DNA of 50,729 bases from an uncultured Blautia sp. Its GTDB lineage: Bacteria > Bacillota > Clostridia > Lachnospirales > Lachnospiraceae. The DNA lies in contig CAKRYE010000008.1 in assembly GCA_934426285.1 (NCBI GenBank), forward strand, positions 1 to 50,729, written 5' to 3'. Both the position numbers and the translations under genes were made by a program. Of the stretch, positions 1 to 50,729 are shown piece by piece; position 1 is the first letter of the stretch, and the number at the start of each line of letters is the position of its first letter. The notes under the pieces were generated by a model. That model had not been told where the DNA came from. It worked only from the letters and a program-made list of their open reading frames with translations, and ran no database searches.

Positions 1-2111
1 AGAGCCCATACTTCCCGTATTATCATATTGTCTGTGATCTCAGAATCAGGATCCCAGGTAGTATTGCCACTTTCATTGCGCCATCCAGTTCTTTCGTAAC
101 CAAGTATCACTGCCGCTTCAGGAATATCTTTGGGACTCACTTTTTTTCCCTTTATAAGATAAATACTTTTTTCTGGATTAAGCACAGGAAAATCAGTAAT
201 GTCAGCAAAAGTCCTCAATCTAACATTAACTTTAACTACCCATTTTAAAGTTGCTCCTTTTTGTACCAGCTCCCTGTTACTGCCTTCTTTAGAACGGAAG
301 TGTGACTGATAATTCCCGGCTTTAGATTCATTATCATATATAACTGCTGGCGTATCTGGATCATCACCATATATAGGACTTACTAAAATAGGTTTGTTTA
401 CGTTGAAAGAATCGTACACATAAATAAGCGGACTATAATTTTTTCTGTCTGTAGCACAATAATCATCGGCAAGTGTTACGCTTCCCGTAATTACCGGACT
501 ATAACTAAGATACAGATCTGCGAAACCGGTATTTTTAGTCAGATTCGGATCCCACCCCATCAAGACGATCGCATTTTCTTCTTTATTCTCTCCTGTTTCA
601 TTGTAATTATTTGTTATCGTTCCACCGGAAATATTCACATCCATATTATGTTTGTTTCCCCTAGAACATATAGCGAATATACCGGCTCCGCTTCCATTCA
701 CATGATTGCCGCTGATAGTTCCACCTTCTATATTAAGCAGACTAGAATCATTTTTCGTTCCCTCTGTGTATATCGCACCTCCACGGTAACCCGCACTGTT
801 ATTACAGATTTCTGCATTTCCTTTGATGGTTACTGCTGAATACATTGCTGAAATTGCACCACCTAATCCGCCCCGGATATTACCGTTTTCGTCAGGAGCT
901 GCAATGGCTGTATTTTTTTTGATGGTTCCAGATTCAATTTCTGCTTTAGAATAAATCAGAAAAATTCCGCCACCTTCGCCGTGCATATCTTGAGGAGAAG
1001 GTTCTGTTGTTACTGTATTTTGGGTGATCTGGCAGCTTTTCCCATTTTCTTCTTTCATAACCAAGTTAGACATATCCAAGTAGACACCTGAGCCCTGTCC
1101 ACTTTTATTACCAGCAATGCTGCCTCCTTTTAAACTTACATTTGAATATTCTATCGCACATATTCCACCGCCATACGTTGACTGATTTTCACTGATTTGA
1201 CCTCCGTTTATGTTAATGCTTGAGTTAAACGCATATATTCCACCGCCATACGTTGCACTATGTCCACTGATTATACCTCCATTCACATTGACAGTTGATT
1301 CATACGCATATATTCCACCGCCATACTCAACTGTGTTCTGCTTATCTCCCAGGATTTCACCACCATTCAGATTTACAGTACTACGTTGTGATACAATAAT
1401 ACAACTTTTTCCCGGGAACGGTCCAATCTCAGTACCATCCGCTATAGTCAACGTTGCCAACCTTCCAGTCACTTCAATAGGATAATTAGAGAACTGGCAA
1501 GGCGTACCATCCGGTGTTATATTATTTATTATTATTTTTTCTAGCGTTACATCACCCCTCCTTATATACAGCATACCTGACATATTGCTTCTTCCCGGAC
1601 GAAGTGTCACATTCTCCAGAGTGAGATTTTCATTGATATCTATAGGATTAAGCAGATAGATAATTCCACCATTGGCAATCGCTATAGCCTTCGCAAGAGT
1701 CCCTACGGCATTTTCTACACTGCTTCCATCATTTGTATCATTTCCTGACCTCGAATCCAGGTAAACAACATTATTTCCTCCTGTCTGTGCAGCCGGAACA
1801 CTGTTATCGGAAAACTCGCTGACAACTTCTGCTTCATTCCCGCCGGAAAATTCTGCATATTCCGGATTGTCAAACTTTTCTTCCGTTTCCGACAAGAGCG
1901 CAGGCTCTGTCAGATTTTCCTCTGTACTGGCTACATCTCCGCAGTCAGTAGCAGACTCCGCATCAACTGTCAGAATCTCTGCATTCTCGGAAATTATCGA
2001 CTGGCTGCCATCTGTAAAAGTGTCTGCCAATACCGGAGTTCCCGCCATCGTTACGGACATAACGATACACAATGCCAATGAAATAGTTTTTTTGAAACAC
2101 TTTTTTCTCAT
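1..2111 (-). CDS. Large secreted beta-helix surface protein, 3' part cut by window edge
   Basis: An open frame runs from the ATG at 2111 to the left edge, about 703 codons without a stop, so the C-terminus is missing. Residues 1-30 form a signal peptide (MRKKCFKK, then a hydrophobic stretch ending near VLA). A low-complexity acidic region follows, then from about residue 104 a right-handed beta-helix region with many NxxGGxI and SGGxIxGN rungs, as in pectin-lyase-like or polymorphic outer-membrane-type repeats. Near the cut end, the pattern GYERTGW...WDPDSEIT...IREVWA matches a Listeria-Bacteroides (InlB B / Flg_new) repeat, known from surface proteins of gut Firmicutes. The protein is therefore probably exported and wall-associated. 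Its target is unknown. It resembles the second beta-helix protein at 9.4-11.6 kb in architecture but not in length. Confidence 0.85.
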   Translation of the reverse strand, partial: MRKKCFKKTISLALCIVMSVTMAGTPVLADTFTDGSQSIISENAEILTVDAESATDCGDVASTEENLTEPALLSETEEKFDNPEYAEFSGGNEAEVVSEFSDNSVPAAQTGGNNVVYLDSRSGNDTNDGSSVENAVGTLAKAIAIANGGIIYLLNPIDINENLTLENVTLRPGRSNMSGMLYIRRGDVTLEKIIINNITPDGTPCQFSNYPIEVTGRLATLTIADGTEIGPFPGKSCIIVSQRSTVNLNGGEILGDKQNTVEYGGGIYAYESTVNVNGGIISGHSATYGGGIYAFNSSININGGQISENQSTYGGGICAIEYSNVSLKGGSIAGNKSGQGSGVYLDMSNLVMKEENGKSCQITQNTVTTEPSPQDMHGEGGGIFLIYSKAEIESGTIKKNTAIAAPDENGNIRGGLGGAISAMYSAVTIKGNAEICNNSAGYRGGAIYTEGTKNDSSLLNIEGGTISGNHVNGSGAGIFAICSRGNKHNMDVNISGGTITNNYNETGENKEENAIVLMGWDPNLTKNTGFADLYLSYSPVITGSVTLADDYCATDRKNYSPLIYVYDSFNVNKPILVSPIYGDDPDTPAVIYDNESKAGNYQSHFRSKEGSNRELVQKGATLKWVVKVNVRLRTFADITDFPVLNPEKSIYLIKGKKVSPKDIPEAAVILGYERTGWRNESGNTTWDPDSEITDNMIIREVWA
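1141..1330 (-). repeat. 75-bp period coding repeat in beta-helix protein
   Basis: The 15-base string TATTCCACCGCCATA begins at 1161, 1236 and 1311, an exact spacing of 75 bases (25 codons). It encodes successive helix rungs of the kind YGGGIYA. Recent tandem duplication of a rung unit is the simplest reading. It is coding, not a CRISPR array. Confidence 0.75.
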
Positions 2112-2131
2112 ACTTTTCACCTTTCCTTTCT

Positions 2132-2452
2132 TTACACATGATTTTCTGCAGCCTGACTCTTTTGTCCTTTTTTTCTGAATTTGATACATAATGCGGTAAT
2201 CACGACTGCCACAGTAAAGGAAATGACAGCCACCAACACATAACCGCCTGCGTCCTCATGAAGCAGGATTGCGCCGTACATTCCCGTGATGTCTATTGGC
2301 TGACTTTGCATTATCCCCATTGCTCCCACAAGAGACAGGAACAACAGGGTACACAGAACAGACAGTCGGCAGACTGTGCGCCGCTCCTGGCGGCGGTGGT
2401 ATTCATGCATTCGTTTTTTTACCAATTCGATACGCTTTTCTGTATCATACAT
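2132..2452 (-). CDS. Small two-span membrane protein, function unknown
   Basis: About 106 residues if translation starts at the ATG at 2452 (MYDTEKRIEL). I chose this start because AGGAGG lies 9 bases upstream; a longer start at 2497 has no comparable site. The N-terminal 28 residues are basic and helical. Two hydrophobic segments follow (about residues 29-50 and 74-93) with a short extracytoplasmic loop, then a lysine-rich tail. The gene lies 20 bases upstream of the start of the truncated surface protein on the same strand, so the two may be cotranscribed. I believe similar small proteins accompany sigma-70-family factors in Lachnospiraceae, but no sigma gene is present here, so that link is only a guess. 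Confidence 0.7.
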   Translation of the reverse strand: MYDTEKRIELVKKRMHEYHRRQERRTVCRLSVLCTLLFLSLVGAMGIMQSQPIDITGMYGAILLHEDAGGYVLVAVISFTVAVVITALCIKFRKKGQKSQAAENHV

Positions 2453-2539
2453 ACCTTCCATCCTCCTTTCACAAAAAAGTCCTAAAAAGTCTTTCACTTA
2501 TATAGGTACAAAAAAAGCGAAAAACTCTCACCTGAAAAT

Positions 2540-2582
2540 CAAATTTTTTAAAAAAAATTTGAGAGCTGCCGAAACAGCTCCC
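2540..2582 (-). terminator. Rho-independent terminator candidate downstream of copA / rsmH remnant
   Basis: On the minus strand GGGAGCTG (2582-2575) pairs with CAGCTCTC (2568-2561) across a 6-base loop. AAA and then a run of eight T follow. It would stop transcripts coming from csoR-copA through the rsmH remnant. Confidence 0.6.
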
Positions 2583-2604
2583 AAAAGCGGAAAATCAGGT
2601 TATA

Positions 2605-2905
2605 TTATTGTATTGAACTGCGGAAAATCAGTTTTCCCGCTGCCAGGATCAGTACAGGCAGCAGATAAGCAATATACTGTGCTACGCTACCGTAGGCGAT
2701 CAGGAGATTATAAATTGCATGAAAGGTGATTGCCACACGTCCACCCGGACGCAGTTTTGTGGTAGTATCAATATGATTTCCCCTGCGGATCTCATCGGTA
2801 ATGGCTTTGGCGAGTTCCTCACAGTATGGTTCATCGGAATCAAGGATTGCCTTAACCATTATAACGGACACGTCTTTTATGTGGTGTCTGGTTCTGGTTT
2901 TCCAT
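2605..2905 (-). pseudogene. Decayed rsmH-like 16S rRNA methyltransferase remnant
   Basis: Three separated pieces of the long Lachnospiraceae-type RsmH (16S rRNA m4C1402 methyltransferase) are recognisable from memory. At 2905-2852 an ATG with a GGGGA site opens a 17-codon frame ending HKRRVRYNG and a stop, like the RsmH N-terminus (HKRRVRYKG). In another frame from about 2850, DSDEPYCEELAKAITDEIRR and GNHIDTTTKL match the segment before the catalytic C-terminal part. RPGGRVAITFHA then follows at once, like PGGRVAILTFHSGED. The several hundred residues that should lie between, including the SAM-binding core, are absent. The last 35 residues are hydrophobic and not RsmH-like. An 88-residue ORF (2605-2871, GTG start) remains open but cannot be a methyltransferase. 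A functional rsmH presumably exists elsewhere. Confidence 0.75.
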
Positions 2906-2924
2906 AAAATCCCCTTTTTGTTTT

Positions 2925-5579
2925 TTATTCCTGTGTGATGCCGGTTACTTCATAGCCGGCTTCTTTGATTACTTCGCGGATCTTATCCTCGTCCAGTTTC
3001 TCCGGAGCATGGATCACTGTGGTTCCTTTTTCGTGGGAGGAAACTACATCTTCCACTCCAAATGCCTCTCTTACTGCCTTTGTCACATGTGCTTCACAAT
3101 GTCCACACATCATTCCTGTTACGTTTACTGTGATTGTTGTCATCTCTTTGTTCTCCTTGTTTTCTTTTATATTTTCCTGATCTTTTGGATCATGAATTTC
3201 ACTGTTGCAAGAGTCTGTATTCTCTGCTTTCAGACTTCTGCTTTCTGTTACATTTTTCATTTCTGTATTATCTGAAATATAATGGATTTCTTCCACATTC
3301 TGTTTTATTTTTCTGTCTCTGGAAGCATCATGTACCTTAAAGAAATTCAGTCTCAGTGCATTGGTTACCACACAGAAACTGGAAAGGCTCATGGCTGCTG
3401 CACCAAACATGGGGTTCAGTGTCCATCCGAAAATCGGAATCCATACACCGGCTGCCAGTGGAATACCAATCACATTGTAGAAAAATGCCCAGAAAAGATT
3501 CTCATGGATATTTCTCAGTGTCGCCCGGCTTAAACGTATGGCAGCAGGTACATCACTGAGCCGGCTCTTCATTAATACCACATCTGCGGCATCAATGGCA
3601 ACATCTGTTCCTGCACCGATCGCAATACCGATGTCTGCCCTGGTAAGTGCAGGGGCATCATTGATTCCGTCTCCTACCATGGCAACCTTTCCCTGTTCCT
3701 TCAGAGAACGGATCACACTTTCCTTGCCATCCGGAAGAACACCTGCAATTACATCGTCCACTCCTGCCTGTGCTCCGATTGCTTTTGCTGTGCGTTCATT
3801 ATCACCGGTAAGCATTACTACCCGGATTCCCATATTCTGCAATTCTTTTATTGCCTGAGGGCTGTCTTCTTTAATAACATCTGCCACTGCGATCATGCCG
3901 AGAAACTTCCCGCCTTTTGCAAAAAGAAGTGGTGTTTTTCCTTCTCCTGCCAGCTTTTGGGCTTCTGAAATCAATTCTGGTGATACAGCTGTCTCATTGC
4001 TGATAAATTTCATATTTCCGCCTGTAAGCACGTCACTGTTCAATACTGCACGAAGGCCGTTTCCAGGAAGAGCCTGAAAATCAGAAACCTCCTGCAAGAC
4101 AGTCTTTTTCTCCTCTGCTCTGGCAATAATAGCTTTCGCAAGAGGATGTTCACTCTTCTTCTCAAGCGCATAGGCATAACTTAAAAGTTCTTCCTCTGAG
4201 ATTCCCTCTGCAGGAACCATATCTGTCACCTGCGGTTCACCCTTTGTGATAGTTCCTGTCTTATCTAATGCAACGATCTGGATCTTACCTGCTTCCTCCA
4301 GAGATACTGCTGTTTTAAACAGGATTCCGTTTTTCGCACCCATACCATTTCCCACCATAATGGCAACCGGTGTAGCAAGTCCAAGAGCGCAGGGGCAGCT
4401 GATGACCAGAACAGAAATTCCTCTGGCAAGTGCATATCCAAAGTCTTTTCCTGCAACCAGCCAGACAATGGTAGTAACAATGGCAATACTGATAACTGCC
4501 GGAACGAAAACACCGGAAACCCGGTCTGCGATTTTCGCAATAGGAGCTTTTGTTGCAGCCGCATCACTGACCATCCTGATGATCTGGGAAAGAGTAGTAT
4601 CCTCGCCTACACGGGTAGCTTCACATCTGATAAATCCAGACTGATTTACAGTTGCTGCAGAAACTGCATCTCCCGGATTCTTGTCTACCGGAATACTCTC
4701 CCCTGTAAGTGCAGCCTCATTGACCGCACTGTTTCCCTCAAGGACCACTCCGTCCACCGGAATGTTCTCACCGGGATGTACCACAAAAACATCACCTTTT
4801 CGGACCTGTTCGATGGGCACCGTAGCTTCCTGTCCGTCCCGGACAACAACTGCTGTCTTAGGTGCCAGCTTCATCAGACCTTTCAGCGCATCCGTTGTCT
4901 TTCCCTTAGATCGGGCTTCCAGCATTTTTCCTACTGTGATCAGGGTAAGGATCATGGCAGCAGATTCAAAATAGAACTCCATCATATAATTCATAACTGC
5001 TGCCGAATCCCCATCCACCTGTGCCCTTGTCATGGCAAACAGCACATAGACACTCCACACAAAAGACGCCATAGAACCAAGTGCTACCAGGGTATCCATA
5101 TTTGGGGCACCGTGCCACAGGCTTTTAAATCCATTGATAAAAAACTTCTGGTTGATGACCATGATAATGCCGGCAAGAAGAAGCTGTACCAGTCCCATGG
5201 CAATATGATTATCATGAAACCATGCCGGAAGAGGCCAGCCCCACATCATATGTCCCATGGAAAAATACATCAGTACCAGCAGAAAACCCACAGATGCAAT
5301 GAGCCTTCGTTTCAATATAGGTGTTTCATGATCTTCCAGTGCTTCCTCTGCTGCAGAAGCAGATATCTGTTCCCCGGATGCCCCCTTTAAAGAGGCTCCG
5401 TACCCTGCATCCTGTACAGCCTTAATAATCGCATCTGTACCGGCAGTTCCCTCCACTCCCATGGAGTTGGTCAGCAGACTGACAGAACAGGATGTGACTC
5501 CCGGAACCCTGGATACCGCCTTCTCCACTCTGCTGCTGCAGGCTGCACAGCTCATTCCGGTTACATTGTATTGTTCCAT
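2925..5579 (-). CDS. copA: Copper-exporting P1B-type ATPase with fused C-terminal CopZ-like domain
   Basis: 884 residues. Pumps Cu(I) out of the cytoplasm using ATP. Residues 1-65 are a heavy-metal-associated domain with the metal-binding GMSCAAC motif (C11, C14). Next come paired transmembrane helices (about 90-225), the actuator TGES at 292-295, the copper-transport CPC at 395-397, the phosphorylated DKTGT at 439-443, the HPLAKA motif and the GDGINDAPAL hinge. After the last helices a hydrophilic linker rich in Glu, Asn and Lys leads to a second HMA domain (about 813-884) with GMMCGHC. The ATG is preceded by GGAGGAATTAC. csoR lies 87 bases upstream, so the pair forms a copper-inducible operon. 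The CPC motif and the csoR neighbour make copper far more likely than zinc or cadmium. Confidence 0.95.
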   Translation of the reverse strand: MEQYNVTGMSCAACSSRVEKAVSRVPGVTSCSVSLLTNSMGVEGTAGTDAIIKAVQDAGYGASLKGASGEQISASAAEEALEDHETPILKRRLIASVGFLLVLMYFSMGHMMWGWPLPAWFHDNHIAMGLVQLLLAGIIMVINQKFFINGFKSLWHGAPNMDTLVALGSMASFVWSVYVLFAMTRAQVDGDSAAVMNYMMEFYFESAAMILTLITVGKMLEARSKGKTTDALKGLMKLAPKTAVVVRDGQEATVPIEQVRKGDVFVVHPGENIPVDGVVLEGNSAVNEAALTGESIPVDKNPGDAVSAATVNQSGFIRCEATRVGEDTTLSQIIRMVSDAAATKAPIAKIADRVSGVFVPAVISIAIVTTIVWLVAGKDFGYALARGISVLVISCPCALGLATPVAIMVGNGMGAKNGILFKTAVSLEEAGKIQIVALDKTGTITKGEPQVTDMVPAEGISEEELLSYAYALEKKSEHPLAKAIIARAEEKKTVLQEVSDFQALPGNGLRAVLNSDVLTGGNMKFISNETAVSPELISEAQKLAGEGKTPLLFAKGGKFLGMIAVADVIKEDSPQAIKELQNMGIRVVMLTGDNERTAKAIGAQAGVDDVIAGVLPDGKESVIRSLKEQGKVAMVGDGINDAPALTRADIGIAIGAGTDVAIDAADVVLMKSRLSDVPAAIRLSRATLRNIHENLFWAFFYNVIGIPLAAGVWIPIFGWTLNPMFGAAAMSLSSFCVVTNALRLNFFKVHDASRDRKIKQNVEEIHYISDNTEMKNVTESRSLKAENTDSCNSEIHDPKDQENIKENKENKEMTTITVNVTGMMCGHCEAHVTKAVREAFGVEDVVSSHEKGTTVIHAPEKLDEDKIREVIKEAGYEVTGITQE
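3141..3158 (-). promoter_or_regulatory. Internal ribosome site and start for a free CopZ-like chaperone
   Basis: Inside copA, in frame, AAGGAG (3158-3153) lies 9 bases before an ATG at 3143. Initiation there would give a 72-residue protein, MTTITVNVTGMMCGHC onward, exactly the size of a free CopZ copper chaperone. The start sits at the junction between the flexible linker and the C-terminal HMA domain. Use of the site is inferred, not shown. Confidence 0.45.
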
Positions 5580-5665
5580 TGTAATTCCTCCTCATAACTT
5601 TGTGACTTATTATCCCTGATCTGATATCTGCAGATTGCTTCCCTGCTTTACAGCTTCCACAGTTT

Positions 5666-6025
5666 TTACTTCATCAGTTTCTGCAAAGTAACCACCAGCT
5701 CATCGATCGTCTCATCTTTCCCCTGTCGGATATCTCTTGCCACACAGGTACGGATATGCTGAGCCAGAAGCTCCTTGTTAAAGGCATTTACTGCAGCATT
5801 CACTGCGGCTGACTGGATCAGGATATCATTACAGTAGGCATCGTTCTCCAGCATCCGGATGATTCCGCGGATCTGTCCTTCCACACGCTTCAGACGATTG
5901 ACCAGCTTTTTACGTTCTTCCTCTGAACGGGCAGTGTGTTTTTCGCAGCAAGGACAGACCTTCTTCATACCCTCCTCCTGTATTTCCATACTATCTATAT
6001 TTCTGTTTTCCGATTTTTTCGCCAT
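5666..6025 (-). CDS. csoR: CsoR-family copper-sensing transcriptional repressor
   Basis: 119 residues. CsoR proteins are all-helical DNA-binding repressors released by Cu(I). After a 35-residue N-terminal extension containing CPCC, the DUF156 core begins (KKLVNRLKRVEGQIRGIIRM). The copper ligands of the family are present: Cys in AYCNDIL, then His and Cys in LLAQHIRTC, giving the C-H-C pattern. The start ATG has AAGGAG 6 bases upstream. It is the first gene of the operon with copA. A palindrome of the CsoR type lies in its own promoter, so it probably represses itself and copA. The extra CPCC in the extension is unusual and could bind metal. Confidence 0.92.
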   Translation of the reverse strand: MAKKSENRNIDSMEIQEEGMKKVCPCCEKHTARSEEERKKLVNRLKRVEGQIRGIIRMLENDAYCNDILIQSAAVNAAVNAFNKELLAQHIRTCVARDIRQGKDETIDELVVTLQKLMK

Positions 6026-6072
6026 AAACCGCTCCTTCTTCCGGGCTTCATTTTCACTTTTTTTGCATTAGT

Positions 6073-6107
6073 TAAGGGGTATCTGTATTTTTATCCTATA
6101 CCCCTTA
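6073..6107. repeat. Inverted repeat in csoR leader
   Basis: TAAGGGGTAT (6073-6082) and ATACCCCTTA (6098-6107) are perfect 10-base inverted copies, 15 bases apart, in the transcribed leader of csoR. The GGGGTAT core is the same half-site found in the promoter palindrome, so this may be an additional CsoR binding site or an RNA hairpin. Confidence 0.6.
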
Positions 6108-6127
6108 CAGGTATTTCTGTGATTTAT

Positions 6128-6156
6128 AATATATACCCACGAGGGGTATTTGTCAA
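6128..6156 (-). promoter_or_regulatory. csoR-copA promoter with CsoR operator in the spacer
   Basis: On the minus strand TTGACA (6156-6151), 17 bases, TATATT (6133-6128). The spacer holds the palindrome ATACCC-ACGAG-GGGTAT (6133-6149), which matches the GC-rich, GTAT-flanked operators known for CsoR. A repressor bound here would cover both promoter elements. Confidence 0.8.
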
Positions 6157-6167
6157 TTAGTTTTTGT

Positions 6168-6382
6168 CAAGCGGATATTCGCAATCCGCTTCGCTACGTA
6201 GCTCTACACCGAATAACTGCTCCGCAGTTTATCAGAAGGAGCTTGCACTCCTCCTGATACAAGCAAGTCCCCACCCACTGCTTATTGCTTTTCGCAACCC
6301 CCGCAGGGGACTTACTTGATTCGGTTAAAAAAAGCTTCTGCAAAATGCATCGCTGACGCAATATATTCTGCAAAAGCTTTCA
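6168..6382. repeat. Highly structured intergenic element, cloverleaf-like
   Basis: This gap holds no gene but is packed with inverted repeats. AAGCGGAT/ATCCGCTT (6169-6176, 6184-6191) forms one hairpin. ACCGAAT/ATTCGGT (6208-6214, 6319-6325) closes a region containing three more: AACTGC/GCAGTT (6215-6229), ATCAG-AGGAG/CTCCT-CTGAT (6231-6258), and CAAGCAAGTCCCC/GGGGACTTACTTG (6260-6272, 6306-6318, one mismatch). A further imperfect pair, GCTTCTGCA/TGCAAAAGC, follows to 6378. This looks like a palindromic repeat element or a structured RNA. It lies between the MATE gene's end and the csoR promoter. Confidence 0.6.
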
Positions 6383-6392
6383 TTTTTATACT

Positions 6393-7754
6393 CTATATAC
6401 AGGCCTTCATTTTCCCATGTACTTTCTTTCTCACAAAGTAGAAGCAGCATACCTGCATCAGTATGGTAAGGATCCAGGATACAGGGTAGGAAATAAACAG
6501 CACGGACAGAGATCTGTGGGATGGAAAAATTCCAAAGATCCATACGATTCTGGTTCCCACAGTACCGATGATGGACAGAATCATAGGAACTCCGGAATGT
6601 CCCATTCCACGAAGCGCCCCCGGAAATAGATCCATCAGTCCGCAGAGAAAATAAGGAACTGTGGCAAAGGTCATAATCTCCATTCCTGCATGGATCACAT
6701 CCGGTTCTCTGGTATAGATCTGCAGGATCTCAGGTCCGAAAAAGTAAGCGCAGCAGCCCAGAGTCAGAGAGCATACCACAGACAAAATAATACAGTCCAC
6801 AAGAACCCTGTCCATGCGCTTCCATTTCCGGACACCGTAATTCTGGCTGGTAAAGCTCATACATGCCTGGGTAATGGAATTTACAGAGACATACAGAAAT
6901 CCAAATACATTATTGGCAGCTGTATATCCTGCCATAGCCACAGAGCCAAAGGAGTTGACAGAAGACTGAAGGAGCGCGTTGGAAAAATTGATGACCGTGC
7001 TCTGGATTCCAGCAGGAACCCCTACCTGGAAAATCTGTTTCAGATATTCTTTCTTTATGGAAAGCCTGGAAAAGCGCAGCTGATAGCTTCCCTCCGACAT
7101 ATAAAGGCATCGTAAAACCAGCACACAGGAGACAAACTGTGAGAACACTGTAGCAATAGCAACCCCGGCCACATCCAGATGAAAGTACACAACCAGGATC
7201 ACATTCAGCACTGCATTGATCACACCGGAAACTACCAGAAAAAATAATGGTCTTCTAGTATCTCCCACAGCACGAAGAATGGCAGCACCATAATTATACA
7301 GCATAAAAAAGGGCATTCCCAGAAAATAAATCCGCATGTACAGGGCGGACTGACCGATCACATCCTCAGGAGTTCCCATAAGCTCCAGGGAAAATCTGGC
7401 AAACATCAGCCCTAGGATTCCCATAAGAACACCGCTGATCAGAGCTACTGTGACAGAAGTGTGGACTGTCTCAGACATCTCTTTCGATTTTCCGGCAGCA
7501 TAAAATCTGGCAGCAAGTACATTGGCTCCCAGAGAAATGCCGATAAATAAATTAGTAAAAATATTGATCAGCGCAGTAGTAGACCCTACAGCTGCCAGTG
7601 CCTGACTTCCACTGAATCTGCCCACCACCACAATATCTACAGCATTAAACAGAAGCTGCAGGATTCCGGACAGCATTAAAGGCAATGAAAAAGAGATCAG
7701 CTTGTCCATGATCGTTCCATTGCACATGTCTATCTCATATTTATTATGTTTCAC
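6393..7754 (-). CDS. MATE-family multidrug/Na+ antiporter
   Basis: 453 residues with about 12 hydrophobic segments, the usual MATE length. The family exports cationic drugs or metabolites using Na+ or H+ gradients. The N-terminus (MDKLISFSLPLMLSGILQLL) and the VVVGRFSGSQALAAVGST segment are typical of the NorM/DinF-like clostridial group, and the second half repeats the fold (from about residue 240). It is separated from miaB by a hairpin terminator, so it probably has its own transcript. Substrate cannot be predicted. A second MATE gene lies at 43.9-45.3 kb. Confidence 0.92.
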   Translation of the reverse strand: MKHNKYEIDMCNGTIMDKLISFSLPLMLSGILQLLFNAVDIVVVGRFSGSQALAAVGSTTALINIFTNLFIGISLGANVLAARFYAAGKSKEMSETVHTSVTVALISGVLMGILGLMFARFSLELMGTPEDVIGQSALYMRIYFLGMPFFMLYNYGAAILRAVGDTRRPLFFLVVSGVINAVLNVILVVYFHLDVAGVAIATVFSQFVSCVLVLRCLYMSEGSYQLRFSRLSIKKEYLKQIFQVGVPAGIQSTVINFSNALLQSSVNSFGSVAMAGYTAANNVFGFLYVSVNSITQACMSFTSQNYGVRKWKRMDRVLVDCIILSVVCSLTLGCCAYFFGPEILQIYTREPDVIHAGMEIMTFATVPYFLCGLMDLFPGALRGMGHSGVPMILSIIGTVGTRIVWIFGIFPSHRSLSVLFISYPVSWILTILMQVCCFYFVRKKVHGKMKACI

Positions 7755-7790
7755 CTTTCTTTCATCCCTTTCTAAGTTTATCCGCTGAAA

Positions 7791-7808
7791 AGCCCGGATC
7801 TCCGGGCT
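7791..7808 (-). terminator. Hairpin after miaB
   Basis: AGCCCGGA-TC-TCCGGGCT is a perfect 8-bp stem with a very short loop. On the minus strand it is followed by TTTTC. It lies 30 bases past the miaB stop and upstream of the MATE start. The T tract is short, so termination may be partial. Confidence 0.6.
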
Positions 7809-7838
7809 GTGCCGAAAATCCAGGCCGTATTTATCTGT

Positions 7839-9239
7839 TTATTCCTCAACCAGGGTACCAAAATAATAAAATCCCTTACAGGTATCCAGTCGTACCTTTA
7901 CATATTTTCCCAGGAGATCTCTGCAGCCCGGGAAATGCACCAGCAGATTATATTCTGTTCTGCCTGTATAGATTCCCTTTTCCTTACTCTCCTCTTCCAC
8001 CAGGATCTCCTGCACGGTGCCCTGGAAACGGGAAGAAGCCTGACGTCCCTTTTCCTGTACCAGGGAAAGCAGACGGTCAAAACGGTCCTTTACCACATCC
8101 TCAGGAATCTGGTTCTCCATTTTTGCAGCAGGAGTACCGCTTCTCTTGGAATAAATAAAAGTAAAGGCTGTATCAAAATCACATTTATCTACCACATCCA
8201 GTGTGTCCCGGAAGTCCTCTTCTGTCTCACCGGGGAAGCCTACGATAATATCCGTAGTAAGGGAAATATCCGGGATGGCTGTACGGATCTTCTGCACCAG
8301 CTCCAGGTATTTCTCCTTGTCATAACGCCGATTCATGATCTTTAAGATACGGCTGCTTCCGGACTGCATAGGCAGATGAAGATGATGGCATACCTTTTTG
8401 CTCTTTGCCATAGTTTCAATCAGTTCATCTGACAGATCCTTGGGATGAGAGGTCATGAAACGGATTCTCTTTAACCCCTCGATTTCCTCTACCTGCTGCA
8501 GGAGCTGGGCAAAGGTAATGGGATTCTCCAATGTCTTGCCATAGGAGTTTACATTCTGCCCCAGGAGCATAACCTCTGTCACACCGTCTGCCACCAGTTC
8601 TCTGATCTCTTGAAGGATAGCTTCCGGTTCACGGCTTTTCTCCCGCCCGCGAACATAGGGAACAATACAGTAGCTGCAGAAATTGTTACAGCCAAACATA
8701 ATATTTACACCTGTCTTGAAAGAATATTTACGGTCTGCAGGCATTCCCTCTACAATCTCATCAGATTCCTTCCATACGTCAATGATCTGTCCCTCTGTAT
8801 TTAGGCTTCTGTAAAAAAGCTCCGGGAATTTATGGAAATTGTGGGTACCAAATACCAGATCTACAAAGGAATAGTCCTTGTGGATTTTCTCAATCACTTC
8901 CGATTCCTGCATCATACAGCCAAACAGTACGATCTTCATTTCTTTTTTCTGTTTCTTGATGCTCTTCAGATGTCCCAGATGTCCGTAGATCTTTAGATTG
9001 GCATTCTCACGGACAGTACAGGTATTATAGATCACCACATCTGCATTCTCTTCCTTGAAAACCTCTTCATAGCCCATTTTCTTCACAATACCGGCAACTG
9101 TCTCTGTCTGAAGGGAATTCATCTGACAGCCTGCATTCTGGATAAAAAAGGCCGGCTGATGATCATATCTCGCTCTGACCAGTTCCTTACATTTCTCAAT
9201 ATATTCTAACTGCACTTTACTTTCCTGTGTATTAATCAC
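7839..9239 (-). CDS. miaB: tRNA-2-methylthio-N6-dimethylallyladenosine synthase
   Basis: 466 residues. MiaB adds a methylthio group to N6-isopentenyl-A37 of tRNAs reading UNN codons. The N-terminal UPF0004 domain carries the three Cys of the auxiliary cluster (C38 in NAGCQMN, C74 in CTVRENA, C108 in GCMMQ). The radical SAM cluster is GCNNFCSYCIVPYVRGRE (C184, C188, C191). A TRAM RNA-binding domain occupies the last 70 residues. The first 25 residues extend beyond E. coli MiaB, as is common in Firmicutes. No mutS/mutL genes, its frequent neighbours, are in view. Confidence 0.95.
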   Translation of the reverse strand: MINTQESKVQLEYIEKCKELVRARYDHQPAFFIQNAGCQMNSLQTETVAGIVKKMGYEEVFKEENADVVIYNTCTVRENANLKIYGHLGHLKSIKKQKKEMKIVLFGCMMQESEVIEKIHKDYSFVDLVFGTHNFHKFPELFYRSLNTEGQIIDVWKESDEIVEGMPADRKYSFKTGVNIMFGCNNFCSYCIVPYVRGREKSREPEAILQEIRELVADGVTEVMLLGQNVNSYGKTLENPITFAQLLQQVEEIEGLKRIRFMTSHPKDLSDELIETMAKSKKVCHHLHLPMQSGSSRILKIMNRRYDKEKYLELVQKIRTAIPDISLTTDIIVGFPGETEEDFRDTLDVVDKCDFDTAFTFIYSKRSGTPAAKMENQIPEDVVKDRFDRLLSLVQEKGRQASSRFQGTVQEILVEEESKEKGIYTGRTEYNLLVHFPGCRDLLGKYVKVRLDTCKGFYYFGTLVEE

Positions 9240-9344
9240 TGTATATTTCCTCGTCCTTTCACAAGTTCTGTTCTATACTTATTATAAATTTACGCTTTTC
9301 TTATCATACAGAATTTAGAGGCAGATGTCAAACAAAAAAGCAGG

Positions 9345-9374
9345 AAAAAGGCAGGCCCGAAAGCCCGCCTTTTT
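9345..9374 (-). terminator. Rho-independent terminator of the surface-protein gene
   Basis: AAAAAGGCAGGC...GCCCGCCTTTTT forms a 12-bp stem (one G-U pair on one strand) around a 6-base loop. A/T tracts on both sides make it potentially bidirectional. It lies 42 bases past the stop of the 724-residue surface protein. Confidence 0.85.
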
Positions 9375-9415
9375 CATTCTCACAGCCGCCTGACCCTGTC
9401 AGCCGATCCAATTGA

Positions 9416-11590
9416 TTACATTTCTTTTTTACGTCTTCTCACCAGCACGTAACCGCCTGCCAGGATAGATGCTGCTGCCAGTGCCATCATAGTACCAACC
9501 GGTGATTCATCTCCTGTAGATACTGCTGACTTGGAAGCAGATCCGCTTGTTCCATCTGCATAAGTGGTCGGTGTCAGATCTGATGTACCCTCTGCTGTTC
9601 CGTCTCCTCCATAAGTACCGCCTGAACCGGTAACACCAGGAGTTACAGATGTCTGAGCCAGAGGAGCTGCCTTAAACTGATATTTTACAGATTCGATAAT
9701 ACCGCTCTGTGCCTGCCATTCTGTTCCGCTGTAAACCTCTTTCTGGAAGAATACATAAATATCATAGGTTGTCTCTGCATCCTTGTAAATACCCTTGGCA
9801 GCGCCGATCTTCCAGGTAGTATGCATATCCTTGGAGGATGGATTTGCTGACATGCTCCAGTACTGTGGTACCCATCTTACATCTCCCTCATGAGGATCTG
9901 TATTGTCTGTACCTGCACCGATTGCTCTGAAATCATAGAAGGTTCCAGGATAGAAGGTAAGTGCATTTTCAAAGCCCTGAACCTTACTTTCTGTAACTGC
10001 CGGTGTCTTTGGTACCGGGGTAGGTGTTACAGGAGCCTCCGGACGTTTCTGTGCACTGTTGTCAACCTTTACAGATTTATAGTTTTTAGAATCCTTTTCA
10101 CTGATTACAGTTACATAAATATCCACATCATAATCCGGCAGATCTGTTACTGTAACAGTTGTGCTCTTATCAGCCTTGATCTTCTGACCGCTTACAGTGA
10201 TCTCAGGTGCTTTTTCACCCTTTTTCACCCAGTCAACCTGGTAAAGTCCGTTAATATTGGTATGGAATTTAATCTCATAGCTGCTGTGGCTGGTCCATTT
10301 ACCACTTTCGATTTTGATCGCAGCCTTTGCTTCCGGTTTCTCAGAAGGAGTTGGAGTTATCGTTACAGTGGGATCTACCAGTGTACCGTCTTCCCCAATG
10401 GTAAAGGTCTGTCCTTCATAAGTAAGCTGAGGCAGAACATCTGCCAGTGTTACATCTGTTACACCTTCTGCTAATCCTACTACTGATACACCGGCTTTTG
10501 CATCCTTTACCTGCACGCTGATCGTAGAACCTGTCATCGCACCGGTCACGTTGATTTTGGCATCTTCTCCTGCCAGAACCAGGTTGCTGACAGCATCATT
10601 CTGATCCTTATTTTCTGTTACAGATACAGTGCCCTTTACATTTACTGCACTTTCACTGTAGATACCACCGCCAAGTGCTGCTGTATTGCCTGTAACAGTT
10701 CCGCCCTGCAGATATACGTTGGCACCGGAAGCTGCATTGACAGCTCCACCCTGTGCTGCTGTGTTACCTGTGACAGTTCCTCCTAAAAGATAGAAAGCTG
10801 CACCGGAAGCCACGTTAACAGCTCCACCATTTACCTCTGTGGAAGTGTTGGCATTTCCGGAAAGTGTTACACCATCAGAAATTCCAAAGGTACCGCTCTG
10901 TACATCAACCGTAGGTGCTGTCACAGCTGTTGTGCCGTCTCCTGTAGCATCTACTGTAATAGAACCGGTTCCTATAGCGTTTCCGTCTTTATCATTTACT
11001 GTACCGCCGGCAATCTGGAAAATACCACCGGATACTGAGAAAAGGCTTCCTGCAAAACCGGCAGCACGTTTGATCTTAACATCCTCTGCTGTTGCAACCA
11101 ACATAATATTTTTGTTGGCCGGCACATCAATGGTCTCCCCAAGCTCAATCTCGCTGCTGATCTTAATGTATGTAGGATCATTGGCTTCAGCTGTACTGTC
11201 AGGTACTGCTGCAAATGCTTCCTTCAGAGTTGCATAGGCAGTCTCGCCGATCACGATTGTTCCGCTTCCTGTTTCTTCTGCAGCCGGTACCTCAGTAGGA
11301 TCTGCTTCCTGTGTTTCCGGAGCCTCTGCTGGGGTTTCTGCCGGTGTTTCATCAGGAGTTTCTACAGGAGTCTCTGCCGGTGTTTCCGGATTCTCTGCCG
11401 GTGTTTCTGAAGCTGCCGGATCCTCTGCCGGATCCTCTGCCGGCTCTTCTGTACCTTCCTCTGCTGCCAACTCTCCCTCTGCTTCTGCCTGTGCTGCTAC
11501 TGTATCTGCTGCTGCAAATGCAGCAGAAGGAGCCATTCCCATAGATAATGCTCCAGCCATCAAAATGGCAAATAATTGTTTTCTCCTCAT
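9416..11590 (-). CDS. Secreted cell-wall beta-helix protein with sortase-like tail
   Basis: 724 residues, function unknown. A signal peptide (residues 1-27, cleavage near AFA|AAD) is followed by a Glu/Pro/Thr-rich spacer (about 35-110) of imperfect ETPAE-type repeats. A beta-helix region (about 112-390) has rungs such as GGTVTGNTAAQGGAVN. Two beta-sandwich-like stretches (about 415-520 and 535-640) are separated by Pro/Thr linkers. The C-terminus has the layout of a sortase substrate: AVSTGDESP, a hydrophobic segment, then RRRKKEM. The Pro of LPXTG is missing; TGD variants of this kind occur in Lachnospiraceae surface proteins. It is a single-gene unit with its own promoter and terminator, and possibly an adhesin or glycan-binding protein. 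Confidence 0.85.
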   Translation of the reverse strand: MRRKQLFAILMAGALSMGMAPSAAFAAADTVAAQAEAEGELAAEEGTEEPAEDPAEDPAASETPAENPETPAETPVETPDETPAETPAEAPETQEADPTEVPAAEETGSGTIVIGETAYATLKEAFAAVPDSTAEANDPTYIKISSEIELGETIDVPANKNIMLVATAEDVKIKRAAGFAGSLFSVSGGIFQIAGGTVNDKDGNAIGTGSITVDATGDGTTAVTAPTVDVQSGTFGISDGVTLSGNANTSTEVNGGAVNVASGAAFYLLGGTVTGNTAAQGGAVNAASGANVYLQGGTVTGNTAALGGGIYSESAVNVKGTVSVTENKDQNDAVSNLVLAGEDAKINVTGAMTGSTISVQVKDAKAGVSVVGLAEGVTDVTLADVLPQLTYEGQTFTIGEDGTLVDPTVTITPTPSEKPEAKAAIKIESGKWTSHSSYEIKFHTNINGLYQVDWVKKGEKAPEITVSGQKIKADKSTTVTVTDLPDYDVDIYVTVISEKDSKNYKSVKVDNSAQKRPEAPVTPTPVPKTPAVTESKVQGFENALTFYPGTFYDFRAIGAGTDNTDPHEGDVRWVPQYWSMSANPSSKDMHTTWKIGAAKGIYKDAETTYDIYVFFQKEVYSGTEWQAQSGIIESVKYQFKAAPLAQTSVTPGVTGSGGTYGGDGTAEGTSDLTPTTYADGTSGSASKSAVSTGDESPVGTMMALAAASILAGGYVLVRRRKKEM

Positions 11591-11648
11591 TTTATGTCCT
11601 CCATAAATAAGTCTTTTATTTCATTTTTGCAATTCAAAACTAATTTTG

Positions 11649-11657
11649 AGTATAGCA
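11649..11657 (-). promoter_or_regulatory. Extended -10 promoter of the surface-protein gene
   Basis: Minus-strand TGCTATACT (11657-11649) is an extended -10 element. A weak TTTGAT lies about 18 bases before TATACT. The start codon at 11590 is about 60 bases downstream, with GGAGG before it. Confidence 0.5.
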
Positions 11658-11679
11658 CACCTTTTGCAAAAAATCAAAC

Positions 11680-12930
11680 TTACGGACGAATTTGTCCGTT
11701 TCCATAGATAATATATTTGGTAGTGGTAAGTGCCAGTAATCCCATAGGTCCCCTTGCATGTAATTTCTGGGTACTGATACCGATCTCCGCGCCAAAGCCA
11801 AACTCAAACCCATCTGTAAATCTGGTGGAAGCATTCACATACACTGCCGCAGCATCCACCTGATCCAGGAATTTCTGGGCATGCTCATAATTATTGGTAA
11901 TGATTGCCTCAGAATGTCCGGTATTATATTGATTAATATGGCTAATTGCTTCTTCTACAGAGGAAACTACCTTCAGGGAAAGAATATAATCCAAATACTC
12001 TCTGCCCCAGTCTTCCTCTGTTGCATGTACAGCTCCGGGGATCAGCTCACAGGCTGCTTCATCTGCCCGGATTTCCACCTGTTTCTCCTGCAGGCGTCTG
12101 GCCAGAACAGGCAGAAACTCATCCTTTACTTTCTCATGGACCAGTACAGACTCACAAGCATTGCACACACCTACCCGCTGAGTCTTGGCATTCATAATAA
12201 TATCTGCTGCCATCTGCAGATCGGCAGTTTCGTCCACATAAATATGGCAGTTACCTGTACCGGTCTCGATCACAGGGATTGTACTATTCTCAACTACTGC
12301 TTTGATCAGTCCTCTGCCACCTCTGGGGATCAACACATCCACATACTGATTCATTTTCATAAATTCTGCTGTGGTTTCTCTGGAAGTGTCCGTGATCAGC
12401 TGGATGGCATCCTCTGTAATCCCCTGCTCCCGTAATACCTCACGGATACATTTTACAATGGCCTCATTGGAATGAATGGCATCGCTTCCTCCCTTTAAGA
12501 TCACCACATTTCCGGTCTTAAAGCAAAGGGCAAAGGCATCTGCTGTTACATTTGGCCTGGCCTCATAAATAATTCCGATTACACCTAAGGGCACTCTTTT
12601 CTGCCCGATCATCAGACCGTTGGGACGCTTCTTCATTCCAAGAACCTCACCTACAGGGTCCTCCAGCGCCGCCACCTGGCGAAGTCCCTCTGCCATCCCA
12701 CGGATCCGGTCACCGGTAAGAAGCAGTCTGTCCACCAGAGCCTCCGGCATATTATTTTTTCTGCCGTTTTCCACATCCAGGGCATTGGCTGCTGTCAGAG
12801 TATCTGCATTCTCTGTCAGTGCCTCTGCAACCTTAAGAAGCACCTCATTTTTCTCATTTGCGGAAAGATTTCTCACAAGAACTTCCGCATTCCTGGCATT
12901 TTTTCCAAGAGTGTTCAGCATTTCATTCAT
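11680..12930 (-). CDS. proA: Gamma-glutamyl phosphate reductase (glutamate-5-semialdehyde dehydrogenase)
   Basis: 416 residues, the normal length. Reduces gamma-glutamyl phosphate with NADPH in the second step of proline synthesis. The aldehyde-dehydrogenase-like fold shows [19 protein letters not shown] near residue 125 and the catalytic Cys in [15 protein letters not shown] near residue 258. proB lies two genes upstream on the same strand, separated by DUF896 and 5-FCL genes, with gaps of under 30 bases throughout. Proline synthesis and these genes are therefore probably one operon. Confidence 0.96.
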
Positions 12931-12957
12931 TTCTCAAACTCCTTTCGGTCACAAGAT

Positions 12958-13521
12958 TTAAGCCTCCGATGTCAGGCAGCAGGTTTCCTCCTCTGTCACC
13001 AGGATCTGAGGACAGATATCTGTAGGTTCTGTGGGAACCTGATCAAACATCTGAAAGGAAAAGGCCACTGCCACTCTCTGGATCTCCGGATGCTTCTCCA
13101 GATAACGGTCATAAAATCCTCCACCGTATCCTACCCGGTGATTCTCCCTGTCAAAAGCTACTCCGGGCATGATCATAAGTGCTGTGGGCCATTCCACGAT
13201 TTCCCCTGAAGCAGGCTCCGGGATCTGGAAATACCCAGGTTCAAGCTGGGAAAAATCAGTAAGCTTATAAAACACCATATCCTTTCCCACCACCTTGGGT
13301 ACCGCAACCTCTTTGCCGGCCTTCCATGCCTCTTCAATAAGATACTCCGTGATCACCTCATGGTTGTAATCTGCATATGCCAGGATCCTGTCTGCATGCT
13401 TAAAAGCAGGAAGAGCCACCACTCTCTGAGTGATCACTTTGCTCATTTCCTCCACCCAGGCATCTGTATGCTGCTTTCTGGCTGCAAAAACTTTTTTCCT
13501 AATTTCCTTTTTTGTGTCCAT
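12958..13521 (-). CDS. 5-formyltetrahydrofolate cyclo-ligase
   Basis: 187 residues from the ATG at 13521 (MDTKKEIRKKVFAARK). GGAG lies 6-7 bases before it, while the longer start at 13533 has no ribosome site. The enzyme converts 5-formyl-THF to 5,10-methenyl-THF with ATP. Family motifs include RILAYADYNHEVIT, the substrate/ATP region MIMPGVAFDRENHRVGYGGG and FYDRYL. The start overlaps the end of the upstream DUF896 gene by 23 bases, so the two are probably translationally coupled. YgfA/FAU1 family; the symbol varies between genomes. Confidence 0.93.
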   Translation of the reverse strand: MDTKKEIRKKVFAARKQHTDAWVEEMSKVITQRVVALPAFKHADRILAYADYNHEVITEYLIEEAWKAGKEVAVPKVVGKDMVFYKLTDFSQLEPGYFQIPEPASGEIVEWPTALMIMPGVAFDRENHRVGYGGGFYDRYLEKHPEIQRVAVAFSFQMFDQVPTEPTDICPQILVTEEETCCLTSEA

Positions 13522-13720
13522 ATTTCTCTCCAAGATTCACTACTGTGCCATCAGCTTCTTTGATATCAATATTATCCAGCTGAGTACGAAGATTCAGACG
13601 GACATAGGCAATATATTCCTTGCGCAGCAGTTCTCTCTCCTTTTTTTCTTCTTCCGTAAGTCCTACGCTTTTCGCTTTATGCGCCAGTGCATTGATCCGT
13701 TCGATCTTTTCTGCCTCCAT
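13499..13720 (-). CDS. DUF896 (YnzC-like) small cytosolic protein
   Basis: 73 residues, charged and helical. It shows the family pattern: KIERINALAHKAKSVGLT, then EEEKKERELLRKEYI and a Leu/Arg-rich second helix. Bacillus YnzC folds as a two-helix hairpin and its role is unclear; some members are linked to the SOS response. The ATG has GGAGG upstream. It sits between proB and the cyclo-ligase and overlaps the latter by 23 bases. Confidence 0.88.
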   Translation of the reverse strand: MEAEKIERINALAHKAKSVGLTEEEKKERELLRKEYIAYVRLNLRTQLDNIDIKEADGTVVNLGEKYGHKKGN

Positions 13721-13741
13721 AAATAAATTCCTCCTGTGTTT

Positions 13742-14599
13742 TTATAATAATTTATCAATAATATCAATGAGATAAAATTCTTCTCTGGACTGACCTACAA
13801 ATAAGGTACCATAGTCACGGCCCTCTGTGATCTTGTGGATAATGTGAAAATCAGCTCCATTGGCGATCACCATATCCACCCCTGCAGCAGAGGCAATCCT
13901 GGCAGCCGTAAGCTTGGTAGCCATTCCTCCGGTTCCCACAGCGCTCTTGGATGTGGATTTTCCCATCTCCAGAAACTCCTCATCCAGATTCTCCACCAGA
14001 TCAATAAATCTGGCATCCGGATTGATATTGGGATCATCCGTAAAAAGTCCGTCAATATCTGACAACAGGATGAGCAGATCTGCCTGTACCAGTGCCGCAA
14101 CCACTGCTGACAATGTATCATTATCTCCAAACTTCTCCAGAGACTGCAGCTCATAGGTGGATATAGAGTCATTTTCATTTACAATCGGAATTACTCCCAA
14201 GCTCAAAAGTTCATTAAAGGTATTCTGTGCATTTTTACGGTTCGCATTATTGACCATTGTATTTTTTGTCATCAGGATCTGGGCTGAAGGCTGGTTGTAT
14301 TCCAGAAAAAGCTTCTGATAGATCATGATCAGGCGGGCCTGTCCCACTGCAGCGCAGGCCTGCTTGGTCTTAAGCTCTGTAGGCTTTTCCTTCATCCCCA
14401 GGGCAGCTACTCCTGTAGCCACAGCTCCGGAAGAAACCAGGATCACATCTTTTCCCTGGCTTCGCAGATCACTTAGTTCCCTGGTCAGAACCTCTAACTT
14501 TCGCAGATTCAGTCTCCCTGTTTCCGGATGGGTCAGGGATGAGGAACCGATTTTAATTACTATTCTCTTTTTATCTTTTAATCTTTCCCGATAATTCAT
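13742..14599 (-). CDS. proB: Glutamate 5-kinase without PUA domain
   Basis: 285 residues. Phosphorylates the gamma carboxyl of glutamate, the first and feedback-inhibited step of proline synthesis. The amino-acid-kinase fold starts RIVIKIGSSSLTHP (Lys in IKIGSSS). It continues with VSSGAVATG, VNENDSIS and the nucleotide site KSAVGTGGMATKLTAA. The C-terminal PUA RNA-binding-like domain of E. coli ProB (about 367 residues) is absent, as in many Clostridia. It is first in the proB-DUF896-cyclo-ligase-proA run and lies 27 bases after ybeY's stop boundary. Confidence 0.95.
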   Translation of the reverse strand: MNYRERLKDKKRIVIKIGSSSLTHPETGRLNLRKLEVLTRELSDLRSQGKDVILVSSGAVATGVAALGMKEKPTELKTKQACAAVGQARLIMIYQKLFLEYNQPSAQILMTKNTMVNNANRKNAQNTFNELLSLGVIPIVNENDSISTYELQSLEKFGDNDTLSAVVAALVQADLLILLSDIDGLFTDDPNINPDARFIDLVENLDEEFLEMGKSTSKSAVGTGGMATKLTAARIASAAGVDMVIANGADFHIIHKITEGRDYGTLFVGQSREEFYLIDIIDKLL

Positions 14600-14625
14600 T
14601 TTTCACTCCGTAATTTCAAGTCTTT

Positions 14626-15120
14626 TTATCGTGTAATGCCAAGCTCATCCAAAGCAGTTCTCTGTTTATTTTCCATAACCACAGCCTCCTCAGGTGTCAT
14701 GTGGTCATAGCCTAGCAGATGCAGCATACTGTGGGCTACCAGGAAACAGAATTCTCTGGTAACACTGTGTCCGTATTCCTCAGCCTGGGCAAAAACCTTA
14801 TCTACAGAGATCATAATATCTCCCAGTAATAATTCATCTGTATCCAGGTCAAAATAGGATTCGTCCTCCTCCACAATGGCGTAATCTGCCGGTGTCTCAA
14901 ATGGGATCATAGGAAAAGACAGAACATCTGTAGGTGCAGCGATTTCCCTGAATTCTGTATTTACTCTCTGGATCTCTTCGTTATCTGTGAGGACCAGATT
15001 CACCTGTGCATCATAGGGACAGCCTTCCATATCCAGAACCTTCTGCACTACTTTTTTTGCCAACTCCTCATACTCAATTCCGATTTCGCGGTCTGTCTCA
15101 TAATCTATCTGCAATGTCAT
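14626..15120 (-). CDS. ybeY: Endoribonuclease YbeY (16S rRNA 3'-end maturation / quality control)
   Basis: 164 residues. A zinc metalloprotein needed for rRNA processing and ribosome quality control. The three zinc-binding histidines are in VAHSMLHLLGYDHM (HxxxHxxxxxH). The start ATG overlaps the stop of phoH by 4 bases (ATGA), so translation is coupled. The phoH-ybeY order is conserved across Firmicutes. Confidence 0.96.
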   Translation of the reverse strand: MTLQIDYETDREIGIEYEELAKKVVQKVLDMEGCPYDAQVNLVLTDNEEIQRVNTEFREIAAPTDVLSFPMIPFETPADYAIVEEDESYFDLDTDELLLGDIMISVDKVFAQAEEYGHSVTREFCFLVAHSMLHLLGYDHMTPEEAVVMENKQRTALDELGITR

Positions 15121-16127
15121 CTCTCATATCCTCCTCTTCGTCCCCTGGCAGGGCGCTCCGGCTTCTGCTTTTTTTCATAGGCATCATAGGCCTGGACAAT
15201 CTGCTGTACCAGAGGATGGCGTACTACATCCTTGCTGGTCAGCTGGCAGAAACCGATATCATCTATCTTCTTCAGAACCTTCATAGCCACATCCAGCCCG
15301 GAAACAGCATCCCGGGGAAGATCCTTCTGGGAAGCATCTCCGGTAACAATTACCTTGGAGCCAAATCCAATACGTGTCAGGAACATTTTCATCTGTGCAG
15401 GGGTGGTATTCTGGGCTTCATCCAGAATAATAAACGCATTATCCAGAGTACGTCCTCTCATATAGGCAAGAGGAGCCACCTCAATCAGTCCCCTCTCCAT
15501 ATTTTTGGCAAAGCTGTCTGCTCCCATGATCTGATACAGTGCATCATAGAGAGGGCGCAGATAGGGATCTACCTTACTCTGGAGATCACCGGGCAGAAAG
15601 CCCAGCTTTTCTCCTGCCTCAATGGCAGGGCGCGTCAGAATGATCCTGCTTACCTCTTCATTCCGAAAAGCAGTCACTGCCATGGCCATAGCCAGGTAAG
15701 TTTTGCCTGTACCTGCAGGCCCTACTCCGAAAACAATCATTTTTTTGCGGATCTGGTCTACATATTCCTTCTGTCCCAAAGTCTTGGGCTTTATAGGCCT
15801 GCCCTGAATGGTATTGCAGATAAAATCCTTATCTATTTCTGTAAGCACCTCATTTCTCTGCTCCATGGCAAGAGAAAGGGCATAGTTTATATTCTGTCTG
15901 GTGATCGTATTGCCTCTTTTTGCCAGAACCACCAGTTCATCGATCAGTTTTTTCGCAGAGGCTGCATTCTGTTCGCTTCCTAATATTTTCAAAACTCCGT
16001 CTCTGGAGATCACAGTTACATTTAAGGTCCGCTCGATCAGCTTCAGATGTTCATCAAACTGCCCGAACACATTTGATTCCTGATCAGCTGGTACTTCTGT
16101 ATGCAATTCAATAATACTGCCTGCCAT
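15117..16127 (-). CDS. phoH: PhoH-like ATPase (putative RNA helicase-like)
   Basis: 336 residues. The N-terminal 100 residues carry a KH-like region (ILGSEQNAASAKKLIDEL). The ATPase core has Walker A GPAGTGKTYLAMA and Walker B FIILDEAQN, followed by GDASQKDLPR. A basic tail ends RPARGRRGGYER. The family is linked to phosphate starvation and RNA metabolism, but the exact activity is unsettled. It is the third gene of the conserved yqfC-yqfD-phoH-ybeY group. Confidence 0.93.
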   Translation of the reverse strand: MAGSIIELHTEVPADQESNVFGQFDEHLKLIERTLNVTVISRDGVLKILGSEQNAASAKKLIDELVVLAKRGNTITRQNINYALSLAMEQRNEVLTEIDKDFICNTIQGRPIKPKTLGQKEYVDQIRKKMIVFGVGPAGTGKTYLAMAMAVTAFRNEEVSRIILTRPAIEAGEKLGFLPGDLQSKVDPYLRPLYDALYQIMGADSFAKNMERGLIEVAPLAYMRGRTLDNAFIILDEAQNTTPAQMKMFLTRIGFGSKVIVTGDASQKDLPRDAVSGLDVAMKVLKKIDDIGFCQLTSKDVVRHPLVQQIVQAYDAYEKKQKPERPARGRRGGYER

Positions 16128-16161
16128 TTAAAATAATTCCTTTCTGTAGTTACTGTGTTTT

Positions 16162-16190
16162 ATTGTATCACCCTTTTGTATTTTTTGAAA
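16162..16190 (-). promoter_or_regulatory. Candidate sigma-A promoter for phoH-ybeY
   Basis: Minus strand TTTCAA (16190-16185), 17 bases, TACAAT (16167-16162), 35 bases before the phoH start. It would let phoH-ybeY be expressed apart from the sporulation genes upstream. The -35 match is moderate. Confidence 0.5.
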
Positions 16191-16198
16191 TAAAAAAT

Positions 16199-17392
16199 TT
16201 AAGGTTTTTCACAGGGCACTTCTTTTCCTGTTTTTTCAACTATTTCCAGAATACCGGAGCTTATGCAGACAGAGTCTGTGACCCTTATGGTAACACGATT
16301 GTCTGTAATCTCTTTTCCCTCTTCCAGAAGGCTTTTCATATATGTGCGCAGACAAAGCTCTGCCTGGGACCTGGCCTCTGCAGGTGTATAAATTTTTACA
16401 GACTCTTTGTATTGCTGAAAATCAACTTTTCCCACAGACAGAGGCAGGCTGAAATTCTCATTAAGATACAAGGGATATTCTGCTGAATACATCCTCCAGA
16501 TACCCTTGGGAATTCGAAATAGCTCCAGATACCAGGTTCCCGCTTTCAGGTAAAAGCCCTTTTTAATTTTACCGGTCATCTTCCTTTCCCTGTGCTTAAG
16601 AGGAAACTCCCTGTGATAAGCTACAGGATGAGAAATGTAGATATCCGCATCTGCATGGACATATTCTCTGCGCTGAATCTCCTGGTTATCATTCATAATA
16701 TGTAATTCGCCGGAAACAAGAAGCTCTCCTGCATCACAGGTGTCTCCAGGTTTTTTCACAGGAACCCCTGTACGGGCAATGATCCGGACAATTTTCCCCT
16801 TTTGATCTGCTGCCAGATCGCAAGGCATACTGTTTTTTTCTGCTGCCTGCAGTTCCTCCTTCTCTTTTATGTCCAGTATCAGCTTACAGCCCGTAATCCT
16901 GACAGATACCCAGGTAATATCCGGAAAATCTTTTCGTACAGAGGCAGAAAGCTGTGTACAGTTTACCTTCTTTTTGGACATCCCATGGACGATTTCTTCT
17001 TTTTCCAGATATTTTAGTATTTCCGGAGTACTGTTTTTTATATTTCCGTTGATCTGAATATTCCATATTCTGCCGGATAGAAAAAGCACAAGAATGCTGC
17101 CCAGAAGAAGCCCTGCTGCAAATGCTTTTTTCTTCCTGCCCCGGATCATCCACCAGACCGGAAGCCCTCCCTTTTTCAAGATTTTAATATGAACTCCTGT
17201 TTTATTCCTGACAGGCCTTAATTTAAAATAATCTCTCACAGAAACACAGGCCTGTATCCTTCCCTCACCAATATAAGAGATTTTTTCCATATAAATCCCA
17301 CGGTTCCTGCACAGATTAAGAAATCGTCCTAATTGCTCTCCCTCTATGCCAAGGATCACATATCCATATAGAAATCTTAATAATTTCCCCAT
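16199..17392 (-). CDS. yqfD: Sporulation protein YqfD
   Basis: 397 residues. A membrane protein made in the mother cell in Bacillus; its exact role is unknown. The N-terminal region (about 1-90) is soluble, with a short glycine-rich start. One hydrophobic helix at about 92-110 (AFAAGLLLGSILVLFLSG) is followed by an extracytoplasmic domain containing WNIQINGN. The length and single span match the family. It starts 9 bases after the yqfC stop. The presence of the pair indicates an endospore former. Confidence 0.9.
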   Translation of the reverse strand: MGKLLRFLYGYVILGIEGEQLGRFLNLCRNRGIYMEKISYIGEGRIQACVSVRDYFKLRPVRNKTGVHIKILKKGGLPVWWMIRGRKKKAFAAGLLLGSILVLFLSGRIWNIQINGNIKNSTPEILKYLEKEEIVHGMSKKKVNCTQLSASVRKDFPDITWVSVRITGCKLILDIKEKEELQAAEKNSMPCDLAADQKGKIVRIIARTGVPVKKPGDTCDAGELLVSGELHIMNDNQEIQRREYVHADADIYISHPVAYHREFPLKHRERKMTGKIKKGFYLKAGTWYLELFRIPKGIWRMYSAEYPLYLNENFSLPLSVGKVDFQQYKESVKIYTPAEARSQAELCLRTYMKSLLEEGKEITDNRVTIRVTDSVCISSGILEIVEKTGKEVPCEKP

Positions 17393-17401
17393 ATCCGGTA
17401 G

Positions 17402-17680
17402 TCATCTCTGCTGCAAAAGAATACTGGAGATCGCCCCGGTAATTTTCATTTCCAGAGAGGTATACCAGACTATTTCCAGATTTCTGCCGCACAGAAGAAC
17501 CTTTCCCCGAAGAGACTGGATCAAAATTTCGGAATCCGTATACTGCAGAATACCTTTATAATTTTCTACCACTGCTTCCCCGCTTCCTGTGAGGGAAATC
17601 TTAGTTTCCTCACCGTCCAGATCCGGCGCCAGCTCCAGCGCAGTGACTACCTGCTTCTTCCACTGTCTGTTTTTTTTCAT
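17402..17680 (-). CDS. yqfC: Sporulation protein YqfC
   Basis: 92 residues, YabP/YqfC family, small beta-rich protein. Family signatures are DGEETKISLTGSGEAVVENY and ILQYTDSEILIQSLRGK. GGAGGGATTTTTTTATG provides the start. In Bacillus this family is controlled by sigma-E. A sequence resembling a sigma-E promoter lies just upstream, and yqfD follows. Confidence 0.92.
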   Translation of the reverse strand: MKKNRQWKKQVVTALELAPDLDGEETKISLTGSGEAVVENYKGILQYTDSEILIQSLRGKVLLCGRNLEIVWYTSLEMKITGAISSILLQQR

Positions 17681-17707
17681 AAAAAAATCCCTCCGGCTTT
17701 TACTGTC

Positions 17708-17736
17708 AGTTTATGCCAGAGAGATTTATGGTATGC
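17708..17736 (-). promoter_or_regulatory. Possible sigma-E (mother-cell) promoter for yqfC-yqfD
   Basis: Minus strand GCATACC (17736-17730), 14 bases, CATAAACT (17715-17708). The spacing and the CATA-type -10 resemble sigma-E promoters of Bacillus. The -35 is a partial match. The position, 28 bases before yqfC, fits. Confidence 0.45.
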
Positions 17737-17770
17737 AAAAGCCCGGGAAAATACAGGGAAACCTTCCCAT

Positions 17771-18307
17771 TCACCGGATCAGGATCATAGAAAACCAGAG
17801 GATGGTATTTCCGCCCAGGTTATATTCCATGGACTGCTCTTCCACAATTTCGTTTACCACTACGCCGTGACTTTCCAGACAGGGATGCATTCTGTCAGGA
17901 TGTCTACAGGGCTTTCCTTCTATATATGCACATTTCTCACAGATATCACAGGACTCTGTGGAAAGGATAAAGGTTTCATAGCCTTCCTCTTTCAGATATC
18001 TGCCCACCTCAGTGGTCAGATCCTCATGAGCCCGCCTGGTAGAGAGCATTTCTTCCATATTCAGGATATCTGACACCTCTGCCACACTGGAAAAAAATAC
18101 AGCCTGTGGATATTTTTTGATTCTTTTCTCACACTCCTCCAGGGTACCCACAGCAGGAGGACAGGCCCAGGTAGAGCCATAACGGGTACACTCCTGCCTG
18201 CAGATTGTCCTGACCCGCTCTTCTATCCTTATATTCTGAGTGTCCAGCAGACGATATTCATAAATGGGATACTGTGAAATAAATTCTTCAAATTTCTGTC
18301 TATCCAT
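17771..18307 (-). CDS. DUF2284 predicted metal-binding protein
   Basis: 178 residues. Cysteine-rich in a pattern typical of DUF2284: CRQECTRYGSTWACPPAVG near the N-terminus, then CDICEKCAYIEGKPCRHPDRMHPC near residue 125. These could bind an iron-sulfur cluster or zinc; no reaction is known. It lies 15 bases after rlmH's stop and may be cotranscribed with it. It is unrelated to the sporulation genes that follow. Confidence 0.85.
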   Translation of the reverse strand: MDRQKFEEFISQYPIYEYRLLDTQNIRIEERVRTICRQECTRYGSTWACPPAVGTLEECEKRIKKYPQAVFFSSVAEVSDILNMEEMLSTRRAHEDLTTEVGRYLKEEGYETFILSTESCDICEKCAYIEGKPCRHPDRMHPCLESHGVVVNEIVEEQSMEYNLGGNTILWFSMILIR

Positions 18308-18322
18308 AACATGCTCCTTGTA

Positions 18323-18802
18323 CTATTTATGATATGGCTCATGATTTATGATCCTGTAGCTCCGATAAATCTGCTCAAGGAGGATCATCTGCATCAGCTG
18401 ATGGGGAAAGGTCATTTTTGAAAAGCTCAGCTTATAATCTGCCCGCTTCAGCACCTTATCACTCAATCCCAGGGAACCTCCGATCACAAAGGCAATGGAA
18501 CTGACACCTGAAATACCAAGGCCCTCTATCTTTTTGGACAGCTCCACAGAATCTACCATCTGCCCATCAATAGCAAGAGCAATCACATAATCCTGCTCCC
18601 GGATATGTTTCAGAAGCCGTTCCCCCTCTGTATCTTTAATCTGCTGATTCACAGTCTCAGAGGCTTTGTCCGGTGTCTTTTCATCCGGCACCTGACAGAA
18701 GGTCAGCTTGCAATATCTGCTAAGGCGCTTGGCGTATTCTGCAATTCCTGCACTTAAATATTTTTCTTTGATTTTTCCAACTGATACAATACGGATTTCC
18801 AT
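18323..18802 (-). CDS. rlmH: 23S rRNA (pseudouridine-1915-N3)-methyltransferase RlmH
   Basis: 159 residues, SPOUT fold. Methylates pseudouridine 1915 in helix 69 of 23S rRNA using SAM. The trefoil-knot SAM site is visible in [17 protein letters not shown] and [20 protein letters not shown]. The ending INHEPYHK is the conserved family terminus. The length is exactly typical. Confidence 0.97.
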
Positions 18803-18820
18803 TCTCTTCTTTCCTGTCTT

Positions 18821-19891
18821 TTAATATTGTAGATAATATTCCCTGGAAGTAAGCTTGCTGGTTTTTCCATTGGCTGCCACAAGGATCACATTAAATATAT
18901 GGTATCCCACAGGCATGGATATGGGCTGCTCATATTCTGTACTGTTCACATCCGGTTCTCTGTCAAAGGCATAATAAGCCTTACATCCATCCGGCACACT
19001 GACCTTGATGGTTGTCTCTTTGCTGAAATCTCCTGATTTGGGATAAACAGCAGGAGCTGCCGGCGTTTTCAGCACAATAATATATTTTCCGGAAGCCACT
19101 TCACTTATAATGTTTTTGGCATTCACGCCGATTGCCTTTATACAGGTAGTTCCCTCATTTAATTCAACGGGCTCCGTATACACAGAACTTTTCAAAGTGG
19201 GATCTGTACCGTCCAGAGTATAATAAATCCTCTGGTAATCTCCAGAAAACTCCAGTTTCTGAAGTGAAGTATAGGTTCCCGAAGCAATGCTGAAAGCCGG
19301 GGGACTGCACATATATTCTGCGCAGGCCTCCTGGACTTTTTTGCTGCTGTTCTGCAGAATATCCCGTACCTCTGCACTCTGTCCATTTTTTGCAAGCAAA
19401 GATACCAGCTCCTGATAAACACCTACACCTGCATCTGCATTTTTTACCAGCGGCTTCAGAATCAGGATTCCTTCTTTCAGTTTCCCTTGCTTTTCCAGAC
19501 ATTTTGCCAGAAGAATATTTGCAGATTCATTATTGGGCTTTTTTTCCAGGGCTGCTTCTATAGATCTGGCCGCTGCCCCATAATGCTCCTGTTCAAACTG
19601 CTGGCTGGCATGACTGTATAATGCCGAAAAAGTATGTAACTGCCGGTAACAGAACGCTCCCAGGAGGACTGCAGCTGCCAGACAGACAACAATAATCCTC
19701 TTCCGGTTATAAATAAACTTTGCTGCAGACAGTCCTTCCCTGTCACTTTCTTCACCTGAGTCCTGCTGTTCCTTTTTTCTGAGCTGTGTTTCCACAGAAT
19801 CAAATTCCCTGACCCAGGGAATTTCCGAAAGGCAATGGGGACAATACAGGGAGCCTTTTTCCACCTCTTTGTGGCAATTGGGACATTTCAT
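18821..19891 (-). CDS. Zinc-ribbon membrane protein with TPR and chitobiase-like C-terminal domain
   Basis: 356 residues from the ATG at 19891 (MKCPNCHKEV), chosen because GAGGG lies 5 bases upstream; the longer frame uses a GTG at 19903. A zinc ribbon (CPNCHKEVEKGSLYCPHC) is followed by a charged segment. One membrane helix lies at about 68-86 (IIVVCLAAAVLLGAFC). A TPR region (about 90-185, with AARSIEAALEKKPNN) comes next. Then there is a beta-sandwich with YYTLDGTDPTLKSSVYTEP, typical of the CHB_HEX_C (chitobiase C-terminal) domain. The zinc ribbon would be cytosolic and the rest outside. Function unknown. It lies between ftsK and rlmH. Confidence 0.8.
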   Translation of the reverse strand: MKCPNCHKEVEKGSLYCPHCLSEIPWVREFDSVETQLRKKEQQDSGEESDREGLSAAKFIYNRKRIIVVCLAAAVLLGAFCYRQLHTFSALYSHASQQFEQEHYGAAARSIEAALEKKPNNESANILLAKCLEKQGKLKEGILILKPLVKNADAGVGVYQELVSLLAKNGQSAEVRDILQNSSKKVQEACAEYMCSPPAFSIASGTYTSLQKLEFSGDYQRIYYTLDGTDPTLKSSVYTEPVELNEGTTCIKAIGVNAKNIISEVASGKYIIVLKTPAAPAVYPKSGDFSKETTIKVSVPDGCKAYYAFDREPDVNSTEYEQPISMPVGYHIFNVILVAANGKTSKLTSREYYLQY

Positions 19892-19957
19892 AGATACCCT
19901 CACTGTTTCTCAAATCTGTTTATCCATGTTACTGCGTACAAAGCAGGCAGTAACCCC

Positions 19958-22672
19958 TTAATTGTTCTCTATATAATTTTCAAACTGCTCCATAGACATA
20001 AGCACTTTTCTGGGCTTGGTTCCCTCCTCAGGTCCTACTACTCCTGCATCACAGAGCTGATCCATAATCCTGGCTGCTCTGTTAAATCCTATCTTAAACA
20101 TTCGCTGAAGCATGCCAATGGAAGCTTTCTCCTTCTCAATAATAAACTTTCCGGCTTCCTCAAAGTGTACATCCCTGTCTTCACCGGCTCCGCCGGCTGC
20201 CGACCCAGGAGAATTCACCTGCTGCTCAATCTGTTGGTCATACTGTACTCCCGGATTTTTATCAGCCAGAAACTCAACCACCTGGCTGACCTCTTCATCC
20301 GATACAAAAGCTCCCTGTAATCTGGCAGGCTTCTGATATCCCTGAGGATAAAAAAGCATATCTCCCTTGCCCAGAAGCTTCTCTGCTCCATTCATATCCA
20401 GAATGGTGCGGGAATCCACTCCCGATGATACAGAAAAAGCAATTCTGGAAGGCATATTTGCCTTGATCAGACCTGTAATAACATTTACGGAAGGTCTCTG
20501 GGTAGCAATAATCAGATGAATACCTGCTGCACGGGCCAGCTGGGCCAGACGGCAGATGGCATCCTCCACTTCACCGGGTGCTACCATCATAAGATCTGCC
20601 AGCTCGTCTACAATGATTACGATCTGAGGCATTTTATCCGGTCGGGGCTGCTCTTCTGTGAAATGCATGGTTTCAATCTTACGATTATATTCGGAAAGAT
20701 TACGGACTCCGTACTCCGCAAAGGTATTATATCGGTTTGTCATCTCTGTAACAGCCCAGTTCAGTGCGCCTGCTGCTTTCTTCGGATCTGTGACTACCGG
20801 AATAAACAGATGGGGAATTCCATTATATACACTGAGCTCTACCACCTTTGGGTCGATCATGATCAGCTTCACTTCCTCAGGCTTCGCCTTGTACAAAATG
20901 CTGACAATCAAAGTATTAATGCATACGGATTTACCGGAGCCTGTGGCACCGGCGATCAGAAGATGAGGCATCTTTGCAATATCTGTTACAACTGTTTTGC
21001 CTGCAATGTCCTTACCTACAGCAAAGGAAAGTCTGGATTTTGCTTTCTGAAATTCCTCTGACTGAAGAAGATCGCGGAGCATGACCGTACTGTTTTCCTT
21101 ATTGGGCACCTCAATACCCACAGCTGCTTTGCCGGGAATGGGCGCCTCGATACGGATATCCGGAGTGGCCAGATTCAGCTTGATGTCATCTGCCAGACCT
21201 ACGATCTTGCTGACCTTAACCCCCATTTCCGGCTGAAGCTCATACCGGGTTACAGTAGGACCACAGCTTACATTTGTCACAGTCACATTTACTCCGAAAT
21301 TGTGAAGAACCTCCTGCAGCTTCTGGGCAGTTTTTCGCAGATGTGCATCCGTATCTCCCTGAGATTTTCCGCTGCCTCTTTTCAGCAGATTAAGAGGTGG
21401 AAATCTGTATTCTTTTTTCTCAGCGGCTTCTTTCTGGCTGATCTCATGCTGTATGCTTACAATGCCATTCTGAATCTCTGCTTCAGAAGATTTCGGGTTC
21501 TTTGAAGGCTGTCGCTGAGCCTTCTCCGGCTGAAAAGGGGGCACTTCTTCTGCCTCTTCTTCTGCTTCTGCCTCGTCTTCTGTATTTTCTTTTATATTTT
21601 CTATATCATCTGGCAGAACCTCCGACAGTTCATCCGCTCTTTGGATATGGAAATCCACAGCAGGAGAGAATTCTTCCTTCTCCTCCGGCTGAATTTCATC
21701 CATTTCCTCTGCCATATCTGAAAGGTTATCTGGCTCATCTAAATCTGCTATATCCGAAAGGTTATCTGGCTCATCTGCATCTGCAGAAGCTTTCTTTCGC
21801 GGCTTCCCTGATTTCTTCTTATTTTTCTGAGATTTCGGCTCTGTCAGTCTGGTACCTTCCAGGAATCCGGCTTTTTTCATATTCTTTGCTTCTTTCGGGT
21901 CTAGCAGGAAATCCTCCTCATTGTCAAAAAAGTCCTCCTCTTCCTCGCCTTCAGCTGCAATCTCCTCTTCCAGCCTCCGGATTTTTTCCTCTCTGCGTTC
22001 CTCACGAAGCTGTTTTCTCTGCTGTGCCCGTACCTCACGGCGCATCTGTCTCTCCGGCTGTCCCTCCATATAATGGGCACGGCCGTTCTTGATCAGATCA
22101 AGGACCCGGATCACCAGCATGGTGACAAAGTCAAGAAGGGATCTCTGGGTAATGATGATCAGGCATACAATATATGCCAGAATAATGATCACTACCCCTC
22201 CTGCGGTACCAAAGGCAGATGTAATTGAAATGCAGAGTGCTCCTCCGATCAATCCTCCACCGGTTTTATAATCAGCACTTAAATTAAAATAATCTATCAA
22301 AGTAGTGCCTGACATGTATCCGTCTGTGAGAAGCTGTGCTGTTGCGCACATAAAAAGAAACATCACAAAAACAGCTGCCATTTTTTTGTATGCCAGACGG
22401 TTAGTTTTATTGATCAGAATAAAGGCTGACCCTACAAAGAAAATGACAGGAAAAAGATATGCCATCATTCCCATCAGCCCAAAGCAGAAATGACTGATGG
22501 CATCCCCTACAAAGCCTCCCATTCCGAAATTGCTGACCAGAAGGATCACACAGGCTGCCAGGATCACAAACAAAATAATCTCTGTCTGAAACCCTGCTGT
22601 CTCCTGCCTGGATGTGGTTCCTCTGCTGTTTTTCCCCTTTTTTACTGTACGTTTCCTGTTAGATGCTGCCAT
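19958..22672 (-). CDS. ftsK: FtsK/SpoIIIE DNA translocase
   Basis: 904 residues. A membrane-anchored motor that pumps chromosomal DNA through the division or sporulation septum. Four membrane helices occupy about 25-190. A long acidic, charged linker (about 200-410) contains two copies of DEPDNLSD in a 36-base direct repeat near 21720-21790. The motor has Walker A IAGATGSGKSVCIN, Walker B IVIIVDELADLMM, the ATQRPSVNVITGLIKANMP segment and a C-terminal winged-helix gamma domain (MLQRMFKIGFNRAARIMDQL). In spore formers this type serves as SpoIIIE. GGGAG precedes the start. Confidence 0.95.
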   Translation of the reverse strand: MAASNRKRTVKKGKNSRGTTSRQETAGFQTEIILFVILAACVILLVSNFGMGGFVGDAISHFCFGLMGMMAYLFPVIFFVGSAFILINKTNRLAYKKMAAVFVMFLFMCATAQLLTDGYMSGTTLIDYFNLSADYKTGGGLIGGALCISITSAFGTAGGVVIIILAYIVCLIIITQRSLLDFVTMLVIRVLDLIKNGRAHYMEGQPERQMRREVRAQQRKQLREERREEKIRRLEEEIAAEGEEEEDFFDNEEDFLLDPKEAKNMKKAGFLEGTRLTEPKSQKNKKKSGKPRKKASADADEPDNLSDIADLDEPDNLSDMAEEMDEIQPEEKEEFSPAVDFHIQRADELSEVLPDDIENIKENTEDEAEAEEEAEEVPPFQPEKAQRQPSKNPKSSEAEIQNGIVSIQHEISQKEAAEKKEYRFPPLNLLKRGSGKSQGDTDAHLRKTAQKLQEVLHNFGVNVTVTNVSCGPTVTRYELQPEMGVKVSKIVGLADDIKLNLATPDIRIEAPIPGKAAVGIEVPNKENSTVMLRDLLQSEEFQKAKSRLSFAVGKDIAGKTVVTDIAKMPHLLIAGATGSGKSVCINTLIVSILYKAKPEEVKLIMIDPKVVELSVYNGIPHLFIPVVTDPKKAAGALNWAVTEMTNRYNTFAEYGVRNLSEYNRKIETMHFTEEQPRPDKMPQIVIIVDELADLMMVAPGEVEDAICRLAQLARAAGIHLIIATQRPSVNVITGLIKANMPSRIAFSVSSGVDSRTILDMNGAEKLLGKGDMLFYPQGYQKPARLQGAFVSDEEVSQVVEFLADKNPGVQYDQQIEQQVNSPGSAAGGAGEDRDVHFEEAGKFIIEKEKASIGMLQRMFKIGFNRAARIMDQLCDAGVVGPEEGTKPRKVLMSMEQFENYIENN

Positions 22673-22767
22673 TTCCAGGCTCCCCTCCTAATTATGTTAC
22701 TGTTTTTTGTTACTGTCTTCGCCCACTGCATATCACGTTAATAAAGTATGGGACTCATCTGATCCGG

Positions 22768-23646
22768 TCAAAATGCATAATTACACAACAAAACGATCAC
22801 ACCAATGGCAAACGAATAAACTGCAAAATACCGAAACTTTGTTTTCTGTACAAGCTGAACCATAAAACGGATCACCAGGCATCCTGCTACCCCTGCCAGA
22901 AGCATTGCAAAAATACTGGCAAAAATCATTCCAACTGTCATACTGGCTGCACCAAAATATCCTATTTCCGTAAAGAACGCTCCGATCACAGCCGGTAAAC
23001 TCATAAAAATCGAAAAAAGCAGGGCGAATTTACGGCTGTATCCACACAGCAGAGCTGCACATACAGTCAGCCCCAGCCTGGAAATTCCCGGAAATACAGA
23101 AAGCCCCTGGCAGATTCCGATCCACATGGCACTGTCCCAGGACGCTTCCCGGGGTCCCTTCTCACCGCCGGAATTATTCAAATCTGTCACCAAAAGGATA
23201 ATTCCTGAAATCAGAAAACCAATTCCCTGACAGATAGGAGAAGCTCCTGCCACAACTGCCAGTCTTCTGGAGCTGATACCCAGTAATGCGGTAGGAATCA
23301 TAGATACCAGCAAAAGAGCCGCAAACTTACGGTAGGATCCTGTTACGATCCTGGCATATTTTAAGCGGTTTCCTGTCCGTCTGTTATGAATGTACAGATT
23401 CAGATTACCAATGGCATCCATAAGCATTCCCACAGCTTCAAGAAGCAGTCTCTTTAATTCATTCCTGTAGAGAAAAATAATGGCTGCAGCTGTACCCAGA
23501 TGTAGCATGGACTCAATGAGAAGCCCTGCATCCTGTTCCATACCCAGAAAATGCTCCACCACAGCAAGATGTCCCAGACTGCTCACAGGCAAAAATTCTG
23601 TGACCGCCTGGATGGCAGCCAATAAAATCAAATATAAAACGATCAT
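22768..23646 (-). CDS. uppP: Undecaprenyl-diphosphatase UppP (BacA)
   Basis: 292 residues, multi-span membrane enzyme. Removes one phosphate from undecaprenyl diphosphate to recycle the lipid carrier for peptidoglycan; overexpression gives bacitracin resistance. The first motif is AVTEFLPVSSLGHL and the second is FPGISRLGLTVCAALLCG. In the second motif the Ser that usually follows the catalytic Arg (PGxSRSxxT) is Leu, a deviation. It has its own good promoter. Confidence 0.92.
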   Translation of the reverse strand: MIVLYLILLAAIQAVTEFLPVSSLGHLAVVEHFLGMEQDAGLLIESMLHLGTAAAIIFLYRNELKRLLLEAVGMLMDAIGNLNLYIHNRRTGNRLKYARIVTGSYRKFAALLLVSMIPTALLGISSRRLAVVAGASPICQGIGFLISGIILLVTDLNNSGGEKGPREASWDSAMWIGICQGLSVFPGISRLGLTVCAALLCGYSRKFALLFSIFMSLPAVIGAFFTEIGYFGAASMTVGMIFASIFAMLLAGVAGCLVIRFMVQLVQKTKFRYFAVYSFAIGVIVLLCNYAF

Positions 23647-23703
23647 AAATGTATTTCCTTTTCCTATATTCGAAAATGTATTTTCAGTTCATACTATCTT
23701 AAT

Positions 23704-23732
23704 ATTATAGCACACCTATATTCAATTGACAA
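23704..23732 (-). promoter_or_regulatory. uppP promoter
   Basis: Minus strand TTGTCA (23732-23727), 17 bases, TATAAT (23709-23704), with TGC before the -10 making it an extended -10. The start codon is about 58 bases downstream. Confidence 0.8.
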
Positions 23733-23749
23733 CTGCCTCTGAAATACAG

Positions 23750-23785
23750 CAAAAACTCCTGTCCGCATTTTTATGCAGACAGGAG
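23750..23785 (-). terminator. Rho-independent terminator of nfnAB
   Basis: Minus strand CTCCTGTC...GACAGGAG (8 bp), continued by GCAT/ATGC inside the loop, followed by TTTTT. It lies 38 bases after the nfnB stop. Confidence 0.9.
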
Positions 23786-23822
23786 CCTGAATATGTATCA
23801 GTCCAGTTCAAAGAACCGTTTC

Positions 23823-25217
23823 TTATTTATTTTTCAGATATTCATCAATACCTTTGGCACCTGCTTTACCAGCACCCATGGCAAGAATAACAGTAGCTGC
23901 ACCTGTAACAGCATCACCACCGGCATATACACCGTCTTTGGATGTCTTGCCTGTTTCTTCTTCAGCAACGATACATCTTCTCTTATTCACTTCAAGACCC
24001 TTTGTTGTAGAAGAGATCAGCGGGTTAGGAGAAGTACCAAGAGACATGATAACTGTATCTACATCCATGTCATATTCGGATCCCGGGATTTCAACCGGAC
24101 GGCGTCTTCCGGAAGCATCCGGCTCACCAAGTTCCATCTTGACAACCTTCATACCTTTTACATGACCGTTCTCGTCAACAAGGATTTCTTTCGGGTTTGT
24201 AAGAAGATCGAAGATGATTCCTTCTTCTTTAGCGTGATGAACTTCTTCTGCTCGTGCAGGAAGCTCTGCTTCACTTCTTCTGTATACAATATGTACTTCA
24301 GCACCAAGTCTCAGAGCAGTTCTTGCAGCATCCATTGCAACGTTACCGCCGCCTACAACTGCTACTTTCTTACCTGCTGCGATCGGTGTGTCATAAGACT
24401 CATCAAAAGCTTTCATCAGGTTGCTTCTTGTAAGATATTCGTTGGCAGAGAACACACCGCTTGCATTTTCACCCGGGATACCCATGAACATTGGAAGTCC
24501 GGCACCTGATCCGATGAACACAGCCTCAAATCCTTCATCCTCGATCAGCTGATCGATAGTTGTGGACTTACCGATTACTACGTTAGTCTCGAATTTAACA
24601 CCTAATTCTTTAACTTTTTCGATTTCTTTCTTAACAACTTTCTGTTTCGGAAGACGGAATTCTGGAATACCGTAAACAAGAACGCCGCCAAGTTCGTGAA
24701 GAGCTTCGAATACAGTTACATCATAACCTGCTTTTGCAAGGTCACCTGCGCAGGTAAGTCCGGAAGGACCGGAACCGATCACTGCAACCTTATGTCCGTT
24801 CTTAACCTCTGCTCCTACAGGTTTGATATCATGCTCCAGAGCATAGTCAGCAACAAATCTCTCCAGTTTACCGATAGAAACGGCTTCGCCTTTGATTCCA
24901 CGGATACATTTGCCTTCACACTGGGATTCCTGAGGACATACACGTCCGCAGATAGCCGGAAGTGCGGAAGATAATCCGATCACTTTGTATGCTTCTTCAA
25001 TCTTGCCTTCTTTGATCTGTTCAATAAATCCAGGAATGTTGATGGATACAGGGCAGCCTTCCACACATTTCGGTTTCTTGCAGCCTAAGCATCTCTGTGC
25101 TTCTTCCATTGCTTCTTCCTGATTGTATCCAAGACAAACTTCTTCAAAGTTTGTTGCACGTACCTTCGGATCCTGTTCTCTTACAGGAACTTTCTTTAAC
25201 ATCTTTGCATCTGCCAT
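23823..25217 (-). CDS. nfnB: NfnB / GltA-type FAD NADPH oxidoreductase subunit
   Basis: 464 residues. The N-terminal Fe-S region has CLGCKKPKCVEGCP, then CGRVCPQESQCEGKC. The first dinucleotide fold is AVIGSGPSGLTCAGDLAKAG and the second is VAVVGGGNVAMDAARTALRL. The same family is annotated as glutamate synthase small subunit (GltA). The partner gene immediately upstream is a ferredoxin reductase-like subunit, so this is more likely the NADP-binding subunit of NADH-dependent reduced-ferredoxin:NADP+ oxidoreductase (NfnAB), an electron-bifurcating complex. Its start overlaps the nfnA stop by one base (TAATG). Confidence 0.85.
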   Translation of the reverse strand: MADAKMLKKVPVREQDPKVRATNFEEVCLGYNQEEAMEEAQRCLGCKKPKCVEGCPVSINIPGFIEQIKEGKIEEAYKVIGLSSALPAICGRVCPQESQCEGKCIRGIKGEAVSIGKLERFVADYALEHDIKPVGAEVKNGHKVAVIGSGPSGLTCAGDLAKAGYDVTVFEALHELGGVLVYGIPEFRLPKQKVVKKEIEKVKELGVKFETNVVIGKSTTIDQLIEDEGFEAVFIGSGAGLPMFMGIPGENASGVFSANEYLTRSNLMKAFDESYDTPIAAGKKVAVVGGGNVAMDAARTALRLGAEVHIVYRRSEAELPARAEEVHHAKEEGIIFDLLTNPKEILVDENGHVKGMKVVKMELGEPDASGRRRPVEIPGSEYDMDVDTVIMSLGTSPNPLISSTTKGLEVNKRRCIVAEEETGKTSKDGVYAGGDAVTGAATVILAMGAGKAGAKGIDEYLKNK

Positions 25218-26104
25218 TACTTGTCACCTCCACAATGTCCGCATCCGCCATGATGGGTATCACCTTCCTGAAGTTTCAGTAATGCACGTCCCTCTTCAGT
25301 CTTATACATCTGGCTTCTCTTCATAGCCTGATCGAAATCAACGAGATGTCCGTCGAATTCCGGTCCGTCTACACATGCAAATTTAATCTCATCGCCAACC
25401 TGGAGACGGCATGCTCCGCACATACCTGTTCCGTCAACCATGATAGGGTTCATGCTGACAATTGTATGAATGCCAAGCTTCTTGGTAAGAAGACAGACAA
25501 ATTTCATCATGATCATCGGTCCGATCGCTACACAGACATCATAGTGTTTGCCTTCATTTGTTACCAGATCCTCAAGAGTCTTGGTAACCATACCGGAACG
25601 TCCATAGGAACCATCATCTGTTGTAACATACAGATTGGAAACTTCGCCAAGTTCCTTCTCAAGGATAACCATATCCTTTGTCTTGGAACCAAGGATAACA
25701 TCTGCTGTGATACCATGTTCATGCAGCCATTTAACCTGTGGATAAACAGGTGCTGTACCAACACCGCCGGCAACAAATACCATTTTCTTTTTCTTTAATT
25801 CTTCAATATCTTCGTGAACAAATTCAGATGGACATCCAAGAGGTCCTACGAAATCGCGGAAAGAATCTCCGGCTTTTAATTCTGCCATCTTGATCGTGGA
25901 TACACCGATCTCCTGGAATACAATGGTAATTGTACCCTCTTCACGGTCGTAGTCACAGATAGTAAGAGGAATTCTCTCACCCTTCTCATCTAACTTAACG
26001 ATAATAAATTGTCCTGGCTGGCAATGGCTTGCAACACGCGGTGCATGTACAACCATTAAATGAATTTTAGCGGCCAGTGTCTCAGCTTTTAAAATCTTAT
26101 ACAT
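25217..26104 (-). CDS. nfnA: NfnA, FAD/NAD-binding [2Fe-2S] subunit (dihydroorotate dehydrogenase-like)
   Basis: 295 residues. An FAD domain (about 1-100, IPLTICDYD), an NAD domain (MVFVAGGVGTAPVYPQ, near 115) and a [2Fe-2S] cluster (GMCGACRLQV...FACVDGPEFDGHLVDF). It takes electrons from NADH to the partner subunit in NfnAB; related proteins act as PyrK. The C-terminus HHGGCGHCGGDK is a His/Cys-rich tail that may bind metal and is not part of the usual fold. AGGAGG lies before the start. Confidence 0.86.
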   Translation of the reverse strand: MYKILKAETLAAKIHLMVVHAPRVASHCQPGQFIIVKLDEKGERIPLTICDYDREEGTITIVFQEIGVSTIKMAELKAGDSFRDFVGPLGCPSEFVHEDIEELKKKKMVFVAGGVGTAPVYPQVKWLHEHGITADVILGSKTKDMVILEKELGEVSNLYVTTDDGSYGRSGMVTKTLEDLVTNEGKHYDVCVAIGPMIMMKFVCLLTKKLGIHTIVSMNPIMVDGTGMCGACRLQVGDEIKFACVDGPEFDGHLVDFDQAMKRSQMYKTEEGRALLKLQEGDTHHGGCGHCGGDK

Positions 26105-26138
26105 GGTTTTCCTCCTCGCAAATAATAAACCTTCAATT

Positions 26139-26167
26139 ATAATACGTCAAAAAAAGTCAGATGGCAA
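26139..26167 (-). promoter_or_regulatory. nfnAB promoter candidate
   Basis: Minus strand TTGCCA (26167-26162), 17 bases, TATTAT (26144-26139). Start codon 35 bases downstream. Confidence 0.6.
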
Positions 26168-26204
26168 GTATTCTTTTCCAACAATATAAGATTTTTTCAG
26201 TTTT

Positions 26205-26966
26205 TCATTCCTTCTCCTGCATTTCAATCAGCTCATATAATTTTCCCAGAGCTTCCCGGATACCGCCCACCTCATCGATCAATCCTTCTCTCACTGCCTC
26301 AGGACCTTCCAGCATGGTTCCCACATCTTTTACCAGCTGGGAGGTATCCAGCATCAGCTCCTCCAATCTCTTCTGTGTCATATGGGAATGACTGGAAATA
26401 AAGGTAGTGATCCGGTCCTGGATTTTCTCCATATTCCGGTATGTCTGCGCCACTCCGATAAACATACCATTGGAGCGGACCGGATGGATCACCATAGTGG
26501 CACTTGGCACTACAAAGGAATAATCTGCAGAGACAGCCATAGGCACTCCGATAGAATGTCCCCCGCCAAGAACCAATGATACGGTAGGAATACTTAAGGA
26601 TGCGATCATTTCTGCAATGGCAAGCCCTGCTTCCACATCTCCTCCTACTGTATTAAGTAAGATCAGTAATCCTTCTATTTCTTCATCATCCTCAATGATC
26701 GCAAGCTTGGGAAGTATATGCTCATATTTCGTAGTTTTAGAATGAGAGGGTGCAGACTCATGGCCCTCCACTTCTCCGATAATGGTCAGAAGCTCCACTT
26801 TATGATTGCGGGAATTTCCGTTCAAAACTGCCTGTCCCATTTCCTTGATCTGCTGATTTTTACTTTCCTGGGTATTGTTTTCCTGTTCCTGGTTTTCCGG
26901 TTTTTTGTTTTCTTCCTCTCTGGCTTTTTGATTTTCCTCTTTCACTTCATATTTATTTTCAGACAT
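26205..26966 (-). CDS. tepA: Translocation-enhancing protein TepA (ClpP-like)
   Basis: 253 residues. A ClpP-class serine peptidase homologue, in Bacillus linked to protein export. A hydrophilic N-terminal region (about 1-50, Glu/Asn/Gln-rich) precedes the ClpP fold, with GGDVEAGLAIAEM, the candidate nucleophile Ser in GGGHSIGVPM and His in MVIHPVRSNGMFIG. The Shine-Dalgarno GGAGG (26978-26974) lies in the 3' arm of a strong hairpin, which also looks like the terminator of yebC. See the hairpin entry. Confidence 0.9.
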   Translation of the reverse strand: MSENKYEVKEENQKAREEENKKPENQEQENNTQESKNQQIKEMGQAVLNGNSRNHKVELLTIIGEVEGHESAPSHSKTTKYEHILPKLAIIEDDEEIEGLLILLNTVGGDVEAGLAIAEMIASLSIPTVSLVLGGGHSIGVPMAVSADYSFVVPSATMVIHPVRSNGMFIGVAQTYRNMEKIQDRITTFISSHSHMTQKRLEELMLDTSQLVKDVGTMLEGPEAVREGLIDEVGGIREALGKLYELIEMQEKE

Positions 26967-27002
26967 AAAAATACCTCCAGTTTTCTTTCTGGAGGTATTT
27001 TT
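26967..27002 (-). terminator. Perfect hairpin: yebC terminator overlapping tepA ribosome site
   Basis: AAAAATACCTCCAG (26967-26980) and CTGGAGGTATTTTT (26989-27002) are perfect 14-base inverted copies around an 8-base loop. Read on the minus strand, the 3' arm contains the tepA Shine-Dalgarno GGAGG, 7 bases before its ATG. The structure would end yebC transcripts. In any read-through mRNA it would hide the tepA ribosome site. Confidence 0.85.
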
Positions 27003-27044
27003 GCCTTTTTTATACTAAACTATGCACCATTTCTGCAATAGGAT

Positions 27045-27776
27045 TTACTGCTCATCCCAGTTTGTCCAGTAATCTGTTACATCATCGTCATCATCCAGCA
27101 GATCCAGAGTTCTCTGAAGATCCTTGAGAGCCTGCTCATCTGTAAGCTCCACATAGGTCTGAGGGATCATGGCAACCTGTGCCTCTGCAATAGGCAGACC
27201 TGCTTTATCCAGAGCTTCACGGACTGTACTGAAATCATCAGGAGCAGTAAGAACCTCATAGCTGTCCTCTTCCTCGCTGAAATCCTCAGCACCTGCATCC
27301 AGGGCAAGCATCATAATCTCATCAGCATCCATCTCACATTCTTCTTTGTCAATGATGATCTGTCCCTTCTGGTCGAACATATAGGATACACAGCCCTGGG
27401 TACCAATACTTCCGTTACCCTTTGTAAAGGCATTACGCACGTTACCTGCTGTACGGTTCTTGTTATCTGTCAGAGTCTCAACGATGATTGCAACACCGTT
27501 TGGACCGTAGCCTTCGTATACAGCCTTCTCATAATTATCAGCGGAATCAGCACCTGCAGCCTTTTTGATGCCACGGTCAATGGTATCATTAGGCATGTTG
27601 TTGGCTTTTGCTTTCGCAATTACATCACGAAGCTTGCTGTTGTTATTTGGGTCCGGGCCGCCTGCCTTAACAGCCATAACCAGCTCACGGCCGATTACTG
27701 TAAAGATCTTTCCCTTCTTTGCATCGTTTTTCTCTTTCTTATGCTTAATGTTTGCAAATTTTGAATGTCCTGACAT
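27045..27776 (-). CDS. yebC: YebC/PmpR family transcription/translation factor
   Basis: 243 residues. Family start [20 protein letters not shown] and the [15 protein letters not shown] motif, with the three-domain layout of the family. Members act as DNA-binding regulators, and recent work also links some to relief of ribosome stalling; which role applies here is unknown. A terminator hairpin follows. Upstream lies the CorC-type gene, 48 bases away. Confidence 0.95.
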
Positions 27777-27824
27777 TTCACTTTCTCCTTTTGTTATACA
27801 CTTTTTTATTTACACTTCCTGTAT

Positions 27825-29171
27825 TCAGGAATTATTTTTATCTGCCGGATTCTTTTCCTCTGCCAGCTTCTCGGCACGGACCTTACCGATAGTCTTATTT
27901 CCGATAGACAGAATGGTAAACATATAACCATTTGCCTTAATGACCACATCGACATCCTTCTTTGAGGGGACATGCCCCAGAAAGCTGGTAAGATATCCAT
28001 TCAGTGTCTCAAACTCCACATCTCCAAAATCGATGTCCAGCTCTTCCTCCACATCCTCCAGATAAGCCAGTCCGTCAATGATCAGACTGTGATCCTTCTG
28101 GGCACGGATGGTAACCTCATCCTCATCATACTCATCCAGGATATCACCTACGATCTCCTCCAGAATATCCTCCATGGTAACAATTCCTGCAGTCTGCCCA
28201 TATTCGTCCACTACCACGGCCATATGGATTTTTTTTGCCTGCATAGTATGAAAAAGATCTCCGATACTTCTGGTCTCCGGGATCAGTGAAGCTTCTCTGA
28301 TGATTCCAGGCAGCTCTTTTAAAGGCTTAAATTTGGCCCAGGGATTCTGAGTCATAAATTTCAGCGCATCCTTATAATGAACGATTCCCCTGATATTGTC
28401 AATATTTTCCTCATAGACCGGATAGCGGGAATTGCCTTCCTCCAGCATGGTATCGATCATATTTTTCAGCAGAACCTCCTGGTCAAAAGCCACCACATTG
28501 GTCCTGTGGGTCATAATATCATGGGCCTCTGTCTCATTAAAGGAAATAATATTCTGGATCATCTCCGCTTCGTTTTCCTGGATCACGCCCTGCTCATGGG
28601 CCTCATCTACAATGGAAATGATCTCCTCCTCTGTTACCGCCGCCTCTGTCCGGTTCAGCTCTACCCCAAAGGGTACCGCCGCCAGTCGGGCGATCCAGGT
28701 GATAAACAGGGTAAAAGGCCTGAGCACCATTACCCAGAAATGCACCAGCTTCAGATAACGGTATGCATATTTCTCCGGATGATAGGTACCCACCCGGCGA
28801 AAGGTAAGGATTCCAAGTCCTGCAAGCAATATCACACATACTGCCAGAACCAGAACAAGAGCCGCTGCATGCTGTATGTATGGACGAAAAGCCGCCACTG
28901 CCCATGGCACCAGAAAAGCGCCAAAACAGATTCCCGATGCCATGACCATCAGAGGGATGGCATTGACAAACTGAGCCGGTCTGTCGATCAGCTCCAGAAG
29001 CATCCGGGCTTTCTCGTCTCCTTCGTCTGCTTTCTTTTGTGTATCATTCTCGCTGATATTCCGCAGTGCTGCCGCAAATCCATAAAAAATGCCGTTCAGC
29101 CACAGCAGAAATACCAAAATAAATACGCCCCAGAGGGGCATACTACTGCCGTCTTCCATTACGCTTATCAT
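27825..29171 (-). CDS. CNNM/CBS/CorC_HlyC membrane protein
   Basis: 448 residues. An N-terminal CNNM (DUF21) domain of about four helices (up to about 160) has the TRR-like charged segment after it. A CBS pair lies at about 210-330 (MIDTMLEEGNSRYPVY and IHMAVVVDEYGQTAGIVTMED). The C-terminal transporter-associated domain (about 350-430) has DIDFGDVEFETLNGYLTSFL. The family is linked to Mg2+/Co2+ efflux and to hemolysin-like proteins. The exact ion is unknown. Confidence 0.88.
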   Translation of the reverse strand: MISVMEDGSSMPLWGVFILVFLLWLNGIFYGFAAALRNISENDTQKKADEGDEKARMLLELIDRPAQFVNAIPLMVMASGICFGAFLVPWAVAAFRPYIQHAAALVLVLAVCVILLAGLGILTFRRVGTYHPEKYAYRYLKLVHFWVMVLRPFTLFITWIARLAAVPFGVELNRTEAAVTEEEIISIVDEAHEQGVIQENEAEMIQNIISFNETEAHDIMTHRTNVVAFDQEVLLKNMIDTMLEEGNSRYPVYEENIDNIRGIVHYKDALKFMTQNPWAKFKPLKELPGIIREASLIPETRSIGDLFHTMQAKKIHMAVVVDEYGQTAGIVTMEDILEEIVGDILDEYDEDEVTIRAQKDHSLIIDGLAYLEDVEEELDIDFGDVEFETLNGYLTSFLGHVPSKKDVDVVIKANGYMFTILSIGNKTIGKVRAEKLAEEKNPADKNNS

Positions 29172-29252
29172 TCTCCTTTATAAAGAAAACGCATAGTTAC
29201 TGGTAAAATATATCACTTTCGCCCATATCCGTCAAGGGATAAGTATGCCTTT

Positions 29253-29600
29253 TCAGAAGCTGAGCTCCAGGCTGATCTCCAGTGCATGGTTTACTTTGTC
29301 AAGCATGGCATCATCCAGATGGCAGACCTTATCCTTCAGTCTTCGCTTATCTATGGTACGAAGCTGTTCCAGCAGGATCACAGAATCCTTTTCGATCCCA
29401 TACCTTACTGCATCGATCTCTATATGTGTAGGAAGCTTTGCTTTATTCATTTTAGATGTAATGGCTGCACAGATCACTGTAGGACTGTGTCTGTTCCCTA
29501 CATTATTCTGGATGATCAGTACCGGACGGATCCCGCCCTGTTCGCTCCCCACTACAGGCCGCAGATCCGCATAATAGATATCCCCTCTTTTAATTACCAC
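29253..29600 (-). CDS. mazF: MazF/PemK-family mRNA interferase toxin
   Basis: 115 residues from a GTG at 29600 ([12 protein letters not shown]). An upstream GTG at 29609 abuts the GGAG site, so the second fits better. Family motifs are [42 protein letters not shown] and KLPTHIEI, very close to Bacillus EndoA (NdoA). EndoA cuts mRNA at a UACAU-type sequence. In Bacillus the alr gene is followed by the antitoxin EndoAI and then the toxin. Here mazF follows alr after 117 bases with no room for an antitoxin gene, so control must come from elsewhere. Confidence 0.92.
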
Positions 29601-29717
29601 ACAATTCACACTCCGATTCTGTTTGGGATTTTTACTTTAAGTATTTCCAACTTTCTCCTGTGTATACATGCGTGGTTGATTTTCCTTTATGGCTCTGTCA
29701 CAGGGCGGTATTTGCCC

Positions 29718-30875
29718 TTAATTGTATTTTTCGGTTTCCTTTCCGTCCTTTATATAGACTCTGGGCACTCTGTCACTGATCTCGCAGGCGAATTCATAGG
29801 AAAAACGCCCGGAAAGATCTCCCATTTCTTCAATACTGATAAATTCATCTCCGTCTCTGCCGATCAGTGTGACCTGGTCTCCCTTCTCCACACCTGGGAT
29901 CTCTGTCACATCTATCATGAACTGATCCATGCAGACTCTGCCCAGGATCGGTGCTTTCTTTCCATGGACCAGAACCCATCCTTTGCCTGAAAGCTGTCTG
30001 GGGTAACCATCCGCATAGCCCACTGGCACAGTTGCCACACGAAGCTTCCTGTCTGCCACGTAGGTTCCGCCATAGCTGATCGCCGTACCCGGAAGTACAT
30101 CCTTTACATATGTAATATGGCTCTTTAACTCCAGAACCGGAGACAATTTCACAATATCCCTCTCCACCTGAGCAGAAGGATAGATGCCATAGATCGTAAT
30201 TCCCGCTCTGACAATGCTTAAATTTGCCTCCGGAATACGGATAATACCTGCACTGTTGGAGCAGTGGCGCAGAGGAATCTCGATTCCTGCCTCTGAAAGC
30301 AGACCGCAAAAATCCAGGTAACGCTTCAACTGAACCATGGCAGGGCTTCTGTCATACTCATCTGCTCTTGCAAAATGAGTAAACATTCCCTCAATCTCCA
30401 ACCCGGGAAGTGCTGCGATTTTTTTAATTTCCTCCACGCTTGACGGCTCATCGGCAAAACCGATTCTGGTCATACCCGTATCCAGCGCAAGATGAATATG
30501 TATGGTCTTTCCCTGAGACACAGCCTCTGCGGAAAGCTTTGCAGCCTCCTGATATTCGCATACAGCAGGGCGCAGATCATAAGAAACCAGCTCAGGATAA
30601 AATTCCTCAAATACAATTCCTAGGATCAGGACAGGCTTGGTGATCCCTGCCTTTCTCAGAGCAATGGCCTCCTCCGCTGTAGCTGCAGCAAAACCCCAGA
30701 TATAATCATAACCTTCTATCATATGGGCAATCTGCACAGCGCCATGACCATAAGCATTTGCCTTAATCACAGCGATCATTTTTGTGTCACTGGCAATATT
30801 TTTTCTCATCTGGCGGAAATTTTCCTCAACCGCATCCAGAGAAATCACTGCTTTTACTCGGTTACATTTTTCCAT
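29718..30875 (-). CDS. alr: Alanine racemase
   Basis: 385 residues from the ATG at 30875 (MEKCNRVKAV), preceded by GAGGAAGAG. An in-frame ATG at 30941 would add 22 atypical residues. Converts L- to D-alanine for peptidoglycan with PLP. The PLP lysine is in AVIKANAYGHG near residue 39, and the catalytic Tyr region is TAISYGGTYVADRKLRVATV. nnrDE lies just upstream and mazF downstream, the arrangement seen in many Firmicutes. Confidence 0.96.
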   Translation of the reverse strand: MEKCNRVKAVISLDAVEENFRQMRKNIASDTKMIAVIKANAYGHGAVQIAHMIEGYDYIWGFAAATAEEAIALRKAGITKPVLILGIVFEEFYPELVSYDLRPAVCEYQEAAKLSAEAVSQGKTIHIHLALDTGMTRIGFADEPSSVEEIKKIAALPGLEIEGMFTHFARADEYDRSPAMVQLKRYLDFCGLLSEAGIEIPLRHCSNSAGIIRIPEANLSIVRAGITIYGIYPSAQVERDIVKLSPVLELKSHITYVKDVLPGTAISYGGTYVADRKLRVATVPVGYADGYPRQLSGKGWVLVHGKKAPILGRVCMDQFMIDVTEIPGVEKGDQVTLIGRDGDEFISIEEMGDLSGRFSYEFACEISDRVPRVYIKDGKETEKYN

Positions 30876-30951
30876 AATAATCTCTTCCTCTTTTTTGTAT
30901 TCTTTATCTGTCCCACATTCCATCAAAGAAACTCCGGACACTCAAAATCTC

Positions 30952-32451
30952 TTACTGCACCTTTAACACTTCAGGCAGAAACCGGATAATATCCCTGGCA
31001 GTCATGCCTCTTTCTCCCACATTCTTGGCTGCCATATCTCCTGCCAGCCCATGGATCAGTACTCCCAGTGCTGCCATCTGACCATAAGCAGGCTTTTTTT
31101 CTGCTGCCAGAAACATACATAAAACTCCTGCCAGTACACCGCTTAATACATCTCCGCTGCCTGCAGTAGCCATGCCTGCATTACCACTCATGTTCAGATA
31201 TTTTTCCCCTTTTTCAGAGGCCACTACTGTACAGGCATCCTTCAGAACGCATACTGTGTGAGTCTCTTCTGCATACAGGGAAGCAGTCTCTGCCAGGTTC
31301 TCCCGGATCTCACCGATACTTTTCCCGGTCAGGCGGCTCATCTCTCCCAGATGAGGAGTGAGGATCACCTGTTCTCCCAGATATTTCTTCCATTCTCCAT
31401 GTACTGCCAGCAGATTCAGTCCATCTGCATCCAGGATCACAGGCTTGCCACACAAGGCAGCATGAGACAGAAACCACTGCACCCTCTCTCTGCTCTCGCC
31501 TGACATCCCCAGTCCCGGTCCGATCACAAGTACATCGCACCAGTCCAGTATTTCCTGATTGCTTTTCTCATTAAACTCACAGGTAACCATAACCTCCGGA
31601 AGTTGTGACTGAAGAGGAATCCTGTTCTCCTCCACAGTCTGAACCTTCACCATACCTGCCGAAGCTCTGAGTGCCGCAGCACTGCTCAGGCAGGAAGCCC
31701 CGCACATTCCCCGGGAACCGGCTACCAGAAGCACTTTTCCGAAAGTTCCCTTGTTTCCCCAGGGAATTCTGGAAGGCAGCATTGACAGATCTCTTTTCTC
31801 CAGATAAGCCATGGATGATGTCCTGTCCGGATCTGCATAAATCCCTATATCTGCAACGATCAGCTCTCCTGCATACATTCTTCCCGGATAAAAGCAGAGC
31901 CCCCTTTTACAAAAAGCAAAGGTTACTGTAAGATCTGCCCGAAATCCAATTCCCATTTCCCGGCCTGTATCTCCGTTGATGCCGGAAGGAATATCCACAG
32001 CCACCCGGAAAGCCCCGGACTGGTTCAGCATATGGATGATTTCTGCATATCTGCCCTCTACAGGTCTGGACAGACCAACCCCGAAAAGGGCATCTACTAT
32101 AATAGTATATTCATCCGGCTGCAGGTTATGCTCCAAAGGTACCTGATAATATTTGACGATCTGCAGCTGCTGCCTGGCCTGATCTGTCAGCTTTTCCTCC
32201 TGGCCGGCCAGATAAATCCCGACTTTGACTCCTTTCAGATGGAGAAGTCTGGCAATGGCCATCCCGTCACCGCCATTATTACCATTTCCGCACACCACCA
32301 GTACACGGTCCTTGTTGCCCAGATATTTTTCCATAGCCTCCACTGTTTTCAGTGCAGCCCTTTCCATAAGCACCATACCCGGAACCCCGGCAGATTCTAT
32401 TGTGTTCCGGTCCAGTTCCTTCATTTCACTGGCTGTTACCACAGGTTTCAT
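30952..32451 (-). CDS. nnr: Bifunctional NAD(P)H-hydrate epimerase / ADP-dependent dehydratase
   Basis: 499 residues. Repairs hydrated NAD(P)H. The N-terminal epimerase (about 1-215) shows VVCGNGNNGGDGMAIARLL and GINGDTGREMG. The C-terminal dehydratase (about 225-499) has VLVIGPGLGMSGE and the Asp in GSGDVLSGVLAG. Both domains are complete. Upstream are rex and a 126-base gap; downstream is alr. Confidence 0.95.
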   Translation of the reverse strand: MKPVVTASEMKELDRNTIESAGVPGMVLMERAALKTVEAMEKYLGNKDRVLVVCGNGNNGGDGMAIARLLHLKGVKVGIYLAGQEEKLTDQARQQLQIVKYYQVPLEHNLQPDEYTIIVDALFGVGLSRPVEGRYAEIIHMLNQSGAFRVAVDIPSGINGDTGREMGIGFRADLTVTFAFCKRGLCFYPGRMYAGELIVADIGIYADPDRTSSMAYLEKRDLSMLPSRIPWGNKGTFGKVLLVAGSRGMCGASCLSSAAALRASAGMVKVQTVEENRIPLQSQLPEVMVTCEFNEKSNQEILDWCDVLVIGPGLGMSGESRERVQWFLSHAALCGKPVILDADGLNLLAVHGEWKKYLGEQVILTPHLGEMSRLTGKSIGEIRENLAETASLYAEETHTVCVLKDACTVVASEKGEKYLNMSGNAGMATAGSGDVLSGVLAGVLCMFLAAEKKPAYGQMAALGVLIHGLAGDMAAKNVGERGMTARDIIRFLPEVLKVQ

Positions 32452-32577
32452 TCAGCCACCTCCTGTCATTGGAAACAGTATACACCTATTTTTTCAAAAA
32501 GAAAAGCTATGATCTAACGACCACAGCCATTCAAATCGTCACCGTCCGCTCTGCTGCCGGCAACTCCATATGCATTA

Positions 32578-33228
32578 TTATTGCTGACTCTCATGTTCCT
32601 TACGATATTCGCTCAGATTATAGGAAAGCGTCATCAGGCTCTCTGACAGATGTACATTCTCCACCATAACATCCTCAGGTGCATCCAGATCAATATGTGC
32701 AAAGTTCCAGATTGCCTTGATCCCGTTTTCAATAAGAATCTTCGCCATTTCCTTGGCCTTTGCCTTGGGTAAGGTCAGGATTGCAATTTCCACATTATTC
32801 TCCTTGAGAAAAAGGGGAAGGTCACTAAGCATCTGTATCTCAATTCCTCTCACTGCAATCCCCTCCAGCACAGGGTTTACATCAAAAATACCAACCAGCC
32901 GAAAACCGCGCTTCTCAAAATCTACATAATTTGCCAAAGCCTGTCCCAGATTACCGGCACCCAGGATAATCATCGGGTGTACTGTGTCAAGTCCCAGAAT
33001 CTTACCGATTTCAGTATATAAATAACGTACATTATATCCATATCCCTGCTGTCCGAATCCACCGAAATTATTCAGGTCCTGGCGGATCTGCGAAGCAGTC
33101 ACGTGCATTTTCTTGCTGAGATCATTAGACGAGATCCGTTCTACATTCTCCTCCATCAGTTCTCCCAGATAACGGTAATAGCGAGGCAAACGTTTGATCA
33201 CCGCTTTTGAAATCTCCTTAGGTTCCAC
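32578..33228 (-). CDS. rex: Redox-sensing transcriptional repressor Rex
   Basis: 216 residues. Rex senses the NADH/NAD+ ratio and represses fermentation genes. The N-terminal winged helix has RLPRYYRYLGEL and TASQIRQDLNNFGGFG. The Rossmann domain has IILGAGNLGQALANYV, followed by FDVNPVLEGIAVRGIE. The C-terminal domain-swap helix is present. It has a near-perfect promoter and a palindromic A/T-rich repeat further upstream that may be an autoregulatory site. Confidence 0.96.
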   Translation of the reverse strand: MEPKEISKAVIKRLPRYYRYLGELMEENVERISSNDLSKKMHVTASQIRQDLNNFGGFGQQGYGYNVRYLYTEIGKILGLDTVHPMIILGAGNLGQALANYVDFEKRGFRLVGIFDVNPVLEGIAVRGIEIQMLSDLPLFLKENNVEIAILTLPKAKAKEMAKILIENGIKAIWNFAHIDLDAPEDVMVENVHLSESLMTLSYNLSEYRKEHESQQ

Positions 33229-33258
33229 AAATATTCCCTCCTTATATTTCCTAGGTCA

Positions 33259-33287
33259 ATTATAACCAAATGATATTTTATTGTCAA
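33259..33287 (-). promoter_or_regulatory. rex promoter (perfect consensus)
   Basis: Minus strand TTGACA (33287-33282), 17 bases, TATAAT (33264-33259), 30 bases before the rex start. It matches the sigma-A consensus at every position. Confidence 0.9.
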
Positions 33288-33290
33288 ATT

Positions 33291-33315
33291 AAATTTGTAC
33301 TTTATTTACAAATTT
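33291..33315. repeat. Palindromic A/T-rich site upstream of rex
   Basis: AAATTTGTA (33291-33299) and TACAAATTT (33307-33315) are perfect inverted copies with a 7-base spacer, right behind the rex -35 element. The inner TTGT...ACAA resembles Rex half-sites, but the length is 17, one base short of the usual 18. A Rex-type operator is possible, not proven. Confidence 0.45.
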
Positions 33316-33389
33316 TTTTCATTAAATTTAGGCTATCTGATAGAAAATGCAAAATTTCAGCCAAATCATAAATAAAAGCACTTTTTTTC

Positions 33390-33418
33390 TTTCAAAAACA
33401 GTCTGGTTCAGTTATAAT
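33390..33418 (+). promoter_or_regulatory. Promoter for the ABC-F gene
   Basis: TTTCAA (33390-33395), 17 bases, TATAAT (33413-33418). About 80 bases of leader follow before the start codon. Confidence 0.65.
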
Positions 33419-33439
33419 AAATTCTGTATGTGTACATTT

Positions 33440-33471
33440 CAGCAGTTAAAGCGGATATTCGCAGGCTGCTG
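33440..33471 (+). other. Leader hairpin before the ABC-F gene
   Basis: CAGCAG (33440-33445) pairs with CTGCTG (33466-33471), enclosing an inner GCG/CGC. The inner part GCGGATATTCGC is also found in the structured element at 6171-6182. The hairpin lies 16 bases before the ribosome site and may be regulatory. Confidence 0.4.
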
Positions 33472-33499
33472 CAATAATATAAATTTCGGAGGAATTTGT

Positions 33500-35410
33500 A
33501 TGATCCTATCATGTCAGAATATCTGCAAATCCTTTGGCGAGAAGGTAATCCTTCAGGATGCCAGCTTCCATATAGAGGACAGGGAAAAAGCAGCCCTGAT
33601 TGGCAACAACGGTGCAGGCAAAACCACCCTGCTGCGTATTATCATCCACGAACTGTCCCCGGATTCCGGAAATGTTATTCTTGCCAAAGATAAAAGCATC
33701 GGTTACCTGGCCCAGTACCAGGACATCCACGGACACCACACTATCTATGAGGAGCTGATCTCCACTAAACAGCACATCATTGATATGGAAAACCGTCTCC
33801 GCTCCATGGAGCATGAAATGAAAAATGCTGCAGGGGATGCCCTGGACAGCCTGATGAACACCTATACCAGACTAAGCCATCAGTTTGAGCTTGAGAATGG
33901 TTATGCATATAAAAGTGAGATCATGGGTGTATTAAAGGGACTTGGCTTTACAGAGGAGGACTTCGAAAAACAGATTGAAACCCTTTCCGGTGGTCAGAAA
34001 ACCCGGGTTGCTCTGGGCAAGCTTCTGCTCTCCAATCCTGACATTCTCCTGCTGGATGAGCCCACCAACCACCTGGATATGGAAAGTATTTCCTGGCTGG
34101 AAACCTATCTGTTGAATTATCCCGGTGCTGTTTTCATTGTATCCCATGACCGTTACTTCCTGGATAAGGTAGTTACTAAGGTAGTGGAAATTGAAGCCGG
34201 CAACATGCGGATGTACAGCGGCAATTACTCTGCCTACGCACTGAAAAAAGCCCAGCTCAGGGATGCCCAGTACAAGGCTTACTTAAACCAGCAGCGAGAT
34301 ATTAAGCACCAGGAGGCGGTCATTGCCAAGCTGAAATCCTTTAACCGTGAAAAATCTATCAAACGTGCCGAAAGCCGCGAGAAAATGCTGGACAAGGTGC
34401 AGCGGATTGAAAAGCCACTGGAGATCCAGAATCAGATGCGGATTTCCCTGGAGCCCAGATACATCAGCGGAAATGATGTGCTCACTGTGGAGGAGTTATC
34501 CAAAGCTTTTCCCGGACAGACTTTATTCTCCAATATTTCCTTTGACATTAAGCGCGGGGAACGGGTAGCTCTCATCGGCAATAACGGTACCGGCAAAACC
34601 ACCATGCTGAAAATCCTCAACGGCCTGGTAGATGCTGACAGCGGACGCTTTGCTCTCGGCTCCAAGGTACAGATTGGTTATTATGATCAGGAGCACCATG
34701 TACTCCACATGGAAAAAACTATTTTCCAGGAAATCTCAGACACTTATCCAACGCTTACAGAGACAGAGATCCGAAATATGCTGGCAGCCTTTCTCTTCAC
34801 AGGTGATGACGTATTCAAGCTGATCTCCGCCCTTTCCGGCGGCGAGAGAGGCCGTGTTTCCCTGGCAAAGCTTATGCTGTCAGAGGCCAACTTCCTGATC
34901 CTGGATGAGCCTACCAACCATCTGGACATTGCCTCCAAGGAAATCCTGGAGGAAGCTTTAAATAGCTATACCGGTACTGTGCTCTATGTCTCCCATGACC
35001 GATATTTTATTAATCAGACAGCCACCAGGATTCTGGATCTGACCAACCAGGCCATTGTAAACTACATTGGTGACTATGATTATTATCTGGAAAAGCGGGA
35101 AGAGCTTACAGAAAAATATGCTCCGGCAGCAGCCCAGGCTGAAGCAGAGGTCAAACAGGCTTCAGACAACAAGCTTTCCTGGCAGCAGCAGAAAGAAGAG
35201 CAGGCACGGCAGAGAAAACGCGAAAATGAATTAAAGAAGGTGGAAGCCCGGATCGAAGAACTGGAAACCAGAGATAAGGAAATCGATGAAACTATGGTTC
35301 TCCCGGAGATATGCACCAATGTGGCAGAATGTGCCAGATTAAGCAAAGAAAAGACAGCCATCACAGAAGAACTGGAGGGCTTATATGAAAAATGGGAAGA
35401 GCTTGCATAA
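33500..35410 (+). CDS. ABC-F family ribosome-associated ATPase
   Basis: 636 residues from the ATG at 33500 (MILSCQNICKSFG), with GGAGG 7 bases upstream; the open frame extends further 5' to 33347 but without a ribosome site. Two ABC domains have Walker A GNNGAGKTTLLRI and GNNGTGKTTMLKI, with signatures LSGGQKTRVALGKLL and LSGGERGRVSLAKLM. A charged linker with a KxREK-rich helix lies between them. A C-terminal coiled coil (about 535-620) resembles the Uup/YdiF group. There are no membrane spans, so it is not a transporter. ABC-F proteins resolve stalled ribosomes or protect against antibiotics. It is one of the few plus-strand genes here and is divergent from rex. Confidence 0.92.
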   Translation: MILSCQNICKSFGEKVILQDASFHIEDREKAALIGNNGAGKTTLLRIIIHELSPDSGNVILAKDKSIGYLAQYQDIHGHHTIYEELISTKQHIIDMENRLRSMEHEMKNAAGDALDSLMNTYTRLSHQFELENGYAYKSEIMGVLKGLGFTEEDFEKQIETLSGGQKTRVALGKLLLSNPDILLLDEPTNHLDMESISWLETYLLNYPGAVFIVSHDRYFLDKVVTKVVEIEAGNMRMYSGNYSAYALKKAQLRDAQYKAYLNQQRDIKHQEAVIAKLKSFNREKSIKRAESREKMLDKVQRIEKPLEIQNQMRISLEPRYISGNDVLTVEELSKAFPGQTLFSNISFDIKRGERVALIGNNGTGKTTMLKILNGLVDADSGRFALGSKVQIGYYDQEHHVLHMEKTIFQEISDTYPTLTETEIRNMLAAFLFTGDDVFKLISALSGGERGRVSLAKLMLSEANFLILDEPTNHLDIASKEILEEALNSYTGTVLYVSHDRYFINQTATRILDLTNQAIVNYIGDYDYYLEKREELTEKYAPAAAQAEAEVKQASDNKLSWQQQKEEQARQRKRENELKKVEARIEELETRDKEIDETMVLPEICTNVAECARLSKEKTAITEELEGLYEKWEELA

Positions 35411-35439
35411 TGCAGGCCCTTCCCTTTTTATTTTACCCC

Positions 35440-36648
35440 TTACATCAGGGATGTAAGCTTCTCGCGGATTGCTTTAATAAACTGCTCACTGTTTAATACT
35501 TCCACATCCTTTAAGGTTGTGATCAGAGCCAGATCCTTGGTCATTTTGCCATCTTCGATGGTTCCCAGAGTGGCTTTTTCCAGCTTATCTGCAAATTCCA
35601 TCAGTTCTTGATTGCCGTCCAGCTCCCCTCTCTTTCTGAGAGCACCTGTCCATGCAAAAATAGTAGCAACGGAATTGGTAGAAGTCTCTTCTCCTTTCAG
35701 GTGACGATAATAATGTCTCTGCACAGTTCCGTGTGCAGCCTCATATTCATAATATCCGTCCGGAGATACCAGCACAGAAGTCATCATTGCCAGAGAACCA
35801 AAAGCAGAGGAAACCATATCACTCATAACATCTCCGTCATAATTCTTGCAGGCCCAGATAAATCCTCCTTCTGCCTTCATAACACGGGCAACGATATCAT
35901 CGATCAGGCTGTAGAAATATTCAATTCCTGCAGCTTCGAATTTCTCTTTGAACTCCTTTTCATAAACCTCTGCAAAAATCTCCTTGAAGCGTCCGTCATA
36001 AATCTTGGAGATCGTATCCTTTCCTCCAAACCACAGACTCTGCTTTGTATCCAGTGCATAATTAAAGCAGCACTTTGCAAAGCTTGTGATGGATGCATCC
36101 AGGTTATGCATTCCCTGAAGGACACCTGCGCCTTCATAATGATGGATCAGTTCCTTTTTCTCCTCACCGTTCTCACCCTTAAACAGCAGATAAGCATCTC
36201 CCGGTCCGTCAATATACATTTCTGTATTCTTATATACATCTCCATAAGCGTGACGGGCAATGGTAATAGGTTTCTTCCAGTTCTTTACGCATGGCTCGAT
36301 CCCTTTCACTACAATAGGGGCACGGAACACAGTTCCGTCCAGAATGGCACGGATAGTACCGTTAGGACTTTTGTACATTTTTTTCAGTGTGTACTCTTCC
36401 ATTCTGGCTTTATTCGGAGTGATGGTCGCACATTTTACAGCAACGCCATATTTCTTTGTAGCTTCTGCTGCATCTACAGTTACCTGATCATCTGTTTCAT
36501 TTCTGTATTCCAGGCCAAGATCATAGTACTCTGTGTTCAGATCAATAAAAGGAAGAAGAAGCTCATCCTTGATCATCTTCCAGAGGATTCGGGTCATCTC
36601 GTCTCCGTCCATCTCCACAAGCGGTGTCTGCATCTGAATTTTTTTCAT
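35440..36648 (-). CDS. icd: NADP-dependent isocitrate dehydrogenase
   Basis: 402 residues. Oxidatively decarboxylates isocitrate to 2-oxoglutarate, supplying NADPH and glutamate precursors. The sequence resembles the eukaryote-like (subfamily II) enzyme: [34 protein letters not shown], the substrate/Mg2+ site [19 protein letters not shown] and [12 protein letters not shown]. It is not the E. coli-type enzyme. It lies convergent with the ABC-F gene, with only 29 bases between. Confidence 0.95.
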
Positions 36649-36724
36649 AAAGATCCTCCTCTTTGTACGGGTTTCATCCCTTTATCATTTTATAGTAACT
36701 GTTCAGCGTTACTACACTGAAGCA

Positions 36725-37618
36725 TTACAATTTACGTATCATTTTAACGGAAATAGATTCGTTCGTCAATGCCTGTTTCATATCCAGTTCTCCCGAGCCC
36801 TGCAGATTCCTGGGCAGCCCCAGGTCTCTGGCCGATTCTTTCAGGCATCTTTTAATTTCTACATTGGTAAGAGTAGGATATTTTTGCAGAAGAAGGGCTA
36901 CAGCGCCACTGACTAACGGTGTGGACATAGAGGTCCCGCTTTTCACCCCATAGGCAAAATCCGTTCCCGGAGCGCAGGACAGAATACGATTGCCCGGAGC
37001 TACCAGATCCGGCTTGCAGATGCACTCTGAGGTAGGTCCTCTTCCGGAAATAGCCGTTCTGCCTGTAAGCAGATCACTTGACCCCACAGTGATGATCTTA
37101 CGGCTGCTGCCCGGAGCCGTAACACTTCCTGACCGGGGACCCTGATTTCCTGCAGCTGCCACCACTACCAGCCCTGCATCCCACAGTCTTTCCACCCCTT
37201 CGATCAGCTGTCTGTGATCCTGTTTTTCTCTGCAGGTTGTCCCTATGGAAATATTTACCACCTGAATCCGGTAAGTATCCTTATTTTTCAAGATCCAGTC
37301 AAAAGCCCGCAGTACATCCCTCTTTTTTCCATTTCCATATCTGTCAAGTATCTTCAGGGCAACCAGGCTGCACTCCGGGGCGATTCCCCTGATCCTTCCT
37401 CCTGAAGCGCTTCCGTCTCCGCCGATAATACCGCTTACATGAGTGCCGTGGGAATTATCATCATAGGGCAGCATATGTTTTCCTACAAAATCCTGAAAGC
37501 CGATAATCCGGTCTTTAAAATCTATATGAGGATAAATACCGGTATCCAGCACACACACGCAGACATTCTTTCCGGTATAGCCTGTATCACCTAACTGATC
37601 TATGTCAAAATTTTCCAT
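36725..37618 (-). CDS. Subtilisin-like serine protease without signal peptide
   Basis: 297 residues, S8 family. Catalytic residues are Asp in VCVLDTGIYPHIDF, His in DDNSHGTHVSGIIGG and Ser in SGTSMSTPLVSGAVALL; the oxyanion Asn is in AAAGNQGPRSG. No signal peptide or long propeptide is present, so it should act in the cytosol or be released by lysis, as for intracellular subtilisins. A hairpin just upstream contains its ribosome site in the 3' arm. A control element of that kind is unusual. Confidence 0.93.
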   Translation of the reverse strand: MENFDIDQLGDTGYTGKNVCVCVLDTGIYPHIDFKDRIIGFQDFVGKHMLPYDDNSHGTHVSGIIGGDGSASGGRIRGIAPECSLVALKILDRYGNGKKRDVLRAFDWILKNKDTYRIQVVNISIGTTCREKQDHRQLIEGVERLWDAGLVVVAAAGNQGPRSGSVTAPGSSRKIITVGSSDLLTGRTAISGRGPTSECICKPDLVAPGNRILSCAPGTDFAYGVKSGTSMSTPLVSGAVALLLQKYPTLTNVEIKRCLKESARDLGLPRNLQGSGELDMKQALTNESISVKMIRKL

Positions 37619-37620
37619 AT

Positions 37621-37678
37621 AAAAATCCTCCGAAAAAGCAGAAGATATTGCTTACTCTACTTTATTCGGAGGATTTTT
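37621..37678 (-). other. Long perfect hairpin covering the subtilase ribosome site
   Basis: AAAAATCCTCCGAA (37621-37634) and TTCGGAGGATTTTT (37665-37678) are perfect 14-base inverted copies with a 30-base loop. On the minus strand the 3' arm contains GGAGG (37631-37627), 8 bases before the ATG. It may act as a terminator for read-through, as a translation switch, or both. The tepA leader has the same layout. Confidence 0.7.
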
Positions 37679-37690
37679 AAATGTAACCTC

Positions 37691-37711
37691 ATATGTGCTT
37701 TGAACACATAT
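37691..37711. repeat. Palindrome upstream of the subtilase
   Basis: ATATGTG-CTTTGAA-CACATAT: perfect 7-base arms and a 7-base spacer, between the subtilase hairpin and the small membrane peptide gene. A possible operator. Confidence 0.45.
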
Positions 37712-37823
37712 TTCTGCCGGTTTTTCATAAAATGTATAAATCCCGGATGATAGACCAATACTTAAAAAGTGATGTATCTCACAACAATCCGTCAAATATA
37801 TCATCCAAGGGGAGGAATATTCT

Positions 37824-37979
37824 ATGATCTTATTGTTGATACTTATCTTTCTGTTGTTTCAGCTCTTTATCCTGCTCTGCTGTGTAGCAGCCGGAAATGA
37901 CGCTGCTTCCCAGGAAATCTCCGACCAGGAACAGCTGGAATTCATCCGTGAATGGAAGAAAAAGCACCCGCTGCGGTAG
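37824..37979 (+). CDS. 51-residue membrane peptide, unknown function
   Basis: An unlisted small gene. The ATG at 37824 has GGGGAGG with about 8 bases spacing, a strong ribosome site. The peptide is MILLLILIFLLFQLFILLCC for its first 20 residues: one membrane helix ending in Cys-Cys. An acidic then basic tail follows, ending EWKKKHPLR. The stop is 5 bases from the convergent LCP gene. The good ribosome site and clean helix-plus-tail layout argue for a real gene. I recall similar short peptides in related bacteria, without a known role. Confidence 0.72.
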   Translation: MILLLILIFLLFQLFILLCCVAAGNDAASQEISDQEQLEFIREWKKKHPLR

Positions 37980-37984
37980 TCAGC

Positions 37985-39520
37985 CTATCTGGCCACATCT
38001 GCCTCAGATAACCGGAAGCCTTCCCGCACTTTCTTCATCAGCACCTTAGCCTTATCCACTGTGTTCTGATCCGGGATCATAACATATGCCTTAGAGCTCA
38101 TGGAATAAGGCTTCTGAGTATCCCCTGTACCATCTACACTATAAGACAATACCTGCCAGGTTCCGCCCTCGTCCAGCTGCTTGCGGACCAGAGAGGCCAT
38201 CACATCATAGGGAACATTGGTCTCAAAAGCACCATCCAGGCTGTCCAGAACAGAAAGGTAGTTCTTCAGGAATGCAGGCTGGGTTGCCTTATCGACTACA
38301 CCCTGGATCACAGCCATCTGATTACGTCCGCGCTGACGATCTCCCTCTTTAAAAGCATAACGTTCTCTGGCAAAGACAAGAGCCTGTTCGCCGTTCAGAT
38401 GATTCTCACCCTGATTAAAGTGATAGCCCGTAGTATTACCAGAATCAAAATCATAATCAGAATTAACAGTAACTCCGCCAAGGGCATCAATAATCTGCTC
38501 AAATCCTGCAAAATTCAGTCTGAAATAGTAATTGATATTGATATCATAAAGCATATCCAGGGTATCCATACATACATTTACACCATAGATGCCTGCATGA
38601 GTCAGCTTATCCGGCACACCGTTGGAAATAGACAGGGGCACAAAATAATCTCTGGGTGTGGAGACCATAAGGATCTGCTTTGTAGTAGCATTAAGAGTAA
38701 GGATAATATTCACATCACTGCGGCTGGAGGCAGTCATTCCGCCTCTGGTATCAATACCGCTGACAAAAATAGTATATACCTCATCTGTAACCGCGTCATC
38801 CTTTGCAGAAGTGTCTGAAGAGGTCTGTTCCTCATCAGCAGAGGATGTCTGCTGGGCTGCCGGAGTATTTCTCTCAACCACTGTGGCAACCTTCAGGGAA
38901 GCGATCTCTCTGATCTGGGATGGAAAAGATCCGTACTGATCCATCTCTGCGATCACATCCAGGTAAGCCTTATTCAGCAGAATGGCACCGCAGGTTCCAT
39001 TATTCAAAGCATCTGCCAGTTCTCCCAGACCTGCATATTCACTGGTCTGTACATCAGTTCCCAGTTCATTATACACCTGCTTCAGAGCTGCATCTGTGTT
39101 GGTACGGTCCAGCTCTCCCAGAATACCAAAGGTGTAACCGGATGCATCTGCCAACTTCTGGGCTTTATCATCCTGCTTCACATACACATTGATCTCTGTG
39201 TACTCCTGATTCACTCCGGTAATACTATCCAGGGTAGATACTGTCTTGTATATATACAGACTGGCCAGTCCCAGCACTACTGTGATCAGAAGAGCCAGCA
39301 CTACACCGATACAAAAGGGCACTGTCTTTCGTATTTTTCTCACCAGAAAATATACGATCACCAGAAGCAAAAGAAGCCCGGCAGCTATTATGCCGATATA
39401 TTTCATGGAAATAAGCTTCGTATAAAGGAGCAGCACCAAAAAAGCGCACTCAATAACAAATAAGATCAGGGAAATGACAATTCCGGGAATCCGATCCTGT
39501 TTTTTTGATTTAACCTTCAT
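37985..39520 (-). CDS. LytR-CpsA-Psr (LCP) family transferase
   Basis: 511 residues. LCP proteins attach teichoic acid or capsule polymers to peptidoglycan. Three membrane helices occupy the first 100 residues. The accessory LCP-associated domain follows. The LCP core (from about 275) has GIDTRGGMTASSRSDVNIIL, STPRDYFVPL and FARERYAFKEGDRQRGRNQ. It is last in the cpsB-cpsC-cpsD run, consistent with a role in wall attachment of an exopolysaccharide. Confidence 0.92.
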   Translation of the reverse strand: MKVKSKKQDRIPGIVISLILFVIECAFLVLLLYTKLISMKYIGIIAAGLLLLLVIVYFLVRKIRKTVPFCIGVVLALLITVVLGLASLYIYKTVSTLDSITGVNQEYTEINVYVKQDDKAQKLADASGYTFGILGELDRTNTDAALKQVYNELGTDVQTSEYAGLGELADALNNGTCGAILLNKAYLDVIAEMDQYGSFPSQIREIASLKVATVVERNTPAAQQTSSADEEQTSSDTSAKDDAVTDEVYTIFVSGIDTRGGMTASSRSDVNIILTLNATTKQILMVSTPRDYFVPLSISNGVPDKLTHAGIYGVNVCMDTLDMLYDININYYFRLNFAGFEQIIDALGGVTVNSDYDFDSGNTTGYHFNQGENHLNGEQALVFARERYAFKEGDRQRGRNQMAVIQGVVDKATQPAFLKNYLSVLDSLDGAFETNVPYDVMASLVRKQLDEGGTWQVLSYSVDGTGDTQKPYSMSSKAYVMIPDQNTVDKAKVLMKKVREGFRLSEADVAR

Positions 39521-39544
39521 CTTATATCCTCTCTACGACTGAAA

Positions 39545-39566
39545 GCTGCCTGTAAAGACAGGCAGC
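39545..39566 (-). terminator. Intercistronic hairpin before the LCP gene
   Basis: GCTGCCTGT-AAAG-ACAGGCAGC, a perfect 9-bp stem with a 4-base loop, followed on the minus strand by only three T. It may attenuate or stabilise the mRNA between the Ig-like gene and the LCP gene. Confidence 0.55.
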
Positions 39567-39582
39567 CCAATCACTTTCTAAG

Positions 39583-40383
39583 CTATTCTACAACCACTGT
39601 CAACTCAGCACTGTTGGACATATTGCCGGCTATGTCAACCACATAATAGGTACAGGTATAAGTACCTGCTACTGCAGTATTCACCTGTCCTGTAATCTGG
39701 ATTCTCTTCCACAGTTCAGAAGTCTCATCTGTATCATCCTGAATATCCTTCACATAAGAAAGCAGATCCACAGAACTTCCCACAGAAGTAGTCACATAAT
39801 AGTCTGTAAGATAAATTTTCGGGCTGGTGGATGGCATGGCATCCGCCTTTGCCACCTGCTCCTGTTCTGCCAGAGCAGCAGGATCATCTGAGGCAGGAGT
39901 TAATTCAGGGGTTGGAGTCAAAGACAGATCCGTACTGTCAAACTCAGAATCTCCTGTCTCCACATCCTCCACCGGAACCTGGGTAGGCTCTGCATCTGTT
40001 TCCGTATCAGCATCAGACTTTGTTCCTCTCTTCACTACCCCACTGTCCCGCATTTTCTCAGGGTCAGCCTCTAAATTTCTCTTAAACTTGGTAATATTAT
40101 TGGAGTTATCCTTTGCCACATAAGTGACAACCACATGAGAATCATCCACCTCATACACGGATTCCACAGTCAGAGTATCTGTCACATCTCCGTCTACATC
40201 ATCACTGGCAGTAATGCCCTGGGTCAGGTCTGCATCGCTCATAGAAGGGTCATATTCTTTTGCCGCCTGATCTGAGCAGGCAATCTCAGGGCCCTTATGA
40301 TCGGACTCCGTTCTCAGATATACGACTCCGCCAGCCAGCCCCACGCAGACAACCAGCATCACTGCAATCCACTTTTTTGCCAT
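39583..40383 (-). CDS. Exported Ig-like (DUF5011-type) protein of the exopolysaccharide cluster
   Basis: 266 residues from the ATG at 40383 (MAKKWIAVMLVV), with AAGGAG 8 bases upstream. The N-terminal hydrophobic segment (5-25) is a signal peptide or anchor. Two beta-sandwich repeats are visible: about 30-105 (DVDGDVTDTLTVESVYEVDD and VTYVAKDNSNN), and about 195-265 (YTCTYYVVDIAGNMSNSAEL). A Glu/Asp/Thr/Pro-rich linker separates them. The pattern DVDGDVT...YTVTD.AGN is that of DUF5011/HYR-type bacterial Ig-like domains. Enzymatic activity is unlikely. It lies between cpsD and the LCP gene. Confidence 0.78.
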   Translation of the reverse strand: MAKKWIAVMLVVCVGLAGGVVYLRTESDHKGPEIACSDQAAKEYDPSMSDADLTQGITASDDVDGDVTDTLTVESVYEVDDSHVVVTYVAKDNSNNITKFKRNLEADPEKMRDSGVVKRGTKSDADTETDAEPTQVPVEDVETGDSEFDSTDLSLTPTPELTPASDDPAALAEQEQVAKADAMPSTSPKIYLTDYYVTTSVGSSVDLLSYVKDIQDDTDETSELWKRIQITGQVNTAVAGTYTCTYYVVDIAGNMSNSAELTVVVE

Positions 40384-40395
40384 AATCACTGCTCC

Positions 40396-41115
40396 TTACT
40401 GGTTTTTACTGTTATTATCTTTGCCATAATATTTTCCGTAGTATTTGCCATAGTGCTTACCATAATACTTACCATAGTAGCCCTGCTTGCTCATATCTAC
40501 TTTATTCAGGATCACACCAAGGATCGGACAGTCACATTTCTCCAGCTGATCCTTAACCTCCTGGGCAAAACGATAACTGATGGCTCCGGACTCCATAACA
40601 ATGATGGAACCGTCACATTCATCTGCAATAACCGCACTGTCAATGACACTTCCAAGAGGAGGAGTATCAATGATTATATAATCATAAACCTTCTTTACAG
40701 CTGCAAGCACACGCTTAAAGTATTCTGCGCCAAGAAGCTCCGCAGGGTTTGGCGGTACCGTTCCTGCATAAATAATATTAAATCTGGGGATATTGGTTGC
40801 ATAAATCACGTTTTCAATAGTTTCCTGATGAGAAAGGAGGTGGGAAAGGCCCTTGATCTCCTGATCAACCTCTGTTCTTCCCAGAAGTACAGATTTACGA
40901 AGATCCGCATCGATGAGCAGGACTTTCTTACCGGAATCTGCCAGAGATAAGGCCAGATTCAGTGATACTGTACTCTTACCTTCATTTGGAGTACAGCTGG
41001 TAATGGCAATTACCTTTTTCTCTTCTCCACAGAAAAGGAGATTGGTTCGTAAGGATTTATAGGACTCATTAGCGCTATAATCCAGCATTGGACGATATAT
41101 ATTTACTTCTTTCAT
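40396..41115 (-). CDS. cpsD: BY-kinase (bacterial tyrosine kinase), CpsD-like
   Basis: 239 residues. Cytosolic autokinase that works with the CpsC membrane partner to control polysaccharide synthesis. Walker A is TSCTPNEGKSTVSLNLA, Walker A' is VLLIDADLRKS, and Walker B is IIIDTPP. The C-terminal tyrosine cluster is a repeat of YYGK units (five copies, from about residue 213), the substrate for phosphorylation. CpsB, three genes earlier, is the matching phosphatase. Confidence 0.94.
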   Translation of the reverse strand: MKEVNIYRPMLDYSANESYKSLRTNLLFCGEEKKVIAITSCTPNEGKSTVSLNLALSLADSGKKVLLIDADLRKSVLLGRTEVDQEIKGLSHLLSHQETIENVIYATNIPRFNIIYAGTVPPNPAELLGAEYFKRVLAAVKKVYDYIIIDTPPLGSVIDSAVIADECDGSIIVMESGAISYRFAQEVKDQLEKCDCPILGVILNKVDMSKQGYYGKYYGKHYGKYYGKYYGKDNNSKNQ

Positions 41116-41118
41116 GAC

Positions 41119-41874
41119 TTATCTTCTCCCTCTTCCCCTTTTTTGTTTTTTCTGCTTCTTTTTCTTTTTATTCTTACGGTCCTCTTCAGACATAGGGATC
41201 GTACCCAGTGTACTCAGATTCAGATAACGTTCTACATCCTCCTGAGTCTTAATGGTATCATTAGACAGATAAGAAATCAGGATCACAGCTGCTGCAAGAA
41301 GCACACCTACAAGTCCGCCGATCACACCATTCTTGGAAATGCTGGGGCTTACCTTCTGCTCCGGAATATTGGCAGTCTCAACCACATTTACCGCATCAAT
41401 ATCCATAACATTCTTGATATGGTTGGCAGCCACGTCACGGATAGCATTGGCAATCTCACAGGCTACATAGGGATCTGCATCTCTCACAGAAATTGACAGG
41501 ATACGGGTATCTGTGGCAGAATCCACAGTCATCTTCTGGAGAAGCTCCTCATGAGTCATATCCAGATTCAGCTGGGTAATAACTCCCTCCGTAACTGTAC
41601 GGCTCTTGATCAGCTCCGCATAGTCCTTAGTCAGGGACAAACTGGTCTGCATATCCTGGCTGGTCAGCGTATTGCTGTCCTGCTTGCTGAGCACATACAT
41701 TTTGGTAGTAGATTCATACTGCGGGGTCACAAACAGAAGCGTAGCTGCCACTACCACCAATGCTGCAAGCACACCGGACAGGATAATGGCCCAGATCTTA
41801 TCCAGCAATACATAGAATACTTCCAGTAAATCAATTTCTACTTCATCGTTGTTCTGTACATTGTGTTGTTCCAT
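41119..41874 (-). CDS. cpsC: CpsC/Wzz polysaccharide co-polymerase, membrane activator of CpsD
   Basis: 251 residues. A Wzz domain with two membrane helices, about 30-52 and 182-204. The extracellular part contains the PQYEST motif near the first helix. The second helix is preceded by SPSISKNGVIGG. The C-terminal tail is strongly basic (KKKKKQKKQKRGRGRR) and cytosolic, the region that activates CpsD. It ends 3 bases before the cpsD start. Confidence 0.92.
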   Translation of the reverse strand: MEQHNVQNNDEVEIDLLEVFYVLLDKIWAIILSGVLAALVVVAATLLFVTPQYESTTKMYVLSKQDSNTLTSQDMQTSLSLTKDYAELIKSRTVTEGVITQLNLDMTHEELLQKMTVDSATDTRILSISVRDADPYVACEIANAIRDVAANHIKNVMDIDAVNVVETANIPEQKVSPSISKNGVIGGLVGVLLAAAVILISYLSNDTIKTQEDVERYLNLSTLGTIPMSEEDRKNKKKKKQKKQKRGRGRR

Positions 41875-41880
41875 TTGGCT

Positions 41881-42624
41881 TTATCTTTCCTTCCTTCTTT
41901 TCGCATCCTCCAGAATTCTCCGGGGATTTTCTATAAATAAATGGTCTGCATAAGCTTCTCCCATTTTTTTCGCAACATAATCATAGGCTTCGCCCATCCT
42001 GGAAATACGGCTTCTGGTATTGTGACAGTCTGAGCCTACAAACTTCACCAGATCATATTTCATCAGTTTCCTGCAATACCTTTTGGTGGAAAAGCCTTCC
42101 TTACCCACAATACTGTCTGCATTGATCTGCATGGATACTCCCATATCCACAAGCTCCTCCACGAAGCCCAGGTCTGACCTTGTGGCCTCATACCTTTCTA
42201 TATGGGCTGCAATGGGCTTATAGCCACTGGAAATCAGCTTGTTCAGCCTTTCCCTTATGTAAGAGCCCTCTGAGCTCTCCGAAAACTCCGCCAGCACATA
42301 CCTGGAACCTGCCATGGTGCTGACCTCTCCCTCTCTCAGCATACGGTACATCTCCATATTGGCGTGGAACTCACAGCCAAGATATACCTGAAGATCATCA
42401 CCGATCTCCGCTGCTGCCTTCTGTACAAGCAAAAACTGCTCCTGCACTCTGGACAAAGGGGTCTCAAACATACGAAATCTGAAATGAGGTGTGGCAATAA
42501 TGTTCCTTACCCCCTGATCATATTCCATACGCAAAAGCTTCTTCGTATCCTCATAATCTGAGGCGCCGTCATCCACTCCCGGTACAATATGACAGTGAAT
42601 GTCATAGATACCTGTTCTGGACAT
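41881..42624 (-). CDS. cpsB: CpsB/YwqE tyrosine-protein phosphatase (PHP fold)
   Basis: 247 residues from the ATG at 42624 (MSRTGIYDIHCHIVPGVDDG), with AGGAGG upstream; the longer start at 42660 lacks one. The PHP metal-binding motif is DIHCHIVPGVDDGA. Further metal ligands are in TPHF, CEFHAN and GSDCHNT near the end. It removes phosphate from the CpsD tyrosine cluster. It is first in the cluster and has its own promoter. Confidence 0.93.
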   Translation of the reverse strand: MSRTGIYDIHCHIVPGVDDGASDYEDTKKLLRMEYDQGVRNIIATPHFRFRMFETPLSRVQEQFLLVQKAAAEIGDDLQVYLGCEFHANMEMYRMLREGEVSTMAGSRYVLAEFSESSEGSYIRERLNKLISSGYKPIAAHIERYEATRSDLGFVEELVDMGVSMQINADSIVGKEGFSTKRYCRKLMKYDLVKFVGSDCHNTRSRISRMGEAYDYVAKKMGEAYADHLFIENPRRILEDAKRRKER

Positions 42625-42644
42625 ATTTATCAATCCTCCTTCGC

Positions 42645-42665
42645 ATGGTAAAAATAGCATACCAT
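42645..42665. repeat. Palindrome at the start of the cpsB transcript
   Basis: ATGGTA (42645-42650) and TACCAT (42660-42665) around 9 bases. It lies just downstream of the predicted transcription start and may be an operator or RNA hairpin. Confidence 0.45.
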
Positions 42666-42672
42666 CTTTTTC

Positions 42673-42701
42673 ATTAAACCATTTCTCTGTTCAAATGTCA
42701 A
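42673..42701 (-). promoter_or_regulatory. cpsB-cpsC-cpsD promoter
   Basis: Minus strand TTGACA (42701-42696), 17 bases, TTTAAT (42678-42673). The cpsB start at 42624 is about 50 bases downstream. Confidence 0.75.
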
Positions 42702-42753
42702 TATACTTGCTTTACAGAATGTGAAAAATATAATAGAATTTGTCGATTCCATT

Positions 42754-42762
42754 TGCTATAAT
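42754..42762 (+). promoter_or_regulatory. Extended -10 promoter of the metallo-beta-lactamase gene
   Basis: TGCTATAAT at 42754-42762, an extended -10. No good -35. The start codon is at 42823, divergent from cpsB. Confidence 0.65.
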
Positions 42763-42822
42763 TAAACAGAGAAAGCAAAAGAAAAAATGTCTGAAACCAA
42801 ACAGGCCCTACAGGAGGTACCT

Positions 42823-43926
42823 ATGAAAAAGCAAAACAAATTACTTTCCTTATTATTATCCCTGTTTCTGCTGCTGTTTACCCTGGCTCCCCAGTCAGCC
42901 CTGACAGTCTATGCAGATGAAAACGGAGACATGGCTGTCCATTTTATTGATATCGGACAGGGAAATGCCATTCTGGTACAGTCAGGAGGTCAGAATCTTC
43001 TCTATGACGGAGGAGACCAGAGCCATGCCGACCTACTCATCTCTTATCTGCAGCAGCAAAATGTAGAAACCATTGACTATATGATTGCCTCCCACTATGA
43101 CGAGGATCATATCGGTGGCCTTGTTCCCTGCATAGATGATTTCTCTGTAAGCAATATTTTCGGCCCGGATTATGTACATACTTCCAATTTATTCAACAAT
43201 TTCATGAATACTGCCACTGCAAATGCCATCATCGTACAGTACCCTTCTGTAGGTGAGACCTTTGATTTCGGTACCGGAAGCTTCACTGTACTGGCGCCGA
43301 ACGGCATCAGCCAGAACAGCAATGACAACTCCCTTGTGATCAAGCTTGAAAACGGCTCCAACAGTTTTATTTTTACAGGCGATGCCGAGGAAACCAGTGA
43401 ACAGGATATGATCAGTACAGGCATGAACCTTGACTGCGATGTGCTGTCTGTAGGCCATCACGGATCCGCAAGCTCTACAACCTGGGACTTCCTTGCAGCA
43501 ACCTCACCTTCCTACGCAGTGATAAGCTGTGGGATCGATAATCAGTATCATCACCCGTCTGCTGATACCATGGGACGCCTGTCAGATATGGAAATCCCTG
43601 TATTCCGTACAGATAAACAGGGCACAATCATTGCAGTATCTGACGGAACCGGCATCACATGGTCTCAGGAGCCCTGCAATGATTATTCTGCAGGCGGCTC
43701 TTCTGCAACATCTTCAGGTCAGAATGAAACGACGGTATCCGATCCGGCTCCTGCACAGACAGAAAATGCCGGAGCAGATATAGGCACAATGGTGTGGATA
43801 CCTGCAACCGGCCAAAAGTATCACAGTATTCCAAACTGTGGAAAAATGAATCCGGACAATGCCCGGCAAATTTCAAAATCCGATGCAGAAGCCAGAGGAT
43901 ATGACGCCTGCAGTAAATGCTGGTAA
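42823..43926 (+). CDS. Secreted metallo-beta-lactamase-fold hydrolase, ComEC C-domain-like
   Basis: 367 residues from the ATG at 42823 (MKKQNKLLSLL), with AGGAGGTACCT before it; the open frame begins 36 bases earlier. A signal peptide covers about 1-33. The domain resembles the extracellular hydrolase part of ComEC: HFIDIGQGNAILVQ, the metal motif ASHYDEDHIGG (HxxxDH), GDAEETSEQDM and LSVGHHGSASSTTWDF. A low-complexity Ser/Ala/Thr linker leads to a C-terminal domain with YHSIPNCGKM and GYDACSKCW, a small Cys-rich module often seen at the end of secreted nucleases. No channel domain is present, so it is free and not part of ComEC. Substrate unknown, possibly nucleic acid. Confidence 0.85.
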   Translation: MKKQNKLLSLLLSLFLLLFTLAPQSALTVYADENGDMAVHFIDIGQGNAILVQSGGQNLLYDGGDQSHADLLISYLQQQNVETIDYMIASHYDEDHIGGLVPCIDDFSVSNIFGPDYVHTSNLFNNFMNTATANAIIVQYPSVGETFDFGTGSFTVLAPNGISQNSNDNSLVIKLENGSNSFIFTGDAEETSEQDMISTGMNLDCDVLSVGHHGSASSTTWDFLAATSPSYAVISCGIDNQYHHPSADTMGRLSDMEIPVFRTDKQGTIIAVSDGTGITWSQEPCNDYSAGGSSATSSGQNETTVSDPAPAQTENAGADIGTMVWIPATGQKYHSIPNCGKMNPDNARQISKSDAEARGYDACSKCW

Positions 43927-43939
43927 GAATATCTGCTGC

Positions 43940-45280
43940 TTACAGGCACAGTTTTTTCTTCATATCCTTCATTACATAGAAATAAAGTACAAACAGAAGG
44001 GCTGTGGCCACGATCCAGGCAAAGGGACTGGCCATACAGGCCATTCTGTAGCTTTTTTCGTGGGCAGCCACAACAGCCATCACTCCCCTGCCGATCAGCT
44101 CCGCAACACCGGAAAGCATAGGCAGAAGCCCATACCCCATCCCCTGAAATCCATTGCGGTAGCAATTGACTACATAAAGAGGGATCATAAACATTCCCAC
44201 GCACTGCAGGTAAATATCCACCATAGGGATCACCGTCTCCGCATTATCTGAGATAAACAGATACGCAAAATACTTTCCTGCAAAAAACAGGATAAAGCCT
44301 ACTGCCACTGCATAGATACAGCCGATCACATCTGCTGAACGGAAGCCTTTGCGCACGCGGTCCAGCTGACGGGCACCGATATTCTGTGCATTGTAGGTAG
44401 ACATGGTGGTACCCAAAGCAACAAAGGCCTGGGTAAACACATTCTCAATTTTGGAACCTGCCGTAAAAGCAGCTACTGCACCGGAGCCCAGGATATTCAG
44501 TGAACTCTGCACCATCATAGTTCCAATGGCAGTAATCGAATACTGAAGTCCCATGGGGATTCCCACACGGATCTGTTTTCCCGCAATCCCGGGATCAAAC
44601 CTCCAGTCCTCTCTCTTCATCCGAAGCTCCGGGACACATTTTCTGATATAGATCAGGCAGAGAACCCCTGACACTCCCTGGGAGATTACGGTAGCCCAGG
44701 CAGCTCCCGGCGCTCCGAAATGGAACACAATGATAAAGACCAGGTCAAGGACAATATTAAATCCTGCCGCCAGGATCAGGAAATACAGAGGTGTCTTGCT
44801 GTTTCCCAAAGCCCTGAGGATGCTGGCCACCAGATTATACAATACCTGAGTAAAAATTCCTCCACAGATGATCATAATATATCCATATGCTCCGTCAAAA
44901 ATATCCTCCGGCGTATGCATAAAAACAAGCAGCCAGTGCATTCCCAGCATACTGACTGCAGTCAGGACTACTGCGATCACGGCTGACAGGATTGCCGCAT
45001 TTCCTACGGTCTTACGCATCTCATCCATACGTCCGGCACCAAACTTTTGAGACGTCAGAACCGCAAATCCTGCAGTAATGCCAAGTACAAAACCAATAAT
45101 AAGGAAATTGATGGTACCTGTAGCCCCAACTGCAGCCAAGCCTCCGGTACCCACAAACTTTCCTACGATCACAGCATCTGCCATACTGTACAGCTGCTGA
45201 AACACATTTCCAAGAAAAACAGGAATGGTAAAACCAAGCACCATTTTCATAGGCTTCCCTGCCGTCATATCTGTCTGCAT
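43940..45280 (-). CDS. MATE-family efflux transporter
   Basis: 446 residues, twelve hydrophobic segments. MATE signatures include VFLGNVFQQLYSMADAVIVG and the second-half counterpart GIPMGLQYSITAIGTM. It ends 14 bases from the convergent metallo-beta-lactamase gene. It lies downstream of hxsA on the same strand, across a long inverted repeat. Whether it is cotranscribed with the Hxs operon depends on whether that repeat terminates. Confidence 0.92.
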   Translation of the reverse strand: MQTDMTAGKPMKMVLGFTIPVFLGNVFQQLYSMADAVIVGKFVGTGGLAAVGATGTINFLIIGFVLGITAGFAVLTSQKFGAGRMDEMRKTVGNAAILSAVIAVVLTAVSMLGMHWLLVFMHTPEDIFDGAYGYIMIICGGIFTQVLYNLVASILRALGNSKTPLYFLILAAGFNIVLDLVFIIVFHFGAPGAAWATVISQGVSGVLCLIYIRKCVPELRMKREDWRFDPGIAGKQIRVGIPMGLQYSITAIGTMMVQSSLNILGSGAVAAFTAGSKIENVFTQAFVALGTTMSTYNAQNIGARQLDRVRKGFRSADVIGCIYAVAVGFILFFAGKYFAYLFISDNAETVIPMVDIYLQCVGMFMIPLYVVNCYRNGFQGMGYGLLPMLSGVAELIGRGVMAVVAAHEKSYRMACMASPFAWIVATALLFVLYFYVMKDMKKKLCL

Positions 45281-45307
45281 CTTGCTATCTTCCTCCTATA
45301 AAACCCT

Positions 45308-45418
45308 GATAAAAAAGCCGTCCTGCTGGCTGCCTGCCAAGAACTTTTTCTGGAATTATACCACTGGGTATATGCATCTGCAAGATATTTTGGATTCTTT
45401 TTTTATGGCTTTTTTATC
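45308..45418. repeat. 12-bp inverted repeats flanking a 111-bp intergenic element
   Basis: GATAAAAAAGCC (45308-45319) and GGCTTTTTTATC (45407-45418) are perfect 12-base inverted copies, 87 bases apart. A small TATACC/GGTATA hairpin lies inside. No target duplication is evident. It directly follows the hxsA stop, so it could be a long-stem terminator for the Hxs operon or a small inverted-repeat element. Confidence 0.6.
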
Positions 45419-45826
45419 TTATTGCATGTTCGGTGTTGACTGCGGAGTCTGCATTTTCGGAAGTTTCACTGTAACTGAACCACCTGAGGAATGAGTGCTT
45501 GGCCCACTTGAAACATGGCTTCCTGAAGAGTGGGAACTATGATTGCTGTGGGAGCCATGGCTGCTGTGACTGCTTGAAGAATGAGATGCATGGCTTCCAT
45601 GTGTACTTGATCTGTGGGAACTATGGCTGCTGTGGGAACTGTGAGATCTATGGGAACTATGAGATCTGTGCGCCGCATAAACATTACTGTCTGCAAGCAT
45701 AACTCCAAGAATCACCATCATGGATCCAATCATAGCCACTTTTGATCTGGAGATATTTCCCTCTTCCTCCTGCATAAAGTCTTCAATTCCTTTTTTTATC
45801 TGAGGAAATAATTCATTCTTATCCAT
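45419..45826 (-). CDS. hxsA: His-Xaa-Ser repeat protein (HxsA-type substrate)
   Basis: 135 residues from the ATG at 45826 (MDKNELFPQIKKGIED); AAGG lies 7 bases upstream, while the ATG at 45832 abuts it. The leader (1-29) is hydrophilic and acidic. A hydrophobic helix lies at about 30-45 (VAMIGSMMVILGVML), ending ADSNVYA, a plausible signal-peptidase site at 51. Residues 53-114 contain 17 His, 16 of them in His-X-Ser triplets (HSS, HRS, HGS, HAS, HVS). The tail is SVTVKLPKMQTPQSTPNMQ. This is the repeat that defines the Hxs system (HxsA family). Two radical SAM enzymes encoded upstream presumably modify it. It starts 2 bases after the MORN gene's stop. Confidence 0.85.
   Translation of the reverse strand: MDKNELFPQIKKGIEDFMQEEEGNISRSKVAMIGSMMVILGVMLADSNVYAAHRSHSSHRSHSSHSSHSSHRSSTHGSHASHSSSSHSSHGSHSNHSSHSSGSHVSSGPSTHSSGGSVTVKLPKMQTPQSTPNMQ
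45485..45670 (-). repeat. His-Xaa-Ser triplet repeat tract
   Basis: A 186-base tract of 9-base units encoding His-X-Ser, with the middle residue Ser, Arg, Gly, Ala or Val, interrupted by ST, SS, GS and SGPST. Codon use varies between units, so the tract has been kept for its protein sequence and is not a recent slippage product. Confidence 0.85.
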
Positions 45827-45828
45827 TC

Positions 45829-46395
45829 TCATACCTTCTTTCTGCTATATACCTTTGTGAGTCTTCCATTGCTGACCTGAATAGAATATACATTACTCTT
45901 GATTTTCAGTGTTGCTTTACCATGGAGCTTTCCATTCTTCCAGGTTCCTTTTACATAATTTTTGCTTTTCCATGTATAAGTACCGGCACCGTTCATTTTG
46001 TCATTTTTCCATCGTCCTGTAAATTTATCTCCATTCTTAAACCAGTAAGTGCCACTTCCATTTCTCTTATCTTCTGAAAAATATCCGGTGAATTTTTCAT
46101 TATTTTTATATTTTACAGTGGCTTTTCCTTCCAGATAATTATCTTCCCAGTAACCGGTGATCACGGCTCCATTCTTACAGTAGTAGGTTCCTTTTCCCTC
46201 TTTCTCAAAAATATTTGCATCGTCATCGTCAATATCCGCATCCCACCCTGAATCACTAACATTTCCTATATAGATGTCTCCATTATCATAGGTAAGTGTC
46301 CGCGTAGCAGCCATCACCTCACAGGGTTGTGCGATTCCCAGCGTAAGAACCAGACTAATCAACACAAAAGTCAACAATTTTCGCAGCTTTTTCAT
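45829..46395 (-). CDS. Secreted MORN-repeat protein of the Hxs operon
   Basis: 188 residues. A signal peptide (about 1-29, ending VMAA) is followed by MORN motifs: YDNGDIYIGNV, KNGAVITGYWEDNYLEGKA, YKNNEKFTGYFSEDKRNGSG, FKNGDKFTGRWKNDKMNGAG, and KNYVKGTWKNGKLHGKA. MORN repeats bind lipids or proteins in other systems. An acidic DDDDA insertion lies near residue 56. It is secreted like HxsA and encoded 2 bases upstream of it, so the two products probably act together outside the cell. The gene starts 19 bases after hxsB with GGAGG. Its role is unknown. Confidence 0.85.
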   Translation of the reverse strand: MKKLRKLLTFVLISLVLTLGIAQPCEVMAATRTLTYDNGDIYIGNVSDSGWDADIDDDDANIFEKEGKGTYYCKNGAVITGYWEDNYLEGKATVKYKNNEKFTGYFSEDKRNGSGTYWFKNGDKFTGRWKNDKMNGAGTYTWKSKNYVKGTWKNGKLHGKATLKIKSNVYSIQVSNGRLTKVYSRKKV

Positions 46396-46414
46396 TTTCT
46401 TTCTCCTCCTTTTT

Positions 46415-47815
46415 CTACTGACACCAGGATTTTAAAATTCCTATTGTCTGTTCATCATTTTCGTACAATTTCTCAAACAGTATTTCCTGGATTCCTTTAT
46501 AAATACTGCATCTGTATTCTTCTTCCATTCTTGGGTACACAGTCTTATATCTGGCATAACTGATGACCGGGCAGGTTCCGCAGTATGGATGATATACGCA
46601 GTCACAACAGTCTGTCAGACCTTCCAGACAAGATGCATTGGCAAGAACCTTGCATGCCGGTGCACTCATCAATTGGTTATAATCATTGTCGTAGACATTT
46701 CCCAGGCAAAAGCTGTCATCTCCCATCTCTGCAAGCATTCTTGCTTCATCACAACTGTAAACTTTTCCATTATAATAATAAGCCATCTGACCGATCGCGC
46801 CACCACAGGGAGAACGCAATTCCATATAATTCCCTGCATCATGGTTAAATAGCTTATCCAGAAAAATTCTGGCATGACCTTCAACCATTAATATCCCCTT
46901 CCGGTTAAGCTCCAGAATATATTCAAAAATTTTTCTGTAAAATTCCAAAAATTCCTCCACTGTATATCCTATGGTATCCCAGTTATCCTTTGCATACCCC
47001 AGTGGAGTTAATGGTCGGACAATAATCTGGTTCAATCCAAAGGCATGATACTGATCTACCAGTTCTTTGTATCTTGACAAAGAATATCTGGTAGTTGTCT
47101 GAATTGCAGATACCGGAGTTTCGCATTCCTCTAATCTCTGCAGACGTTTCTCCAGAATTTTAAAAGCGTTTCTGTTCAGGTATGGCCGGTTTCTGTTATG
47201 TAAAAATTCATCTCCATCAAGAGAAGTACAGATAGAAACCTGGTTCTCAGTAAGAAACTCCAGTTTTTCTTCATCCAGCAGCATAAGATTTGAAACCAGC
47301 GAAAATTCAATTTCCTTGTCCGTCTGCTGTTCTCTGGTGTATTCCACAATATGCCGAAGTGTCTCAAAATTCATTAATGGCTCTCCACCCTGAAACTCGA
47401 AAGTCAGAAAATGTGCCGGTGCCTGTAACGCAATGTCAACAGCTCTCTCTGCCGTTTCAAAAGTCATCTTTGTATGCCTGTCAAGATCTGTAGATGCCTG
47501 ACAGTACACACATTGCTGATTGCACTGTTTCGTCAGTACAAAAATATGAAGTGATGCCCCCTGAAAAAGATTTCTTCTGTATTCCCGAAATTCTGCTCCT
47601 GCTTTTTCTACAAAATCATAATCGCTGCCTTCATAGAGAAAATATTCATCCTTAAGTTTCTCTGCAATTTCTTCCTGCGAATCAAGTTTATCCGTGACAA
47701 AACGCAGGAATTCTTCCTTTGTCAGAAAGATATATCTTCCAAGATCGTTCGTCAGAAGATATTTATCTTTTACTTTCTTATAGTTAAAATAATTTCTTTT
47801 CATCCTATTACTCAT
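46415..47815 (-). CDS. hxsB: Radical SAM maturase HxsB
   Basis: 466 residues. The N-terminus (FNYKKVKDKYLLTNDLGRYI and FLTKEEF) matches the HxsB-type leader region. The radical SAM cluster is KQCNQQCVYCQAS (C98, C102, C105), followed by the GGEPLMNFETL motif. A SPASM-like C-terminal region with many Cys (CGGAIGQM, YSCDEARM, CLEGLTDCCDC, HPYCGTCP) should hold auxiliary Fe-S clusters. Family knowledge puts it in the His-Xaa-Ser system. The start overlaps the hxsC stop by 4 bases (ATGA). Confidence 0.88.
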   Translation of the reverse strand: MSNRMKRNYFNYKKVKDKYLLTNDLGRYIFLTKEEFLRFVTDKLDSQEEIAEKLKDEYFLYEGSDYDFVEKAGAEFREYRRNLFQGASLHIFVLTKQCNQQCVYCQASTDLDRHTKMTFETAERAVDIALQAPAHFLTFEFQGGEPLMNFETLRHIVEYTREQQTDKEIEFSLVSNLMLLDEEKLEFLTENQVSICTSLDGDEFLHNRNRPYLNRNAFKILEKRLQRLEECETPVSAIQTTTRYSLSRYKELVDQYHAFGLNQIIVRPLTPLGYAKDNWDTIGYTVEEFLEFYRKIFEYILELNRKGILMVEGHARIFLDKLFNHDAGNYMELRSPCGGAIGQMAYYYNGKVYSCDEARMLAEMGDDSFCLGNVYDNDYNQLMSAPACKVLANASCLEGLTDCCDCVYHPYCGTCPVISYARYKTVYPRMEEEYRCSIYKGIQEILFEKLYENDEQTIGILKSWCQ

Positions 47816-48861
47816 TCCAGTACCCTGACCTTATATTTTGTATGATGGTAGGTAGAGAAGAAAAATCCTCCACATTTCTGCTTTTCTCCGCATTGTTCAC
47901 ACTCATCGAAGTATCGTATTTTATATCCGCTGATACTGTTCTTATAGCAGTACCAGTATTTTTTGTCAAAAAGACACAATGGAAAATTGTACAAACCCGG
48001 TTCAATCCCACATCTGAAGCTCTCCTCCAATGCACTTTGCAGATATGGTTTTAATTCATCCATTTCTATCCAGACAACTTCCCTGTTTTTCCATGCATTT
48101 CCCAAAACTTCCATTCCCATAATATTTATGTATTTAACAGATGGAAATTCCTGAGCAATAAAACGAATAATAGAATTCAACTCCATATAATTCAGTCTGG
48201 AAACAACGATACGGATTCCAACCTTCACACCATACGCAAGTAAATGATGAATACCAGCCTTTGTCTGCACAAAACTCCCCGGGCGTCCTGCAATCAGATC
48301 ATGCCTGTCCTCCTGTGCACTATGGATTGGAATTTCAATCTTAAATCTCTTATCTGAAAAAACAGCAAACTCTGCTGCATATTTACGATCAGCAAAGCTT
48401 CTTCCATTTGACAACATCAGAACCTCTGCTTCCTCTGCCTGTTCTGTCATGTGTCTGATCAGCGGCTGAAGTTTATATTTCAGTAAAGTAGGCTCACCTC
48501 CTGTAATATCTACATGCATCAGATCTGACGGCAGTAATGAGATATATTCCATCAGATATTCGTATGTAACAGGATTTGATCTTGTGCGGACTTTTACAGA
48601 GTCCGGACACATGATGCAATTAGAATTGCACTGATTTGTCACATAGACAAGTGCACTGGAAGAACTTCCATCATGGAGTCGGATCACCTTTCCTTTTTGG
48701 GTAAGTTCTATTACATCTCCATGGCATAATTCTTCCCCTTCTGCCCTCTCTATAGCGAACTTTTCACCATTAACATCAGCTGCATACCAAATGTCTTCAC
48801 TTTTCTCAATTCTCCAGAGACGATCCTTTCTGAGATCTGTCAGTTTCGTAAAATTTTTCAT
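47812..48861 (-). CDS. hxsC: Radical SAM maturase HxsC
   Basis: 349 residues from the ATG at 48861 (MKNFTKLTDL), which overlaps the stop of the peptidase gene by 4 bases (ATGA); longer starts to 48975 would lie within that gene. The radical SAM cluster is TNQCNSNCIMCPDSVKV (C78, C82, C85), and the glycine-rich SAM site is DITGGEPTLL. The C-terminus has a CEQCGEKQKCGG cluster-like motif. The domain layout and position beside hxsB identify it as HxsC. Which residue each enzyme modifies is unknown. Confidence 0.87.
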   Translation of the reverse strand: MKNFTKLTDLRKDRLWRIEKSEDIWYAADVNGEKFAIERAEGEELCHGDVIELTQKGKVIRLHDGSSSSALVYVTNQCNSNCIMCPDSVKVRTRSNPVTYEYLMEYISLLPSDLMHVDITGGEPTLLKYKLQPLIRHMTEQAEEAEVLMLSNGRSFADRKYAAEFAVFSDKRFKIEIPIHSAQEDRHDLIAGRPGSFVQTKAGIHHLLAYGVKVGIRIVVSRLNYMELNSIIRFIAQEFPSVKYINIMGMEVLGNAWKNREVVWIEMDELKPYLQSALEESFRCGIEPGLYNFPLCLFDKKYWYCYKNSISGYKIRYFDECEQCGEKQKCGGFFFSTYHHTKYKVRVLE

Positions 48862-49901
48862 TTTAAACGCCATACTCCGATCAAATATGTAATCATTCCT
48901 ATTAATATAAAGACTGCAAATGGAATATATCTCACAACCATTATCTGTGTTTTTCCATATTTGGATTTCTCCCATCTTCTTATGGAATCTGCTTCTTCCT
49001 GAGTGATCCTTGACTTCGTAGTTTCATCCGTAGAAACCGGCAAACCTTTTACCCTGGAACCATAAAACTGTTGAATTGCAAAATAAGACAAAATCATTCC
49101 TGCTTTCACATCGGAAGTCCGAATCCACTCATAATTAAATCTGTCTGCAAACTTCAGGCTGAAATGAGTCACCACTACAAGGATTACCGTCATTCCCAAC
49201 ATTCTGAGATCATATCCTCCCCGGAAACTAAGACTGATAACCAAATATACAATCAACATTCCCAATGTCCATATCTTCTTATGAGGTACTCTTGTGGATA
49301 TCAGCTTATTTGTCATCAGGATTCCTATCAGAGAGAAAAAAATCCTGTTACTTTCAAAATAGTCTTTCAGTATATAGCTGCAGGCAGTGTATACCAGTGA
49401 TAAAAATAAAATAGAAAAACCTACATCCCACAACTGTTCCGGCTGAAATTTCTCCTGATGAAAAGTAACTGCTTTATCTTTATGAAAAACTGCAAGCCAC
49501 AGAGATTCTCCTATCAGATAAATATAAGCTTCAATGAAGATCAGCATAAACATTATCATTGACGGAAACAGCATTTTATCAGCAATCGCATACCATCCGG
49601 CAGGATAAAGGAAATTCACAAACAACCATAATTTCGAATCACCTGCCCCCCATAATTTCCATGCAAAAAACAAAACTGCAATGATAAATGCTGACAGAAA
49701 ATTCGTAAGAAACAGGGATATAAGATCTCTATGCCAGAAATAGTACAAAGCTGCCAGCACAATCCCCGGACACATTCCCACAGTCAGCCATTTATTGTAA
49801 ATCTTTCCTCTTTTCCAGTCTGTCACTGCTGCAACTGCACAGATAAATATAAGATACAGGAGCATAAAATACTCAACATAATTTACAGCATGATCAGTCA
49901 T
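48858..49901 (-). CDS. A24-family prepilin-type aspartic peptidase in the Hxs operon
   Basis: 347 residues, about eight or nine membrane helices. Both aspartates of the A24 family are visible: D28 in AAVTDWKRGKIYNKW and D88 in WGAGDSKLWL (GxGD). The family cuts prepilins and related class III signal peptides on the cytosolic face. No pilus genes are in view; the only neighbouring exported candidates are HxsA and the MORN protein. The first half carries the peptidase core; the second half (beyond about 180) is extra membrane sequence. The gene overlaps its upstream neighbour by 8 bases and hxsC by 4, so it is integral to the operon. It is not one of the four Hxs core families. Confidence 0.82.
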   Translation of the reverse strand: MTDHAVNYVEYFMLLYLIFICAVAAVTDWKRGKIYNKWLTVGMCPGIVLAALYYFWHRDLISLFLTNFLSAFIIAVLFFAWKLWGAGDSKLWLFVNFLYPAGWYAIADKMLFPSMIMFMLIFIEAYIYLIGESLWLAVFHKDKAVTFHQEKFQPEQLWDVGFSILFLSLVYTACSYILKDYFESNRIFFSLIGILMTNKLISTRVPHKKIWTLGMLIVYLVISLSFRGGYDLRMLGMTVILVVVTHFSLKFADRFNYEWIRTSDVKAGMILSYFAIQQFYGSRVKGLPVSTDETTKSRITQEEADSIRRWEKSKYGKTQIMVVRYIPFAVFILIGMITYLIGVWRLK

Positions 49902-50121
49902 ACAAATCCCCCGTATTTTTAATGGTTACTATAAGGACATAATTTCTGAATTCATTCAGCAATATTTCCACATCTGCCTTACATTTCGAGAAAATCAAAT
50001 GATAATAATTACTTTCTTCCGCTATTAAAATATCTGCAAGACTACTGAAAGCTGATATGGATTTCTCCACTGCATCCCAGGTATAAATTCCTTTATTTAG
50101 CAACAAACTATTTTTCATCAT
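49894..50121 (-). CDS. Small protein of the Hxs operon, possible divergent HxsD paralogue
   Basis: 75 residues from the ATG at 50121 (MMKNSLLLNK), preceded by GAGG; the open frame to 50160 would overlap hxsD by more. No signal peptide. It aligns by eye with HxsD: GIYTWDAVEKSISAF against CIYPLKAVYRAAYLL, then SNYYHLIFSK against EEYFIYFSSK, then VEILLNEF against FQNELLDQ. It may be a duplicated and shortened HxsD or a recognition-type partner for the radical SAM enzymes. The stop is inside the peptidase gene (8-base overlap). Confidence 0.65.
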   Translation of the reverse strand: MMKNSLLLNKGIYTWDAVEKSISAFSSLADILIAEESNYYHLIFSKCKADVEILLNEFRNYVLIVTIKNTGDLYD

Positions 50122-50515
50122 TCCATGCCTCAGCAATTTCTTCCAGATTATATTCTTCATTTCTATCTGTCTCCGCCTCTTCGTCCTGTGGAATGAACGC
50201 GCTGTATAAAGCTCTTGTCACGATCAGCTCCCGAAGCTGTCTGGTATCTTTCCCAATCTCCAGTTTCATACTCTGATCCAGCAGCTCATTCTGAAAGCGT
50301 CCGGCATCCTCATAATCCACTGCTTTCATTTTTCCCTCATACGTTCTCTCTTTACTGGAAAAATAAATAAAATATTCTTCTGCATTCTGATCGATTCCTA
50401 TATAATATTCATCTGTCAGCAAATATGCAGCCCTGTAGACAGCCTTTAAAGGGTAAATGCATTTCTTAACTTTAAAGCAAATTCTGCCATCTTCTGTTCT
50501 TTCGTAATCTAACAT
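50108..50515 (-). CDS. hxsD: His-Xaa-Ser system protein HxsD
   Basis: 135 residues, cytosolic. The central part shows features of HxsD: KCIYPLKAVYRAAYLLTDEY, EEYFIYFSSK, DAGRFQNELLDQSMKLEI and RELIVTRALYSAFI. The C-terminal 30 residues are acidic. HxsD's role is unknown; small proteins of this position often help recruit substrate to maturases. It is the first gene of the operon, with GAGG before the ATG and TATAAT further upstream. Confidence 0.82.
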   Translation of the reverse strand: MLDYERTEDGRICFKVKKCIYPLKAVYRAAYLLTDEYYIGIDQNAEEYFIYFSSKERTYEGKMKAVDYEDAGRFQNELLDQSMKLEIGKDTRQLRELIVTRALYSAFIPQDEEAETDRNEEYNLEEIAEAWNDEK

Positions 50516-50548
50516 ACACTATCCTCTATGTTTCGTAGTATTTCTTTT

Positions 50549-50554
50549 ATTATA
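50549..50554 (-). promoter_or_regulatory. -10 element for the Hxs operon
   Basis: Minus strand TATAAT (50554-50549), 34 bases before the hxsD start. No convincing -35 was found at the right spacing. Confidence 0.55.
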
Positions 50555-50628
50555 TACCTATTTTGAGCAGAAATCTATTCTATTTAATAAGATAAGCACT
50601 CAATTTTGCAAACAGTTTTATGTTTACC

Positions 50629-50648
50629 TGTCACTAATGCCAGTGACA
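50629..50648. repeat. Palindrome in the divergent promoter region
   Basis: TGTCACT-AATGCC-AGTGACA, perfect 7-base arms. It lies between the Hxs operon and the start of a plus-strand gene at the right edge, and could be an operator for either. Confidence 0.55.
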
Positions 50649-50712
50649 AAACCACCAGGATCTGAGAAAATAAAAATACAAAATAATCCATAACAGAAAA
50701 GAGGTGTAGTAT

Positions 50713-50729
50713 ATGAGAAAAAAATTATG
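50713..50729 (+). CDS. 5' end of a plus-strand gene, cut by window edge
   Basis: ATG at 50713 with GAGGTG nine bases upstream, then MRKKL before the window ends. A basic start like this suits a signal peptide. Only five codons are visible, so the identity is unknown. It is divergent from the Hxs operon. Confidence 0.4.

Follow-up and report, generated by a model that had tools for sequence, protein, structure and literature searches.

Why should a cassette for a histidine-rich repeat peptide contain a peptidase of the type that processes pilins? The question is raised by a tight operon of seven open reading frames on the minus strand, at 45419-50515 of a 50,729-nucleotide stretch of DNA (hereafter the window) from an uncultured Blautia sp. 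All seven frames are found at the positions given below, and they encode, in order, HxsD, a small HxsD-like protein, an A24-type peptidase, HxsC, HxsB, a MORN protein and the substrate HxsA3. We propose that the probable product of the cassette is a histidine-rich surface peptide modified by enzymes, and that a pilus-type leader peptidase seems to have been borrowed to process it. The genes form a single compact unit, as the first-pass annotation had claimed, with overlaps of 11, 8, 16, 4 and 4 bases and a single gap of 19 bases. These lengths presume that HxsC starts at the ATG at 48873 rather than at the first ATG (48975), a choice made by comparison with the locus L001, and that the HxsD-like gene, whose longest open frame begins at 50160, starts at the ATG at 50118, overlapping the HxsD stop by 11 bases.

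The attribution of the locus to the Hxs systems is borne out by profile scores, since the two maturases, HxsD, the substrate family and the HxsD-like protein all exceed their NCBIfam cut-offs. HxsB (46415-47815, minus strand), a radical SAM maturase with a Cys-rich C-terminal region, scores 517.7 bits against TIGR03978 (cut-off 370), and the radical SAM maturase HxsC (47812-48873, minus strand) scores 292.3 bits against TIGR03977 (cut-off 267.9). The next-best families reach 135.8 and 61.6 bits, respectively, so the suspicion that another radical SAM family might describe these enzymes better can be set aside. HxsD (50108-50515, minus strand; 59 homologues) matches TIGR03976 with 65.3 bits (cut-off 50); no hint of any known RiPP recognition fold emerged for it. 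The "small HxsD-like protein" of the first-pass annotation (49894-50118, minus strand) is indeed present, but it belongs to a family already modelled as HxsD_rel (NF038315, 61.5 bits, cut-off 41). Likewise, the protein originally called HxsA (45419-45832, minus strand) is a His-Xaa-Ser repeat substrate as claimed, but of the family HxsA3 (NF038309, 111.5 bits, cut-off 65), while its score against the canonical HxsA model TIGR03979 is 15.0 bits, far below the cut-off of 121.65. The MORN-repeat protein (45829-46395, minus strand) matches PF02493 with 62.7 bits in 4 stretches, and appears to be exported, judging by eye from its signal-like N-terminus.

Gene order is identical in the eight intact HxsA3 loci, i.e. 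the window and seven others, a count from which three loci on cut contigs or reduced to remnants (L036, L037, L058) were left out. The A24 gene, always located between the HxsD-like gene and HxsC, and the HxsD_rel gene are present in 8/8 of them and the MORN gene in 7/8, which confirms that the peptidase and the MORN protein are true members of the operon. The seven genes are not a fixed set, though, because one intact locus (L035) lacks MORN. Among the seven loci compared, HxsB identities are 42-52%, except for two close pairs (92% and 63%).

The features that point to a leader peptidase are found in HxsA3 itself. It comprises an acidic leader (residues 1-25, 45758-45832, minus strand) ending in Gly25, the proposed site of A24 cleavage, then a hydrophobic segment that begins about six residues past this Gly, and then the repeats (signal-like and hydrophobic segments were assessed by eye, with a hydropathy mean calculated for HxsA3). 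The repeat of the window protein is above chance: in its core 16 of 17 His residues have Ser at +2, whereas 10,000 shuffled sequences give 6.9 on average and 14 at most. The leader motif [DES][EQ][ED]G[NS]I, whose G is the last leader residue, occurs in 82/82 HxsA3 sequences, comprising all 73 homologues from one search and nine loci; as the 73 were retrieved by leader similarity, the unbiased count is 9/9, from loci (window included) that were found via HxsB, HxsD or HxsD_rel. The leader is net negative in 81/81 sequences (the set without L095, a locus not used in building any model), and the distance from Gly to the first repeat His is 29 residues in 77/82.

In class III (type IV prepilin) signals, a hydrophobic segment is preceded by Gly or Ala at position -1, and Glu at +5 is the classic mark. 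In HxsA3 the residue at -1 is Gly in all 82 sequences, and Glu at +5 is found in 0/82. The N-terminal layout nevertheless resembles that of Flp-type prepilins encoded by the same genomes: in both, the hydrophobic segment follows an acidic leader whose last residue is Gly or Ala, and the pattern [DE]E[DES][GA] precedes this segment in 8/8 Flp1-like (PF16982) leaders displayed by pattern out of nine matches (the ninth, L071, is outside this set). HxsA3 differs from the Flp pilins in the missing +5 Glu and in a short hydrophilic stretch ahead of the hydrophobic segment.

The putative processing enzyme is a membrane protein of 347 aa (48858-49901, minus strand) that resembles A24 prepilin peptidases. 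Its score against Pfam Peptidase_A24 (PF01478), 26.4 bits, is just below the gathering score of 26.5, and 5/7 members of our A24 alignment match this family at E <= 0.01. The catalytic Asp pair of the family, the second Asp lying in GxGD, is found as D28 and D88 (GAGD in the window), conserved in 86/87 and 88/88 aligned rows, respectively (81 of 86 homologues, those of 300 aa or longer, plus seven loci); this pair is shared with the Tad/Flp prepilin peptidases (PF01478). Unlike Tad/Flp systems, the operon has no pilus ATPase or platform among its seven genes. A fold comparison based on a model of modest quality (pLDDT 73.8) returned no A24 structure among the matches listed.

Comparison with the canonical Hxs systems (HxsA/HxsA2 with HxsB, HxsC and HxsD; TIGR03976-03979, NF038296), credited to Haft and Basu (PMC9062424), indicates which features are peculiar to the variant. 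Both forms share the paired radical SAM maturases HxsB/HxsC, HxsD, a His-Xaa-Ser repeat substrate and a compact gene cassette. However, A24, HxsD_rel and MORN are each found in 0/14 canonical plasmid loci, a set hand-picked for variety from 30 listed of 413 matching records and containing no Firmicutes, the phylum of all HxsA3 loci of known taxonomy, so that variant and phylum are confounded; a Leptospira phage locus (L096), judged from annotation alone, was kept outside the 14. In canonical substrates the N-terminus is signal-like and a linker precedes the repeats, in place of the acidic leader ending in Gly. None of the 14 has [DE][DE]G before its hydrophobic segment, the single match (L074) being located behind the signal region.

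On these grounds we favour, with moderate confidence, an HxsA3-type RiPP-like maturation operon in which the repeats are modified by HxsB and HxsC, and HxsA3 is cut after the leader Gly by its dedicated A24 peptidase. As synthesized, HxsA3 would have three parts, namely a cytosolic acidic leader, a hydrophobic segment for export and the His-Xaa-Ser repeat region; its repeats would be modified in the cytosol by HxsB and HxsC, helped by HxsD and HxsD_rel, and the modified protein would then go into the membrane. There the prepilin-type aspartyl peptidase would cut between G and [NS] of the [ED]G[NS]I motif, freeing the leader, so that the repeats, now modified, end up on the cell surface, either anchored by the hydrophobic segment or released by signal peptidase after the A of an AxH site before the repeats, with the MORN protein as a possible extracytoplasmic partner of the product. 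More tentatively, as a possibility to which we lean less, the system could be a hybrid of two machineries regarded as separate, with HxsA3 as the pilin-like precursor of a radical-SAM-modified RiPP, whose own A24 enzyme removes the prepilin-type leader to leave a membrane-anchored surface rod of His-Ser cyclophanes.

The role of the peptidase could be conceived differently. Immediately before the first repeat His, position -1 is Ala in 82/82 HxsA3 sequences, and one of A, V, S, T or I occupies -3 in 82/82, which fits the specificity of signal peptidase I. Signal peptidase I might thus free the repeats, and A24 might act as a clean-up protease that degrades or clips the membrane-bound leader remnant, in the manner of signal peptide peptidase; the leader, whose conservation is normal for RiPP recognition, could then be conserved for maturase recognition alone. 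We consider this unlikely. A24 enzymes cut at sites of the type present here, where a conserved Gly follows a stretch of acidic residues and lies cytosolic to the hydrophobic segment; the pilins of the same genomes look alike, and the canonical systems with their signal-like leaders have no such protease in 14/14 loci. A comparable Ala-[AG]-His is seen in many canonical HxsA proteins, well away from the signal, so the Ala site of HxsA3 may instead be a maturase motif. Alternatively, A24 may act on another exported protein, or otherwise ride along with the operon. HxsA3 as its substrate is, after all, a proposal, and Flp1-like pilins, possible substrates, occur in 8/9 genomes examined. This we regard as quite improbable in view of the fixed position of the A24 gene, its conserved Asp pair, and the agreement between A24 and HxsB identities (r 0.98, falling to 0.90 when the closest pair is removed; the 21 pairs are not independent). 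In addition, a profile of the Hxs-type A24 (E <= 1e-15, up to five candidates scored per genome) matched 4/397 family genomes, all among the 5/397 with HxsB above the cut-off; as the four matched loci are rows of the profile, the independent part of this result is the lack of any match in the 392 genomes without HxsB above the cut-off. Small A24 genes elsewhere in G009 and G1015 match weakly and within the profile's first 95 residues, and their open frames (176 and 180 aa) are about half as long as the Hxs enzyme; the one in G009 has a Flp1-like gene some 5 kb away. Two genomes speak against the reading we favour: G333 has HxsB above the cut-off without HxsA3 or an Hxs-type A24 in the assembly, its Hxs contig being cut within HxsC, and G1006 lacks an Hxs-type A24 although HxsA3 and a shortened HxsD are retained.

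The chemistry of the modification has to be weighed separately. By analogy with triceptides (three-residue cyclophane RiPPs), whose radical SAM maturases join aromatic residues or His to the C-beta of the i+2 residue (PMC11002830), it is most likely a His-to-Ser(i+2) cyclophane formed repeatedly along the repeat. That source reports His C2 joined to the C-beta of Ala or of Arg, with i+2 spacing in the His-Ala-Ala motif, and Phe C4 joined to the C-beta of Ser. Hxs differs from the triceptides in having two maturases and a long repeat substrate, and its chemistry is predicted. It is also conceivable, if rather doubtful, that HxsB oxidizes the repeat Ser to formylglycine or epimerizes residues, with the repeats subsequently binding metal or becoming cross-linked to the wall. 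Anaerobic sulfatase maturases are indeed among the solved relatives of HxsB (PDB entry 5wgg we take to be the SCIFF maturase), the His-rich repeats suggest metal binding, and substrates at three canonical loci are annotated as peptidoglycan-binding. On the other hand, formylglycine fits poorly with the repeats of L035, which are of the His-Xaa-Thr type (12 HxT and 3 HxS), and the commonest His spacing, 3, fits an i to i+2 link. This alternative concerns chemistry only and is compatible with A24 as the leader peptidase.

Hxs systems occur widely, with HxsB matches (E <= 1e-20) in 413 plasmid records; hxsB is annotated on 26 of the 30 listed. The statement that they have no assigned product agrees with the literature searched, in which we found no experimental work on HxsA-D. 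The assertion that the version with peptidase and MORN looked new holds in part: the papers searched contain neither the word HxsA3 nor a link between A24 or prepilin leaders and Hxs, but the variant is not wholly unseen, because the NCBIfam models of HxsA3 and HxsD_rel, each describing a single protein, fit it with both cut-offs passed. A review of RiPP leader proteases (PMC10885120) has 0 occurrences of the terms "prepilin", "A24" and "aspartyl" in its main text. If our proposal is true, this would be a new protease class for RiPP maturation and, as far as the literature searched goes, the first prepilin peptidase acting as a RiPP leader protease. With its own protease and a predicted cleavage site, both absent from the canonical form, the HxsA3 variant allows the order of maturation and the mature product to be tested directly and provides a first handle on the Hxs system.

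Horizontal gain of the operon, originally suggested by its AT-richness, is better supported by genomic context than by composition. The GC content is 0.387 in the operon vs 0.451 in positions 1-45418 of the window. The operon is poorer in GC than its flank in 7/7 loci measured, but the difference reaches 0.06 in only 4/7. In Blautia sp. MSJ-9, however, a block corresponding to 45419-50578 is present with 81.4% DNA identity and no match adjoining it, although the window extends only 151 bases beyond the block on the upstream side.

The seven open reading frames that run on the minus strand from 50515 down to 45419 confirm the Hxs operon proposed in the first-pass annotation. In order, they encode HxsD (135 aa), the HxsD-like protein HxsD_rel (88 aa in the longest frame, 74 aa from the start used), an A24 peptidase-like protein (347 aa), HxsC (353 aa, ATG at 48873), HxsB (466 aa), a MORN protein (188 aa) and, ending at 45419, the His-Xaa-Ser repeat substrate HxsA3 (137 aa). 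The frames are tightly packed, with overlaps of 4-16 bases at five junctions and a 19-base gap at one. All five Hxs proteins exceed their NCBIfam cut-offs, the MORN protein has a clear Pfam match, and the third protein falls 0.1 bit short of the Pfam cut-off for Peptidase_A24. HxsB and HxsC score far above the next radical SAM family among the NCBIfam models, which upholds their assignment as Hxs enzymes. The original overall reading is supported in part and can be sharpened: the operon represents a conserved form of the Hxs system in Firmicutes, where the ordinary signal found in canonical Hxs would give way to a prepilin-like leader together with a dedicated peptidase of the A24 family, with cleavage, chemistry and purpose all putative.

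The same seven genes are found in Blautia sp. MSJ-9 (locus L001, HxsB 92% identical), the sole locus obtained from the HxsB scan of genome contigs. In genome samples that overlap one another, cut-offs were exceeded by HxsB in 5 of 397 genomes of the MSJ-9 family, by HxsD_rel in 2 of 398 genomes of the phylum, and by HxsD in 2 of 398 genomes of the phylum, 1 of 189 in the family of genome G540, 1 of 5 in the genus of genome G103 and 3 of 64 in the genus of the Blautia genome. These samples yielded the intact loci L033, L034, L035, L040 and L057, and another, L095, was retrieved with HxsB on a human faecal scaffold from a phage collection. With the window and L001, all eight intact loci share the order HxsD, HxsD_rel, A24, HxsC, HxsB, (MORN), HxsA3, the MORN gene being absent from L035 only, so that both proposed accessory genes are borne out. 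Remnants in relatives, namely a shortened HxsD with HxsA3 in L058 (9078-9816) and one HxsB piece in L037 (8848-9738), suggest loss of the system; the short contig L036 carries a partial HxsC together with HxsB, without HxsA3. Downstream of HxsA3, a PF10112 (Halogen_Hydrol-family) protein is encoded in L033 (12448-15655) and L034 (12561-13682), followed in L033 by two TelA genes (PF05816) within the same interval; these neighbors possibly belong to a wider Hxs cluster. The genes flanking the L040 operon (119-3808, 9722-11008) include one resembling protein kinases, one for a membrane protein that weakly matches DUF5050, one of HlyD type and one that matched no family.

As for canonical Hxs systems, 413 plasmid records match HxsB (E <= 1e-20), each at <60% identity, and 14 of these loci were retrieved for comparison; they belong to Alpha-, Beta- and Gammaproteobacteria, Cyanobacteria, Bacteroidota and Spirochaetota. 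Profile searches detected A24, HxsD_rel and MORN in none of the 14, a single HxsD_rel match being rejected as the HxsD of that locus. The canonical substrates proceed from a signal-like N-terminus through a linker to the repeats. Three of them (L048:3231-3992, L076:3268-4026, L074:7109-7759) bear peptidoglycan-binding annotations, pointing to a role in the cell envelope. A canonical operon is also annotated in Leptospira phage LnoZ_CZ214 (L096, KF114877.1), with the gene order of the Leptospira plasmid locus L075.

The acidic N-terminus of HxsA3 closes with [DES][EQ][ED]G[NS]I in 82/82 sequences, 73 of which were retrieved by leader similarity, so that the motif is nearly guaranteed there; in the unbiased part, it occurs at 9/9 loci (the window and eight found via HxsB, HxsD or HxsD_rel). 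The leader Gly precedes the first repeat His by 29 residues in 77 of the 82, by 30 in four and by 27 in one, and three positions are invariant in a 14-sequence alignment: this Gly, a second one inside the hydrophobic segment, and an Ala two residues ahead of that His. Flp1-like pilins are present in eight of the nine genomes searched, and the eight leaders inspected carry [DE]E[DES], with Gly next in four and Ala in the other four. Because the HxsA3 leader pattern resembles that of these pilins from the same genomes, the predicted A24 cut is best placed after HxsA3 Gly25. However, the likeness is limited to the leader, and Glu at +5 occurs in 0/82 HxsA3 sequences.

In the A24 alignment, D28 is kept in 86/87 rows and D88 in 88/88. 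At E <= 1e-15, a profile built from the A24 proteins of seven Hxs loci matches 4/397 family genomes, all within the five with HxsB; the A24 proteins of these four are rows of the profile, hence the independent part of the result is the lack of matches elsewhere. In the assembly of the fifth HxsB genome, G333, whose Hxs contig has only 3,735 bases, neither Hxs-type A24 nor HxsA3 was detected even at E <= 0.001. Genomes G009 and G1015 have small A24 genes at other sites, to which the profile gives weak matches that cover its first 95 residues. The predicted A24 structure (pLDDT 73.8) gave no informative structural match.

The best solved relatives of HxsB are 5wgg ("Radical SAM domain protein"), a SCIFF maturase, and anaerobic sulfatase maturases. 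Among 81 HxsA3 cores, Ser stands at +2 for 832 of the 1,082 His having a +2 residue, and the spacing seen most often between His residues is 3 (716 pairs). Our best guess for the modification, by analogy, is a His-Ser cyclophane in the repeats, because of the links that related radical SAM enzymes make. According to PMC11002830, such enzymes join C2 of His to the C-beta of either Ala or Arg, the link reaching position i+2 when the motif is His-Ala-Ala; they also join C4 of Phe to the C-beta of Ser. The preference of the L035 HxsA3 (6404-7123) for HxT (12, vs 3 HxS) fits a C-beta link better than formylglycine and is a natural hint on the chemistry. For HxsD, modelling gives a small alpha/beta fold that has no clear relative. 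In all seven loci that have it, the N-terminus of the MORN protein looks, as judged by eye, like a signal or membrane segment, and its conjectural role is that of a partner outside the cytoplasm.

The claim that the version with A24 and MORN looks new holds in part. HxsA3 and HxsD_rel already have NCBIfam models, and the variant is therefore known to curators as protein families. Combining prepilin peptidase with RiPP-related terms retrieved no relevant literature by title or count, and a review on the proteases that remove RiPP leaders (PMC10885120) nowhere uses "prepilin", "A24" or "aspartyl" in its main text. We found no mention of HxsA3 in the literature searched; HxsA-D are named as such in two papers, where the passages concerned contain no biochemistry.

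Comparison of the window (from 40001) with MSJ-9 gave 81.4% identity across 45419-50578, with only 151 window bases comparable upstream; apart from this block, one further stretch matches (41984-42641, 69%), and its counterpart lies elsewhere in L001. In G1006, a genome of the same genus, a MATE gene 80% identical to the window's neighbor has no adjoining Hxs gene in the 11.5 kb fetched, and the Hxs remnant of this genome lies on a different contig. Since no match adjoins the MSJ-9 block and the G1006 MATE gene lacks Hxs neighbors, the cassette seems to be differently placed in near relatives. The suggested horizontal gain is retained to the extent that the cassette is apparently mobile. The window also encodes, at 42787-43926, a metallo-beta-lactamase-fold protein with a signal-like start; its match to ComEC/Rec2 concerns the C-terminal part of that family and, at 157.4 bits, falls short of the cut-off (190.05).
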